Source: Lactobacillaceae bacterium (GTDB lineage: Bacteria; Bacillota; Bacilli; Lactobacillales; Lactobacillaceae). Taken from it: a stretch of 55,966 nt of DNA. A program made the position numbers and the translations under genes. The stretch is taken from positions 1 to 55,966 of the forward strand of contig JAITQG010000028.1 of the NCBI GenBank assembly GCA_031289015.1, given 5' to 3'. Of this stretch, positions 1 through 55,966 are shown piece by piece (position 1 is the first letter of the stretch; each line of letters opens with the position of its first letter). Below the pieces are notes generated by a model that was given only the letters and a program-made list of their open reading frames with translations, ran no database searches and was not told the DNA's origin.

Positions 1-2
1 AA

Positions 3-95
3 GGGCTCCGCATTGGGGCTGTTGAAGGGGGCGACACGAACCAATACGACCAGAATTTTTCGGCCCAAGAGCGTGGGCCAAAAAATGGGTCTTAA
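3..95 (+). CDS. C-terminal end of an unidentified gene (partial)
   Basis: A reading frame enters from the left edge and stays open for 30 codons to a TAA at 93-95. Its last residues include GGDTNQYDQNF and end in PKNGS. I do not recognise the family. In related genomes valS often follows ezrA, a cysteine desulfurase and thiI, but this tail does not match those as I remember them. A second frame is open from position 1 to about 150 and is proline-rich at its end, so even the coding frame is uncertain. Confidence 0.3.
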   Translation, partial: GLRIGAVEGGDTNQYDQNFSAQERGPKNGS

Positions 96-140
96 TCGTT
101 TCGCTACCTCGCTTAACCCCCCCCACCAACCCAAAACACC

Positions 141-159
141 TTGCCCCTGAAAGGGGCAA
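141..159. terminator. GC-rich hairpin between convergent genes
   Basis: TTGCCCCT and AGGGGCAA form a perfect 8-bp stem with a GAA loop. It lies between the gene end at 95 and the minus-strand gene ending at 210, so it could end transcription from either side. Neither flank has a good T-run. The surrounding DNA (100-205) is strikingly C/A-rich on the plus strand and holds nothing else I can recognise. Confidence 0.4.
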
Positions 160-209
160 AACAAAAAAGGGAGTCAAGCCCAAAGCCCAACCCCCTCAAA
201 GGATGATAA

Positions 210-1025
210 TTATTTTTTAGCAGAACTAGAAGAGCTAGAACTAGAACTTGATGAAGAAGCGGCTGGATCTTTTTGCTGAATTGAACTGTTAAACCAATCA
301 GTAAAGTTTTTATCCTCACCAGCAGCCCCGCCAGTAATATGGTTCTTATAAGTGTTCTTAGTATTCTGATCAAACGCCGACCAAATCGATCCACCAATTG
401 CATAACGCGTTGCCGCCGTCACAAAGGCATCATTTTTAATGTCATTGACTTTAAAATTATTGACAGCATTCTTCAACTGATCACCATTCCAAAGTGAAGC
501 GACCGCGAATTGTGAGCCGTTTGACAAGGCCACTTGCCGGGCCACTTGAACTGAAGTAATCTTCGTATTCTTAGTTGCTTGCACCGCCAATGTAGCGGCT
601 TGGGCGTAAGAATTCAAATAATCAGAAATGTCTGAGAGCTTCGTATTGTCCTTGAAAATCACAGATGCTTGGTTATCCTTAATCAAAATTGATTGGATTT
701 CAACCTTGCTGCTCACGGCACTGTTTGCCTTGAGCGCAGTTTGCAGATTGCTTGTGAAGTCAGATTGTTGCACCAATGTCACTGCTGTTGATGCCGTGGC
801 CCCATTTGGGTTTTCAGCGGCCGATGAGACGGCAGCTGATGAAGACTTGCTGCTCTTGATTGCTGATGAATGCTTCTTTGCCACCGCTGAAGTCGTGGTT
901 GATTGCTTGGCTTTAGTTGTTGTTTTATTAGTCTTGTCTGCATTGGCCGCTAAAAAGATAATAGCGACAATAGCGACAACAAGAATCATCACTGATCCAA
1001 TGATGCGTGTTTTGCGATTTTGCAT
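210..1025 (-). CDS. Ser-rich protein with N-terminal membrane anchor
   Basis: This 271-aa protein starts with MQNRKTR, then a hydrophobic segment at about residues 9-27 (IIGSVMILVVAIVAIIFLA), which looks like an uncleaved signal anchor. A Lys/Ser/Thr-rich linker follows, then a mixed domain with no recognised motif, and a run of about 14 serines before the terminal AKK. The body therefore probably sits outside the membrane. A longer frame begins at a TTG at 1043, but the ATG at 1025 with GAGAGG ten bases upstream is the better start. The SD lies inside the 3' arm of the terminator-like hairpin of the upstream hemolysin III gene. Function unknown; the polyserine tail could be a flexible spacer. 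Confidence 0.8.
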   Translation of the reverse strand: MQNRKTRIIGSVMILVVAIVAIIFLAANADKTNKTTTKAKQSTTTSAVAKKHSSAIKSSKSSSAAVSSAAENPNGATASTAVTLVQQSDFTSNLQTALKANSAVSSKVEIQSILIKDNQASVIFKDNTKLSDISDYLNSYAQAATLAVQATKNTKITSVQVARQVALSNGSQFAVASLWNGDQLKNAVNNFKVNDIKNDAFVTAATRYAIGGSIWSAFDQNTKNTYKNHITGGAAGEDKNFTDWFNSSIQQKDPAASSSSSSSSSSSSAKK

Positions 1026-1029
1026 ATTT

Positions 1030-1081
1030 AAAAAACCTCTCAATTTTTGTCCATTACTAATTGTAACAGAATTTTGAGAGG
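1030..1081 (-). terminator. Terminator of the hemolysin III gene, overlapping the next SD
   Basis: Read on the minus strand, CCTCTCAA (1081-1074) pairs with TTGAGAGG (1043-1036), followed by six T. The loop is about 30 nt. The 3' arm is also the Shine-Dalgarno of the downstream Ser-rich protein gene that starts at 1025. Confidence 0.6.
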
Positions 1082-1105
1082 CTTTTTATCAATAAGGTAT
1101 TATTT

Positions 1106-1756
1106 TCAAAACAAAGTGATGTAGATACTGGCAAACATTAGGCCTGTCGCAACTAAGACAAACAGGTGCCACCACACATGCCCCATCGGGATTTTGGGCA
1201 ACATGTAAAAAATTGTCCCAACCGAATACGTGATGCCACCGGCGAATAACAACCAAAACGCACTATGTGGAATCGCCGTCCAAAGCATTGGGACGACTAA
1301 GATAATCATCCAGCCCATGACCAAATAAATTGTGACCGAGAGCCATTTGAAACGGCCGACGAAGAATAAATCATAGATGATGCCAGCAACGGTCAAAAAG
1401 GCCAGGGTGCCCCAGATGGTGAAGCCTAATGCGTTATGCAAAAACAGCCAGGTGTAGGGGGTGTACGTGCCTAAAATCACGAAATAGATTAATGAGTGAT
1501 CAAAGAATTGGAAGAGTTTGGCGGCCTTGGTGAAAATTAACGAATGAAACAACGTTGAGGCGAGCAAAAACGAAATGATGCCGAAGATATAGATACCTAA
1601 TGCCCACATGGCATAGCCGGAAAAATGGTGCAGCAATGATTGGTGGATCAAAAAGACCGCAGCGATGATTGCTCCGATGACGCCTAGGCCGTGCGTGACG
1701 GCATTTAGTACTTCGAATGTGATTAGATAACGTTTACTCATGTGGTTTGGTTGCAT
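1106..1756 (-). CDS. Hemolysin III family (PAQR-like) membrane protein
   Basis: A 216-aa integral membrane protein with about seven hydrophobic segments. It has the family's hallmarks: an N-terminal EVLNAVTHGLG, STLFHS in TM2-3, a FFDHSLIYFVILGTYTPY block, and HVWWHLFVL near the C-terminus. The conserved Ser/His/Asp/His positions are those thought to form the metal site in PAQR/HlyIII proteins. Length is typical. Family members were named for a haemolytic Bacillus cereus protein; the role in lactic acid bacteria is unclear and may be membrane-lipid homeostasis. The ATG is preceded by GGAGGT about 10 bases upstream and by a good promoter (1785-1813), so it is its own transcription unit. Confidence 0.9.
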   Translation of the reverse strand: MQPNHMSKRYLITFEVLNAVTHGLGVIGAIIAAVFLIHQSLLHHFSGYAMWALGIYIFGIISFLLASTLFHSLIFTKAAKLFQFFDHSLIYFVILGTYTPYTWLFLHNALGFTIWGTLAFLTVAGIIYDLFFVGRFKWLSVTIYLVMGWMIILVVPMLWTAIPHSAFWLLFAGGITYSVGTIFYMLPKIPMGHVWWHLFVLVATGLMFASIYITLF

Positions 1757-1784
1757 TTAGTTGACCTCCAAGACTGATACAATT

Positions 1785-1813
1785 ATCTTAACGCTTTTAG
1801 CTAGTTTTGTAAA
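1785..1813 (-). promoter_or_regulatory. Promoter of the hemolysin III gene
   Basis: On the minus strand TTTACA, a 17-bp spacer and TAAGAT sit about 30 bases upstream of the start codon. The -35 lies in a small perfect inverted repeat, CTAGTTT-tgt-AAACTAG (1801-1817). Confidence 0.65.
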
Positions 1814-1852
1814 CTAGATGACGTGTTGTTGTTGTTTTCATAACAATTCCCC

Positions 1853-1881
1853 TTGTCAAAATGGCTAAATCCTCGTACAAT
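1853..1881 (+). promoter_or_regulatory. Promoter of the valS T-box leader
   Basis: TTGTCA (1853-1858), a 17-bp spacer and TACAAT (1876-1881) lie just before the first T-box sequences. Confidence 0.7.
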
Positions 1882-1889
1882 TAGCACAT

Positions 1890-2126
1890 AGCAATGCATT
1901 AGCGAGTAGATTCCAAGCTGCTTGACCAGCGAGTGTGTGTTTGATGGAAATCACATCTGGTAGCGGGATTGAAAGTAACTAATGGGCTATGTGGGTGAAA
2001 CTAGTAACCTGCATCGTTTTCCGCGTTAAGGAGCAATGAGATGGGCTTTTTGAGCTCAATTCAGGTGGTACCGCGATTAGTCGCCCTGATGATTTACAAC
2101 TCGTAAATCATTGGGGCGTTTTTTAT
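1890..2126 (+). promoter_or_regulatory. T-box leader controlling valS
   Basis: The leader contains the antiterminator T-box (AGGTGGTACCGCG at 2063-2075) and an intrinsic terminator just before valS. These are the diagnostic parts of a tRNA-sensing T-box. The upstream part (about 1890-2030) folds as stem I. A GTA followed by A at 1975-1977 is my candidate valine specifier codon; a secondary-structure model would be needed to fix it. By the known mechanism, uncharged tRNA-Val stabilises the antiterminator and allows valS expression when valine is scarce. Confidence 0.92.
2082..2126 (+). terminator. T-box terminator hairpin
   Basis: CGCCCTGATGATTTAC pairs with GTAAATCATTGGGGCG across the loop AACTC, followed by TTTTTT. 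The 5' arm begins just after the T-box sequence, as expected for mutually exclusive terminator and antiterminator folds. Confidence 0.9.
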
Positions 2127-2176
2127 GTGCATACCCCAAACATTAACTGATATTACAGATATACAAGGAGATAGCA

Positions 2177-4837
2177 ATGCGTGAAATAGATATGCCAGGT
2201 AAATATGATTCGACGGCCGTGGAACAGGGTCGCTATGACAAGTGGTTACAAGACAAGCGGTTTAAGCCCTCTGGAAATGATAAGGCGCGCCCTTATTCAA
2301 TCGTGATTCCACCGCCCAATGTTACTGGAAAGTTGCACTTGGGGCACGCTTGGGACACGACTTTACAAGATATGTTGATTCGCCAAAAGCGGATGCAAGG
2401 TTTTGATACATTGTGGTTGCCAGGTATGGATCACGCCGGGATCGCCACGCAAGCCAAGGTGGAACAACGGTTGGCGGAACAAGGGATTTCGCGTTATGAC
2501 TTGGGCCGTGATAAGTTTATCGATCAAGTTTGGGATTGGAAGAATGAATATGCCACGACCATTAAGCAACAATGGGGTAAGTTGGGCTTATCATTGGACT
2601 ATGATCGCGAACGCTTTACGTTGGATGATGGCTTGTCAGATGCAGTGCGCAAGGTGTTTGTGAAGCTGTATGAAAAAGATTTGATTTATCGTGGTGAGTA
2701 TATTATCAACTGGGATCCAAAGGCGCGCACGGCGTTGTCTGACATCGAAGTTATTCACCAAGATGATGAAGGCGCCTTTTATCACGTGCAATATCCGTTT
2801 GTGGATGCGACGGATAGTTATGATGGTAAAAACTACATCGAAATTGCCACGACCCGACCAGAAACCATGTTTGGTGACGTTGCCGTTGCCGTGCACCCAT
2901 CAGATGAACGCTATATGGCTTTGGTGGGCAAGAAGGTGTTGGTACCATTGGTAAATCGTGAAATTCCGATTATTACTGATGAATACGTTGACCCTGAATT
3001 TGGGTCTGGAATGGTTAAAATCACGCCAGCTCACGATCCAAATGACTTCTTGGTGGGCAATCGCCATGATTTGGAACGCATCAATACAATGAATGAAGAT
3101 GCATCAATGAATGAACATGCTGGTAAGTACAACGGCATGGATCGTTTTGATGCACGGAAGGCGATTGTTGCGGATTTGGAAGCGGCGGGTGTGATGCTCA
3201 GTGTTGAGCCGATTACGCACTCAGTTGGCCATTCAGAACGGACTGGTGTGCAAGTTGAATCACGCTTGTCAACACAATGGTTCGTTAAGATGCAACCCTT
3301 AGCTGCAGAAGCATTGGCTATGCAACAAACTGATGACCGCGTGGATTTCTACCCACCACGCTTTGAAGGGACCTTCACCCGTTGGATGGAAGATATTCAT
3401 GACTGGGTTATCTCACGGCAATTGTGGTGGGGGCACCAAATTCCAGCTTGGTATCACAAGGAAACTGGTGAGATGTACGTTGGTGAAGAAGCCCCAGCTG
3501 ACATTGAAAACTGGGAACAAGATCCTGACGTGTTGGATACATGGTTTTCATCAGCTTTGTGGCCATTTTCAACGATGGGTTGGCCAGATGAAGACTCTGA
3601 AGATTTCAAGCGTTATTTCCCAACCAACACTTTGGTTACTGGTTATGACATTATCTTCTTCTGGGTGGCCCGGATGATGTTCCAATCAAAGGAATTCACG
3701 GGACGCCGGCCATTTAACAACGTCTTGATTCATGGTTTGATCCGTGACGAACAAGGTCGCAAGATGTCAAAGTCATTGGGCAATGGAATTGATCCGATGG
3801 ACGTCATTGAAAAGTACGGTGCTGATGCCTTGCGCTGGTTCTTGGCGACTGGGTCAACGCCTGGTCAAGACGTCAATTTCTCATACACGAAGATGGATTC
3901 AGCTTGGAATTTCATTAACAAGATTTGGAATGCATCGCGCTATGTCATCATGAATTTGGATGCCGAAACCACAGCAACTTTGCCGGCTTACGCTGAATTG
4001 ACGTTGGCTGACAAGTGGATTTTGTCACGCTTGAATGACACGGTTGAAAAGGTGACGACCAACTTTGAAAAGTTCGAATTTGGTGAAGCAGGGCGGACGT
4101 TGTACAACTTTATCTGGAGTGATTTCGCTGACTGGTACATCGAAATGACCAAGGAAACGTTGAACGGGACGAATGAAGCGGCTAAGAAGAACGTGCAACA
4201 TGTCTTGGCATACACGCTGGATCAAACATTGCGCTTGTTGCAACCAATCATGCCGTTTGTTACTGAAGCCATTTGGTTGGAAATGCCCCATGATGGTGAT
4301 TCATTGGTTGGGGCCGCCTATCCTGAGTACCAAGTAGAACTCAAAAATGAGCAAGCCGAAACTGACTTTGCCAGCTTGGTGGCTTTGATTACCGCCATTC
4401 GAACAATTCGGAATGAGGCGAATGCGCCAATGTCAACTGAGATTGATGTGTTGATCAAGACGGCGGATGCGAATTTGAAGCGGATTTTTGAAGAAAATAT
4501 TGACTACATTAACCGCTTCGTGCATCCTAAGAGTTTGTTGATTGAAGCTGATTTGGATGCGCCAAAGTTGTCGATGTCAGCCGTCATTTCAGGGGCCGAA
4601 ATTTTTGTGCCATTAGCTGAATTGATTGATTTGGACGAAGAAATTGCCCGTTTGCAAGGTGAAGTTAAAAAGTTTGCCGGCGAAGTTAAGCGGGGCAGTG
4701 GCAAGTTGAACAATGAAAAATTTGTTAACAACGCGCCAGATGCAGTGGTTGCTGAAGAACGCGAAAAGTTGGCCGATTGGGAAACCAAGCTAGCAGCTAC
4801 TGAAGCGCGGTTACATGAATTACAAGAAGCTCAATAA
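2177..4837 (+). CDS. valS: Valine--tRNA ligase
   Basis: An 886-aa class I aminoacyl-tRNA synthetase that charges tRNA-Val in the cytoplasm. The HIGH-type signature is HLGH at residues 54-57, inside [16 protein letters not shown]. The KMSKS loop is at 529-533. The large editing (CP1) insertion lies between them, with the anticodon-binding domain at about 610-760. The last 65 residues form the Lys/Glu-rich coiled coil typical of ValRS. Length is normal. The ATG at 2177 has AAGGAG six bases upstream; an internal ATG at 2192 is less well placed. Control is by the T-box leader immediately upstream, and a terminator follows. Confidence 0.98.
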
Positions 4838-4851
4838 TTGAGAGTGAGAGT

Positions 4852-4877
4852 CGTGATTTGATTATCACGGCTTTTTT
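4852..4877 (+). terminator. valS terminator
   Basis: CGTGAT, loop TTGATT, ATCACG, then GC and a run of seven T, 15 bases after the valS stop codon. Confidence 0.8.
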
Positions 4878-4913
4878 TGTGCCTGGGTTTACAGGAAAGT
4901 TTTTCAGCACCTA

Positions 4914-4940
4914 TGAAAACGCTTACATTGTCGGTATAAT
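4914..4940 (+). promoter_or_regulatory. cre site and -10 box upstream of the giant surface protein
   Basis: TGAAAACGCTTACA (4914-4927) fits the catabolite-responsive consensus TGWAANCGNTNWCA at every position. TATAAT follows at 4935-4940; the -35 is weak, and would lie within or next to the cre. CcpA bound here would be expected to block the promoter, so sugar-repressed expression is inferred. The remaining 170 bases to the gene hold no further signal I can name, only an AT-rich leader. Confidence 0.65.
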
Positions 4941-5125
4941 TAAACTTATACAGTATTTAGGATGGTTTAGAAGCCTGGATTATACGAAAATGTTAAATTC
5001 TACACAATTCATAGAGTTATCAAGGGTTAGTCACAGTTTTTAACTACTTAACTTAGTAGAATTGAAAATATAACTAAAACTGGGATAACTGGCTTTAATA
5101 TTCCTCAGGATCAGGGGTGACACAA

Positions 5126-8100
5126 ATGCACGAAAAAGATAAAAATCACAAAGAGATCGATAACGGGCGCTTTGATATTTCACAAGAAAAAGAACACAAG
5201 AAAATGTATAAGGCTGGCAAGCACTGGGTGGCTGCGGGACTGACCGTTTTGACCATGCTAGCAGCGGGTGAAATCTACGAGAGTACGTCAGTTCAAGCGT
5301 CCGGTGCTCACGAGCCCGATACTGAATTTGATGTCAGTATGCCGACACTGACTTCAACGGCTGGGATTAAAGCAGTGGTTGCTTCTGATGCCGCACAATC
5401 GGCCGCCGATAAGACTCAAGCAGCCGCGAATGCAATTGTTGGCCCGGTACAAACCGAGGCCTTGGTGCCGGGTGGGACGACTACCGCAACCAAGGGTGCT
5501 ACAACCAAAACAACGGCAGCGACGCAATATAGCGTGGCTGATTTTGAGGCGTTGAGCTTAGTGCAAGCCAATGCTTATATGAATGCGACCGTTGAACAAG
5601 CCCAAGATAATAAAGACGATATGGCCGAAATTTATGACCAGTCAAATACCATGGCTGACAAAAGCGCCACGGATACGATTGTGCGTAATTCAGCGATTGC
5701 CGCCTTGCACCAGCATCAATTACAAGAATTGAATGCAATCAAGGCTAACAATGTGGAAATGTTGCACGCTACAACCGCAAAAGAACGCGCGCAATTAATG
5801 GCGGCTAACCAATGGATTTTGCAAAATATGCAAACTGAAATTAGCCAAGCCTATGTTATGCTCAATGAAGACAAGGGTGGTGTTGATCAAGCCATCGTTG
5901 CCAAGGCCCAAGCGGCGTACGACCAATTGAAATTACCAAGTGGCACGAACGGGTATTTGTCTGCGTATGGTGATTTGATTATCAATGCGAATACAGGGGC
6001 GCTGTATAATGCGGCGTTGGTTTCAATTCAAGCACAAGGCCTTACAAATTCATTTAGAAATATTGTCGACCCAACGACTGCTTTGGCCGGTGGCGATTCA
6101 ATGACCGTTGCTGGAACGGGCACGGGGACGAACGGGCACACTTATGCCGATGATACGCAAACTGAAATCGATAATGATTTCCAGATTGCTGGTACGGCGG
6201 TCCAGGGTAATTGGGCAGCCAATGCGGGTCCAAATGCGACTGGGTCTGGTCAATGGTATACGTTGACGAACGGAAGTAGCCAAACTGGTAGTGCAACTTT
6301 CAACAAAGGGATGGATTTGACGCAAGCCTGGTCAATGTCTGGATCCGTTTCAGCCAATGTTGGAGGCGGTGGAACTTCACTTGATTTCATGGGCTTCATT
6401 GTTAAGCCAGCTGGGCAAGCTTATGGTGGAAACGGTAATGATCACGCCATTGCTGGGGAACCCAACGAACTTGCTGTCGGGGTTGATGCTTATAACAACA
6501 ACACTTTGGATAGCGCCTCAAAGGATGGTATTTCAGTTGGTGGATGGTCAACTGACGCTAGTGGCACCCAAACAATGGGGAACCAATCAGGAACGACTAA
6601 TCAATACGGTGGTATTTTGGGCATTGGCGCCACAAATACTGGTGGGGCTGCAGTCGGGACTGACGGCACAACTAATAATTACATTACGATGTCATATAAT
6701 CCGTCAACACGCACTGTCACATGGACGATTACGTATAACACATATACAGGATCTAATACAACGGCGACTGCAGCTTCGAGTGTTACTGGTACGTATGTTG
6801 TACCGTCGACAGTTACGGCGTTGGACGTTGGTCTGGTTGGAACAAACGGTGACATCACGGCTTCAGCTACGGGATCAATTTCAAACTTTAGTTATACGGC
6901 CCAAACTGCCAATGTCGCCGTTAATTACACGGGGCTACCAGCCGGGACGTTAGCTAATTCAACCATTAATGCCGAAGTTGGGGCCGATGTCTCAGTTAAC
7001 GGTTCGGCAACTAACAATTACACGGCACCACCTGTTCCGGGGTACCATGTTTCTTCAGTGACGCCATTAACAGATGATGAAGTCACCAATGGGACGAACA
7101 CGATTACGGTGGCTTATGTGGCCGATGTGCAAACGCGGCAAACCGTGGAAACTGGTCCAGGGGCACAAACGTTTAATCCAGTGAATGGGACGACTGGGGC
7201 AACGATTAATGCTGCGGTTTCAGCTAAAGCCGGTTACTATTTCTCAGCTACTTCAGCGGGATCAGGCATCACGGGCTCAATCGCGGCTGATGGCTTGAGC
7301 GCAACTATCAAGGGAACATTTGATAATACTTCAAACGGCACAGCAACGACTGACTCACAAATTCAAACCGTTGGCTTCACGACGGCGGCCAGTGTGCAAA
7401 CGCAAACGGTGACGGTGACGTATCCAGCTGGGATTACAGCACCAAGCATGACTGGCTTTACTTCGTCATCAGTTACCAATTCAGATGGTACGACGACCGT
7501 GACCTACTCACGTAATTCAACGACTGGCACGGATTTCTCAGCCGTTGCCTTGCCAGTTGAAGCGGGGTATACCGCCCAATTAGATGGTTCAACGGCAACG
7601 TCATTAGCTGATCAAGCAACAGACTCGACCGCCAATGGAAATGCTACAAGCGATACGGCGGCCCAAACGCATACTGTGACGTATACCGCGGATACCCAAA
7701 CGGCAACAACGACGTTTACCGATGCTGATGCGGCAAGTAGTACAACTGGTAACGTTGGGACTTTGACGACAAGTGGACCAACGGCAAGTGCGGTGAGTGC
7801 CGGGACAGTATCGACTACAGTTGACGGCGCTTCAACGCTGAGTGACGCGGCGACTAATTTGGAAGCGGCTGGATTCTCGGTTAGTGATTCAACCGCAGCT
7901 GCATCATTAGCAGCGGGTAATTTTGATAACAATGATACGGTCAACCAAACCGCTGATGTGGCTTTGGCGCACAAGACAGTTACGATCAATATCGTTGATC
8001 CAACCGGCGCAATTATTAACACCGTGACCGAAGATTTGGCCAACGTTTATTATTACGGCACGGCCTCAGCGTTTACTGCGACGGGGAATTATGACGCCAC

Positions 8101-11100
8101 TAAGTACACGGTTGTCAGCGATGATACTGGCAATATTTCGGGATCTAGTGCAGATGGAGCAGTCTACACAGTGACTTTGATGTACAACGTTTCAAGTGCT
8201 GCCAGTGCTGCTAGTTCAACAGCGACGGCAACTGCATCAATGGTCAGTGCGGCATCAGCAAGTAATGCCACTGCACAATCAGATGCAGCCATTGCGGCGT
8301 CTGAAGCGGCTAATTATCCCAATAATTCAGCTGTGAGTGCCGCCAATAGTGCTGCCTCATCAGCTGCTTCAACGGCCGCAAGTTTGGCTGCCGCCGGTTC
8401 TGCAGCTGGTACAACAACAGCTAGTCTGGCAGCCCTTGCATCTTCAGCAGCCAGTGCAGCGACTTCTGCAGCGGCAGCAGGCGATTCATCGGATGCAACT
8501 TCATATGCTAATATGGCCAGCTCGGCGGCCACGGCGGCTTCATCAGCTGCTTCGGGGGCTATGGTCTTAGTTGTTGCGGCCGAAGCGGCTGCGACAACGG
8601 CTGCCTCGAGTGCAGCTCAAGCAGCAGTGCAAGCGGCGGCCAAGGATGCTGATTCAACAGCTAGCACAAATGCTGATAGCGCCGCCAGTGATGCGACACA
8701 AGCAGCGACAAATGCATCAGCGGCTTCATCAGCGGCCAGTCTAGCGAGTGGTGCGGCCAGTGCATATGCAAATAACGCCGATATCACGAGTGCCGCCACC
8801 GCTGCTTCAACCGCCGCATCAACGGCGAGTTCTGCGGCTGTGGCTGCAAGTACCGCTAATTCAACGGCTAGCAGTGCTGCAAGTGTCGCAGATTCATATG
8901 CGGTCTTAGCAAATGCGGCAACTAATTTATCAGATGCAAAATCATATGCTGATGCAGCAAGTACGGCTGCTGCGACGGCAAGTACCGCTACAGCAACAGC
9001 ATCAACGGCCAATGCAACGGCGTCGACAGCCAATGTTGCCGCGCAAAGTGCCACAAATGCGGTTTCAAGCTTGGTGGCTAGCGTTTCAGATTCAGCCGCA
9101 GCTAGTTCAGCCATGGTTGCATCCGCTGCGGCCAGTTCAGCAGCGAGTGAAGCAGCTGCCGCAAGTACGGCTGGCTCAACGGCAGCTTCACAAGCCAATG
9201 CTTATCCTGGGGATGCTGATTTGCAATCTAGTGCTTCCTTAGCAATTAGTGCGGCTACAACGGCCAATACGGCGTCAACAGCGGCGTCAACAGCCACTTC
9301 AACAGCGACATCCGCTGCGAGTGTGGCAGCTGCCGATGATGCCTTGGCTAGTTCTGCGGCTGCGGCTGGCAATACAGCAATCGCGAGTGCTTATGCGACG
9401 GCTGGTTCAACGGCAGCGTCAATTGCTGCTTCGGCTGCAGTGGCTGCTTCAACGGCTAATTCAACAGCATCAGCAGCTAATGCAATCGCGCAAAGTGCTG
9501 CCAGTGATGCAGCTTCTGATGCGACTGCTGATAGTATCGCCGCCTCACAAGCTGGGGTGGCCTCAAGTGCGGCCACGGCGGCCAGTTCATTTGCTACGAA
9601 TGCAAGTGAATCGGCTAGTCAAGCCACTTCACAATCAACCATTGCTAGTTCGGCTGCAGGGGTCGCCCAATCTGCGGCGGATGCCTATCAATCTGACGCG
9701 CAAATTGCGGCAGCTAATTCAGCGGCCAATTCATACAATGCTGCGGCTGATTCAGCGGCTGCTGATGCTTCAAGTGCAGCTAGTGTTGCGTCGAGTGCGG
9801 CATCAGCGGCCAATATTGACAAGGCCAATGCTTCAAGTGCGGCTGCGGTCGGTGACGAAGAGCTCGCTTCATCGTATGCGAGTCAAGCGGCTTCTGAAGC
9901 TGCTTTAGCAACGACGGCGGCGAGTCAAGCGGTTGCCGATGCGGCAGCGGCGATTACAGCGAACAGTAATGCGGCATCAGCGGCCAATACTGCCACTGTT
10001 TATGCGGCAAGTAATGCGTCAAGTGATGCTACTAGTTCAGCGACGATTGCAAGCAGTACGGCGACTGAAGCAACAACTGCCGCAAGTACGGCATCAACAG
10101 CAAGCAAGAGTGCAGCCAAAGCGGCTAGTGCATATCCAAGTGATACGGCCCTAGCCTCGGCAGCCACAACGGCGTCAAGTGCGGCTACCTTAGCAAGTTC
10201 AGCCGCTAGTGTCGCAACCAGTGCTAACACGTTGGCGGCCAGTGCGGCTTCACAAGCCAATGAAGATTACGCCTTGGCCAGTGTGGCGGCCGCAACCGGT
10301 GATACGGCAGCGGCAACATCATATGCCACGGCGGCTTCAAATGCGGCGGCCTTAGCGTCAAGCGCTGCATCAACCGCTTCGTCAGCAGATGCGATTGCTA
10401 TGACGGCCAATGCCACGGCGACAAGTGCCGGCAGTGCCGCAGCAAGTATGGCGACGGCAGATAGTGCCGCAGCCATGACAGCCAGCGGCTCACAAGATGT
10501 GGCCTCGTCGGCGGCAACTGATGCCACGACAGCAGCAGCGGCGGCCGATGCGGCTAGTTCTTCGGCTGCATTGGCGGCTAGTGCGGCAGCGATTACGCAG
10601 TCAGCAGCCAGCGCCTATGCAGATGATGCATCGCTTGCTGATCAAAATAGCACCGCAACATTAGCCGCATCTGGTGCCACTTCAAATGCGGCAGCAGCGA
10701 CAACGGCAGCGACGGATGCACAAACCGCGGCCAGCGCAGCGATGAGCGCAGCATCGGCGGCAGCCAGTGCAGCGGCTGCTGGTGATTCATCAGCGGCAAC
10801 GACTTATGCGTCAACTGCCGCATCACAAGCTGCAATTGCAGCGAGTGCGGCGGCTGATGCAACTTCAAACGCATCTTCTGCCGCTGATGATGCGGCCATG
10901 GCCGTTAGTGCGGCCCAAGATGCTGCAAGTGGAGCTGCAAAAGATGCCGGTAGTTATGCTAAGAGTTCAGCTACCGTGGCTAATTCAGCCGCTAGTGCCG
11001 CAGCGAGTGCGGCGGCGGATGCGGCTAAGGTAGCCGCAGTAGTTGCTTCTGAAGCAGCTAATTATGCGAGTGATACGGCACTTTCTGATGCCGCAAGTAC

Positions 11101-14100
11101 GGCAGCCAGTGCAGCAAGTACCGCTCAAAATGAAAGTAGTCTGGCTTCAAGTGCCCAAACAATAGCCAGTTCAGCGGCCACGGCGGCCAGTTCAGCTAAT
11201 TTGATGGCCAGTTCGGCGGCCTCAGCCAGCGACATGGAAACGGCTAGTTCATATGCGACCGTTGCTTCTGAACAAGCATCAACGGCTTCGAGTGCGGCTG
11301 ATACGGCCATGACGGCATCAACGGCGGCTTCGGTGGCTGATAGTATTGCGAACAGTGCAGCCAATGTGGCGGCTAGTCTCGCAACTAGTGATGCCAATAG
11401 TTCCGCTTCGACTGCAGCAAGTAATGCGGTGGTTAGTGCCAGTGATGCCAGTGGCGACAGTACGGATGCATCAACAGCTGCAAGTGAAGCTGGGTCAACC
11501 GCGAATGTCTATGCCAATGATTCAACGATTTCAACAGCGGCCTCGACAGCTTCAAGTGCTGCTAACGAGGCGGCTAGTGCGGCATCAACTGCCTCAAGTG
11601 CTAGTTCAATCGCCAGTGCAGCAGCGTCAATTGCTAGTTCAGCGAATACAGCTGGTTCAACTGCTGCTTCAGCTGGGCAAACTAGTTTGGCACAATCGTA
11701 TGCAACGACGGCTTCACAAGCAGCCTCGATGGCCAATACGGCGACCTCAACGGCAAGTAGTGCGGCCACAGTTGCCTCAACCGCCAACAGTACGGCGCAA
11801 AGTGCTAATTCAGTTGCGGCTTCACAAGCAGCGATTGATAGTGCGGCCTCTGCTGCGGCCGGATCAACGGGCACAACAGCCACATCAACAGCGAGTGATG
11901 CTAAGAGGACAAATAGTGCGGCCAGTGCAGCCTCGTCATCGGCTAATTTGGCGAGTGCGGCGGCTGGAATTACTAGTTCAGCGGTAACGGCATATCCAAG
12001 TGATGCGGCGATTGCGTCTGATAATGCCACGGCGGTTTCAGCTGCGAGCGCGGCCAGTTCGGCAGCGAGTGATGCAGCGGTTGCTAAGAGTGCGGCGGCA
12101 GCGGCAAATTCAACGGCTAAATCAGCAGCCAGCGCGGCTTCAAGTGCGGCGGCTGTCGGTGATTTAACAACGGCTAATAATTTGGCAAGTACCGCTAGTT
12201 CAGCGGCGGCCGTGGCTTCAAGTGCGGCGGCCCAAGCAACTACGGATGCAGCTACGGCTTCAACCGCAGCATCAGCGGCTATCACGGCGGCAGGGGATGC
12301 TCAAGCCCATGCGGCAGCTAGTGATGCGTCATTGGTAGCGACGACTGATGCAGAAGCAACAAGTATTGCGGCTGGTTTGGCTGCGACGGCCAGTGATGCC
12401 ACGAGCCAAGATGAAACCAATGCCAGTGTAGCAGCCTCAACTGCGGCAAGTATTGCTAGTGAAAATGCGGGCGATAGTGCCATTTCAACCGCTGCTAGTG
12501 TTGCTGCATCAGCTGCGACGGTGGCTTCAACCGCGAATGATACAGCTTCATCGGCAACAGCTACGGCTAACGCTGATTATGCTGCAGCTAGTTCGGCGGC
12601 CAGTCAAGCATCAAGTGCGGCAGCAGCTGGTAACGTGACAGCAGCCCAGTCGTATGCAACAATTGCCAGTGCCGCGGCTAGTGACGCCACCAGTGCAGCG
12701 AGTGTTGCCCAAGCCGCCCAACAAACGGCTGATACAGCGGCAAGCACAGCTTCAAGTGCGGCTTCGACAGCAGCGGCAGATTCGTTGGCAAATTCGATTG
12801 CTGCTTCAATTGCCGCCATGCAGAGTGCAGCTAATGCAGCGGCTACATCGGCTGGTGATACAGCGACTTCAACGGCCAACGATGCCACGACGACTAGCAC
12901 AGCCGCGAGTGAGGCTAAGTCATCAGCGGTGATTGCTGATTCAGCTGCGCAAGCGACGAGTTCAGCTGCAACGGCATATCCAAGTGATGCGGCGATTACG
13001 AGTGATAACACGACGGCTACATCGGCCGCCAGTGTTGCCAATTCGGCTGCTAGTGATGCCGCGTTGGCATCAACAGCCGCATCTCAAGCGGATGCCACGG
13101 CTAAATCAGCTGCTGCCGCCGCTTCAAGTGCGGCAGCCAAGGGCGATTTAGCAGATGCCCAAACTTATGCTTCAACCGCCAGTTCAGCGGCGGCCGTGGC
13201 TTCTAGTGCGGCAGCTCAAGCGACGACAGATGCTGCAACGGCATCGAGTGCAGCTGCGGTAGCTTCAACCGCCGCAGCTGACGCCAAATCACACGCGGCA
13301 GCTAGTGATGCGGCCAAGGCGGCGTCAAGTTCAGCAAATGCCGCAGATACCGCAGCAACCACGGCTAGTGCGGCGACTTCAACGGCTAGTGCGAGTGCTA
13401 CCACTGCGCAATCTTTGGCGGATGCAACTGCAAGTGTCGCAGATGCTAATCCAAATGATAGTGGTATTGTGGCCGCTGCAAGTACCGCCGCCAGCGCAGC
13501 AAGTACGGCAATTTCGGAAGCTGCCGTAGCTTCATCGGCAACAGCTTTAGCAAATGCTGATGATGCAACCGCTAGTTCTGCGGCCAGCGCGGCGGCAAGT
13601 GCAGCTGCAAACGGCGATACGGCGACGGCTCAATCCTATGCAACAGTTGCCAGTGTAGCAGCCAGTGCAGCTTCGAGTGCAGCCGCGGTGGCTAGTCAAG
13701 CCCAAAATGCGGCTTCAACGGCCACTAGTGCAGCCAATAGCGCCTTAGCGGATGCCCAAGCCCAATCAACTGCCGATGCCAATGCGAGTGCCGCGGCAGA
13801 TGCAGCCACTAACATCGTTGCATCCGATGCTAGCCAGGCTTCAATAGCGGCTTCATATGCGGCGACGGCTCAATCAGCCGCGAGTGTCGCTAGTGCAGCT
13901 AATACGGTGGCCAGTCAAGCGGCCAATACGTATGCAAACGATTCGGCCTTAGCATCAACCGCTCAAGTTGCCAGTGTTGCTAACAGTACTGCTCAGTCGG
14001 CATCCTCGGTTGCCACTAGTGAAGCAGCCAAGGCAGCCAGTGCCATGTCGGCGGCTAGTTCGTATGCAATTGCGGCTAGTCAAGCAGTTGCAAATGATAA

Positions 14101-14782
14101 TCCAAGTGCCGCTGCCTCATATGCAGCCGCCGCGACTTCATTAGCTAATGTAGCCAGTGATGCGACGTCAATTGCTGCCAGTGCCGCTAGTGTCGCCACA
14201 AGTGCGGCCCAAGTAGCCCAAAGTGCAGCCAATGATGCGATTGCTGAAGCGGCCAATGCAGCCGCGCAAATGGCTAGTGAGGCAGCTGCAGCCAATGCGG
14301 AAGCGCTCCTTGATACAGCCACGCTAATGACGGCCGTGCAACAAGTTAATACCGCGGTGACAACTGGCGATATGGCCACGTTGGAAACGGCCGCCACGCA
14401 GGTCTTGGAGACGGTGCAAACCTTTGTCAGCCAAGTGGTGACGCCAGCAACCGTCGAGGCTAGCACGACAAATGCGAGTGACTCGACAGATGCAAGTGCA
14501 GCGCCTACAACTGCAGCTACTGCAGATACGCAGACGGGAACTGATAAGTACATTTCAACGCCATTGACCAGTGCTGATCCAACGGTTATCGAAGCCAGCG
14601 GTATTCCCGATGGAGCCATGACTAAAGTCAATGACCAACCAGCTAAAGTGGGTTGGCAACCACTGGCTTCAGCTGTCTCAATTGCTGAGTTAATGGCTGG
14701 CATAGCAGTTTACTTCACAGTTTGTCGAAAACATCCGTTAACTGACATCGGTAATAACACGCCAAAGAGCCAATCTAAGTAA
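5126..14782 (+). CDS. Giant KxYKxGKxW-signal surface protein: lectin-like domain plus Ala/Ser repeats
   Basis: About 3218 aa. Residues 26-34 carry the KxYKxGKxW signature followed by a hydrophobic signal peptide. This signal type is linked to long glycosylated adhesins, some exported by accessory SecA2/SecY2. A helical region follows (about 80-320), then an L-type (legume-like) lectin-like domain at about 350-590 with FMGFIVKP, NELAVGVD and the hydrophobic-strand pattern of SraP-type lectins. Beta-rich MucBP-like domains with VNYTGLPAG run to about 1015. The region 1020-3060 is almost only Ala, Ser, Thr and Asp in 13 units. A final hydrophobic stretch (about 3178-3196, ending before CRKH) could anchor it. 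There is no LPXTG motif. I chose the ATG at 5126 because AGGGGTGA sits five bases upstream; a GTG at 5117 adds three residues. A carbohydrate-binding adhesin is the likely role; no export or glycosylation genes are nearby. Confidence 0.88.
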   Translation: MHEKDKNHKEIDNGRFDISQEKEHKKMYKAGKHWVAAGLTVLTMLAAGEIYESTSVQASGAHEPDTEFDVSMPTLTSTAGIKAVVASDAAQSAADKTQAAANAIVGPVQTEALVPGGTTTATKGATTKTTAATQYSVADFEALSLVQANAYMNATVEQAQDNKDDMAEIYDQSNTMADKSATDTIVRNSAIAALHQHQLQELNAIKANNVEMLHATTAKERAQLMAANQWILQNMQTEISQAYVMLNEDKGGVDQAIVAKAQAAYDQLKLPSGTNGYLSAYGDLIINANTGALYNAALVSIQAQGLTNSFRNIVDPTTALAGGDSMTVAGTGTGTNGHTYADDTQTEIDNDFQIAGTAVQGNWAANAGPNATGSGQWYTLTNGSSQTGSATFNKGMDLTQAWSMSGSVSANVGGGGTSLDFMGFIVKPAGQAYGGNGNDHAIAGEPNELAVGVDAYNNNTLDSASKDGISVGGWSTDASGTQTMGNQSGTTNQYGGILGIGATNTGGAAVGTDGTTNNYITMSYNPSTRTVTWTITYNTYTGSNTTATAASSVTGTYVVPSTVTALDVGLVGTNGDITASATGSISNFSYTAQTANVAVNYTGLPAGTLANSTINAEVGADVSVNGSATNNYTAPPVPGYHVSSVTPLTDDEVTNGTNTITVAYVADVQTRQTVETGPGAQTFNPVNGTTGATINAAVSAKAGYYFSATSAGSGITGSIAADGLSATIKGTFDNTSNGTATTDSQIQTVGFTTAASVQTQTVTVTYPAGITAPSMTGFTSSSVTNSDGTTTVTYSRNSTTGTDFSAVALPVEAGYTAQLDGSTATSLADQATDSTANGNATSDTAAQTHTVTYTADTQTATTTFTDADAASSTTGNVGTLTTSGPTASAVSAGTVSTTVDGASTLSDAATNLEAAGFSVSDSTAAASLAAGNFDNNDTVNQTADVALAHKTVTINIVDPTGAIINTVTEDLANVYYYGTASAFTATGNYDATKYTVVSDDTGNISGSSADGAVYTVTLMYNVSSAASAASSTATATASMVSAASASNATAQSDAAIAASEAANYPNNSAVSAANSAASSAASTAASLAAAGSAAGTTTASLAALASSAASAATSAAAAGDSSDATSYANMASSAATAASSAASGAMVLVVAAEAAATTAASSAAQAAVQAAAKDADSTASTNADSAASDATQAATNASAASSAASLASGAASAYANNADITSAATAASTAASTASSAAVAASTANSTASSAASVADSYAVLANAATNLSDAKSYADAASTAAATASTATATASTANATASTANVAAQSATNAVSSLVASVSDSAAASSAMVASAAASSAASEAAAASTAGSTAASQANAYPGDADLQSSASLAISAATTANTASTAASTATSTATSAASVAAADDALASSAAAAGNTAIASAYATAGSTAASIAASAAVAASTANSTASAANAIAQSAASDAASDATADSIAASQAGVASSAATAASSFATNASESASQATSQSTIASSAAGVAQSAADAYQSDAQIAAANSAANSYNAAADSAAADASSAASVASSAASAANIDKANASSAAAVGDEELASSYASQAASEAALATTAASQAVADAAAAITANSNAASAANTATVYAASNASSDATSSATIASSTATEATTAASTASTASKSAAKAASAYPSDTALASAATTASSAATLASSAASVATSANTLAASAASQANEDYALASVAAATGDTAAATSYATAASNAAALASSAASTASSADAIAMTANATATSAGSAAASMATADSAAAMTASGSQDVASSAATDATTAAAAADAASSSAALAASAAAITQSAASAYADDASLADQNSTATLAASGATSNAAAATTAATDAQTAASAAMSAASAAASAAAAGDSSAATTYASTAASQAAIAASAAADATSNASSAADDAAMAVSAAQDAASGAAKDAGSYAKSSATVANSAASAAASAAADAAKVAAVVASEAANYASDTALSDAASTAASAASTAQNESSLASSAQTIASSAATAASSANLMASSAASASDMETASSYATVASEQASTASSAADTAMTASTAASVADSIANSAANVAASLATSDANSSASTAASNAVVSASDASGDSTDASTAASEAGSTANVYANDSTISTAASTASSAANEAASAASTASSASSIASAAASIASSANTAGSTAASAGQTSLAQSYATTASQAASMANTATSTASSAATVASTANSTAQSANSVAASQAAIDSAASAAAGSTGTTATSTASDAKRTNSAASAASSSANLASAAAGITSSAVTAYPSDAAIASDNATAVSAASAASSAASDAAVAKSAAAAANSTAKSAASAASSAAAVGDLTTANNLASTASSAAAVASSAAAQATTDAATASTAASAAITAAGDAQAHAAASDASLVATTDAEATSIAAGLAATASDATSQDETNASVAASTAASIASENAGDSAISTAASVAASAATVASTANDTASSATATANADYAAASSAASQASSAAAAGNVTAAQSYATIASAAASDATSAASVAQAAQQTADTAASTASSAASTAAADSLANSIAASIAAMQSAANAAATSAGDTATSTANDATTTSTAASEAKSSAVIADSAAQATSSAATAYPSDAAITSDNTTATSAASVANSAASDAALASTAASQADATAKSAAAAASSAAAKGDLADAQTYASTASSAAAVASSAAAQATTDAATASSAAAVASTAAADAKSHAAASDAAKAASSSANAADTAATTASAATSTASASATTAQSLADATASVADANPNDSGIVAAASTAASAASTAISEAAVASSATALANADDATASSAASAAASAAANGDTATAQSYATVASVAASAASSAAAVASQAQNAASTATSAANSALADAQAQSTADANASAAADAATNIVASDASQASIAASYAATAQSAASVASAANTVASQAANTYANDSALASTAQVASVANSTAQSASSVATSEAAKAASAMSAASSYAIAASQAVANDNPSAAASYAAAATSLANVASDATSIAASAASVATSAAQVAQSAANDAIAEAANAAAQMASEAAAANAEALLDTATLMTAVQQVNTAVTTGDMATLETAATQVLETVQTFVSQVVTPATVEASTTNASDSTDASAAPTTAATADTQTGTDKYISTPLTSADPTVIEASGIPDGAMTKVNDQPAKVGWQPLASAVSIAELMAGIAVYFTVCRKHPLTDIGNNTPKSQSK
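8309..14110 (+). repeat. 13 tandem protein-coding units of about 468 bp
   Basis: Each unit opens with a motif of the form AYPSDxAIxxA (also AYANDS, AYQSDA, ANPNDS). These start near 8309, 8762, 9200, 9684, 10131, 10614, 11061, 11507, 11990, 12460, 12974, 13446 and 13928. Roughly 70 residues later each unit has a second motif of the form GDxxxAxSYAxxAS. Spacings run from 437 to 514 bp and cluster near 447 and 483 (149 and 161 aa). The units are diverged at DNA level, so this is an old expansion with at least one younger duplication. Confidence 0.85.
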
Positions 14783-14788
14783 GTCAAC

Positions 14789-14822
14789 AAACACCGTAGC
14801 CTAGTCGTTACGGTGTTTTATT
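14789..14822 (+). terminator. Terminator after the giant surface protein gene
   Basis: AAACACCGTA and TACGGTGTTT form a 10-bp stem around a 10-nt loop, six bases after the stop codon. The trailing T-run is short (TTTTATT). Confidence 0.75.
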
Positions 14823-14864
14823 GTGCTAAAATTAGATTATTAAACAAAACGAAAGGATGCAAAC

Positions 14865-16175
14865 ATGCTGGAAACTTATGATGACGCGCTAAATTATATT
14901 CACGGCCGGCAAAAATGGAAGAAGACCAACACCTTTAGCCGCATTGCGCGTTTGCTTGCTGAGTTAGGTAATCCACAAGAGACATTGGAATACGTGCATA
15001 TTACCGGTACCAACGGTAAGGGATCAGTGGCTAAGATGGTCAATGAAATGTTGGCGACGGCTGGCTTACGGGTAGGTTTATTTTCATCGCCCTTTATCAT
15101 GCGATTTAACGAACGCATTCAAATTAATGGGGTACCGATTCCAGACGCAGATTTGGTACGGATTATGCAACGCGTGGAGCCAATCTTAGCCCGGTTGGAC
15201 GCTGAATTAGATGAAGGTGGACCGACCGAATTTGAAACGTTGACGGCACTGATGTTTGTGTATTTAAGCGAGCAACACGTTGACGTAGTTGTGTTAGAAG
15301 TTGGCATTGGGGGCACGTGGGATACGACGAATATCATCACGGATAAAATCGCGACGGTCATTACGACGGTGGCATATGATCACATGCATGTGTTGGGGAA
15401 TACATTGGCCGAAATTGCCACGCAAAAAGCAGGGATTATCAAGCCTGGCCGACCGGTGATTATTGGCGAATTACCTACCGAAGCTTTACAGGTAATTGAG
15501 GCTAAAACAAACAACTTGGTAGCATATGGTAAACAATTTGTAACTAGCAATATCCGATTAGACCAGACTTGGGGCATGACGTTTGATTTTAGTGGTAACA
15601 TCACTGTCAATGATATTTATCTGGATTTGATGGGGGCTTTCCAAGTCGATAATGCGGCGGTGGCGATTCAAACGGCTGTGCTTGTGGGTCAACATTTTGG
15701 CCATGCATTGACGGTCGCACAGATTCGCCAAGCCTTGGCTAAAGTGCAGTGGCCAGCGCGCTTTGAACGGCTGAAAACTCAGCCCTTGTTGATTATTGAC
15801 GGCGCGCATAACCAAGCTGGAATTCAAGCTTTGGTGGCGACATTACGCCGAGATTTTAGTGATCGGCACATTGAGTTGTTTTTTGGCGTATTGGCCGATA
15901 AAAATTATTCACAAATGTTGGCGGCCTTGGCGACTTTGCCCAATGCTAACCTGCATGTCGTGGGTTTTGTGGCACCGGGCAGTCGGGAAATGTTGGATCC
16001 GGCTACGTTAATTGCGACGAATCCAGAGGTGGCGATTCAAACGCATTCAACTTGGCAGGCGGGCTTGGCGAGTTTGCCCTTGACAACTGATCAACAGGCC
16101 ATGATTGTCATGACGGGTTCATTGTATTTTGTCTCAGATGTCCGGCAAGCCTTAATGCACAAGCTTGTTGATTGA
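14865..16175 (+). CDS. folC: Bifunctional folylpolyglutamate synthase/dihydrofolate synthase
   Basis: A 436-aa Mur-ligase-family enzyme that adds glutamate to dihydropteroate or folates using ATP, keeping folate in the cytoplasm. The P-loop is HITGTNGKGSV at about residues 45-55. ERIQINGVPI and the GGTWDTTN block (following the EVGI motif) are family landmarks, and IIDGAHNQAG marks the C-terminal Rossmann-like domain. Length is typical. The ATG has AAAGGATG just upstream. It lies between the giant surface gene and the LacI-type regulator; folD, another folate gene, is elsewhere in the window (44330). Confidence 0.96.
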   Translation: MLETYDDALNYIHGRQKWKKTNTFSRIARLLAELGNPQETLEYVHITGTNGKGSVAKMVNEMLATAGLRVGLFSSPFIMRFNERIQINGVPIPDADLVRIMQRVEPILARLDAELDEGGPTEFETLTALMFVYLSEQHVDVVVLEVGIGGTWDTTNIITDKIATVITTVAYDHMHVLGNTLAEIATQKAGIIKPGRPVIIGELPTEALQVIEAKTNNLVAYGKQFVTSNIRLDQTWGMTFDFSGNITVNDIYLDLMGAFQVDNAAVAIQTAVLVGQHFGHALTVAQIRQALAKVQWPARFERLKTQPLLIIDGAHNQAGIQALVATLRRDFSDRHIELFFGVLADKNYSQMLAALATLPNANLHVVGFVAPGSREMLDPATLIATNPEVAIQTHSTWQAGLASLPLTTDQQAMIVMTGSLYFVSDVRQALMHKLVD

Positions 16176-16200
16176 AACTAGTAGTAAAATGATTTACGAT
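16172..16200 (+). promoter_or_regulatory. Promoter of the LacI-type regulator with overlapping operator
   Basis: TTGAAA (16172-16177, overlapping the folC stop), a 17-bp spacer and TACGAT (16195-16200). GTAAAATGATTTAC (16184-16197) overlaps the -10 and matches the rpiA operator at 12 of 14 positions, which suggests autoregulation. Confidence 0.65.
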
Positions 16201-16234
16201 AGTGTTAGAGTGAATTTGGAAATGGGATGAAATT

Positions 16235-17218
16235 ATGGCAAAAACATCAATTCGCGACGTGGCTGAAGAAGCTGGCGTGTCGACGACGACCGTATCACAA
16301 ATTTTAAATAACAAAGGGGATCGGTTTCCAGCTGCGACGATTAAAAAAGTCTTAGCTGCTAAGCGCGACCTTGGCTATGTGCCCAATAAAAATGCGCAGG
16401 GGATGCGGGGCACGCAAAAACCGTTGGTCGGGATTTTGGTACCTAGTTTACGCAATCCGTTTTTTGCTGATTTGATGCAAAGTGTTCAACAACATGCGCA
16501 GGGGCAGGTGGATTTGATTTTCCAATCGGTGCCTGATAATGAAGTCAGACAAGGGATTGAAACCTTAGTTGAACGTGGCGTGACCGGCTTAATTGTGGCC
16601 CGGCCGCTACCAGACGGGGCTGACGTCGCTCACTTTTTAAAAATGCGCGGAATTGCGACTGTGATGCTTGATCAAAGTGATGATTTTGGGATTACTGACA
16701 TGGTTTCAACCGATGATTTATTAGGCGGCCAACTTGTCGCAGAATTTTTAGCAAAGCAACAGCATACGGCAGTCGCGATTGTGCAACCCACGATGTTGAC
16801 GCACAATATGGAGTTGCGGATGCAAGGCTTTACGGATGCTTGGCTGGCTGATCGCACCCACACGATGCAGATTATCCAAACGAACATGTCAAAACATGGG
16901 GGGATTCAAGTCAGCCAAGCAGTGTTGGCGACTGGGGTTACGGCGGTATTTGCGATTAATGATGAAATGGCGATCGGCTTGTTGCGCGGGTTTGCCAACC
17001 TTGGTGTGGATGTGCCAAACGATATGAGTGTCATCGGTTATGATGATACAGATTATGCCGAGTTTGTCATTCCAGCGTTAACCACGGTGAATCAGCCGGT
17101 TTGGGAAATTGGTGAGTTGGCCTTGGATTATGTATTAGCACGTTTACAAACGCCTGATGCACCACTGAAGAAAACCATGTTGCCGGTGCGTTTGATTAAA
17201 CGCGAATCAACTAAATGA
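16235..17218 (+). CDS. LacI-family transcriptional repressor (RbsR-like)
   Basis: A 327-aa regulator. The helix-turn-helix is at residues 4-24 (SIRDVAEEAGVSTTTVSQIL), followed by the hinge and a periplasmic-binding-protein fold starting at VGILVPSLRNPFFADL. FAINDEMAIGLLRG and SVIGYDDTDYAEFVIPALTT are classic LacI/RbsR landmarks. It stands directly upstream of rpiA. Matching palindromes lie at its own promoter and at the rpiA promoter, so I infer that it controls pentose-phosphate entry, possibly in response to ribose or a sugar phosphate. The effector cannot be read from sequence. The SD before the ATG at 16235 is GGGATG-like, about 8 bases upstream. Confidence 0.9.
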   Translation: MAKTSIRDVAEEAGVSTTTVSQILNNKGDRFPAATIKKVLAAKRDLGYVPNKNAQGMRGTQKPLVGILVPSLRNPFFADLMQSVQQHAQGQVDLIFQSVPDNEVRQGIETLVERGVTGLIVARPLPDGADVAHFLKMRGIATVMLDQSDDFGITDMVSTDDLLGGQLVAEFLAKQQHTAVAIVQPTMLTHNMELRMQGFTDAWLADRTHTMQIIQTNMSKHGGIQVSQAVLATGVTAVFAINDEMAIGLLRGFANLGVDVPNDMSVIGYDDTDYAEFVIPALTTVNQPVWEIGELALDYVLARLQTPDAPLKKTMLPVRLIKRESTK

Positions 17219-17232
17219 TCCATTTTGAAGTT

Positions 17233-17260
17233 AGCTACACGTAGCTGGCTTTTTTATTTT
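17233..17260 (+). terminator. Terminator after the LacI-type regulator
   Basis: AGCTAC-ac-GTAGCT stem followed by GGCTTTTTTATTTTT. Confidence 0.75.
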
Positions 17261-17274
17261 TCAAAATTAACAAA

Positions 17275-17333
17275 TTTAACCGTTTACAAAGCGACAGACT
17301 TCCGTTATAATTAAAACTCGTAAAACGTTTTAC
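17275..17333 (+). promoter_or_regulatory. rpiA promoter flanked by two LacI-type operators
   Basis: The promoter is TTTACA (17283-17288), a 17-bp spacer and TATAAT (17306-17311). GTAAAACGTTTTAC (17320-17333) is a perfect 14-bp palindrome with the central CG of LacI-family operators, placed just after the -10. A second half-matching site, TTTAACCGTTTACA (17275-17288), covers the -35 and also resembles cre. Two sites could support looping or combined control by the adjacent regulator and CcpA; this is inferred. Confidence 0.75.
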
Positions 17334-17357
17334 TGAATTAAACGAGGTGGGTATCAA

Positions 17358-18047
17358 ATGAACGCATTACAACAAAAACAACAAGTTGGGGAATACGTCG
17401 CGCAACTAGTGCCAAATCATTGTGTGGTTGGCCTGGGAACTGGTAGCACCGTGCGATTCTTTGTGGAAGCATTGGGCCGGCGGGTGCAAACTGAGGGGTT
17501 GCAAATTACCGGGGTGACGACTTCCAACAAGACCGCAAAATTGGCTACTGAATTGGGCATTCCGCTGGCCGATGTGGATGCAGTTGACTACATAGAACTG
17601 ACGATTGACGGGGCGGATCGCGTTGATCAACAATTGCGTGGCATTAAAGGCGGGGGGGCCGCTTTGCTATATGAAAAAATTGTAGCAGCCAATTCACGCA
17701 AGAATATTTGGATTGTTGATGAATCCAAAGTTTGTGATACGTTAGGGGGCTTCCCGTTGCCAGTTGAAGTGATTGCGTATGGGGCGGAACACTTAATGCA
17801 ATTATTTGCGGAGGAAGGTTTGTATCCAAGTCTGCGCACCACGTCTGAGGGGACACCATTGATTACGGATAACGGCAATCAGATTATTGATTTGCATCTT
17901 GATGTAATTGAAGAACCAGAAAATTTGGCCGCTTGGTTAGCTAATCAAGTTGGGGTGGTCGAACATGGTATCTTCTTGGATTTGTGCGACGAGGTGATTG
18001 TTGGGGGTAATGAAATCCGCGTTTTAAAGAAGCTCCAGTTAGTTTAA
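17358..18047 (+). CDS. rpiA: Ribose-5-phosphate isomerase A
   Basis: A 229-aa cytosolic enzyme that interconverts ribose 5-phosphate and ribulose 5-phosphate. The phosphate-binding loop is GLGTGST at residues 25-31. DGAD (84-87), KGGG (97-100) and the catalytic glutamate in YEKIVA (E106) are in their usual places. Length is standard. A GAGGTGGG Shine-Dalgarno precedes the ATG. The promoter carries operator-like palindromes. For a heterofermentative organism this enzyme links pentose uptake with the phosphoketolase route. Confidence 0.97.
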   Translation: MNALQQKQQVGEYVAQLVPNHCVVGLGTGSTVRFFVEALGRRVQTEGLQITGVTTSNKTAKLATELGIPLADVDAVDYIELTIDGADRVDQQLRGIKGGGAALLYEKIVAANSRKNIWIVDESKVCDTLGGFPLPVEVIAYGAEHLMQLFAEEGLYPSLRTTSEGTPLITDNGNQIIDLHLDVIEEPENLAAWLANQVGVVEHGIFLDLCDEVIVGGNEIRVLKKLQLV

Positions 18048-18072
18048 GAATTTAAGGGCGAATATAATATTA

Positions 18073-18110
18073 AAAGCGGCTGACATTGGCATATATGTTA
18101 GTCGCTTTTT
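18073..18110 (+). terminator. rpiA terminator
   Basis: AAAGCGGCTGACA pairs (with G-U pairs) with TGTTAGTCGCTTT, then TTT. It lies 25 bases after the rpiA stop codon. Confidence 0.75.
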
Positions 18111-18173
18111 ATGGTAATCTACTAGTAAAGATTTACGGTTTACATATGCGGCGATGAAAGGGTAGGGAATGGT

Positions 18174-19466
18174 ATGCAAGAAATTGGAATTGGGCTCTTT
18201 GGGTTAGGCACAGTCGGTAGTGGGGTGGTCAAAATCCTCCATGATAATGCGGATCAAATCACCAAACGGACGGGGAGTCACCTCGTCGTCAAGCATGCAG
18301 TCGTCAAAAATGTCACAAAAGATCGCGGATTGCCAAAGACTTTTACGGTGAGCGATCAAGCCGAAGATATTTTAACTAACCCCGAGATTGCCATCGTGGT
18401 TGAAGTGATGGGTGGTAAAGAGGCAGCCTATAACGTGATTGAACAAGCCCTGCGCCACAAAAAACACGTGATTACCGCCAATAAAGATTTGATGGCCACG
18501 CGTGGGCAAGAATTGATCAAACTGGCGGCTGACAACGGGGTGAGCCTGTATTATGAAGCTGCGGTTGCCGGTGGAATCCCCATTTTGCGGACCCTCGTGC
18601 ACAGTTTTACGGCCGATGAAATCACCAAAGTTACCGGGATTATCAATGGCACGAGTAATTTTATTTTGACCAAGATGGCCCAAGACGGTATGTCGTATCC
18701 GGCTGCCTTGCAATTGGCGCAAGAGTTAGGCTTTGCCGAGGCTGATCCAACTAATGATGTGGGCGGTATGGATGCGGCTTATAAGTTGATTATTTTAGCT
18801 AATTTCGCCTTTGGTGCGCAACCAGCGATGCATGATGTAGCGGTGCGGGGAATTACAGAAATTTCAGCGGATGATATGGCCGATGCCGCTCGCTTTGGCT
18901 ACACCATCAAGCTCTTAGGTATCGCCCGTAAAGTTGGTGAACAAAACGCCAATTTGCGCTTAGAAGTGGCGCCAATGCTAGTCAAAAGCACGCACTCATT
19001 GGCCAATATTCATAATGAAAACAACGCAATTTTGGTAAAAGGTGAAGCGGTTGGAGAAGTACTCTTGGCGGGACCTGGGGCGGGTGAATTACCCACGGCA
19101 AATTCGGTGTTGAGTGATTTAACGTCTGTCGCACGCGATATGACTTTGGGCGTACCAAGCCGGCCATTTAACTCATTCAACCAAAACCTCAAAATTGCCA
19201 CGCCTGAACAACAAATCGGGCGCCGGTTTATTGTCTTAAAGGTTGCGGATGTTTCTGGCGCCATTTATCAAATCACCGGTATGTTTGCACACGCAAAAAT
19301 TAGTTTTACGGACTTGAGTCAAACGCCAGCGGTCAATGATATTGCACGTTTGACGATTTTGACCCACCCAGCTTCAGATGCCCAATTGTCTGCTGTGACC
19401 GAATTGATCAAAGCGGCTGAGGGTGTTGAATTGGTATCTGAATACAAAATTTTGCAAGAAGATTAA
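18174..19466 (+). CDS. hom: Homoserine dehydrogenase
   Basis: A 430-aa NAD(P)-dependent enzyme reducing aspartate semialdehyde to homoserine, the branch point to threonine and methionine. The nucleotide-binding loop is GLGTVG at residues 10-15. AAVAGGIP and the GIINGTSNFIL block are family signatures. An ACT domain fills the last 80 residues (VADVSGAIYQITGMFAHAKI), which is where threonine feedback normally acts. It is first in hom-thrB-aspartokinase, spaced 12 and 14 bases, so clearly an operon. An AAAGGGTAGGG stretch upstream acts as SD. No leader attenuator is visible. Confidence 0.97.
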   Translation: MQEIGIGLFGLGTVGSGVVKILHDNADQITKRTGSHLVVKHAVVKNVTKDRGLPKTFTVSDQAEDILTNPEIAIVVEVMGGKEAAYNVIEQALRHKKHVITANKDLMATRGQELIKLAADNGVSLYYEAAVAGGIPILRTLVHSFTADEITKVTGIINGTSNFILTKMAQDGMSYPAALQLAQELGFAEADPTNDVGGMDAAYKLIILANFAFGAQPAMHDVAVRGITEISADDMADAARFGYTIKLLGIARKVGEQNANLRLEVAPMLVKSTHSLANIHNENNAILVKGEAVGEVLLAGPGAGELPTANSVLSDLTSVARDMTLGVPSRPFNSFNQNLKIATPEQQIGRRFIVLKVADVSGAIYQITGMFAHAKISFTDLSQTPAVNDIARLTILTHPASDAQLSAVTELIKAAEGVELVSEYKILQED

Positions 19467-19478
19467 GAGGGTAACGCG

Positions 19479-20363
19479 ATGTTGAAAATTTCAGTACCAG
19501 CGACGAGTGCTAATCTCGGCCCCGGGTTTGATTCGATGGGGCTGGCTTTGGACTGGCGTTTAGAGGTCACCATCATTGAGCCGAGCGCCCAATGGGAAGT
19601 CATTCATCCATATGGACCAGAAATTCCTACTGATGAAAATAATTATATTGTTAATAAAGCTTTGACAGTCCAGAGTGATTTGGCACCGCATCGGATTGAA
19701 GTCAAATCAACGATTCCCTTGGAACGTGGCTTGGGGTCTTCTTCAGCGGCGTTAATCGCGGGGATTGAATTAGCCAATCAAATCGGGCAACTTAAATTAA
19801 CTAGTGACGAAAAGTTGTTGCTGGCGGCGACGATGGAAGGCCATCCAGATAATGTCGCCCCAGCCTTATTAGGTGGTGGGGTGGCCGCGTATTACAATCC
19901 TAGTGATAAGCAAGTTTGGCATGCACCGGTGAATTTGCCATTTGAAACGCATCAAGCGGTCGTCTTTGTGCCCAACTATCACATGGTGACTAACGAAGTA
20001 CGTAAGGCGTTACCGGCTGAGTTACCATTTAGGACGGCCGTCGAAGGAAGTGCGATCAGTAATGTGTTGATTGCAACCTTGAACCAAGGCCGTTGGAATA
20101 CCGCTTTGAAAATGATGGAGCTCGATAAGTTCCACGAAATTTCACGGGCCCCCTTGATGCCAGAATTACACAAAATTAGAACTGTGACGCATGACCTTGG
20201 TTTGGCTGGGACATATTTGTCAGGGGCCGGGCCAACGATTTTGACCTTGGTGCCCAATGAACGGGTTGATGCATTTTATCAAGCCGTAGCAGCCTTGAAT
20301 TTGAATGGTGAGATTAAGGTCTTAGCATTATCACAACAAGGCCTCTTAGTTGAACACGATTAA
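19479..20363 (+). CDS. thrB: Homoserine kinase
   Basis: A 294-aa GHMP kinase that phosphorylates homoserine for threonine synthesis. The N-terminal PATSANLGPGFDSMGLAL and the ATP-binding PLERGLGSSSAAL (residues 80-92) are diagnostic. The third GHMP motif is GTYLSGAGPTILTL near the C-terminus. AGAGGG lies upstream of the ATG. It is co-transcribed with hom and the aspartokinase; the next enzyme, thrC, is encoded about 8 kb away on the other strand. Confidence 0.97.
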   Translation: MLKISVPATSANLGPGFDSMGLALDWRLEVTIIEPSAQWEVIHPYGPEIPTDENNYIVNKALTVQSDLAPHRIEVKSTIPLERGLGSSSAALIAGIELANQIGQLKLTSDEKLLLAATMEGHPDNVAPALLGGGVAAYYNPSDKQVWHAPVNLPFETHQAVVFVPNYHMVTNEVRKALPAELPFRTAVEGSAISNVLIATLNQGRWNTALKMMELDKFHEISRAPLMPELHKIRTVTHDLGLAGTYLSGAGPTILTLVPNERVDAFYQAVAALNLNGEIKVLALSQQGLLVEHD

Positions 20364-20377
20364 AGCGAGGAAACTAT

Positions 20378-21730
20378 ATGAAAGTTGTTAAGTTTGGTGG
20401 CTCATCACTCGCTGATGGCGCCCACATCCAACAGGTTTATGACATTGTGACCAGTGATCCGGACCGCCAAATCGTGGTGGTCTCAGCCCCTGGTAAGCGC
20501 CACAAGGGTGATACGAAAGTTACTGACCACTTATTAGAATATGCCAAGCACACGATTGCTGATGTGGATACGAGTGAAGATGTGAGTTTGATCAAGGCAC
20601 GCTATCACGCGATTGGGTCGTATTTTGAATTGCCCGCAGCTGTGATGGCCAAGCTTGATAAACAAATCGAGCAGTTGGCGCAAAAACATTATCCGTCATA
20701 TGATTATCTATATGCAGCATTTGCGGCGCATGGTGAGTGGTTAAATGCGCAAATTGTGGCGGCGGTCTTTAATCAATTAGGCACACCAGCACGGTTTGTC
20801 GATCCCAAGGAAGCGGGCATGATCGTCGATGATGTCGCGCGCGCTGCGACATTGTTAGAAGCCAGTTATGAGCAATTGAGCCAACTTGAAACGGGTAATG
20901 AAATTTTGATTTTCCCTGGTTTCTTTGGTTATACGCAGGCCGGCAACATTGCGACCTTTTCTCGCGGTGGTTCTGACATCACAGGAGCAATTTTGGCGCG
21001 GGCGGTGAATGCCGATTTGTATGAAAATTTCACCGATGTGAGTGCGATTTATGCCGTTGATCCCAAAATCATCGAGCACCCAGCGGCGATTGAACGCATG
21101 ACGTATGACGAAATGCGTGAATTGTCATACGCGGGCTTTGCCGTCTTTCATGATGATGCGATTATTCCCGCTATCCAAGGAGGGATTCGCATCAATGTAA
21201 AAAACACCAATGATCCAAGTGCAGCGGGGACGTTAATCGTGCCACCAACTGAGGTTGCAAATGTGCATAGTGTCACGGGGATTGCTAATTCAAACCGGTT
21301 TGCGGCGTTGTACTTACATCGCTACTTGTTGAATAAGGAAGTTGGCTTTACTTGGAAGATTTTGTCGATTCTAAAACGCCATCAGATTTCATATGAGCAT
21401 ATGCCATCTGGAATTGATGATTTGACGATTATTTTTGACAAATCACTGATGACCCAACACCAAATCGATGCGATGATGGCCGATATTGCTGAGGAAATTA
21501 AGCCGGATACGTTGAAGTGGATTCCCAGCTACGGCATCATCATGGTCGTGGGTGAGGGGATGCGCCATCGGGTCGGGGCCTTTACTGATATTGTCACACC
21601 ATTACGCGCGCAAGGAATTAGCTTGCAGATGGTCAATCAAGGGGCAAGTGAAATTTCGATTATGCTTGGCATTCAACCCGAAGTTGCCGATCAAGCAGTT
21701 CGTGCAATTTATCAAAGTATGTTTGAATAG
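20378..21730 (+). CDS. lysC: Aspartate kinase
   Basis: A 450-aa monofunctional aspartokinase, the first step of the aspartate amino-acid family. KFGGSSLAD at residues 5-13 is the signature, FSRGGSDITGAILARAV is the second nucleotide/aspartate-binding block, and tandem ACT-like domains fill residues 310-450. The symbol is by analogy; feedback specificity (lysine or threonine) cannot be read. Placement after thrB suggests threonine control. The last 23 codons plus terminator have a diverged second copy at 26730, on the far side of the bacteriocin island. Confidence 0.94.
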   Translation: MKVVKFGGSSLADGAHIQQVYDIVTSDPDRQIVVVSAPGKRHKGDTKVTDHLLEYAKHTIADVDTSEDVSLIKARYHAIGSYFELPAAVMAKLDKQIEQLAQKHYPSYDYLYAAFAAHGEWLNAQIVAAVFNQLGTPARFVDPKEAGMIVDDVARAATLLEASYEQLSQLETGNEILIFPGFFGYTQAGNIATFSRGGSDITGAILARAVNADLYENFTDVSAIYAVDPKIIEHPAAIERMTYDEMRELSYAGFAVFHDDAIIPAIQGGIRINVKNTNDPSAAGTLIVPPTEVANVHSVTGIANSNRFAALYLHRYLLNKEVGFTWKILSILKRHQISYEHMPSGIDDLTIIFDKSLMTQHQIDAMMADIAEEIKPDTLKWIPSYGIIMVVGEGMRHRVGAFTDIVTPLRAQGISLQMVNQGASEISIMLGIQPEVADQAVRAIYQSMFE

Positions 21731-21785
21731 AAAAAACCGTGTGAGGCGCAGGCTTCACACGGTTTTTTGATTAGCGAGGAAATTC
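21662..21785 (+). repeat. Left copy of the duplicated aspartokinase 3' end
   Basis: This segment covers the last 23 codons of lysC, its terminator and about 17 bases beyond. It aligns with 26730-26852 with roughly 13 mismatches and one gap by eye, about 89% identity. The two copies bracket the bacteriocin genes. Confidence 0.9.
21731..21768 (+). terminator. Aspartokinase operon terminator
   Basis: AAAAAACCGTGTGA pairs with TCACACGGTTTTTT around a 10-nt loop. The A-rich 5' flank makes it work on both strands, so it may also serve the convergent TetR gene. Confidence 0.9.
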
Positions 21786-21789
21786 TCTA

Positions 21790-22380
21790 TTAAAATGTAC
21801 AATCGTTAGTTTTCAATAAATCTAAAGCTGAATGGTGCATGAAGACAATAAAATTTTTGGAAAAAGTAGCATAGTTTTCAGGTTGATTAGGTTTTAGCCA
21901 ACAGGAAACAACGGCTATGAATTCAGATACAATAATTTTTGTTAATAAATCTAAATCTAGGTTTGTTTTAAGTTTAGTGGTTGAAATGTATGGTTTAATA
22001 ATGTCGGCGTAACTATTTTCTAAATAATTCCGCCATGATGAATCGGTGAAATCATTTAATAAACAATGTATGTATTCTTTTTTGTCATAGAATTCTGGCA
22101 GCAATTCTTCGGCAAGGAAACTAATAAATGCGTCCTCGTTATACGACTTTCCATTTTCGACAAAGGCCTTTAACTTTTTAGTTGGATCTTCATTGACAAA
22201 GAAATGTAATGCATCAACTATTTCGTCAATGTTTGTATAGTATGTGTGATGGAGCGCTTGCCTAGAAATACCAAGTTCCTTTGCAATGTTTGACATGGTT
22301 AAATCGGATTTTGATGAGCAGCAACTGGCTATTTTACAAAACGCGAGTAGTACACGTTTGTCATTTTTATCGAATTGCAT
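21790..22380 (-). CDS. TetR-family regulator of the bacteriocin island
   Basis: A 196-aa protein. The helix-turn-helix is around residues 28-58 (MSNIAKELGISRQALHHTYY, then a YTNIDEIVDALHFF helix), as in TetR/AcrR proteins; the remainder is an alpha-helical ligand-binding-type domain. The frame extends upstream to a TTG at 22404, but the ATG at 22380 has GGGGAGG at the right distance. It is transcribed away from the bacteriocin precursor gene. A long inverted repeat covers its own -35 and would be the natural operator. Codon use is AT-rich like the rest of the island. Its ligand is unknown. Confidence 0.85.
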   Translation of the reverse strand: MQFDKNDKRVLLAFCKIASCCSSKSDLTMSNIAKELGISRQALHHTYYTNIDEIVDALHFFVNEDPTKKLKAFVENGKSYNEDAFISFLAEELLPEFYDKKEYIHCLLNDFTDSSWRNYLENSYADIIKPYISTTKLKTNLDLDLLTKIIVSEFIAVVSCWLKPNQPENYATFSKNFIVFMHHSALDLLKTNDCTF

Positions 22381-22462
22381 GGATGCCTCCCCTGGACAAA
22401 ACAAATTAACAAGTATTGAATATCGTAATTATAGCACATGATATTAAGTATATATGTCATTA

Positions 22463-22496
22463 ATTCTAGAAATTTAGTTGACATGTGTCAACTAAA
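22463..22496. promoter_or_regulatory. TetR promoter with a 24-bp inverted repeat operator
   Basis: TTTAGTTGACA (22473-22483) and TGTCAACTAAA (22486-22496) form perfect 11-bp arms around TG. Each arm contains TTGACA. On the minus strand TTGACA, 17 bp and TAGAAT (22468-22463) give a strong promoter for the TetR gene. On the plus strand the arm could supply a -35 for the precursor gene, but I see no good -10 at 17 bp. Confidence 0.8.
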
Positions 22497-22617
22497 ACAA
22501 ATGTTTAAATATTAAAATTAATGATACTCTTAATTTGTGATTTAGGAAGATGGATTTGAAAGCTATTGATTTCCAATTTTTCGTTGAATCATAAAATAAT
22601 GGAGGGAGGTAACAAAT

Positions 22618-22809
22618 ATGTTATTGGTAAATCAGTTAGGAATTTCAAAATCGTTAGCTAATACTATTCTTGGTGCAATTGCTGTCGGTAATTTAGCCAG
22701 TTGGGTGTTAGCTTTGGTTCCTGGTCCGGGTTGGGCAACAAAGGCGGCACTTGCAACAGCTGAATTAATTGTGAAGAACTCAGGAAAAGCAGCTGCCATT
22801 GCGTGGTAA
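22618..22809 (+). CDS. Circular bacteriocin precursor, leucocyclicin Q/lactocyclicin Q type
   Basis: A 63-aa hydrophobic peptide. The segment TILGAIAVGNLASW and LALVPGPGWA..KA are, as I recall them, the core of lactocyclicin Q and leucocyclicin Q, circular bacteriocins with a 2-residue leader. Applying that here, ML would be removed and Leu3 joined to Trp63 to give a 61-residue ring. The C-terminal GKAAAIAW fits the aromatic end used for cyclisation. Helical, cationic, saposin-like folding and membrane permeabilisation are known for the family. A strong GGAGGGAGGT site precedes the ATG. The downstream genes match the maturation, export and immunity set of such clusters. The sequence is close to, but does not seem identical with, leucocyclicin Q; exact differences need an alignment. 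Confidence 0.93.
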   Translation: MLLVNQLGISKSLANTILGAIAVGNLASWVLALVPGPGWATKAALATAELIVKNSGKAAAIAW

Positions 22810-22833
22810 AAAGATTTGAATATAAATCTTTTT
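22808..22833 (+). terminator. Hairpin directly after the bacteriocin precursor
   Basis: AAAAAGATTT pairs with AAATCTTTTT around GAATAT, starting inside the stop codon. An AT-only-looking stem with a T-run could be a partial terminator or protect the 3' end of an abundant precursor mRNA. Confidence 0.6.
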
Positions 22834-22834
22834 G

Positions 22835-22900
22835 AACTGAAAAACTTCTGATAACTGTTGATGACATTCACAGATGTAAGAAATTTTTCAGTTTTTATTT
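22835..22900 (+). terminator. Second hairpin between precursor and biosynthetic genes
   Basis: AACTGAAAAA (22835-22844) pairs with TTTTTCAGTT (22884-22893), with an inner TTCT/AGAA pairing, and is followed by TTTATTT. With the preceding hairpin it would make the precursor transcript much more abundant than the downstream genes. Confidence 0.6.
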
Positions 22901-22917
22901 ATTGGGGAGGACAATAA

Positions 22918-23568
22918 ATGAATTTTTTTAAGCAGATATTATTTGCTTTTGGTCATTGTGGACGGACAGATTCAGAAATTAGTAATGTTAAATTAACCAA
23001 GAACTTAATATTGTATAATCTGATAATTTTACTAACAATATTTATTTGTGGTGGGAGATTCTTTTTGGATCACTATTCTGCTACTAGTTTTATTGGATCA
23101 ACTAAAGTACTCCCTGCAATTGTGGTTTTATCATTTTTATTATTTTTTGTTTTATCCATTATCACTATTATCGTCACAATTTTAATATATACGGTAGTTT
23201 TATATATTGTTGGTAAGTACATTTTTAGATGGGAGTTAAGTACCCAAAATATTTTTGGCACGATAGTTTTAGCTTGTTTACCATTTTTATTTGAAAGTAT
23301 TATCAAAATTGTAACTAATATAATGCATTCGAATTCGCAGACGACTATAGGTCCACTCTCCGCTGCATATATAGTTCATTATTTTGGAATTAATAACCAA
23401 TTTATTTTAACTGCTTTATCAGAAATCAATATTTTTTTCGTCTGGTTCATTATCTTGATTTTATTTTCGATAAAAAATGTTTATAAAACTAACTTATCAA
23501 AAGGTATTCAAATAGGTATATGTCTCATACTGTTGACGGTAAATATTTTATTAGGATTTTTAGGATAA
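22918..23568 (+). CDS. Yip1-like multi-span membrane protein of the bacteriocin cluster
   Basis: A 216-aa protein with five or six membrane segments (starting near residues 29, 64, 80, 113, 160 and 195). The arrangement and a conserved-looking YIVGKYIFRWELS stretch resemble Yip1-domain proteins, which I give as a weak family call. A small membrane protein in this position is usual in circular bacteriocin clusters, where it is needed for production or export. GGGGAGG precedes the ATG. It lies six bases before the ABC ATPase gene, so they form one unit. Confidence 0.8.
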   Translation: MNFFKQILFAFGHCGRTDSEISNVKLTKNLILYNLIILLTIFICGGRFFLDHYSATSFIGSTKVLPAIVVLSFLLFFVLSIITIIVTILIYTVVLYIVGKYIFRWELSTQNIFGTIVLACLPFLFESIIKIVTNIMHSNSQTTIGPLSAAYIVHYFGINNQFILTALSEINIFFVWFIILILFSIKNVYKTNLSKGIQIGICLILLTVNILLGFLG

Positions 23569-23574
23569 TTAATA

Positions 23575-24312
23575 ATGACAAAAAAAACAATTCAAATTGA
23601 TAACTTGACTTTAAAGTATGGTGAAAATGTAATTATTGATAGTGTATCGTTTACCTCAATGCCGGGCGATATAATTGGTATTATTGGTGAAAATGGAGCA
23701 GGTAAAACAACACTTTTTAAAGCACTGGTGGGGTTGAAAAATATTTCTTCAGGCGAAGTTAGTTCTTTTGGTACTAGTCTCAAAATAGATGAGGCTAAGT
23801 ATAAACAAAATATTGGCTTTGTTCCAGATTCACCATACATTTTAGAAATGCTGACAGGATATGAATTTCTTAAATTCATATCTAGTATGTGGTCTATAAA
23901 AACAAATTGGGAAGAAATTGATTCCTTAAGCATTAAACTTGGGCTGCATGATCAGCTTGATGAATATCTGATCAATTATTCGTTTGGTATGAAAAAGAAA
24001 ATTTCAATCTTAACAGCGATGATCCATCATCCAAAAATTATTATATTAGATGAACCCTTAAATGGCCTGGACTTTGTTTCTGCGACAAATGTACTGAAAT
24101 TTATTGAATATTTTGCACAAAAAGGCGGTACGGTAATCTATTCTACGCATCAATTAGGAATATTGGCTAAAAATGTGAATAGATTATTTTTGCTAAAAGA
24201 AAACAAAATCATCGATGTTCCTGATATTGATAAAATGCTCAAAGAAAGCAATAGCGAAAATATAGAAGAATATTATATTAATAATATGAGCGATGGTGAA
24301 TATGAAAAATAA
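23575..24312 (+). CDS. ABC transporter ATPase of the bacteriocin cluster
   Basis: A 245-aa ATPase. Walker A is GENGAGKTT (residues 38-46), Walker B with the D-loop is IIILDEPLNGLD (about 155-166), and the H-loop is STHQ. The signature is SFGMKKK rather than LSGGQ, a form common in ABC-2-type and bacteriocin-export/immunity ATPases. It likely pairs with the large membrane protein at 24835 or the DUF95 protein. The gene overlaps the next by 20 bases. The Shine-Dalgarno (AGGAT) is modest, consistent with translational coupling. Confidence 0.93.
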   Translation: MTKKTIQIDNLTLKYGENVIIDSVSFTSMPGDIIGIIGENGAGKTTLFKALVGLKNISSGEVSSFGTSLKIDEAKYKQNIGFVPDSPYILEMLTGYEFLKFISSMWSIKTNWEEIDSLSIKLGLHDQLDEYLINYSFGMKKKISILTAMIHHPKIIILDEPLNGLDFVSATNVLKFIEYFAQKGGTVIYSTHQLGILAKNVNRLFLLKENKIIDVPDIDKMLKESNSENIEEYYINNMSDGEYEK

Positions 24313-24823
24313 AGCAACATTAATACGAATAATCGTTCTAATTGGAGTTTTTATTATATCTGTACTGATCGGAATATACACTGGGATTAATTTCAATTTT
24401 CATACTGTAACAAATATAAGATCTGATAATGTTGGGTTGCATGGATTTTTTGTATATTTTGTACATAATGGATTATTATTGCTTGTTCCGCTAATTAGTG
24501 TGTTTATATTCGGCATAATTGCTCCCGTGTTTCTTGTATCGCAGGCAGTTGTCATAGGAATATTCGTAGGGGTTTCTATGTATAATGGTCTTGCGCTTTT
24601 GGATATTACTTTAAGAATGAGCCACGGTTTGTTTGAAATTCCAGCAATGATCTTGGCAACCTGGATAGGGACTTTTTGTGTATATTCATATACTGAACCA
24701 TTTAGCAATTTTTGGAAAAGAGTGCGTACAAAAATATTAATTGTGTATATTTTAATAGGTATATCCGCGATATGTGAGGCATATTTGACGCCAGTTTTGA
24801 TTCAAGTGTTAAACCATGGTTAG
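24293..24823 (+). CDS. DUF95/SpoIIM-family membrane protein (LcyD-like)
   Basis: A 176-aa membrane protein with about five segments. The block SHGLFEIPAMILATWIG is the hallmark of the SpoIIM/DUF95 family. A DUF95 protein of the leucocyclicin Q cluster (LcyD) has, as I recall, been shown to act in bacteriocin secretion and self-protection, and almost all circular bacteriocin clusters carry one. The start is either the ATG at 24293 or the one at 24302; both overlap the ATPase gene end and neither has a clear SD. Confidence 0.88.
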   Translation: MVNMKNKATLIRIIVLIGVFIISVLIGIYTGINFNFHTVTNIRSDNVGLHGFFVYFVHNGLLLLVPLISVFIFGIIAPVFLVSQAVVIGIFVGVSMYNGLALLDITLRMSHGLFEIPAMILATWIGTFCVYSYTEPFSNFWKRVRTKILIVYILIGISAICEAYLTPVLIQVLNHG

Positions 24824-24834
24824 GAATAAACAAG

Positions 24835-26532
24835 ATGAATATAAAAAAAATATTTTTTTGGCTCAGGTGGAAATTAGTTAATCGATATCGCGAATTTTAT
24901 TCGCGGACAAAAATATTTTCACGATTAGATAAAAGTGATGCATTGGGTTTGCTTTTATTTACTAATTTATTTATTACGGCATTTGTAATAGTTGTTTTAT
25001 ATCTATGTTATATTTTTTTTGTTCATTTTATTGGCACAAATACAACTTCTGACATAGCGACTGTCTTAATCATCCTATCTTTAATACCTGATTTAGGACT
25101 GGCTAAAGATGCCTGGCAATGGAGTGCATTTTCGTCTCGAAATCATGAATTTTTAATATACGGGACACCATTAACAAAAGCGCAAGCAAATTTTTATAGC
25201 AACCTAGAAGGATTGTCATTTCAACTTACAAACTATATATTTGGGTATTTTATAATTTATTCTTTCTTTTTGACCATTATGGGTATCCCGATTTATATGT
25301 CAATGATGGTTACAATTATTCTAGTGCTTTATAAACTAAGTACAACGGTATTTCTATCTAACGTAATAGGTTACTTTACAACAAAGGTGAAGCGGCTTTC
25401 AAGAATGATGTACCTACTAATGAGACACATACTATTGAGTATAGTAGTGTATGTCGTTGCCTTCAAATTAGGTCACATATTAGGAATTAAAGGAAATACT
25501 ATTGTATTCGATATAAAGAAAAGTAATGCCTCTAATGTTTGGAACCAATTAGTTATCAATGCCAAGCAAATGATTATTTCGTTATTGGATAACTTATTTG
25601 GCCCGAACACTTTTATAGGTAACTTGGTAGTTAAAGCAATTAAATTTAACAATTTTAGTTTGATCGAATTATTGGTAAGTGTTTTATCTATTAGTATTTT
25701 TTTGGCTTTAGTGACGATACCAATAGCGAAGTACACGCTATCTGATTTGTACAATGAAAATATTTTACCCGCTTCAAAACAGCGACGTCAGAAATCGTTG
25801 TCCTCCATTCTTATTGACATAGGAATCCGCATTCCAACCAGTGATTTTGGAATTCCTGTTTTTATGGGGACGTGGTCTATGTGGGCACAGTTCGGGGCAC
25901 TGATCGGATTAAATACTGGTTTTTATGCGAATGACTATATCAAATGGATTTTGATTTTACAGCTAGGCTTGCACATCAAGGAAGCTATGGGGAGCTGTGT
26001 GGGTGCGTTTCCAGAAATCTTTTCTTTTGATTCGAGTGGTCGAATAACTGAATTATATATTTTGGCAGACAATTCATTAAAAAGCGTGGTAAGAATAAAA
26101 TTAAATATAATACGAATGTACATGCTGCCTAGTACGATTATAAAATATATTATAATCGTGATTTCCATTCATAATTATATTTACGTGGGAATAATCACGT
26201 TATTAATCGTGATTATGTTAATCATCTATCCGGGATTTTTACTCTATCCATCGGTAGCTTATCCGGTTGTGCACCAGGAAAATATAAAATTAACTCAAAA
26301 TATAGATCAGGGTGGTTTGTGGAAATTAGCAACAATGGCTAGTAAATTAATGGATAGTGGGATTTTCATCTTACTAGTATTTGCTTTTGCAGGGTACATT
26401 AATCCGTTTTTATCGATTACTTTATCTTTAATAATATTTGTTGCGTCGGTTCTAGTGATTAATTGGGGAGTAAATAAATTGTTTAATGTTGTCACTGATA
26501 AACGGGTATTTGTAGGGCAACTAGAAAGTTGA
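24835..26532 (+). CDS. Large membrane protein of the bacteriocin cluster
   Basis: A 565-aa protein with about ten hydrophobic segments and a basic N-terminus (MNIKKIFFWLRWKLVNRYRE). I see no enzymatic motif. Its size, topology and place after ATPase and DUF95 genes match the large membrane component of circular bacteriocin clusters, proposed to take part in maturation/cyclisation or to be the permease partner of the ATPase. Cyclisation itself has no established enzyme in this family, and this is one of the candidates. AGGAATAA lies upstream of the ATG. Confidence 0.82.
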   Translation: MNIKKIFFWLRWKLVNRYREFYSRTKIFSRLDKSDALGLLLFTNLFITAFVIVVLYLCYIFFVHFIGTNTTSDIATVLIILSLIPDLGLAKDAWQWSAFSSRNHEFLIYGTPLTKAQANFYSNLEGLSFQLTNYIFGYFIIYSFFLTIMGIPIYMSMMVTIILVLYKLSTTVFLSNVIGYFTTKVKRLSRMMYLLMRHILLSIVVYVVAFKLGHILGIKGNTIVFDIKKSNASNVWNQLVINAKQMIISLLDNLFGPNTFIGNLVVKAIKFNNFSLIELLVSVLSISIFLALVTIPIAKYTLSDLYNENILPASKQRRQKSLSSILIDIGIRIPTSDFGIPVFMGTWSMWAQFGALIGLNTGFYANDYIKWILILQLGLHIKEAMGSCVGAFPEIFSFDSSGRITELYILADNSLKSVVRIKLNIIRMYMLPSTIIKYIIIVISIHNYIYVGIITLLIVIMLIIYPGFLLYPSVAYPVVHQENIKLTQNIDQGGLWKLATMASKLMDSGIFILLVFAFAGYINPFLSITLSLIIFVASVLVINWGVNKLFNVVTDKRVFVGQLES

Positions 26533-26543
26533 GAAATATATGT

Positions 26544-26693
26544 ATGTTTAAAAGAGTGCTGTGTACAGTTTTGGCAATATTAATATTGGCATTAACTTTA
26601 TTTAATAGAGATTTGGGGTTTCATTTAAAAACCATTGAGAGTGGTCTTTTATTATTAGTTTCATTGGGACTATTTTATTTTGCCAGAAAATAA
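26544..26693 (+). CDS. Small two-span peptide, probable circular bacteriocin immunity protein
   Basis: A 49-aa frame running from the second ATG after the large membrane protein to a TAA at 26691. It begins MFKRVLCTVLAILI and ends LGLFYFARK. It has two hydrophobic helices (about 5-20 and 34-46), a basic N-terminus and a basic C-terminal end. Circular bacteriocin clusters usually end with a 45-60 aa, hydrophobic, cationic immunity peptide of exactly this layout, so I infer that role. The start codon is 11 bases after the preceding stop; the SD is weak, so translation may be coupled. An earlier ATG at 26540 meets a stop after three codons and is not used. Confidence 0.75.
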   Translation: MFKRVLCTVLAILILALTLFNRDLGFHLKTIESGLLLLVSLGLFYFARK

Positions 26694-26729
26694 AGGATAA
26701 CAGGAATTCGTAAGTCGTTAAGTGCATTC

Positions 26730-26798
26730 ATGCTTGGAATTCAGCCCGGAGTTGCCGAACAAGCGGTACGTGCGAGTTATCAAAGTGTGTTTGAATAG
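26730..26798 (+). pseudogene. Orphan 3' fragment of an aspartokinase gene
   Basis: These 23 codons read MLGIQPGVAEQAVRASYQSV and end FE-stop, against MLGIQPEVADQAVRAIYQSM plus FE-stop at the end of lysC. No upstream part of the gene is present; before 26720 similarity is lost in the spacer that follows the immunity peptide. It is the right-hand boundary mark of the island. Confidence 0.9.
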
Positions 26799-26804
26799 AA
26801 AAAT

Positions 26805-26836
26805 CCGTGTGAGGCGTTGCCTTCACACGGCTTTTT
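26805..26836 (+). terminator. Copied terminator ending the bacteriocin operon
   Basis: CCGTGTGA and TCACACGG form the stem, followed by CTTTTT. It is the duplicated lysC terminator and would now end the bacteriocin transcript. Confidence 0.8.
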
Positions 26837-26973
26837 GATTAGCGGAAAATTCACCGCTGGTAGTTTAAAAAGATTAATTCATTTCTTCTTTGTTCTCTAT
26901 AAGTTTTCTAGTTTTGTTTTAAAAGTGACCATAAAACTGTTCGTCTGTATATTCATCAAAAATTTGGGTTTCA

Positions 26974-27022
26974 AAGCTTCCCTAAATGCTCCAATATAGA
27001 TGTTTAGGGGAGCTTCGTTTTT
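26974..27022 (+). terminator. Hairpin with T-run in the long intergenic gap
   Basis: AAGCTTCCCTAAA pairs with TTTAGGGGAGCTT (one G-U), loop 16 nt, then CGTTTTTG. From 26853 to 27213 I see no gene: only this hairpin, a G12 tract and a probable promoter for the next surface gene. Confidence 0.6.
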
Positions 27023-27123
27023 GCCGAAAAATGTAGTAATATTGTAGGTTTTTTGCTTTTTTGAGATATATAGGTAATTAAATCCATAAAAGCATACTTC
27101 GCACATAGAATCACAAAAAATTC

Positions 27124-27135
27124 GGGGGGGGGGGG
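27124..27135 (+). repeat. G12 homopolymer upstream of a surface-protein gene
   Basis: Twelve consecutive G lie 78 bases before the start codon at 27214 and just upstream of a weak promoter (TTGATA 27143-27148, 17 bp, TAGTTA, with a nearby TATAAA at 27170). Homopolymers like this are prone to slippage. The exact length in a single assembly may be a sequencing artefact. Confidence 0.8.
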
Positions 27136-27213
27136 TACAGCATTGATAGATATTATTACAAATGCTAGTTATAAAATATAGGTGAGTACATATAGAGTCA
27201 GGAGGTTTTTGCA

Positions 27214-28470
27214 ATGAAAATACATAAATTAAGTTATCGCCTCGTCCGCGCCTTGGTGTTATTTGTAGGCGTGCTGGGCGCGATTACATTGTTTACCAAT
27301 AGGTCGTTTACCGGCGGACAAACTTTAGCTAGTGCGGCTGAAAGTGCTTTGAGTTATGACTCAGGTACAAAAACATTAACAGTCGGACCGGGGGGTGAAT
27401 TGCCAACTAATTTTAGAACTATATCCAATGTTATGTCAGCTGAGACAATTGTGTTTACGAGTAATGAGACAAGTGGTAAAGTCGTAGTTCCTCAGGATTC
27501 GACTAACTTGTTTTATCGCCTATATAATGTGAAGCTATTCCAAGGAATGCAAAATCTTGATACATCCCAAGTCACAGACATGAATGCCATGTTCTCTGAA
27601 TGTACTAGTTTAACTCAACTTGATTTGAGCGTGTTTGACACATCCAAAGTCACAAACATGAATACCATGTTCTATGGTTGTACAAGTTTAACCCAACTTG
27701 ATTTGAGCGGGTTTGACACATCCGAAGTAGTATCCATGGCTTACATGTTCTATAATTGTAATGCTTTAACCCAACTTGATTTGAGGGGGTTTAACACATC
27801 CAAAGTCACGCATATGGTAAGTATGTTTCTTACTACACCCGCTTTGTGGAAGCTTACACTTGGGCCTGCGTGCATTATTAATACAACGACATACCTAGCC
27901 AATCCGGTTCCTAACACACCCTTCCAACAAAACTTCCGCAACGACACCGTAAGTTCACCCCTGTGGTTAAATGAGCGAACAGGTGTTGAATATGCGGCCG
28001 CTGATATTCCGGCCGGCCATGCATTGGGTACATCGGATACATATATTTGGCAAGGGCATGTAAATACGACTGTTGAATACATTGTTCAACCAAGCTACAC
28101 CATCACGATTCCAGCCACGATCACGATTCTAAGTACGACAGTGGCGGGTACTGGCAATGTTACTTTGAGTGCATATCCCAAAGTGCCGTATGAGGAACGC
28201 TTTATTCATATTTCAGCAACATCAGGGAGCACGAATTGGCATTTGACCACAACCGGTGATGCTACTGGCGCCGAGTACGACTTTGCTGCAGAAGATGGCG
28301 TGAATTTGAAGACCGGAGATGATCTTGTGATTGAAGCTGACGGAGAAGCGCCGGCGACAGTTAAAACAATTTCTGCTTCGTTGACCGATAACGCGCATAA
28401 GTTTAAGTATGCAGGGACTTACCAGGACATTGTAACGTTTACGATTGAAACCGCCGCTTCTGCTTCTTAG
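27214..28470 (+). CDS. BspA-type leucine-rich-repeat surface protein
   Basis: A 418-aa secreted protein. The signal peptide covers about residues 1-43 (basic MKIHKLSYRLVRALVL, hydrophobic core, cleavage near ASAAES). Residues about 105-210 hold four 24-residue BspA/DUF285 repeats of the form MxxMFxxCxxLTxLDLSxFDTSxV. The C-terminal third starts with a YTITIPATITI strand and ends in a KFKYAGTYQDIVTFTIE module, shared with the gene at 32126. No LPXTG, WxL motif or C-terminal membrane segment is evident, so attachment to the wall is uncertain. Adhesion is the usual suggestion for BspA repeats. CAGGAGGT precedes the ATG. A G12 tract lies upstream. Confidence 0.88.
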   Translation: MKIHKLSYRLVRALVLFVGVLGAITLFTNRSFTGGQTLASAAESALSYDSGTKTLTVGPGGELPTNFRTISNVMSAETIVFTSNETSGKVVVPQDSTNLFYRLYNVKLFQGMQNLDTSQVTDMNAMFSECTSLTQLDLSVFDTSKVTNMNTMFYGCTSLTQLDLSGFDTSEVVSMAYMFYNCNALTQLDLRGFNTSKVTHMVSMFLTTPALWKLTLGPACIINTTTYLANPVPNTPFQQNFRNDTVSSPLWLNERTGVEYAAADIPAGHALGTSDTYIWQGHVNTTVEYIVQPSYTITIPATITILSTTVAGTGNVTLSAYPKVPYEERFIHISATSGSTNWHLTTTGDATGAEYDFAAEDGVNLKTGDDLVIEADGEAPATVKTISASLTDNAHKFKYAGTYQDIVTFTIETAASAS

Positions 28471-28490
28471 CTTGCGAGAATATCTTAAAA

Positions 28491-28530
28491 AATGCTGGTG
28501 AATCACGGTTGATTCACACAGCATTTTTTG
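28491..28530 (+). terminator. Terminator after the first BspA-type gene
   Basis: AATGCTGGTGAATCA pairs with TGATTCACACAGCATT, followed by TTTTTG. Confidence 0.8.
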
Positions 28531-28543
28531 TATTTTTGACATT

Positions 28544-28602
28544 GCAATATCGACAAGGATGCCGGCCAATGCCTAGATGAGGCGTGGCTTGCTAGATATT
28601 GC
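28544..28602. repeat. Long imperfect inverted repeat of unknown nature
   Basis: GCAATATC (28544-28551) pairs with GATATTGC (28595-28602), and inside it GCCAATGCCT partly pairs with AGGCGTGGC. It stands between two convergent terminators. It could be a small mobile repeat remnant or a structured RNA; nothing in the sequence decides. Confidence 0.45.
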
Positions 28603-28626
28603 TACAAATAAAGATATTTTATTTAA

Positions 28627-28662
28627 CAAAAAAAAGCCGACACATCAACGATTGTCGGCTTT
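28627..28662 (-). terminator. thrC terminator
   Basis: On the minus strand AAAGCCGACA pairs with TGTCGGCTTT and is followed by a run of T. Confidence 0.85.
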
Positions 28663-28668
28663 GTTTGA

Positions 28669-30138
28669 CTAGAATAATTCGGTTTGGAGGGTTGCTTTGA
28701 TTGCTTCAGCGCTAATCACTTGTTTGTGCAAAATGGGTTGGTCAAATAGGGTCGCAATTTGACTTGGAATAGCGCGGTTAGTGACCTGGGCCAACTGTTC
28801 AACGCCCGCAAAGCCATGTTTTGGTGTTTGCTCCAAAGCTGCCAACACGGTTTGTGGGAACTTGAAGGGGCTGGCCGTTGCGGCAATTAGCCGGTGTTGC
28901 CCAAGCGGGGCACCGACTTGTTGGGCGACATGCACCCCAACAGCGGTATGCGGATCGAGCAAATAATCCGCTTGCTTAAACGTATTATTAATTGTTGCTG
29001 CCGTATCATCATTTGAAGCAAATCCAGCGTTAAATCGGGTGAGGCCGGCCTTGGTAGTTGCAGCCAAAGTGTAGAAACCTTGATCAGCCAAATCAGTCAT
29101 GTACGTTTTAATCAACGCGCTGTTTTGACCACTGGCAAAGTACAACAACCGTTCCAAATTGCTTGAAACCAAGATGTCCATCGCTGGTGAACTCGATACA
29201 TGGAATTCGCGGCGGCGATCATAAGTGCCAGTCGTAAAGAAATCCGTCAAGACATTGTTTTCATTGGATGCCACGACAAAGCGCGCCACTGGCAAACCGA
29301 TTTGTTGCGCGTAGTAGGCAGCTAAGACATTACCGAAGTTCCCAGTTGGCACCACAATTTCGATTTCATCACCGGCCTTGATAGTTTGGTTGGCCACGAG
29401 TTGCGCATAGGCATAGAAGTAATAACTGATCTGGGGTATCAAGCGGCCAATGTTAATTGAGTTAGCTGATGAGAATTGAATGTTGTGGTCGGCCAATTGT
29501 TCGGCTAATTCAGTGTCAGCAAAGAGGGTTTTGACAGCCGTTTGGGCATCGTCAAAATTCCCGGTCAAGGCAATCACATGCGCGTTTTTTGCGGGCTCAG
29601 TGACCATTTGTTGGCGTTGAATTTCACTGACCCCAACTTCAGGATAGAAGACCACGATTTGGGTGTGCTCAACATCGCCAAAGCCAGCCATCGCAGCCGT
29701 GCCGGTATCACCTGACGTCGCCGCTAAAATCAAAATATCGTTTTTGATTTGCGCTTTTTTGGCCGCCGTGGTTAGCAAATGGGGCAAAGCTTGCAAGGCC
29801 ACGTCTTTAAAGGCTAAAGTCGGCCCGTGAAATAGTTCCAAAATTGTGGTGTCCCCAGTTGTGTGCAGGGGTGCGATGGTTGGCGTATCCCATTGGTCAC
29901 CGTATGCTGCTTTGATGACCGCATCGATTTCAGCGGGCGTGAAGTCGCTTAAAAAAGCCGTGAAGACCAGGTTGGCGATGGTTTGATAATCAGCTTGGGC
30001 AAGTTGGACCCAATCAAGGTTGAGTGTGGGCCATGCGTTTGGTACGTAAAGCCCACCATCTGGGGCGATCCCATTGATGATGGCTTGGCTGGCGGTGACG
30101 GTTGGTGCTCCGCCACGGGTACTGATGTATTCTGGCAT
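28669..30138 (-). CDS. thrC: Threonine synthase
   Basis: A 489-aa PLP enzyme converting O-phosphohomoserine to threonine. YISTRGGAP is the typical N-terminus. The PLP-binding lysine is in HGPTLAFKDVALQ, AATSGDTGTAAM follows, and VPTGNFGNVLAAYYA binds the cofactor phosphate. Length fits the long (fungal/E. coli-like) threonine synthase group. TGAGGA lies upstream of the ATG. It is transcribed alone, away from hom-thrB-aspartokinase, and so may be regulated separately. Confidence 0.97.
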   Translation of the reverse strand: MPEYISTRGGAPTVTASQAIINGIAPDGGLYVPNAWPTLNLDWVQLAQADYQTIANLVFTAFLSDFTPAEIDAVIKAAYGDQWDTPTIAPLHTTGDTTILELFHGPTLAFKDVALQALPHLLTTAAKKAQIKNDILILAATSGDTGTAAMAGFGDVEHTQIVVFYPEVGVSEIQRQQMVTEPAKNAHVIALTGNFDDAQTAVKTLFADTELAEQLADHNIQFSSANSINIGRLIPQISYYFYAYAQLVANQTIKAGDEIEIVVPTGNFGNVLAAYYAQQIGLPVARFVVASNENNVLTDFFTTGTYDRRREFHVSSSPAMDILVSSNLERLLYFASGQNSALIKTYMTDLADQGFYTLAATTKAGLTRFNAGFASNDDTAATINNTFKQADYLLDPHTAVGVHVAQQVGAPLGQHRLIAATASPFKFPQTVLAALEQTPKHGFAGVEQLAQVTNRAIPSQIATLFDQPILHKQVISAEAIKATLQTELF

Positions 30139-30276
30139 ATTTTTATCCTCAAATTATTGGTGAAAGTTATAGCTCCATTGTATTAGAAATAGAGCTTTAT
30201 CGCTAGTGGCGAACGTGTTACACTTTATAAGTAATATTTAGTGGTTGTCGCAAAGCCAAGAAGGAGAAACAAGTAT

Positions 30277-31644
30277 ATGGCCAATAAAGCGCCGTTGGTG
30301 AAAAACCAAGAATTTGATGGAACAGTGGTCGATTTGACCTACGTAGGCATGGGTGTTGTGAAGTTTGAAGACTTCCCAGTATTCGTGATTGATGCGATTC
30401 CGGGCGAAGAAGTTCGCGTCGGAGTGACGAAAGTACAAAAGAATTTCGCGTTTGGTCGCGTGATCAAGCGGTTGAAAGAATCTGCTGATCGCAACCAAGA
30501 CGTCGATATGAAGACAATTACCACGGGGATTGCTCCGTTGGCTAATTTGACATACGCCGCCCAATTGAAGTTCAAGCAAAATCAAATCGCTGAATTATTT
30601 AAAAAGGTTCACGTCGATGTTGAAGTTGCTGAAACGATTGGGATGGAAAACCCAACCCAATACCGAAACAAGGCCCAAGTCCCTGTGCGGATGGTTAATG
30701 GCAAGCTTGAAACTGGCTTCTATCGCCGGAATTCGCACATCATGGTGCCAATTGAAGATTATTATATTCAAGACCCTGAAATTGATAAGGCAATCATCGT
30801 GATTCGCGATATCTTGCGTAAGTATCACGTGGCACCTTACAACGAATTGGAACATTCTGGTGATATTCGTACTGTGATGGTTCGACGCGGGTATTATAGC
30901 CATGAGATGATGGTTGTGTTGGTTACCCGCCGTGGTAAGTTGCCAGCTGCTGAAATGATTATCGAAGACATCACGGCCGCTTTGCCTGAAGTTAAGTCAA
31001 TCATCCAAAACGTCAACCCTGAAAAGACTAATGTCATATTGGGTAAGCGCAACAACACATTGTGGGGTGCTAATTTTATCACCGACACATTGTTTGACAA
31101 GACGTTTGAAATTGGACCAATGTCATTTTACCAAGTTAACCCCCAAACGACAGAAGTGTTGTACAAGATGGCGGCTGACAAGGCTGAATTGTCTGGTAAC
31201 GAAACAGTTATCGATGCCTATTCTGGCATTGGTACGATTTCATTGACGATCGCTGACAAAGTAAAGAGTGTCATCGGGGTCGAAATGATTGAAGGTGCGG
31301 TTGCTGACGCTAAGCACAATGCTAAGATTAACAAGGTTAACAATGTCGACTTTGAACTTGGTAAGTCTGAAGAGAAGATGGTTGAATGGCACGAAGCTGA
31401 AATGCAACCAGACGTAATCTTCGTTGATCCACCACGCAAGGGCTTGACGCCTGAGTTGATCGATGCGGCTACGGGGATGCAACCTGAAACATTGGTGTAT
31501 GTATCATGTAACCCAGCCACGTTGGCGCGGGATGCAGTCCAAATTTTGGATAATGGTTACCACATCGTTGGCCCAATCCAACCAATTGATCAATTCCCAC
31601 AAACGACGCACATCGAATCAATTACTGTGTTCAAGAAGAATTAA
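30277..31644 (+). CDS. rlmCD: 23S rRNA (uracil-5-)-methyltransferase, TrmA/RlmCD family
   Basis: A 455-aa SAM-dependent RNA methyltransferase. A TRAM domain lies at about residues 5-60. The catalytic domain shows AYSGIGTISL (SAM binding), FVDPPRKG and VSCNPATLARD, whose cysteine (about C411) is the nucleophile. The three cysteines that hold an iron-sulfur cluster in many relatives are missing; the region reads GIAPLANLTYAAQLKFK. The frame opens at 30241, but the ATG at 30277 with AAGGAG just upstream is the start. RlmCD makes m5U747 and m5U1939 in Gram-positive 23S rRNA; the exact target here is inferred. Confidence 0.9.
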   Translation: MANKAPLVKNQEFDGTVVDLTYVGMGVVKFEDFPVFVIDAIPGEEVRVGVTKVQKNFAFGRVIKRLKESADRNQDVDMKTITTGIAPLANLTYAAQLKFKQNQIAELFKKVHVDVEVAETIGMENPTQYRNKAQVPVRMVNGKLETGFYRRNSHIMVPIEDYYIQDPEIDKAIIVIRDILRKYHVAPYNELEHSGDIRTVMVRRGYYSHEMMVVLVTRRGKLPAAEMIIEDITAALPEVKSIIQNVNPEKTNVILGKRNNTLWGANFITDTLFDKTFEIGPMSFYQVNPQTTEVLYKMAADKAELSGNETVIDAYSGIGTISLTIADKVKSVIGVEMIEGAVADAKHNAKINKVNNVDFELGKSEEKMVEWHEAEMQPDVIFVDPPRKGLTPELIDAATGMQPETLVYVSCNPATLARDAVQILDNGYHIVGPIQPIDQFPQTTHIESITVFKKN

Positions 31645-31656
31645 GTTTATTAGAAT

Positions 31657-31694
31657 CACCATGACTGCCCAGTTGGCAAGCATGGTGTTTTTTT
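31657..31694 (+). terminator. Terminator after the RNA methyltransferase gene
   Basis: CACCATG..TGCC pairs with GGCA..CATGGTG, followed by seven T. Confidence 0.85.
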
Positions 31695-31820
31695 GCTGTC
31701 TGGTGGTATTAAAAGTCTTGAAATCTTTACGTTGCTCATAAATTCATGAAAAATTTTGAAGCGGGGTGTTATTCCACCAATATAAAAATAAATCCGCGGC
31801 ATAAAATATAAGTAAGATGA

Positions 31821-32101
31821 TCCATAATACGTGAAAAAGGAGGCGCAACTGACGACGTAAATTATCTTGTTAAAATCAATAATGATCCACCAATTTCAAA
31901 TACAACGGATATGCGAATTGGCCTCACCTCGGGATACGACGTGATTCTAGTTGATGCAGCGACTGCGCATGCTAGTGGAGCCGCTGGGGCAATTAATGTC
32001 GGCTTTGAAACAACACCGGATTTCAAATACAGTGGCGTTTATTCACAACCCGTGGCCTTTAAGGTTGGTGTGATAAATACAACGCCAGTACCAATCACTT
32101 A
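31821..32101 (+). pseudogene. Remnant of a third BspA-family surface gene
   Basis: A frame open from 31821 ends with FKYSGVYSQPVAFKVGVIN and a TAA at 32101. This matches the C-terminal module of the two intact paralogs (KFKYAGTYQDIVTFTIE and QFQYAGVYSDHINFTVQ). A good Shine-Dalgarno, AAAGGAGG at 31836-31842, is present, but no start codon follows it at a usable distance in this frame; the signal peptide and repeats are gone. A 63-codon frame from the ATG at 31911 could be translated, without secretion signal. The stretch 31695-31820 holds only AT-rich leader sequence like that before the paralog at 27214. Confidence 0.75.
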
Positions 32102-32125
32102 AATACATAGAAAGATACCATTATG

Positions 32126-33700
32126 ATGAAAATACATAACTTAAAGCAGCGCCTTGGCCACGCATTGTTGCTAATCGTCGCCGTAGTTGGTGCTATTACG
32201 TTGTTTACAAATTTGTCGTTTACTGGTGGGCCAGCCAAAGTGAGTGCCGCTGAGTGTGTGTTGACATATGATGCACCTACGAAAACGTTGACGGTTGAAC
32301 CAGGCGATTTTCCAACAGACTTCAAATTCAAGGCCAACGTATCAACAGCTGAAACAATTGTGTTTGTGAGTGAATCAAATAGTGCTGATAAAGTGATAGC
32401 CCCAGTTAATTGTCAAAGTTTGTTTGCCAATCTAACGAATCTCAAACATTTTAAGGGGTTGCAAAATTTTGATACCAAACATGTTACGAATATGGATAGC
32501 ATGTTTTTGGGCTGTACTAAGCTAGAAATCCTTAACTTAAACACATTTGATACTGCCAAGGTGACCCAGATGCAGTATATGTTTTCACAATGTAGTAAAT
32601 TAACGAGCTTAAATGTGCGTGGTTTTGACACAGCTGAGGTGTTGAACATGCGAAATATGTTTGATGGGTGTGTTGCGCTACGGCATTTAGATTTGACGGC
32701 ATTTGAGACGGCCAAAGTAACGACCATGGAAGGGTTGTTTATGGATTGTAGCAGTTTAACAACATTGGATTTGAGTGGGTTTGATACTTCAAGTGTTGAG
32801 AGTATGCAATCGATGTTTGAAGGCACGAGTAATCTAAGCAAATTGGATTTAACGGCATTTAATACTGAGAACGTTTGGACTATGAAATATATGTTCAATC
32901 AGTCTGGGGTTTCAAGCCTGGACTTGAGTTCGTTTAATACGGCAAAAGTAACTACTATGTTTTGGATGTTTTGTCAGTGTACAAACTTAAAAACCCTAGA
33001 TTTAAGCTCATTTAATACGAGTAAAGTTGCTACTACAAATGGTATGACGCTAATGTTTGGTAGTACAGACGCATTGTGGAAGTTAACCCTTGGCTCAGCG
33101 TTTACATTTGTTGATCCAAATCAACCAGGGCTAGGGAATCCAATCCTTGATACGGTGTTCAACTATAATTTGAAAGTTAATTCGACTAAGTGGTTACATA
33201 AGACGGGTGGTTCTGATTTGAGTCCGATTGGTGATTATGAGTATGTTGCCAACGAAATTGTGATGAATAAAGCCTTAGGGACGACTGACACGTATATTTG
33301 GCAAGGTGATTTAGGCGACACCACGACCAAATATGTCGTGCAACCAAGCTATACGATCACAATTCCAGCAACGCTTAGTATGTCAAAGGACACACCCGTA
33401 GCGACAGGGGCGATTGAGCTGGGGGCCTACCCCAAGTTGCCGTACTCAGCGCACACGATTAGCGTGACGGAGAGTTCGACTAATCATTGGGTTTTAACAA
33501 CGCCGGGTGGTGATAATGGACCTCGGTATGATTTAATAAATGATGAACCAAACGGTGAAATTTTATTCACGGCAGATGGTGAACAAGGCGCCCAAGTTAA
33601 AAATATTTACGCGCAATTGCAAGATAGTGCTCACCAATTCCAATATGCTGGAGTGTATTCAGATCATATTAATTTCACAGTGCAAATTGTTGAAGAATAA
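32126..33700 (+). CDS. BspA-type leucine-rich-repeat surface protein, larger paralog
   Basis: About 524 aa. The N-terminus MKIHNLKQRLGHALLLIV and the following AITLFTNLSFTGG closely match the protein at 27214, giving the same signal peptide. About nine BspA/DUF285 repeats (for example MDSMFLGCTKLEILNLNTFD) occupy residues 115-310, more than twice as many as in its paralog. The C-terminal YTITIPATLSM strand and QFQYAGVYSDHINFTV module are shared. Start is ATG 32123 or 32126; I prefer 32126 by alignment. No strong SD is visible (GAAAGATACC only), and its nearest promoter-like DNA is upstream of the remnant, so expression may depend on read-through. Confidence 0.87.
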   Translation: MKIHNLKQRLGHALLLIVAVVGAITLFTNLSFTGGPAKVSAAECVLTYDAPTKTLTVEPGDFPTDFKFKANVSTAETIVFVSESNSADKVIAPVNCQSLFANLTNLKHFKGLQNFDTKHVTNMDSMFLGCTKLEILNLNTFDTAKVTQMQYMFSQCSKLTSLNVRGFDTAEVLNMRNMFDGCVALRHLDLTAFETAKVTTMEGLFMDCSSLTTLDLSGFDTSSVESMQSMFEGTSNLSKLDLTAFNTENVWTMKYMFNQSGVSSLDLSSFNTAKVTTMFWMFCQCTNLKTLDLSSFNTSKVATTNGMTLMFGSTDALWKLTLGSAFTFVDPNQPGLGNPILDTVFNYNLKVNSTKWLHKTGGSDLSPIGDYEYVANEIVMNKALGTTDTYIWQGDLGDTTTKYVVQPSYTITIPATLSMSKDTPVATGAIELGAYPKLPYSAHTISVTESSTNHWVLTTPGGDNGPRYDLINDEPNGEILFTADGEQGAQVKNIYAQLQDSAHQFQYAGVYSDHINFTVQIVEE

Positions 33701-33720
33701 AATTCAACTATTCAACTATT

Positions 33721-33749
33721 AAAGGCTGAGCGGGTTCGCTTGGCTTTTT
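33721..33749 (+). terminator. Terminator after the larger BspA-type gene
   Basis: AAGGCTGAGCG pairs imperfectly with CGCTTGGCTTT, ending in TTTTTG. Confidence 0.65.
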
Positions 33750-33779
33750 GTGGTTTAGCTTATTTTCTCGAGTTAGTGC

Positions 33780-33825
33780 TTTACAAGTCGGGGCAGAACC
33801 CTGACAATTAATGTAACCGCTTACG
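33780..33825 (+). promoter_or_regulatory. Promoter and cre-like site before the aldo/keto reductase
   Basis: TTTACA (33780-33785), a 17-bp spacer and GACAAT (33803-33808). TGTAACCGCTTACG (33812-33825) fits the cre consensus at all but the last position and sits across the likely transcription start, a place where CcpA represses. Confidence 0.65.
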
Positions 33826-33843
33826 TATAAAGGAGTGAAGATT

Positions 33844-34830
33844 ATGTATGAAGCAAATCCGAATCGATACGATAAAATGCAATACAATCGTGTGGGTAAT
33901 TCTGGCTTAAAACTCTCGGCCTTGTCCTTGGGTTTGTGGCATAATTTTGGCGACGTGGATAATTTAGCTAATCAACGCGCGATTATCCAAGCCGCCTTTG
34001 ACAATGGGATTACCCATTTTGATTTAGCTAACAACTATGGGCCAACAGCTGGTTCCGCCGAACTAAATTTTGGGCAAATCCTCAAACAAGATTTATTGCC
34101 GTACCGGGATGAATTAGTGATTTCATCTAAGGCTGGGTATTACATGTGGCCGGGGCCGTATGGTGAATGGGGGTCAAAGAAGAGTATCGTGGCTAGTTGT
34201 AACCAAAGTCTGCAACGCTTGGGTCTAGATTATGTCGATATTTTCTATCATCATCGGCCCGATCCAGATACACCGCTAGAAGAGACAGCCCAAGCGCTTG
34301 ATTTGCTCGTGCGGCAAGGTAAAGCGCTCTATGTGGGGGTATCAAATTACTCAGCCGAGCAAACGTTGGCGATTAGTAAAATTTTTAAAGACCTGCAGAC
34401 GCCATTTATCATCCATCAACCACGCTATAATATGTTTGATCGCTGGATTGAAGGTGGGCTGACCGATGTCTTGGCACAAGAAGGTTTGGGGGCGATTACG
34501 TTTAGTCCCTTAGCCCAGGGCTTGTTGACGGATCGTTATTTGGACGGGATTCCAGCTGATTCGCGGGCCCATCGCAGCTCGAGTCCGTTTTTGACTGAAG
34601 AAAAAGTTACGCCGACTCTGGCCGTGGTTAGTCAGTTGAATGACTTGGCTAAACACCGTGGTCAAAGCCTAGCTGAAATGGCATTGGCGTGGAACTTACG
34701 GCAACCAACCGTCGCTAGTGTGTTAGTTGGGGCGTCAAAAGTTAGTCAGTTAGAAGATAATTTACGCGTGTTGGATAATTTAGCCTTCTCAGCAGCTGAG
34801 TTGGCCCAAATCGATCAAATATTAGCATAA
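33844..34830 (+). CDS. Aldo/keto reductase (YghZ/glyceraldehyde-3-phosphate reductase type)
   Basis: A 328-aa NADPH-dependent oxidoreductase of the AKR barrel fold. The tetrad is visible as D60 and Y65 (HFDLANNYG), K96 (ISSKAGY) and H136 or H137 (YHHRPD). The long GYYMWPGPYGEWGS segment after the lysine is typical of the AKR14/YghZ group, which reduces methylglyoxal and L-glyceraldehyde 3-phosphate. GVSNYS and the C-terminal VLVGASKVSQLEDN complete the NADPH site. I start at ATG 33844 because AAAGGAGTGA is the SD; a GTG at 33835 lies inside it. A cre site lies upstream and the Gfo/Idh gene 26 bases downstream. Confidence 0.9.
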   Translation: MYEANPNRYDKMQYNRVGNSGLKLSALSLGLWHNFGDVDNLANQRAIIQAAFDNGITHFDLANNYGPTAGSAELNFGQILKQDLLPYRDELVISSKAGYYMWPGPYGEWGSKKSIVASCNQSLQRLGLDYVDIFYHHRPDPDTPLEETAQALDLLVRQGKALYVGVSNYSAEQTLAISKIFKDLQTPFIIHQPRYNMFDRWIEGGLTDVLAQEGLGAITFSPLAQGLLTDRYLDGIPADSRAHRSSSPFLTEEKVTPTLAVVSQLNDLAKHRGQSLAEMALAWNLRQPTVASVLVGASKVSQLEDNLRVLDNLAFSAAELAQIDQILA

Positions 34831-34856
34831 ATGAAATAGGATAAAGAGGTGATGAA

Positions 34857-35849
34857 ATGACTTTAAAATTGGGGACAATTGGTACAACGTGGATTACGCA
34901 ACAATTTATTGAAGCAGCCCACGCAACTGGTGAATACGTGCTGACAGCCGTCTATTCACGGCGGTTGGAATCGGGGCAAACCTTTGCGGCACAATTTGGC
35001 GAGGTGCCGGTCTTTACTGAGTTGGCTGATATGTTAGCGAGTGGGTTGGACGTGCTCTATATCGCCTCACCCAACAGTCTACATTTTGAGCAAGTCAAAG
35101 CGGCAATCCAAGCTGATGTGCACATCATTGTTGAAAAGTCAGCCTTTGAAAATCCAGGGCAATATGCGCAAATTAAAGCACTGTTGACGGCCCATCCTAG
35201 CGTGCGCATGTTTGAAGCGGCCCGGCATATTCAACAACCTAATTTTAAAGCGTTGGCGACTAAGGTAGCTGAAATGGAGCAAATTTCGGGGGCGACTTTT
35301 GTTTATGAGAAGTATTCATCACGCTTTGATGCGTATTTGGCGGGCGAAAATCCGAATGTCTTGAATCGCGAATTTGCGGCCGGGGCCTTGGCTGATTTGG
35401 GGATTTATCCATTATATGCCGCCTTGCGTTTGTTTGGGATGCCGGTTAGTCAACACTACTTTGCCACAAAATTGAATAATGGCACTGATGGGCGCGGGAC
35501 TGCCATTTTGCGGTATACAAACTTTGATGTAACGTTGATTTTTGGCAAGGGTGCTAACTCATATCAACACTCAGAAATTCTCGGTTTGCGCGATACAATT
35601 TTGATTGACAGTATCGCTGAGTTAAATCAAGTTGAATATGATGATGGCCGTGGTGCGCGCACATTGTTGTCGACCCCAGTGGCTGATAATCCGATGCTTG
35701 ATGAAGCTAAATTATTTGCCGACATTATCAAGCAACCAGTTGAACTTGCCAATACGTATACTGATTTGTTGGCTTTGAGCGAACAAGTGAATGCTGTCTT
35801 AACCAAACTTCGCGAAGATGCGGGCGTGGTTTTTCCGAGTGATCATTAA
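34857..35849 (+). CDS. Gfo/Idh/MocA-family oxidoreductase
   Basis: A 330-aa protein. The N-terminal Rossmann domain begins KLGTIGTTWITQQF, with the usual glycine loop altered at its last glycine. IVEKSAFEN stands where most members have EKP, keeping the lysine. The C-terminal alpha/beta domain holds DLGIYPLYAALRLFG, the conserved D-x-G-x-Y/H pattern. Such enzymes oxidise or reduce sugars and related compounds; the substrate is not predictable. AGAGGTGATG is the SD. Probably co-transcribed with the aldo/keto reductase. Confidence 0.9.
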   Translation: MTLKLGTIGTTWITQQFIEAAHATGEYVLTAVYSRRLESGQTFAAQFGEVPVFTELADMLASGLDVLYIASPNSLHFEQVKAAIQADVHIIVEKSAFENPGQYAQIKALLTAHPSVRMFEAARHIQQPNFKALATKVAEMEQISGATFVYEKYSSRFDAYLAGENPNVLNREFAAGALADLGIYPLYAALRLFGMPVSQHYFATKLNNGTDGRGTAILRYTNFDVTLIFGKGANSYQHSEILGLRDTILIDSIAELNQVEYDDGRGARTLLSTPVADNPMLDEAKLFADIIKQPVELANTYTDLLALSEQVNAVLTKLREDAGVVFPSDH

Positions 35850-35860
35850 CAAATTAGAAG

Positions 35861-35887
35861 CGATGTTTAGAAATGAACATCGTTTTT
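35861..35887 (+). terminator. Terminator after the oxidoreductase pair
   Basis: CGATGTT-tagaaatg-AACATCG, followed by TTTTT. Confidence 0.75.
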
Positions 35888-35929
35888 CATGTTACAATAA
35901 AGCAAAATATACGAAAAACAGGTGGATAC

Positions 35930-37291
35930 ATGAATCCGATCTTTCAAAATCACATGGAGCAAGTTGGTTTTACGACCCTCACGCCCATTCAAGAAGCTAC
36001 AATGGAGAAGTTTGCGGCGGGTCAGTCAATTGATGCCTTGGCCCCAACTGGCACTGGAAAGACATTGGCGTTTACGTGGCCATTGTTGCCTAATCTCCAA
36101 CCAGGGGATGGTGAACAAGTCTTGATTTTAGCACCGTCCCAAGAACTCGCGATGCAAACGACGCGCGTGATGCGTGAGTGGGCAGGCTTTTTGGATCTGA
36201 AGGTGTTAGCTTTGACAGGTGGTGCCAATGTGAAGCGCCAATTAGACAGCCTCAAGAAGCACCCCGAAATCATTGTCGGCACACCAGGCCGAGTGTCTGA
36301 ATTGGTGAATAATCGCAAGTTGAAATTAACACGTTTGCGCACGTTGATTCTCGATGAAGCTGATGTGTTGTTGCGGGATGAAACTGCTAATCAAATTGAT
36401 TTAATTTGGGATGAAATCGATGATGCCCAAGTCCAAGTGGCGATGTTTGGTGCGACTGAAGTTGATCCGGCCATTCCCGCAGGCTTATTTGATCGTGATT
36501 TTGAGCGGATTGATGTCCGTGATGTACCAATGCCTACCGCGATTACGCACGAATTTTGGCCCACTGCTACTGACCAACGCAATAAGCGCTTGCGGCAAAT
36601 GGCGTCACGCAAAAATTTCCAAGCGATTGTCTTTTTCAACACGACTAAAGGCTTAAAAACAGCCGCTAGTTTCTTAGCCCATGAACACGTGGCGATGGCG
36701 ACTTTGGCGAGTGGTGATTCAAGCTCAACACGGGCCAAAGCACTCGATAATTTCCGTAATGGCAAGGCGCAATTCTTGTTGACGACTGACGTGGCTGCGC
36801 GTGGTTTGGATATTCCAAACTTGCCAGCCGTCATCAACTTTGATTTGCCCCGCAATGGTGAAACGTATACCCACCGTGCTGGTCGGACCGGCCGTATGGG
36901 TAAAAAAGGGCTCGTGTTGACGTTTGGAAATGACCATGATTTTCGTGATTTGAAACGCTTGGTTAAAGTAGAAATTGCCACGACACACGGGATTGAACGC
37001 GATAACACTGAGCGCCCAGCCCGCCAAACAACTGGCAAGCCAGCGTATCAAGCTAAGCGCACGACAGGTAGCCGGCCAGCCACAAGCATGCCAAAAGCCA
37101 AGACGACCAGTGTCCAAGCTTTTGATGCGAGTGCGAAAGTCGCCTCAGGACCAAGTGCCACAGTGACGACGCGGCGGGCGCCCAAGCCAGTCGCTGAAGT
37201 GGTCTCACGGCAAGATCGCTTTGCCAAAGAAAAGAAAGCAAAACGTAAGCATAATAAGGATAAAGGCAAGCCCAAGCCCAAAGCTGAATAA
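35930..37291 (+). CDS. DEAD-box RNA helicase (CshB-like)
   Basis: A 453-aa helicase. The Q-motif (FTTLTPIQ), Walker A (APTGTGKT, 38-45), DEAD (142-145), GAT in place of SAT (motif III), VAARGLDIP and HRAGRTGR are all present. The last 95 residues are a basic, Lys/Arg/Pro/Thr-rich tail that likely binds RNA. Cold adaptation, ribosome assembly or mRNA turnover are the usual roles; size and tail recall CshB of Bacillus. A longer frame starts at 35873, but the ATG at 35930 with CAGGTGG upstream fits the Q-motif spacing. Confidence 0.92.
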   Translation: MNPIFQNHMEQVGFTTLTPIQEATMEKFAAGQSIDALAPTGTGKTLAFTWPLLPNLQPGDGEQVLILAPSQELAMQTTRVMREWAGFLDLKVLALTGGANVKRQLDSLKKHPEIIVGTPGRVSELVNNRKLKLTRLRTLILDEADVLLRDETANQIDLIWDEIDDAQVQVAMFGATEVDPAIPAGLFDRDFERIDVRDVPMPTAITHEFWPTATDQRNKRLRQMASRKNFQAIVFFNTTKGLKTAASFLAHEHVAMATLASGDSSSTRAKALDNFRNGKAQFLLTTDVAARGLDIPNLPAVINFDLPRNGETYTHRAGRTGRMGKKGLVLTFGNDHDFRDLKRLVKVEIATTHGIERDNTERPARQTTGKPAYQAKRTTGSRPATSMPKAKTTSVQAFDASAKVASGPSATVTTRRAPKPVAEVVSRQDRFAKEKKAKRKHNKDKGKPKPKAE

Positions 37292-37321
37292 ACTGGCTTG
37301 ATGCACCAGATTGTAAATCAA

Positions 37322-37371
37322 TTCACAAAGCTAAATATCTGTGCTAAAATAAGTTTGTGCATATTTCACAA
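37322..37371 (+). promoter_or_regulatory. rex promoter with a Rex-like operator
   Basis: TTCACA (37322-37327), 17 bp, TAAAAT (37345-37350). Just downstream TTGTG and CACAA (37355-37371) flank a 7-bp AT-rich centre. The Rex consensus has an 8-bp centre between these half sites, so this is one base short. Autoregulation is plausible, not certain. Confidence 0.5.
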
Positions 37372-37414
37372 GCTTTTTTTATTGCATAGACAATGAATTT
37401 AAAAGGAAGCACCT

Positions 37415-38056
37415 ATGACTGAACATGAAATTCCACGGGCAACCGCAAAACGCTTGCCTATATATTATCGGTATTTAAAATTAATTTTAGAATCAGGAAA
37501 AACCCGCATCTCATCTACTGAATTATCAGAGGCGGTGAAATTTGACGCGGCAACAATCCGGCGTGATTTTTCATACTTTGGCGCCCTTGGTAAGCGGGGC
37601 TATGGCTATGACGTCCAATCCTTATTGACGTTCTTTTCAGCCGTGTTAAAACAAGATGATTTAGCTTCAGTTGCCTTGGTTGGGGTGGGTAATCTGGGTC
37701 AAGCGCTGTTGAATTTTAATTTTCATCAAAATTCAAATGCGCGCATTTCAGCCGCCTTTGATATTGATCCAACCATCATTAATACGATTCAATCGGGCGT
37801 GCCAGTTTATGATTTAAAGGATATGGAAGCCCAAATTCGCGATCAACGGATTGGCGTGGCGATTTTGACGGTGCCCGCCGAAGTTGCCCAAGCCTTGGCC
37901 CGTCGCTTAGAAGATGCTGGCATCAAAGGGATTTTGAATTTTACCCCGTTGCGCTTAAATGTGAGCTCAACTGTGTTAGTGCAAAACGTTGATTTGACTA
38001 ACGAATTACAAACCCTTTTGTACTTCATTAATAATTTTAGTGGACCTGTAGAATAA
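37415..38056 (+). CDS. rex: Redox-sensing transcriptional repressor Rex
   Basis: A 213-aa regulator that senses the NADH/NAD+ ratio. The N-terminal winged helix (about 1-75) includes [20 protein letters not shown] and the [16 protein letters not shown] wing conserved in Rex. The Rossmann domain starts [20 protein letters not shown] and the C-terminal domain-swapped helix complete the fold. Length is standard. Rex normally represses fermentation genes for NADH reoxidation; a Rex-like half-site pair lies upstream of its own gene. AAAGGAAG is the SD. Confidence 0.96.
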
Positions 38057-38067
38057 TTAATTTGTCT

Positions 38068-38095
38068 AGCGCTGATATTTATAACGGCGCTTTTT
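38068..38095 (+). terminator. rex terminator
   Basis: AGCGC and GCGCT form a short stem around a 14-nt loop, then TTTT. Confidence 0.6.
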
Positions 38096-38141
38096 CTATG
38101 TTACAATTGAGTACGAAATTAATGGTGAGAGAGGCTTTGCG

Positions 38142-40076
38142 ATGATTATTCTCCAAGCAAGTAATGTGGCCCGCCGCTTTAGTGGTGTGACCTTTTTTGA
38201 AAATATTTCACTGCAAGTCCAAGATAAGTCGCGGATTGCTTTGGTCGGGCGCAATGGGGCGGGTAAGTCAACGCTGATCAAAATGATTATCGGTGAAACG
38301 CAACCCGACGTAGGGACCATCTCAATGAAAAAGGGCTTGAAACTCGCCTATTTGGCTCAAGATGCCGGTTTATCATCAGATTTGAATGTGTACGCTGAGA
38401 TGTTAACGGCGTTTGCCAGTGTCCAAGCCATGGAACGCCAAATGCGGACATTAGAGGCGCAAATTGCCCAAGCAACTGATTATGCCAGCGATGAATATAC
38501 AACGTTGCTGACTCAATACGATCAGCTCCAACACGATTTTAATGAAGTTAACGGCTATGGTTATGAAGCCACGATTCGTGGGGTGCTACATGGCTTTGGC
38601 TTTGATGAGAGTTTCTATGAACAACCCGTGACCGCTTTGTCAGGTGGGCAACGCACCCGATTAGCGATTGCCAAGCAACTGTTGGAAACGCCTGATTTGT
38701 TGATTTTAGACGAACCGACCAACCATTTGGACATGAAGACGTTGGCGTGGTTGGAACAATATTTGCAAAACTATAAAGGGGCGCTGTTATTGGTGTCCCA
38801 CGACCGGTATTTCTTAGACCGGGTGGCGACTGAAGTTTATGACATGCATGCCGGTCAATTGGACCACTATACTGGGAATTACTCAAAGTATATGGAACAA
38901 AAGACGGCCAAGTTGTTAGGCGAGCAAAAAGCGTTTGATAAGCAACAATCAGAAATTGCCAAGTTAGAGGATTTCGTCAATCGAAATATTGTGCGGGCCT
39001 CAACGACCAAGCGTGCTCAATCACGACGTAAGCAACTCGAAAAGATGGAACGCATTGAAGCTCCAGCCAATGAATCTGGTGTGGCCCACATTTCGTTTCG
39101 GGCTAAAGCTGATTCTGGAAATGAAGTTTTGCAAGCCCGAGAAGTCAGTTTAGGCTATGATAGTGCGCATATCTTGGCGCAAAATGTTGAACTCGATGTT
39201 AAGAAGCAACATGCCGTGGCCTTGGTTGGGCCAAACGGGGTGGGTAAGTCAACCTTCATCAAGACCATTTTGGGTAAGACGCCGTTGTTGGCTGGGACGA
39301 TTAAAATTGGGGCGAACGTGACAGTCGGGTACTATGACCAAGAACAAGCGATGTTGGATCCGAAGAAAACGGTGTTGAGTTCAGTCTGGGATATTCATCC
39401 GACGACGCCTGAAAAAGATGTGCGCTCGATTTTGGGCTCATTTATGTTTTCAGGTGAAACCGTTGATAAGCAAGTATCGGCTTTATCAGGTGGTGAAAAG
39501 GCGCGGTTGTTGTTGACAGTTTTGTCGATGAATCAAGATAATTTCTTGATTTTAGACGAACCGACGAATCACTTGGATATCGATTCGCGTGAAGTCTTGG
39601 AAACTGCGTTGAACGAATACAATGGGACGATTTTCTTTGTTTCCCACGATCGTTATTTTATCAATGAAGTCGCTACTGAAGTTATCGAATTGAGTGCAAA
39701 TGGCACCAAGTTCTTTGATGGTGATTATGATTATTATCTGGAAAAGACGGCGGATCAAGTGGTTGCAGACGCGGCTGAAGATACCGCTGAACCAAGTGCT
39801 ACGCCAGCTAGCAATGCCTATCAAGATAGCAAAGAACGGCAAAAAGAACAACGTAAATTAGAACGTGAAGTAAGTGCAGCCGAAGCAGAAATGAATGCCT
39901 TAACTGCGCGGCAACAGGCCTTGAGTGAGCAATTAAATGACCCTGTCAACGGGAGTGATTTGGGTAAATTAACTGAGCTGAATACTGAGTTACAAACCGT
40001 GGCGGACGCCTTAACCCAAGTGGAAGAAGCTTGGACAGAAGCGTCGATGGCCTTGGAAGAATTTAATCTTGCATAA
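38142..40076 (+). CDS. ABC-F family ATPase (YdiF type)
   Basis: A 644-aa soluble protein with two ABC cassettes and no membrane segments. Walker A motifs are GRNGAGKST (36-44) and GPNGVGKST (about 363-371). Both have LSGGQ-type signatures (ALSGGQRTRLA; ALSGGEKARLL) and Walker B LDEPTNHLD. The interdomain linker is rich in Lys/Arg with ASTTKRAQSRRKQLEKMERIE, as in ABC-F factors acting at the ribosomal E site. A coiled-coil C-terminal domain covers about 555-644. It is probably a translation factor of the YdiF group, not a resistance determinant; that is inferred from size and the C-terminal domain. Terminators lie on both sides. Confidence 0.93.
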   Translation: MIILQASNVARRFSGVTFFENISLQVQDKSRIALVGRNGAGKSTLIKMIIGETQPDVGTISMKKGLKLAYLAQDAGLSSDLNVYAEMLTAFASVQAMERQMRTLEAQIAQATDYASDEYTTLLTQYDQLQHDFNEVNGYGYEATIRGVLHGFGFDESFYEQPVTALSGGQRTRLAIAKQLLETPDLLILDEPTNHLDMKTLAWLEQYLQNYKGALLLVSHDRYFLDRVATEVYDMHAGQLDHYTGNYSKYMEQKTAKLLGEQKAFDKQQSEIAKLEDFVNRNIVRASTTKRAQSRRKQLEKMERIEAPANESGVAHISFRAKADSGNEVLQAREVSLGYDSAHILAQNVELDVKKQHAVALVGPNGVGKSTFIKTILGKTPLLAGTIKIGANVTVGYYDQEQAMLDPKKTVLSSVWDIHPTTPEKDVRSILGSFMFSGETVDKQVSALSGGEKARLLLTVLSMNQDNFLILDEPTNHLDIDSREVLETALNEYNGTIFFVSHDRYFINEVATEVIELSANGTKFFDGDYDYYLEKTADQVVADAAEDTAEPSATPASNAYQDSKERQKEQRKLEREVSAAEAEMNALTARQQALSEQLNDPVNGSDLGKLTELNTELQTVADALTQVEEAWTEASMALEEFNLA

Positions 40077-40086
40077 TGCTATGCTT

Positions 40087-40126
40087 GACCAATTGCTAAT
40101 GTGAAATTAGGGATTGGTCTTTTTTG
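40087..40126 (+). terminator. Terminator after the ABC-F gene
   Basis: GACCAAT..TAAT pairs with ATTA..ATTGGTC, then TTTTTTG. Confidence 0.8.
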
Positions 40127-40146
40127 ATTTTTTTACTAAGTTAGCG

Positions 40147-40213
40147 GTTGCAAAAATATATCAAAAGAGTAAAATTAAACTTGTTGTTAGCACTTAATAA
40201 TTTAGAGTGCTAA
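40147..40213 (+). promoter_or_regulatory. groESL promoter and CIRCE operator
   Basis: TTGCAA (40147-40152), 17 bp, TAAAAT (40170-40175). CIRCE arms are TTAGCACTT (40187-40195) and GAGTGCTAA (40205-40213) with the standard 9-bp spacer; the left arm has one mismatch to TTAGCACTC. HrcA repression is the known role of this element. Confidence 0.93.
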
Positions 40214-40239
40214 ATAAAAATATTTGGAGGGATTCACTC

Positions 40240-40515
40240 ATGTTAAAGCCTTTAGGAGATCGTGTTTTAATTCAAGTTCAAGCAAATGAAGAGCAAACCA
40301 TTGGTGGGATTGTCCTTGCTTCAAATGCGCAAGAAAAGTCAGTGCAAGGTACCGTAATTGCTGTCTCAGCTCAAACGGTTGGTGATTTAATTGCGCCAAG
40401 TACTGTTGTAGAAGGCGATCAAATTTTGTTTGATAAGTACGCCGGTAGCGAAGTTAAATACGAAGGTGTTGATTATTTGGTCTTGCACGAAAAAGACATC
40501 ATCGCCGTTTTGTAA
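40240..40515 (+). CDS. groES: Co-chaperonin GroES
   Basis: A 91-aa Cpn10 with [10 protein letters not shown] at the start, the mobile-loop region around [12 protein letters not shown], and the C-terminal [15 protein letters not shown]. It caps the GroEL ring during ATP-driven folding. The frame runs from 40207, but the ATG at 40240 with GGAGGG upstream is the true start. Controlled by CIRCE; groEL follows after 33 bases. Confidence 0.98.
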
Positions 40516-40542
40516 AATCATTCAACTAAAAAAGAGGTATAA

Positions 40543-42168
<1,626 letters not shown>

Positions 42169-42179
42169 TTTGTAATTGC

Positions 42180-42212
42180 AACCCAAGCTTAAAATCTGAG
42201 CTTGGGTTTTTT
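42180..42212 (+). terminator. groESL terminator
   Basis: ACCCAAGCT and AGCTTGGGT form the stem, followed by TTTTT. Confidence 0.9.
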
Positions 42213-42283
42213 AAGTGGGAATCCCCAAAAAATCTAGGTAAATATGCTAAACTGGATTAAAAGAACCGAAACGAGGGTATGTA

Positions 42284-42748
42284 ATGCAAATTACAGGAAA
42301 TGATTTAATTGCGGCGGTGAAAGCTGAAAGCATTGTGAAACAACAATGGACAGCCGCTGACCAAGCAACCATTAATTTAGATGCGATGTTTGATTTTTTG
42401 ACCGACCAACTCAAGCAAGCGCAATTAGTTAGTGTCGACACAATTATTAGTGGGGATGAGCCAATTCATTTGGCAATTGAAACTAATTTGGTGAACTTAC
42501 CTTTGCGCTATGCTAGTCAATTGGGGAAAATTTTGATTAACGATCCAGCCAATGAAGTCAATTTGTATATGTTTGTTGAGCACCCATTGGTTACGCATTC
42601 TGGCTTGCGCATTGAATTGGCAGCATCTGTTGCGGCTTATTTAGATGACGAAGATTCAGTTAAAACCAAAATTGCGGCCTTTTTTGACAAAGAAATTGCC
42701 ACCATCAATCAAAATTTAGAAGCGATGGAAATATCTGCGAAAAGCTAA
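42284..42748 (+). CDS. Hypothetical protein, 154 aa
   Basis: I do not recognise this protein. It is acidic, soluble-looking and has no signal or membrane segment. The middle (SVDTIISGDEPIHLAIETN and GKILINDPANEVNLYMFVEH) looks like alternating strands and helices. GAGGG precedes the ATG. It stands 17 bases before the metalloprotease gene and is probably co-transcribed with it and the ECF-type component. Confidence 0.8.
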   Translation: MQITGNDLIAAVKAESIVKQQWTAADQATINLDAMFDFLTDQLKQAQLVSVDTIISGDEPIHLAIETNLVNLPLRYASQLGKILINDPANEVNLYMFVEHPLVTHSGLRIELAASVAAYLDDEDSVKTKIAAFFDKEIATINQNLEAMEISAKS

Positions 42749-42765
42749 ATTAAGTAGGTGATGAG

Positions 42766-43662
42766 ATGAAACCCAGACGATTATCATGGAATAAAACTTT
42801 GAGCATAATCTTGGCAATTGTCATTGTGCTAGTTTTAATTGCGCCACAAGCAATCCGTTATACTACTAACATGTATAAAGCGCACGCTGAGTTGCAAGAC
42901 GAAAAAGCGTACATCCAAAAAGAAGCCAAACAGACCCTGACAGCAGCTGAAGCAATCCCAGTCCTGCCTCAATTTGATCTGAATACCAATGGTGAAATGA
43001 AGGTGGTAATTTCTAGTGAAGCGATGCGCCAAACTAACAATAAAGCGTTAGAATGGGTTGCTAATTCAGCTAAAGTCTGGAATAAGGCGTTGGGGCATGA
43101 AGTGATTAAGGTCAGCAAAAACACGGTTGATCAATCGGATAATCAAGACGTCAATGTCTGGCCAGCGGATGCTAAATACCAGTTAATGGTTGGCTATCGC
43201 AAGTCGTTAGGTGGCGATGGAATATTAGCGATTACGACCATGGGTGGTAATTCGATGTGGTTGGGCGAAGAAGCCTGTAGCGTTTGGTTATCAAAGATTA
43301 TTCAAAGCGAAGATTACAAATCTGGGCGCATTATTGGACCAGTTGCTTTGGGCAAGATTGAAGACCTTCATGATGCTGAGGCCGAACATACGATTACCCA
43401 CGAATTGGGGCACGCCTTTGGTTTGAAACACCAAGGGACGGCCTTAGATTTGATGTCGCCCATGGTGGGGATTAACGACGATGGGCAACCGACTAAAACT
43501 GAAGTCGACCAAGTTAAGACAATCCGTTATTTGGCGATGCACCCCGCGGTGTTTGGTGAGGGGACGTTTGCTGACGTGTTTACGCAACTCTATGCTAAGG
43601 TCAATGATGGGGCGACAATCCCAAAGAAATTAACCGTGATTAATGACGGTGGAGAAGAATAA
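42766..43662 (+). CDS. Membrane-anchored matrixin-like zinc metalloprotease
   Basis: A 298-aa protein. A signal anchor lies at about residues 11-29 (LSIILAIVIVLVLIAPQAI). The zinc motif is HELGHAFGLKH (212-222), with the catalytic glutamate at 213, and the Met-turn follows in DLMSPMVG. This HExxHxxGxxH plus Met-turn layout is that of metzincins, closest to M10/matrixin-like proteins of lactobacilli. It probably acts outside the membrane; the substrate is unknown. TAGGTGATG is the SD. It is followed after one base by the ECF-type gene, hence an operon. Confidence 0.88.
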   Translation: MKPRRLSWNKTLSIILAIVIVLVLIAPQAIRYTTNMYKAHAELQDEKAYIQKEAKQTLTAAEAIPVLPQFDLNTNGEMKVVISSEAMRQTNNKALEWVANSAKVWNKALGHEVIKVSKNTVDQSDNQDVNVWPADAKYQLMVGYRKSLGGDGILAITTMGGNSMWLGEEACSVWLSKIIQSEDYKSGRIIGPVALGKIEDLHDAEAEHTITHELGHAFGLKHQGTALDLMSPMVGINDDGQPTKTEVDQVKTIRYLAMHPAVFGEGTFADVFTQLYAKVNDGATIPKKLTVINDGGEE

Positions 43663-43663
43663 G

Positions 43664-44197
43664 ATGAAACATTTTGTAAAAGCCATCAGCATAATCTTTA
43701 TAGGGGCCATTATATTTAGTTTGTTGGCCAGCTTTTTGACGCTGCCAACCGGAGTTTTGCATACTGAAGTTAGTTTGTCACAACCATGGTTAGCCTTTAT
43801 TACCGCACTCTTTGGGCCGATTATTGGTGGGGCCGTGGCGTTTTTTGGCCACGCTTTAACCGACTACACAACCATCCAGAGCTTTTGGTGGTCATGGGTG
43901 ATTGCCAACGCGCTATTTGGCATCTTGTTGGGGTTAGCGACCCAACGCATTCGCTTGTTTGATGGGGTGTTGACGCTACGTAAATTGGTGTTGTTCAATA
44001 TCTGGCAATTGATTGCTAACATTATTGCTTGGTCAATCATCGCACCATTAGGCGATATGATGATTTATGGAGAAAATCGCGATAAAGTCTTTCAACAAGG
44101 TTTCATCGCGACTGGGGCAGACTTCATTGCGATTGCTATTTTTGGCTCATTAGCAATCTGGGCATATAATCGCTATTGGATTAATCGGGCAAAATAA
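43664..44197 (+). CDS. UPF0397-type ECF transporter S component
   Basis: A 177-aa membrane protein with about five or six helices. LPTGVLHTEV, ALFGPIIGGAVAFFGHALTD and FWWSWVIANALFGILLGL are the patterns I associate with the UPF0397 family, which supplies the substrate-binding subunit of energy-coupling factor transporters. The vitamin or metal carried is unknown; the ATPase and T subunits are not in the window and may be shared. The frame begins at 43643, but the ATG at 43664 with GGTGGAG upstream, just after the protease stop, is the start. Confidence 0.85.
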   Translation: MKHFVKAISIIFIGAIIFSLLASFLTLPTGVLHTEVSLSQPWLAFITALFGPIIGGAVAFFGHALTDYTTIQSFWWSWVIANALFGILLGLATQRIRLFDGVLTLRKLVLFNIWQLIANIIAWSIIAPLGDMMIYGENRDKVFQQGFIATGADFIAIAIFGSLAIWAYNRYWINRAK

Positions 44198-44221
44198 AGT
44201 CGGTTAATAAAGTAACAAATT

Positions 44222-44258
44222 AGGCTGGGACAAACTAAAAATTTGCCCCAGCCTTTCT
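44222..44258 (+). terminator. Terminator before folD
   Basis: AGGCTGGGACAAA pairs with TTTGCCCCAGCCT, then TTCTT. A weak promoter for folD (TTGCCC, 19 bp, TAAAAT at 44268) may begin within it. Confidence 0.75.
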
Positions 44259-44329
44259 TAATTATGGTAAAATTATGCATAGAAATGTATAAAAATATGC
44301 AGTACGTCAAGTGGAAAGTTGGAGTGAAG

Positions 44330-45220
44330 ATGGCAGAAATGATTAATGGAAAAGAAGTCGCCCAAGCGGTTCGGGCCAAAGTCGCAACCCAAGCAGAATA
44401 TCTCAAAACCAAGGGTGTGACACCGGGCTTAGCAGTTATTTTAGTGGGTGAAGATCCAGCTAGCCAAATTTATGTCCGCAACAAGTCACGAGCGGCACAA
44501 AAAAGTGGTGTGGATGCACAAACGATTATTTTGCCAGTTGATACGACAGAGGCTGATTTATTAGCGAAAATTGATGAGCTCAATCACGATGCTAAGATTG
44601 ATGCGATTTTGGTGCAAAGTCCGGTGCCAGCGCAAATCAATGAACAAAAAGTCCAAGAAGCCATTGCACCGGCAAAAGACGTTGATGGTTTCCATCCTGA
44701 AAATGTCGGCCGCCTATTTGCGGGCCGAAGTGGCTATTATCCCATCGCCAACACGCCACGAGGGATTATGACTTTGCTACAAGCTGCCAAGGTGGATTTG
44801 GCTGGTAAAAACGCAGTAGTGATTGGGCGTTCAATTTTGGTTGGGAAGCCCATGTTTGCACTTTTGACAGCTGCCAATGCCACGGTGACTTTGGCACATA
44901 GCCATACAGATGCGACCACTTTGAAAGCGCTCTTGAAAAACGCAGATATTGTAGTGGTTGGCACTGGCATTCCAAAAATGGTTAAGGGTGCAGATTTAAA
45001 GGCGGGCGCTACCGTGATTGATGTAGGGATTAACCGCTTGGACGATGGGACAATTGTGGGTGATGTTGACTTTGCTTCAGCTGAGCCAATTGTCGGTAAG
45101 ATTACGCCAGTCCCTGGTGGGGTCGGACCAATGACCATCGCCACTCTGATGCAAACCACCGTCGAATTAGCAGCACAACACCATGACATAACATTGGAGA
45201 ACGGATGGCAGATTATTTAA
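44330..45220 (+). CDS. folD: Methylenetetrahydrofolate dehydrogenase/cyclohydrolase
   Basis: A 296-aa bifunctional enzyme interconverting 5,10-methylene-, methenyl- and 10-formyl-tetrahydrofolate for purine and formyl-Met synthesis. YVRNKSRAAQKSG holds the catalytic Tyr and Lys, DVDGFHPENVGRL and VVIGRSILVGKPM bind substrate and NADP, and PVPGGVGPMTIATLM is the C-terminal signature. The frame starts at 44243, but the ATG at 44330 with TTGGAGTG upstream gives the usual N-terminus. It overlaps xseA by 16 bases and leads the long operon to rpoZ. Confidence 0.97.
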   Translation: MAEMINGKEVAQAVRAKVATQAEYLKTKGVTPGLAVILVGEDPASQIYVRNKSRAAQKSGVDAQTIILPVDTTEADLLAKIDELNHDAKIDAILVQSPVPAQINEQKVQEAIAPAKDVDGFHPENVGRLFAGRSGYYPIANTPRGIMTLLQAAKVDLAGKNAVVIGRSILVGKPMFALLTAANATVTLAHSHTDATTLKALLKNADIVVVGTGIPKMVKGADLKAGATVIDVGINRLDDGTIVGDVDFASAEPIVGKITPVPGGVGPMTIATLMQTTVELAAQHHDITLENGWQII

Positions 45221-46470
45221 CAGTCACAGCACTAACCAAATATTTAAAGCGCAAATTCACCGCTGATCCACACCTGCAAAAAGTTTATCTCACAGGGGAA
45301 GTTTCCAATTTTCGCCGGCGCCCTAAGCATCAATATTTTTCATTAAAAGATGATGGAGCCGTGATTGGCGCAACTATGTGGCAAGGCGCGTATGCTAAGT
45401 TGCCGTTTACTTTAGAAGAAGGTTTAAAGGTCAATGCAGTCGGCCATCTAGATTTGTACGAACCAAGTGGCACATATTCGATTATTATTGACCACATGGA
45501 ACCGGATGGAATCGGCGCGTTGGCGTTGCAATACGAACAATTAAAAAAGAAGCTACAAGCACAAGGGTTATTTGATAAAGTCAAACGCGACATCCCACGG
45601 TTCCCTAAAAAAATTGCCGTGATTACTTCACCAAGCGGTGCCGTCATCCAAGATATTATGACGACGGTGCAACGGCGATATCCGATTGCCCAAATTTATT
45701 TATATCCCGCAGTGGTTCAAGGGGCTAATGCAGTACCGAGTATTTTGAAGCAACTCACAGCGGTGGCACAGGTTGATTATGATGTCTTAATCATTGGCCG
45801 CGGTGGTGGGTCGATTGAAGATTTGTGGGCCTTTAACGATGAGCAATTGGCCAAGCAATTAGCTGATATGCCAATGCCGGTCATTAGTTCCGTGGGTCAT
45901 GAAACCGACGTCACGATTGCTGATTTTGTGGCCGATCAACGCGCGGCCACACCAACGGCAGCGGCTGAAATGGCCACGCCGATTAAGTTAGCGGATCTTT
46001 GGTTAGGGATTGAAAATTGGCAGAGTCGCATGGTGGGTGCCATGCAAAGACGGGTGCAAACCTTGGGCGAGCGTTTACACCGGGTCCAACAAAGTTATGT
46101 GTTAACGGATTCGGCGCGTTTGTATGAGGGTGTGATGCAACGGTTAGATATTGCGCAACAACAATTGGTTAATGCAATATCTAGTTATACCAACAATGCT
46201 AAGCACAACTATCAAATTGTGTCACAGCAGATGCAACCGGTGATGACGCGGATCCTAGAACAGCAACAACAACGTTTTGGGCGTGCCGTCAACGGTCTAC
46301 ATTTAGTTAGCCCACTCGCTGTTTTAGCACGCGGTTATAGCGTGGTGTCAAATGAGCAGGGGGTCGTGATAACGACTGAGGCCATAAACGTCGATGATAC
46401 GTTGCACATTCGGTTAGCTGATAATGGCGTCATTACAGCAACGGTGCAAGACATTCAGAAAGGTAGCTAG
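45205..46470 (+). CDS. xseA: Exodeoxyribonuclease VII large subunit
   Basis: A 421-aa subunit. The OB-fold domain covers about residues 1-100 (VYLTGEVSNFRRRP), then the catalytic domain with ITSPSGAVIQDI, IGRGGGSIEDLWAFNDE and SSVGHETDVTIADFVADQRAATPTA in pieces. The coiled-coil region follows, ending with ARGYSVV. It degrades single-stranded DNA with the small subunit encoded next. TGGAG before the ATG lies within the folD end, suggesting coupled translation. Confidence 0.97.
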   Translation: MADYLTVTALTKYLKRKFTADPHLQKVYLTGEVSNFRRRPKHQYFSLKDDGAVIGATMWQGAYAKLPFTLEEGLKVNAVGHLDLYEPSGTYSIIIDHMEPDGIGALALQYEQLKKKLQAQGLFDKVKRDIPRFPKKIAVITSPSGAVIQDIMTTVQRRYPIAQIYLYPAVVQGANAVPSILKQLTAVAQVDYDVLIIGRGGGSIEDLWAFNDEQLAKQLADMPMPVISSVGHETDVTIADFVADQRAATPTAAAEMATPIKLADLWLGIENWQSRMVGAMQRRVQTLGERLHRVQQSYVLTDSARLYEGVMQRLDIAQQQLVNAISSYTNNAKHNYQIVSQQMQPVMTRILEQQQQRFGRAVNGLHLVSPLAVLARGYSVVSNEQGVVITTEAINVDDTLHIRLADNGVITATVQDIQKGS

Positions 46471-46500
46471 TTAGTTAAGAACTAATTTGCGGATAATAAC

Positions 46501-46719
46501 ATGACAGAAAAAACTTTTGAAGAAAATTTAGCAGCCCTAGAAAATATTGTTAGTCGCTTGGAAAAAGGCGATGTGCCCCTCGAAGAAGCCATTGAACAAT
46601 TTGAAGCCGGGACCAAGTTGTCAAAGGAGTTGCAAAAAACTTTACAGACGGCTGAACAAAGTCTGGCCAAGATTGTGGCAGACGATGGGACAACCACTGA
46701 TTTCAAGGCTGAAGCATAA
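46501..46719 (+). CDS. xseB: Exodeoxyribonuclease VII small subunit
   Basis: A 72-aa helical protein with the family core [20 protein letters not shown] and the [11 protein letters not shown] helix. It binds the XseA coiled coil to form the active nuclease. The SD is weak (GGATAA). It sits between xseA and ispA (2 bases), the standard order in Firmicutes. Confidence 0.95.
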
Positions 46720-46721
46720 TT

Positions 46722-47582
46722 ATGAAATTAGCTGACTTTGCGGGTATTGTTCAGCCCCAAATTGAACATGTGTTAACCACTGAAATGCAAACCGCCAGTC
46801 AAAGCGCAGTGTTAGCTGAAGCCATGACATATGCAGTGATGACCGGCGGCAAACGCTTGCGGCCGTTGTTGACATTAGCTGTTGTGGCGGATTTGAGGGG
46901 GCCATATACGGATTTTATTAAAGTCGCGAGTGCCTTGGAATTGATCCACACGTATAGCTTGATTCATGATGATTTACCGGCCATGGACGATGATGATTTA
47001 CGCCGGGGTAAGCCCACGGTGCATCGCGTTTATGGTGAAGCTTTAGCCATTTTGGCTGGAGATGCCCTCCAAGCCTTGGCATATAGCTGGCTTGGGACGG
47101 CGGATGCCCTATCAGACGCGCAAAAGGCTGAGTTGATGTTACAACTGGCACAGGCAAGTGGCGCTGATGGGATGGTGGCTGGTCAAGTTGCCGATATGTT
47201 GGCCACGGATGCTGAGCAGATTACTGTTGCAGATGCCAAAGCGATTCATTATCGCAAAACCGGTGCGCTATTAGGTTATGCGGCTGTTGCGGGTGGCATC
47301 ATGGCCAAGACAAATGTTGATGCGATTGAAGTGCTTTGGGATTTTGGGATGACGTATGGTTTGGCCTTTCAGATTAAAGATGACTTGTTAGATTTACAAC
47401 AAGATGCAAACGCTGATAAGCAGAGTTATCCAGCTTTATTAGGCCAAGTCGGGGCACGAGTGGAGTTACAAACCCAAGTCGCAACTATGGAACAACAAAT
47501 CGAGTTACTCCAGCAATTAACCAATGCAGAGCTGCCGACATTAGTGGCCTTTTTGGATTATTTTGAGGATATGGTGGATTAA
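46722..47582 (+). CDS. ispA: Polyprenyl (farnesyl/geranyl) diphosphate synthase
   Basis: A 286-aa trans-prenyltransferase building C10-C15(-C20) isoprenoid diphosphates for undecaprenol and quinones. The first aspartate-rich motif is DDLPAMDD (83-90) followed by DDLRRGKPTVH. The second is DDLLD (220-224). GGKRLRPLL (42-50) binds isopentenyl diphosphate. Product length cannot be set without a model. It starts two bases after xseB and abuts tlyA. Confidence 0.95.
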   Translation: MKLADFAGIVQPQIEHVLTTEMQTASQSAVLAEAMTYAVMTGGKRLRPLLTLAVVADLRGPYTDFIKVASALELIHTYSLIHDDLPAMDDDDLRRGKPTVHRVYGEALAILAGDALQALAYSWLGTADALSDAQKAELMLQLAQASGADGMVAGQVADMLATDAEQITVADAKAIHYRKTGALLGYAAVAGGIMAKTNVDAIEVLWDFGMTYGLAFQIKDDLLDLQQDANADKQSYPALLGQVGARVELQTQVATMEQQIELLQQLTNAELPTLVAFLDYFEDMVD

Positions 47583-48434
47583 ATGGCAGGAATTCAAAAA
47601 GAACGAGTGGATGTATTGGCGGTCCAACAAGGCCTCTTTACTTCGCGCGAACAAGCCAAACGTGCCATTATGGCCGGTGAAATTTTGGGCGAAAATGAGC
47701 AACGGATGGATAAGGCGGGTGAAAAAATCCCGGTCACCATTGAATTGCATCTCAAAGGGGCACCGATGCCCTACGTGTCACGCGGTGGCTTTAAGCTAGA
47801 AAAGATGTTGCATGTCTTTGGGATCGATCCAACCGGAAAAACGGTGCTCGATATCGGTTCATCAACGGGTGGCTTCACCGATGTGGCTTTACAAAACGGC
47901 GCCAAATTGGTCTATGCCCTCGATGTAGGGACAAATCAATTAGCCTGGAAATTACGCTCGGATGAACGCGTTGTCGTGATGGAAAACACGAATTTTCGGT
48001 ATGCTCAATTAGCTGATTTCACGCATGGTCAACCTGAATTTGCGACAATCGATGTTTCGTTTATCTCGCTGAATCTAATCTTGCCAACCTTGGCCACGAT
48101 TTTAACGCCTGGTGGTTCGGTAGCCACGTTAATCAAACCCCAATTCGAAGCGGGGCGCGAGGCAGTTGGTAAGCATGGCATTGTCAAAGAAGCTAGTACG
48201 CATTTGACTGTCATCAATAAGGTGGCCGACTATGCCAAAACAGCCGGTTTTAGCATAGTTGGCTTGGACTTTTCACCCATTAAAGGTGGCTCAGGCAATA
48301 TTGAATTTATTGCGCACTTGAAATTAGATGGTGGGGAGCAAACCATGGCAGATACGCAACGCGAGGCCGTGGTGAACGCTGCACATGCGCAATTAAATGC
48401 GCATCGAAAGGAGGCTGACAATGACACGCAATAA
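47583..48434 (+). CDS. tlyA: TlyA-family rRNA 2'-O-methyltransferase
   Basis: A 283-aa protein, often labelled hemolysin A. An S4 RNA-binding domain occupies about residues 5-65 (ERVDVLAVQQGLFTSREQAK). An FtsJ-like methyltransferase domain follows with VLDIGSSTGGFTDVALQNGA (SAM site) and the TIDVSFISLNLILP block. In other species TlyA methylates 16S and 23S rRNA; haemolysis is not implied. The start codon follows the ispA stop directly. The end overlaps argR by 14 bases. Confidence 0.93.
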   Translation: MAGIQKERVDVLAVQQGLFTSREQAKRAIMAGEILGENEQRMDKAGEKIPVTIELHLKGAPMPYVSRGGFKLEKMLHVFGIDPTGKTVLDIGSSTGGFTDVALQNGAKLVYALDVGTNQLAWKLRSDERVVVMENTNFRYAQLADFTHGQPEFATIDVSFISLNLILPTLATILTPGGSVATLIKPQFEAGREAVGKHGIVKEASTHLTVINKVADYAKTAGFSIVGLDFSPIKGGSGNIEFIAHLKLDGGEQTMADTQREAVVNAAHAQLNAHRKEADNDTQ

Positions 48435-48873
48435 ACAAGCCCGTCAACAAGCCATCAAACAATTAATTACGGATCAACAAATTAAAAAACAAGAAGATTT
48501 AGTTACTTTATTAAATGAACAAGGTTGGGATGTGACCCAAGCGACCATTTCACGGGATATCGCCAGTATGCAATTGGTAAAAATCCCGACTGAAACAGGT
48601 GGTTTTATGTACGCCATGATGAGCGGGGCGGATTATCTATCGCAATTGGCCAATATTATGCATGAACCAACGACTAAAGTTGCTTCCCAAGATAATATGG
48701 TGATGATTTCAGTTGCGCCCGGCACCGGCCCCGCTCTAAAAGCAGCCATTGAAGAAGTGCACTTTGGTGAAATTTTTGGCGTGATTGGCGATGATGCGAG
48801 TGCTCTGGTCGTTTTGCATAGTGCTAGTAAGGGCGTAGATTTTTCCGCGAAACTCTTGAAAATGAAAGGGTAA
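48421..48873 (+). CDS. argR: Arginine repressor ArgR/AhrC
   Basis: A 150-aa regulator. The winged-helix N-domain holds KQLITDQQIKKQEDLVTLLN and the recognition helix VTQATISRDI. The C-terminal domain with GTGPALKAAIEEVHFGEIFG and GDDASALVV forms the hexamer and binds arginine. A longer frame begins at 48397; the ATG at 48421 with AAAGGAGG is the start. Position between tlyA and recN is the conserved Firmicutes order and says little about targets. Confidence 0.95.
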   Translation: MTRNKQARQQAIKQLITDQQIKKQEDLVTLLNEQGWDVTQATISRDIASMQLVKIPTETGGFMYAMMSGADYLSQLANIMHEPTTKVASQDNMVMISVAPGTGPALKAAIEEVHFGEIFGVIGDDASALVVLHSASKGVDFSAKLLKMKG

Positions 48874-48900
48874 GCAGCGTTAATCAAGACAGGAGGGGTT

Positions 48901-50568
48901 ATGTTACAAGAATTATCAATTCAAAACTTTGCAATTATTCCCAAAATGGATTTAAGTTTCAACCCACAAATGACGGTGTTAACTGGTGAAACTGGGGCTG
49001 GTAAATCAATTATTATTGATGCAGTCGGCCTCTTAACTGGCGGGCGGAGTTCACAAGATTTCATTCGTGAAGGCGCCGACAAAGCCGTGCTACAAGGCTT
49101 ATTTACACTAGATGAGCTGACTGATGTCAAACCAGTCTTGGCTGAATATGGCATTGAACTAGATGATGCTCAACTGTTGATTAATCGTGAAATAAATCGG
49201 AATGGGCGCAATGTGATTCGCGTAAACGGGACTTTAGTTAACACCGCGATTCTCAAAGATATCGGCGCGCATTTGGTTGATATTCATGGGCAAAATGAAC
49301 ACCAAGCTTTGATGCAAGTCGAAAATCATCGCAGTATGTTGGATGAATTTGGACAAGCCACGATCGCCCCTAAGCTAGCTGAATATCAAGTGGCCTATCA
49401 ACAATACAAGCAATTAAAACATACTTATCAACAACGCCTAGCCAATGAACAAGAGTGGGCGCAACGTTTTGATATGCTGGAATTTCAAGCCAAAGAATTA
49501 GCCGATGCGCAATTGATTGATGGTGAAGAAGAAACGCTGGAAGCTGAATATCAAGCTTTGACGAATTTTCAAGATATTTTATCAGCCTTGTCAAAAGCCT
49601 ATGAAGCCCTGGCTGGTGACTGGGATGGGAACGGTTTAGAGACGGTTTCAACGGCGGTCAATGAACTAGAAGACATCGAAGACCTAACGCCCCAATATGG
49701 TGAAATTACGCAACGGGTGCGGGGGGCTTATTTTGAGCTTCAAGATGCCGCGGCTGATGTTTTGTCAATTCGCGATAACTTGGAATTTGATGAAGGCCGG
49801 TTGCAAGAAGTTGATGAGCGCTTGAATCTAATTCGGTCATTGGAGCGCAAGTACGGGGCTACGATCACAGATGTGTTGGCCCACCAAGCTGAAGTTGAAA
49901 ATCAACTGATGGGGATGCGTGAAAATGGTACGACGGCCGCTGAATTAGCTGAAGCATTAGCGATGGCTGAAACCAAAGTGCAAACGCTCGCGGCGGCGTT
50001 AACCGAGTTACGTAAAACGGCAGCAGTTGGTTTGACCAAGCAAATTCATGCGCAATTAAAAGATTTATACATGGAAAAGGCAGTTTTCTCCGTTGATTTT
50101 GGTGACAGCAATGAACCCAAAGAATTCGGTGTGGATAATATTGAGTTTTATATTCAAACCAATCCTGGTGAAACCGCCAAACCACTGGTTAAAATTGCGT
50201 CTGGTGGCGAATTAAGTCGGATGATGCTGGCTATGAAAACGATTTTTTCACAGCAACAAGGTGCTACGTCAATTATTTTTGACGAAGTGGATACTGGTGT
50301 TTCGGGGCGCGTGGCTCAAGCGATTGCTGAAAAGATTTCAACGATCGCCCAGACGTCACAAGTTTTGACAATTACCCATTTGCCACAAGTTGCCGCGGTG
50401 GCTGACCATCATTTATTCATTGAAAAGCAAGTGCACGGCGATCGTACAGAAACGACGGTCACGCCATTAACTGAAGCCCAGCGCGTAGATGAAATCGCGA
50501 GAATGTTATCAGGCAGTGAATTGTCCGAAGCAGCCCGGCAAAATGCGCGCGAGTTATTAGCCAAGTAG
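48901..50568 (+). CDS. recN: DNA repair protein RecN
   Basis: A 555-aa SMC-like ATPase acting in double-strand break repair. Walker A is GETGAGKS (29-36), a central coiled-coil region spans about 150-370, the ABC-type signature is ASGGELSRMMLAMK, and Walker B is IIFDEVDTGVSG. ITHLPQVAAVADHH is the H-loop region. Length is typical. AGGAGGGG precedes the ATG. A LexA site is not apparent; expression is from the operon. Confidence 0.96.
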   Translation: MLQELSIQNFAIIPKMDLSFNPQMTVLTGETGAGKSIIIDAVGLLTGGRSSQDFIREGADKAVLQGLFTLDELTDVKPVLAEYGIELDDAQLLINREINRNGRNVIRVNGTLVNTAILKDIGAHLVDIHGQNEHQALMQVENHRSMLDEFGQATIAPKLAEYQVAYQQYKQLKHTYQQRLANEQEWAQRFDMLEFQAKELADAQLIDGEEETLEAEYQALTNFQDILSALSKAYEALAGDWDGNGLETVSTAVNELEDIEDLTPQYGEITQRVRGAYFELQDAAADVLSIRDNLEFDEGRLQEVDERLNLIRSLERKYGATITDVLAHQAEVENQLMGMRENGTTAAELAEALAMAETKVQTLAAALTELRKTAAVGLTKQIHAQLKDLYMEKAVFSVDFGDSNEPKEFGVDNIEFYIQTNPGETAKPLVKIASGGELSRMMLAMKTIFSQQQGATSIIFDEVDTGVSGRVAQAIAEKISTIAQTSQVLTITHLPQVAAVADHHLFIEKQVHGDRTETTVTPLTEAQRVDEIARMLSGSELSEAARQNARELLAK

Positions 50569-50583
50569 CATTGGAGGTTGGTG

Positions 50584-52167
50584 ATGCGAATTGTCACAAG
50601 CAAACAATTTAATTTAGCCGCAAAACCATACGTGCAAACGCTGGCTTTTTTTGCTGATGACACGCAAGCCCGCCATGCATACAAACGGTTACTTGGCATG
50701 CCCGCGGTCACGGTCTTAACGTTGTTGAACGATGAAAGTGACGCGGTTGATGGCGTAGTTTTTTTTGAACAACACGCTAAGTCAGTCAAATTGTTGTTGA
50801 GCATCCAACGGGATAATTTAAATCGGCACCATGTCTATCAGAAATTGATGCGGTGGTTTAGTCAGCAACGCATTACTGATTTGGTGGTGCAGTTGACGGC
50901 CAATTATGCTGATCAGCACTACTTATTAAGTCATGGCTTCACAAAACTTGGCAATAATAGTTACCAAAAACACTTCACTTACCCAGTTGGCTTAGTCTTA
51001 GGTGGTGGCGGGGCCCATGGTGCCTTTGAGACCGGGGTCTTTGATGTGTTGATGGAACACAATGTCGTCCCTAATAATATTGTAGGTGTTTCCGTTGGAG
51101 CCATTATGGGAGTTTCATTGTTGCACTTGGATAGCTCGCAAGCGCATGAAACGTGGGCGACATTGACCACGCAAAAGGTCTATCAAACACAAAAAGTCGG
51201 GTTGACTACCTTGGATTTTAGTATCACCATCGCTGATCATTTGTTGCGAGGAAATTATTTTCAAAAAGCTTCGTTGCGCAAAATTTTAGAGCCAGTGGTT
51301 GCAAAAGAGTTAGCGACACCACCCTTGGTAAAGTTTGCCTTGGTGGCCACTGAGTACCCGAAACTGCGGGCAACCGTGTTTGACATCACGCCCCAAACTA
51401 AAAATGCTGAATTAGTCGATTGGATTTTGGCGTCGAGTGCCTTTTATCCGATTGTCGACCCGGTGGAAATTAACGGTAAAAAATACATTGATGGCGGTTA
51501 TAGTGATAATGTGCCCATCGCTGTGAGCGCGCGCCAGGGGTCTAAGATTATTTACGCAGTTTCAATCATGGAAAACTCATTGATGAATGCAAAAGTTCCT
51601 GCTGATGTGGAAGTGCATATGATCAAACCGGCTTGGCCACTTGGTCCGTTGTTGGATTTTATCCCGGCTTTGAGTCGTGAGTATACGCGGTTGGGTGAAA
51701 TCCGGACCCGCCAAGTCTTGGGTGAATATGCTGGGTATTATTACGCTTTAACTGCAGACACCGATTTTAGTTGGTTAGGGCACAAATTGATATCGACTTT
51801 GGCTAGTGAACCAGTCACCGCAACGATTGCCGTGGCTGTTCAAAAACCAGCCGTGAAGTTAGCGTTCAAACTTTGGTTAGAACAGACGGCCCAACAGCCA
51901 CTGGGCGATGATGACCGTCAATATGGGTTAGCCATCATTGAACGCTTAGCAAAACGCTTGGAGCTGGATAAATTCAAACTGTATACTTCAGCTGAGTTTA
52001 TTGACGCAATCGTTGCGGCCGGGCAAACCAAACACGCGGAATTAGGATTACCAACAAAAACCATTACAACGGCACAAGTGTTGGCAAATCCAGAAATTAT
52101 TTTGTTGGGCGTGCTTTACGTATTGTCTAAACAGGCTAAAAAAGGTATTATGAAAGTTATTAATTAA
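50584..52167 (+). CDS. GNAT-like domain fused to patatin-like phospholipase
   Basis: A 527-aa protein. The C-terminal part is a patatin-like hydrolase: oxyanion loop GGGGAHGAFETG (140-151), nucleophile elbow GVSVG with Ser170, and catalytic Asp303 in IDGGYSDN. Such enzymes cleave acyl esters of phospholipids or other lipids. Residues 1-132 are not part of the patatin fold. They resemble a small GNAT acetyltransferase: strand-helix layout and an end reading YLLSHGFTKLGNNSYQKHF, much like the closing segment of many GNAT proteins. The acetyl-CoA loop is not clear, so the domain may be degenerate. The ATG at 50584 has GGAGG six bases upstream. It lies in the recN-gmk interval, nine or more bases from recN, and its role with them is unknown. 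Confidence 0.85.
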   Translation: MRIVTSKQFNLAAKPYVQTLAFFADDTQARHAYKRLLGMPAVTVLTLLNDESDAVDGVVFFEQHAKSVKLLLSIQRDNLNRHHVYQKLMRWFSQQRITDLVVQLTANYADQHYLLSHGFTKLGNNSYQKHFTYPVGLVLGGGGAHGAFETGVFDVLMEHNVVPNNIVGVSVGAIMGVSLLHLDSSQAHETWATLTTQKVYQTQKVGLTTLDFSITIADHLLRGNYFQKASLRKILEPVVAKELATPPLVKFALVATEYPKLRATVFDITPQTKNAELVDWILASSAFYPIVDPVEINGKKYIDGGYSDNVPIAVSARQGSKIIYAVSIMENSLMNAKVPADVEVHMIKPAWPLGPLLDFIPALSREYTRLGEIRTRQVLGEYAGYYYALTADTDFSWLGHKLISTLASEPVTATIAVAVQKPAVKLAFKLWLEQTAQQPLGDDDRQYGLAIIERLAKRLELDKFKLYTSAEFIDAIVAAGQTKHAELGLPTKTITTAQVLANPEIILLGVLYVLSKQAKKGIMKVIN

Positions 52168-52197
52168 TTGCAAAAAATAGCTAAGGAGTGTTAGGCC

Positions 52198-52815
52198 ATG
52201 AAACGTGGTGTGTTGATCGTTCTTTCAGGCCCGTCCGGTGTTGGTAAGGGTACTGTCAGAAAAGCCTTGTTTGAAGAAGCAGACATTGATTTTCAATATT
52301 CCATCTCCATGACTACGCGAAGCCCCCGGGCTGGTGAAGTAGATGGTGAGGATTACTTTTTTGTAACCCGCGAAGAATTCGAACAAAACATTGCTGAGGG
52401 CAACATGCTCGAATATGCCGAATATGTAGGTAATTATTACGGCACCCCCAAGAGTTTTATCGATCAAACCTTAGCTTCTGGCCGGGATGCCTTTTTGGAA
52501 ATTGATGTCCAAGGGGCGCTGCAAGTCAAAGAAAAGATGCCTGAAGGGGCCTATATTTTCTTGACCCCACCAGACTTAGATGCGCTAAAGGAACGTTTAG
52601 TTGGACGGGGAACCGAAGCAATGGACGTCATCAATCGTCGGGTTAGTACGGCCGCATCTGAAATTCGGATGATGGCTAATTATGATTACGCGGTGATTAA
52701 CGATGAAGTCGCCACTGCTGTGAACCGCATTAAAGATATCGTCAAGGTCGAACGCCTCCGGGTGGATCGTGTCTTGCCAGCATATATCGCCATGATAGAG
52801 GAGTTAGAACAATGA
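52198..52815 (+). CDS. gmk: Guanylate kinase
   Basis: A 205-aa enzyme phosphorylating GMP to GDP. The P-loop is [10 protein letters not shown] (10-19), the GMP-binding region includes [19 protein letters not shown], and [12 protein letters not shown] and IFLTPP follow in order. AAGGAGTG precedes the ATG. It overlaps rpoZ by four bases, the usual gmk-rpoZ pair that ties purine nucleotides and (p)ppGpp to RNA polymerase. Confidence 0.97.
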
Positions 52816-53036
52816 GTGAAAAAGGAATTTTATATCCATCAGTTGATACTTTGTTGGAGCGTGTCAATTCGCGCTACCGTTTGATTGCTTTGGGTGCCAA
52901 GCGAGCCCACGAACTTGAACAAGGTGCTCCCAAGACTTTGGCGCATTTTGATTCAGTCAAGTCAATTGGCCAAGCGCTTGAAGAAATTGAAGCCGGCAAT
53001 GTTATCGTTGATCCTAACGAACGTGACGTTGATTAA
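52812..53036 (+). CDS. rpoZ: RNA polymerase omega subunit
   Basis: A 74-aa omega subunit. [25 protein letters not shown] in pieces is the conserved core that clamps the beta-prime C-terminus, and [13 protein letters not shown] follows. Translation is coupled to gmk by an ATGA-type overlap. A strong terminator ends the operon. Confidence 0.96.
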
Positions 53037-53045
53037 AAAACACAC

Positions 53046-53080
53046 AAAAAGGATTTAGCCATGCGGCTAAATCCTTTTTT
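53046..53080. terminator. Bidirectional terminator between rpoZ and dedA
   Basis: AAAAAGGATTTAGCC pairs perfectly with GGCTAAATCCTTTTT around ATGC. A-run before and T-run after let it serve both convergent genes. Confidence 0.93.
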
Positions 53081-53088
53081 GCTGTGCT

Positions 53089-53763
53089 TTAACTTTTATC
53101 CATTTGAGCTTCTTTTTTAGAGGCGATACTTGAACGCAAGGCAGTGATAACCGCTGGTAGCGCCGTGACCAACAAGATGCCGACAATCACAAGTGAGAAG
53201 TGTTCTTGGATGAATGGAATCCGGCCGAAATAATAACCAGCTTCAACGGCAATCAACACCCATATTGTGGCAGCAATCATATCTAAGGTCACAAAGCGCT
53301 TGTAAGGGAAACCAGAAATTGAGGCCACGAATGGGGCAAGGGTTCGGATGATTGGCAAGAAACGTGCCAAAATAATTGCCATTGCGCCATGCTTTTCATA
53401 AAAGTTATTCGCTTCTTGCAAATGCTTGTCCTTAATGAACCGGCCAAGGAGGGGATGTTGAACTAGTTTTAAGCCGACTTTACGTCCTAAGAAGAAATTT
53501 AGTGAATCACCACCGACTGCAGCAATCCAAAAAATTAGCATCAAGAGCCAATGATGAAGGGTGCTTCCAGGAATGGCGGCAATTGCGCCCGCGGCAAATA
53601 ATAGTGAATCACCAGGCAAGAAGGGTAAAATGACGGCCCCAGTTTCAATAAAGATGACAGCAAAGAGTAGTGCATAAGACCAAGGGCCTAAGATACCAAC
53701 CCACTCTGCTAAATGTTTATCTAGATGTAAAAAGAGATCAATTATTAAATTGATAATATCCAT
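53089..53763 (-). CDS. DedA-family membrane protein
   Basis: A 224-aa integral membrane protein. FIETGAVILPFLPGDSLLFAAG and FFLGRKVG are DedA hallmarks, and ARFLPIIRTLAPFVAS is the conserved R-F-x-P-x-x-R motif. Some members flip undecaprenyl phosphate or phosphatidylethanolamine across the membrane; which applies here is open. GAGAAAT is a modest SD before the ATG. It is transcribed divergently from ppiB. Confidence 0.92.
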   Translation of the reverse strand: MDIINLIIDLFLHLDKHLAEWVGILGPWSYALLFAVIFIETGAVILPFLPGDSLLFAAGAIAAIPGSTLHHWLLMLIFWIAAVGGDSLNFFLGRKVGLKLVQHPLLGRFIKDKHLQEANNFYEKHGAMAIILARFLPIIRTLAPFVASISGFPYKRFVTLDMIAATIWVLIAVEAGYYFGRIPFIQEHFSLVIVGILLVTALPAVITALRSSIASKKEAQMDKS

Positions 53764-53849
53764 TATATTTCTCGCTTAAGTTTATTTACTATTTTTAAGT
53801 ACATGACATTGTAGCATGAAACCACGCCTAAATTCTAGGTTTTTAGGTG

Positions 53850-53858
53850 TGATATAAT
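53850..53858 (+). promoter_or_regulatory. Extended -10 promoter of ppiB
   Basis: TGATATAAT gives a TGnTATAAT extended -10; there is no good -35 at 17 bp, which such promoters do not require. Confidence 0.6.
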
Positions 53859-53893
53859 AAAAACAAAATATTTAATAATCGAGGAAATCAAAC

Positions 53894-54499
53894 ATGACAT
53901 TACCACAACTTGACTTAATCGCAGTTGAAGGTCCATTGGCAGTCCTAGAAACCAATAAGGGCACAATCAAAATCAAGCTATTCCCAACACAAGCTCCAAA
54001 GACGGTTGAAAACTTTGTTGGTTTAATTGAACAAGGTTATTATGATGGGATTATTTTCCACCGCGTGATTCGGGATTTCATGGTGCAAGGTGGTGATCCA
54101 ACTGGCACAGGTATGGGTGGTGAATCAATTTGGGGTGCGCCATTTGCAGACGAATTCTCAGATGAGGTCTTTAATTTGAATGGGGCCCTCTCAATGGCCA
54201 ATGCGGGGCCAAACACCAATGGCTCACAATTTTTCATTGTCAATGCGCCCCAAGTTTCACCCCGTGATATGAAAGCGGTGGCCGCATTTTATCCAGAAGC
54301 GATTGTTGAACGGTTCACCCAAGATGGTGGAACGCCTTGGTTGGATGGCAAGAATCCAATGACGCCATATGGCCATACAGTCTTTGGGCATGTGCAAGAA
54401 GGCCTCGATGTTGTTAAAGATATTATGAATACTAAAACTGATTATGCTGATAAGCCCAAAGAAGATGTGGTCATCATCAAGGCTACAGTTGAAAAGTAA
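53894..54499 (+). CDS. ppiB: Cyclophilin-type peptidyl-prolyl isomerase
   Basis: A 201-aa cytoplasmic (no signal peptide) prolyl isomerase. [19 protein letters not shown] holds the catalytic Arg, and [20 protein letters not shown] and [13 protein letters not shown] are the other conserved blocks. Slightly longer than the minimal cyclophilin because of an insert (about residues 115-150, [16 protein letters not shown] and after). CGAGGAAAT precedes the ATG. Confidence 0.95.
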
Positions 54500-54532
54500 T
54501 TTCGTTTTGTAAAAGCCAAAGGAGTAGTTGCA

Positions 54533-54940
54533 ATGGCATATGAAGTCGGCGATGTTGTTGACGGAACCGTCACGGGGATTCAACCATACGGGGCGTTTGT
54601 CCAATTAGATCAAACAACGCAAGGTTTGATTCACATTTCTGAATGTCGTTCAGCGTTTATTCATCATGTGCGTGATGAGCTGCAAGTGGGCCAAAAAATC
54701 ACGGTCATGGTTTTAGACATTGATCAGTATTCAGGTAAAATTTCATTGTCGCGGCGCACATTAATCGATAGCGATGATGAAGTTTTAGAATACACCCACA
54801 CCAATCCACACTTAAACAAACGGCATCATCACTATTGGACCAATCAACACGTCGATTTGGGGTTCAAGACGATTGCCAATCAAAAGCCAAACATGGTTAG
54901 TGAAGCTTTAAGCCGGTTAGCGAGCGACAAGCATAAGTAA
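54533..54940 (+). CDS. S1-domain RNA-binding protein (CvfD/GSP13 type)
   Basis: A 135-aa protein. Residues 3-72 form an S1 domain (VGDVVDGTVTGIQPYGAFVQL, then GLIHISE and ISLSRR). The rest is a short, His-rich and basic tail (NKRHHHYWTNQH). Size and layout match general stress protein 13/CvfD, a ribosome-associated post-transcriptional regulator in Gram-positives. AAAGGAG lies upstream. Confidence 0.9.
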   Translation: MAYEVGDVVDGTVTGIQPYGAFVQLDQTTQGLIHISECRSAFIHHVRDELQVGQKITVMVLDIDQYSGKISLSRRTLIDSDDEVLEYTHTNPHLNKRHHHYWTNQHVDLGFKTIANQKPNMVSEALSRLASDKHK

Positions 54941-54955
54941 CGAGGGGGAATAATT

Positions 54956-55342
54956 ATGTCAATGATTGCTGGGACGATTATTTATGTAGTAGATGATAAG
55001 ACGTATTTTTTGGTAGCCGACGAATCAGCTGATTCAAGTTTCTTTGCGGTCAAAATGCATCGACATGATACTGATACAGCCCTGGGTTCAATTTTACATG
55101 GTCTCAAAGCTGATTTAGGGATCGACCCTAACAACTTACGCTTAGGTGAATTAGCGGCTTGGCACACTAAACGTGGCGACACGGCTGAGGATTTAATTTC
55201 TTTATATACTTTTACAGTTGTTGATCCGAGTTTGTTAAATCACCAAAGAATCGAAATGGCTGGCATGCATTTCAAATGGGCGGAAGGGTTAGTTGATTTG
55301 TTGAAACACGTTGATGTGTCAGGGGTGACACAATTAGATTAA
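54956..55342 (+). CDS. Hypothetical protein, 128 aa
   Basis: An acidic soluble protein, starting MSMIAGTIIYVVDDKTYFLV. The strand pattern with LRLGELAAWHTKRGDTAEDLIS and LYTFTVVDP is somewhat like a Nudix-type fold, but the Nudix box is absent, so I give no function. GAGGGGG precedes the ATG, and the gene is 16 bases after the S1-domain gene, probably in the same unit. Confidence 0.82.
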   Translation: MSMIAGTIIYVVDDKTYFLVADESADSSFFAVKMHRHDTDTALGSILHGLKADLGIDPNNLRLGELAAWHTKRGDTAEDLISLYTFTVVDPSLLNHQRIEMAGMHFKWAEGLVDLLKHVDVSGVTQLD

Positions 55343-55373
55343 TTTTGACATCGTAACTTAATCAATTAGTTTT

Positions 55374-55405
55374 AAAAAGACAGTTGCAATTGTGGCTGTC
55401 TTTTT
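55374..55405 (+). terminator. Terminator before the rRNA promoters
   Basis: AAAAAGACAG pairs with CTGTCTTTTT around a 12-nt loop. Confidence 0.85.
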
Positions 55406-55468
55406 GTATGCTATTAAAGTTGTGTAAACGGCAAGCGACAAATGTTTATGCATTTGGCTTTTGCTTAC

Positions 55469-55498
55469 TTGACATAGTGGAATGAAATGCATTATGAT
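55469..55498 (+). promoter_or_regulatory. rRNA operon promoter P1
   Basis: TTGACA (55469-55474), 18 bp, TATGAT (55493-55498), about 350 bases before the 16S start. Confidence 0.8.
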
Positions 55499-55557
55499 AT
55501 TAAAGTTGTGTTGAACAGCTGATATCTGTATGAAAATAAATTGTTTCACTTTTTACA

Positions 55558-55586
55558 TTGACAAGTGACACACAATGTTCTATATT
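55558..55586 (+). promoter_or_regulatory. rRNA operon promoter P2
   Basis: TTGACA (55558-55563), 17 bp, TATATT (55581-55586). Tandem promoters like these are usual for rRNA operons of Firmicutes. Confidence 0.85.
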
Positions 55587-55783
55587 AGATACCGTTGCTG
55601 TTTTAGCGACACTGATAGAAAATAGATCTTTGAAAACTGAATAACGTTTCGATGAACAAATGGATAGGAGTATTAAGTTTTCGGACTTAATACAAAAACA
55701 TTTGCGAAGTCAATTCGCTAGTAAATTCGTTTAACATATGGTTAAACACAACAAAATTTGAGTTATACTCAGACTTTTTTGAC

Positions 55784-55807
55784 GGAGCTGTGTCTCGACA
55801 CAGCTCC
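55784..55807 (+). other. Hairpin in the rRNA leader
   Basis: GGAGCTGTGT and ACACAGCTCC form a perfect 10-bp stem with a CTCG loop, 40 bases before the 16S 5' end. It may help fold or process the precursor. The rest of the leader (55590-55783) has the CTTTGAAAACTGAATA stretch common in such leaders and no ORF. Confidence 0.7.
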
Positions 55808-55846
55808 TAATGAGGTTTCTACATTTGAAAAAATGAAAGAAACGTT

Positions 55847-55966
<120 letters not shown>

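Follow-up and report, generated by a model that had tools for sequence, protein, structure and literature searches.

Does the AT-rich stretch behind the aspartokinase gene of this Lactobacillaceae bacterium encode everything needed for a circular bacteriocin, and was it acquired? Within the window, i.e. the whole 55,966-nt stretch of DNA that was analysed, an island with a G+C content of 31.1% is set between flanks of 46.6% and 44.4%. It comprises seven genes, namely one TetR-type gene and six divergent genes headed by that of a precursor peptide. A reading made from the sequence only had placed an AT-rich island at 21785..26730; its AT-richness was confirmed and all genes named were open frames at the positions given, but its edges are now drawn at about 21786-26729, because they are set by a direct repeat. 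We are highly confident that the island is an acquired, complete biosynthetic cluster for a circular (head-to-tail) bacteriocin, the peptide being a natural variant of leucocyclicin Q. The features are as follows.

21662..21785, plus strand: left direct repeat with the aspartokinase 3' end, its stop codon and a terminator-like inverted repeat (I11) at 21731-21768
21790..22380, minus strand: TetR-family regulator, 196 aa; PF14278 matched over its cut-off (E 1.8e-6), PF00440 under it (E 0.0012)
22473..22496, no strand: 24-bp palindrome TTTAGTTGACA-TG-TGTCAACTAAA between the divergent genes, 11-nt arms, 100% complementary
22618..22809, plus strand: putative circular bacteriocin precursor, 63 aa, with predicted leader ML and core L3-W63 of 61 aa
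22810..22894, plus strand: two predicted RNA hairpins in the gap between the precursor gene and the biosynthesis genes, the long one at 22834-22894 (arms 22835-22863/22865-22893), then UUAUUUAUU
22918..23568, plus strand: 216-aa membrane protein with six spans, taking the role that a Yip1-domain protein has in related clusters
23575..24312, plus strand: ABC transporter ATPase, 245 aa; PF00005 (ABC_tran) E 7.9e-27
24302..24823, plus strand: SpoIIM/DUF95 membrane protein, 173 aa (176 from ATG 24293); PF01944 E 5.2e-13 (over cut-off)
24835..26532, plus strand: ten-span membrane protein, 565 aa, assigned by size, topology and cluster membership
26544..26693, plus strand: cationic hydrophobic peptide of 49 aa (54 aa if TTG 26529 is the start), net charge +4; putative immunity peptide
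26730..26852, plus strand: right direct repeat, in which the aspartokinase 3' end recurs in diverged form, with a terminator-like site at 26805-26830

The sequence-only reading had assigned the precursor to the leucocyclicin/lactocyclicin group. Upon alignment, the core was identical to leucocyclicin Q at 57 of 61 positions and to lactocyclicin Q at 44 of 61. The LcyQ and LycQ sequences used were checked by their computed ring masses (6115.22 and 6060.15 Da), GRAVY values (0.744 and 0.826) and leader length, which agreed with the values printed in two publications (PMC6131525; PMC10028692). The match to circular bacteriocins went beyond chance, as none of 1000 core shuffles scored as high as the core itself against any of the three other circular bacteriocins aligned, the alignment z being 9.6 for an amylocyclicin-like core, 9.2 for NKR-5-3B and 7.0 for a third core. 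The precursor alone reached E 0.034 at best against NKR-5-3B, and in the PDB a profile made from it and the precursors of three related clusters had five hits with E under 0.01, each of them a circular bacteriocin, with E-values partly driven by the other three rows. The class models PF09221 and TIGR03651 matched the precursor with E 3.9e-4 and 4.1e-4, respectively, both under the curated cut-offs. Leucocyclicin Q also stayed under them, with 21.4 of 23.6 bits and 23.7 of 30.7 bits, and lactocyclicin Q gave no match to either model. Since members of this subgroup, leucocyclicin Q included, fall under the Pfam and NCBIfam curated cut-offs, genome surveys that depend on these models may underestimate the number of such clusters.

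The basic gene classes of circular bacteriocin clusters, as given in the available part of a review, are a precursor, a small immunity peptide, an ATPase plus membrane protein and a DUF95 protein; for lactocyclicin Q, the same part reports the structural gene alone (PMC6131525). Each of these classes, which the sequence-only reading had listed in similar form, has a candidate in the island. The ABC ATPase and the DUF95 protein were borne out by the domain matches given above; the former matched the ATPases of three circular bacteriocin clusters at 32-33%, and the latter has the motif HG.FE.P...L in common with three related clusters. These three clusters, obtained with the DUF95 protein as bait, contain a precursor, a Yip1-matching protein, a large membrane protein, an ATPase, a DUF95 protein and a small peptide, in a gene order that differs from that of the island. 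Six hydrophobic windows were counted in the 216-aa protein; its description as Yip1-like was not borne out, as Pfam Yip1 (PF04893) gave no match at E-values up to 10. Its counterparts by role in the three related clusters matched Yip1 with E 8.5e-20 (over the cut-off), 1.9e-4 and 7e-4 (under it), and their similarity to the 216-aa protein was weak (hhalign E 0.055, compared to 0.4 for a membrane-protein control).

The large membrane protein was described as ten-span, which agrees with 10 non-overlapping hydropathy windows at a threshold of 1.6 but not with the 17 at 1.2, which makes ten an approximate figure. It had no significant sequence match in Pfam or to profiles of its counterparts in related clusters, and the hhalign matches to these counterparts, with E 0.054 (three proteins) and 0.31 (five), were too weak to be accepted as homology. 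It was found in two of 395 genomes of the order including its own, the match in the other covering 43 residues (E 8.9e-4) of a frame that contains a stop; a profile built from its three counterparts had matches in 7 of 398 genomes of the class, three of which are the source genomes, and did not match the window. Its size, place and topology make it likely that this protein forms the exporter's membrane half. The 49-aa peptide, for which two spans had been claimed, has one clear span, the second appearing at a lower threshold only, and it showed no significant family match in Pfam.

The divergent TetR gene noted before is indeed present on the strand opposite to the precursor gene. Its start is most likely ATG 22380, with the ribosome site AGGGGAGG upstream, rather than the mechanical start TTG 22404. 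The inner 22 bp of the palindrome occur at a single place in the 2.08-Mb genome at up to 3 mismatches, and none of 100 shuffles of the window gave such a palindrome. We predict that it is likely the operator of the TetR-type regulator, which would bind there and control its own gene as well as the precursor promoter. The literature on leucocyclicin Q reports a regulator named LcyR as well as LcyD, which is a DUF95 protein (PMC11409674; PMC4155820). The operon would be read from the precursor gene. Behind this gene, the fold of 22810-22917 had -26.8 kcal/mol with a z of -4.23, reached by 0 of 200 shuffles; the hairpin would stop or protect most transcripts and thereby yield precursor in excess over the membrane machinery.

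An intact cluster might nevertheless be silent or serve immunity alone, as a remnant that is maintained because it protects against leucocyclicin-type peptides made by neighbours. Such a role would suit an acquired AT-rich island whose precursor was found in a single family genome out of 397, namely its own, and the scan for promoters 5' of the precursor gene had as its sole entry a 9-of-12 match at 22570-22597, a kind of match that is no commoner than in shuffles. We consider it unlikely, given that the frames are intact and most of them have clear ribosome sites, that the single-target palindrome and the strong hairpin are retained, and that so are 57 of the 61 core residues.

Acquisition of the cluster is indicated by its edges, at both of which the aspartokinase 3' end and terminator are duplicated (115 nt at 88%; 124 nt at 87%, E 1.5e-37). 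This direct repeat marks the insertion of the island, and the terminator-like site in the right copy is probably the end of the bacteriocin operon. The alternative that nothing was inserted, the repeat being a local duplication around ancestral AT-rich genes, is in accordance with the lack of an integrase- or transposase-like frame among the frames of the island. It is very unlikely in view of the G+C difference to the flanks and the repeats at both edges; moreover, a search of the other 396 genomes of the family did not yield the precursor, and behind hom-thrB-lysC in Leuconostoc fallax there is no match to the island proteins at E 1e-10. Besides L. fallax, a genus relative was inspected for an empty site; no repeat copy was found in the stretch of this relative, whose record reads as blocks in reversed order in that region. 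The PF09221 scan of 60 relatives gave no matches and is uninformative, because it also missed the precursor of the window and gave no match in any control. Neither the precursor nor the DUF285 region had a match in plasmid searches, and the island gave one 101-base stretch there; megablast returned one 62-base stretch for window positions 1-25000 and no match for 30000-54900. The sole match on a viral contig, 21 precursor residues on a contig whose long frames look phage-like, was rejected as chance. For the acquired cluster, we tentatively suggest, as a rather doubtful idea, a plug-in cassette without integrase that targets the aspartokinase gene at its 3' end; on one side, insertion would rebuild the end and terminator of the host gene, and on the other the second copy would become the terminator of the operon itself. 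A single crossover of a circle carrying a lysC end, or a recombinase in trans, would be a possible route.

On the reading as an acquired circular bacteriocin cluster, the strain would be able to make, export and resist a ring peptide near-identical to leucocyclicin Q. Removal of the leader ML and linkage of Leu3 to Trp63 would yield a ring of 61 residues with saposin-like helices and a mass of about 6048 Da (computed 6048.2 Da). We know of no ring-closing protein for the whole circular bacteriocin class; the six-span protein may share in maturation. The ATPase would export the ring together with the ten-span and SpoIIM proteins, and the 49-aa peptide, helped by SpoIIM and the pump, would give immunity. 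In the consulted part of the literature, an L3-W63 ring and a two-residue leader are reported for peptides found to be circular (PMC4155820), and the ends L and W as well as the leader length are kept in the precursor of the window. It is extremely improbable that the peptide remains linear and that the ABC pump exports it as a bacteriocin of leaderless type with the same fold: leaderless lacticin Q is known to be under TetR regulation and saposin-like features have been described in both classes (PMC6131525; PMC6072434), but leader length and both ring-closing residues are those of the reported circular peptides and a SpoIIM/DUF95 gene is present.

The peptide adds a third natural sequence to a subgroup described from two strains in the available parts of the review literature, and the cluster contributes a predicted operator that can be tested as well as a hairpin. 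Among known systems, clusters of the enterocin NKR-5-3B type and of a type that we take to be amylocyclicin (L145, L146) share the precursor, the Yip1-class protein, the large membrane protein, the ATPase followed by DUF95, and the small peptide. They differ in a long leader, in a precursor 33% identical to that of the window and in the large membrane protein, which lies before the ATPase there and after DUF95 in the window. Lactocyclicin Q of Lactococcus sp. QU 12 has the 61-residue core length and the TILGAIAVGNLASWVLALVPGPGWA middle in common with the window peptide, and differs from it by 17 substitutions. Leucocyclicin Q of Leuconostoc mesenteroides TK41401, for which PMC7132975 gives the GenBank accession AB795997.1, resembles the window's system in core, two-residue leader, DUF95 protein and regulator. 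The slight differences foreseen between the two peptides are L28V, T48L, H52N and E53S, with leader ML for MF and a mass of 6048.2 instead of 6115.2; if the peptide is active, these four positions are residues that tolerate change.

The window is one entire contig of a 2.08 Mb genome in 73 contigs, and the island occupies positions 21786-26729 in it. The G+C content of the island is 31.1%, compared to 46.6% in the left and 44.4% in the right flank, and third-position G+C amounts to 22-31% in the island genes, compared to 47-52% in hom, thrB, lysC and thrC and 41% in the DUF285 gene. The features of the region are:

20378-21730, aspartokinase gene (lysC), left neighbour of the island
21662-21785, left repeat, aspartokinase end with stop and terminator-like inverted repeat
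Minus strand, TetR-family gene, divergent from the six other island genes
Divergent from it, precursor gene, 63 aa
Divergent from it, six-span protein, 216 aa
Divergent from it, ABC ATPase, 245 aa
Divergent from it, SpoIIM/DUF95 protein, 173-176 aa
Divergent from it, ten-span protein, 565 aa
Divergent from it, small peptide, 49 aa
26730-26852, right repeat, second copy of the aspartokinase end
From 27214, DUF285 surface-protein gene, right neighbour of the island

The sequence-only reading had described the core peptide as slightly different from leucocyclicin Q, and the alignment agrees: 57 of 61 positions are identical to leucocyclicin Q, with the changes L28V, T48L, H52N and E53S, compared to 44 of 61 for lactocyclicin Q. 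According to PMC4155820, leucocyclicin Q and lactocyclicin Q each carry a leader of two residues, are predicted to form four helices and close their ring between L3 and W63; both of these residues are present in the window precursor. The sequences used for the two known peptides gave computed ring masses of 6115.22 Da for leucocyclicin Q (GRAVY 0.744) and 6060.15 Da for lactocyclicin Q (GRAVY 0.826). Table 1 of PMC6131525 lists 6115.16 (0.744) and 6060.09 (0.826), and PMC10028692 gives 6115.23 with leader MF and 6060.16 with leader MK, respectively. This agreement supports these sequences in composition and does not prove their residue order. For the window core, a ring of 6048.17 Da and a linear form of 6066.18 Da were computed.

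The window precursor scored 21.0 bits against PF09221 (E 3.9e-4; cut-off 23.6) and 20.6 bits against TIGR03651 (E 4.1e-4; cut-off 30.7), in both cases under the cut-off. As controls, the same sequences of the two known peptides were used: leucocyclicin Q reached 21.4 and 23.7 bits, also below both cut-offs, and lactocyclicin Q matched neither model at E 0.1. The proposed alignment with other circular bacteriocins, carried out globally on the core, turned out positive, with z 9.6 for an amylocyclicin-like core, 9.2 for NKR-5-3B and 7.0 for a third core; none of 1000 shuffled cores reached the score against any of the three. A PDB search with a profile of four precursors, that of the window and those of three relatives, retrieved, at E < 0.01, NKR-5-3B, two AS-48 sequences, carnocyclin A and plantacyclin B21AG and nothing else, the rows of the three relatives contributing to these E-values. 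With the window precursor alone, E was 0.034 for NKR-5-3B and 2.3 for AS-48.

A search baited with the DUF95 protein of the window found matches in 37 of the 398 genomes of the class, own genome counted, and gave at least 20 loci, 19 of them from other genomes; among the matches listed, 5 of these 19 had an ATPase match nearby. Wider DNA was taken for three loci (L126, L134 and L135) in which a frame of 245-254 aa adjoins DUF95, and two with frames of 391-395 aa were left out. All three wider stretches (L144-L146) carry a circular-bacteriocin precursor (PF09221 E 4.4e-8, 9.3e-21 and 1.3e-20, all above cut-off), followed by a protein with a Pfam Yip1 match (E 8.5e-20, above cut-off; 1.9e-4 and 7e-4, below), a membrane protein of 551-574 aa, the ATPase and DUF95; one small hydrophobic protein lies ahead of or behind the other cluster genes in each. 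The window has the same gene kinds and retains the ATPase-DUF95 pair, but its large membrane protein comes after the pair. Identity to the three clusters is 32-33% for the ATPase and 22-25% for DUF95, in which HG.FE.P is common to all four. No significant similarity to the counterparts was detected by hhalign for the six-span (E 0.055) or the ten-span protein (E 0.054, or 0.31 after adding two proteins), with controls of unmatched composition at E 0.4 (another membrane protein) and 0.83 (a patatin-type protein), and a profile search of 398 genomes with the ten-span counterparts gave no match in the window. The roles of both proteins are putative, based on place, size and topology. At one locus of another genome of the class, a four-span protein containing a DUF95-like stretch (HGIFE) is encoded together with a large membrane protein and two consecutive ATPases.

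The most likely start of the TetR-family gene is the ATG at 22380, which is preceded by AGGGGAGG. Within 22405-22617 lies a 24-bp palindrome (22473-22496) whose perfect 11-nt arms flank TG; its inner 22 bp had no match in 100 window shuffles and no second copy in the genome at up to 3 mismatches. Minus-strand TTGACA and TAGAAT (22491-22463, 11/12 match) overlap the palindrome, which would fit autoregulation of the TetR-family gene, in a region where the 27 consensus promoter matches do not exceed the 31.5 expected by chance. The RNA between the precursor and the next gene folds with -26.8 kcal/mol (z -4.23, 0 of 200 shuffles) and may act as a leaky terminator or stabiliser, raising the precursor above the machinery.

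The direct repeat flanking the island shows 88% identity over 115 nt, or 87% over 124 nt (E 1.5e-37), and its coding part differs by 5 synonymous and 4 non-synonymous base changes, as would suit a copy released from selection or acquired from a relative. Two terminator-like sites were listed in 21600-27300, one inside the ten-span gene and one in the second repeat copy; this count is not above chance (2.6 expected), and it is the place of the latter site that suggests it as the probable end of the operon. No integrase-like frame was found among the frames of the island. The precursor had one match in 397 family genomes, its own genome, and none in plasmid records, and a peptide-pattern search of genome contigs matched 461 stretches with none confirmed as precursor. 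The nearest named aspartokinase is that of Leuconostoc fallax (70% identity), where the gene order is thrC-hom-thrB-lysC and where no island protein was found in the 7 kb behind lysC at E 1e-10.

The genome has a second aspartokinase gene (contig C71, 9083-10435), about 60% identical to that at 20378-21730. The copy in the window, part of hom-thrB-lysC, resembles that of Leuconostoc fallax more closely than any full-length copy in the genus relatives searched (best 60%). In one such relative (G397, 66% complete; C14:1-14000), aspartokinase, thrB and lacI-like genes align in same-strand blocks, each about 60 residues long, whose order is reversed, the lysC blocks with 48-77% identity; this looks like a scrambled record rather than biology.

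About 80 bases ahead of the DUF285/PARCEL surface-protein gene, a run of 12 G is present (27124-27135). Similar elements precede eight more family genes (contigs C25, C5, C17, C33, C10 (two), C3 and C18), with runs of 4, 7, 7, 8, 8, 9, 10 and 10 G, lengths that may include assembly error, and conserved bases around the run. They resemble a family of phase-variable promoters, here in a lactic acid bacterium. The genome has 43 DUF285 stretches, and a second DUF285 surface-protein gene lies in the window at 32123-33700, just 2 kb beyond thrC. A 3221-aa surface protein with a KxYKxGKxW signal (5117-14782), between valyl-tRNA synthetase and Mur-ligase-type genes, forms a second composition outlier of the window (G+C 51-59% across 7-14 kb).

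Among the matches listed for literature on leucocyclicin, titles and abstract starts do not report this variant. PMC4155820, PMC6131525 and PMC11409674 describe the leucocyclicin Q peptide, the DUF95 protein LcyD and the regulator LcyR, and PMC8659200 counts leucocyclicin Q as one of 12 singletons in the network of that paper. The cluster and its predicted peptide are a further natural member of this known circular bacteriocin type.
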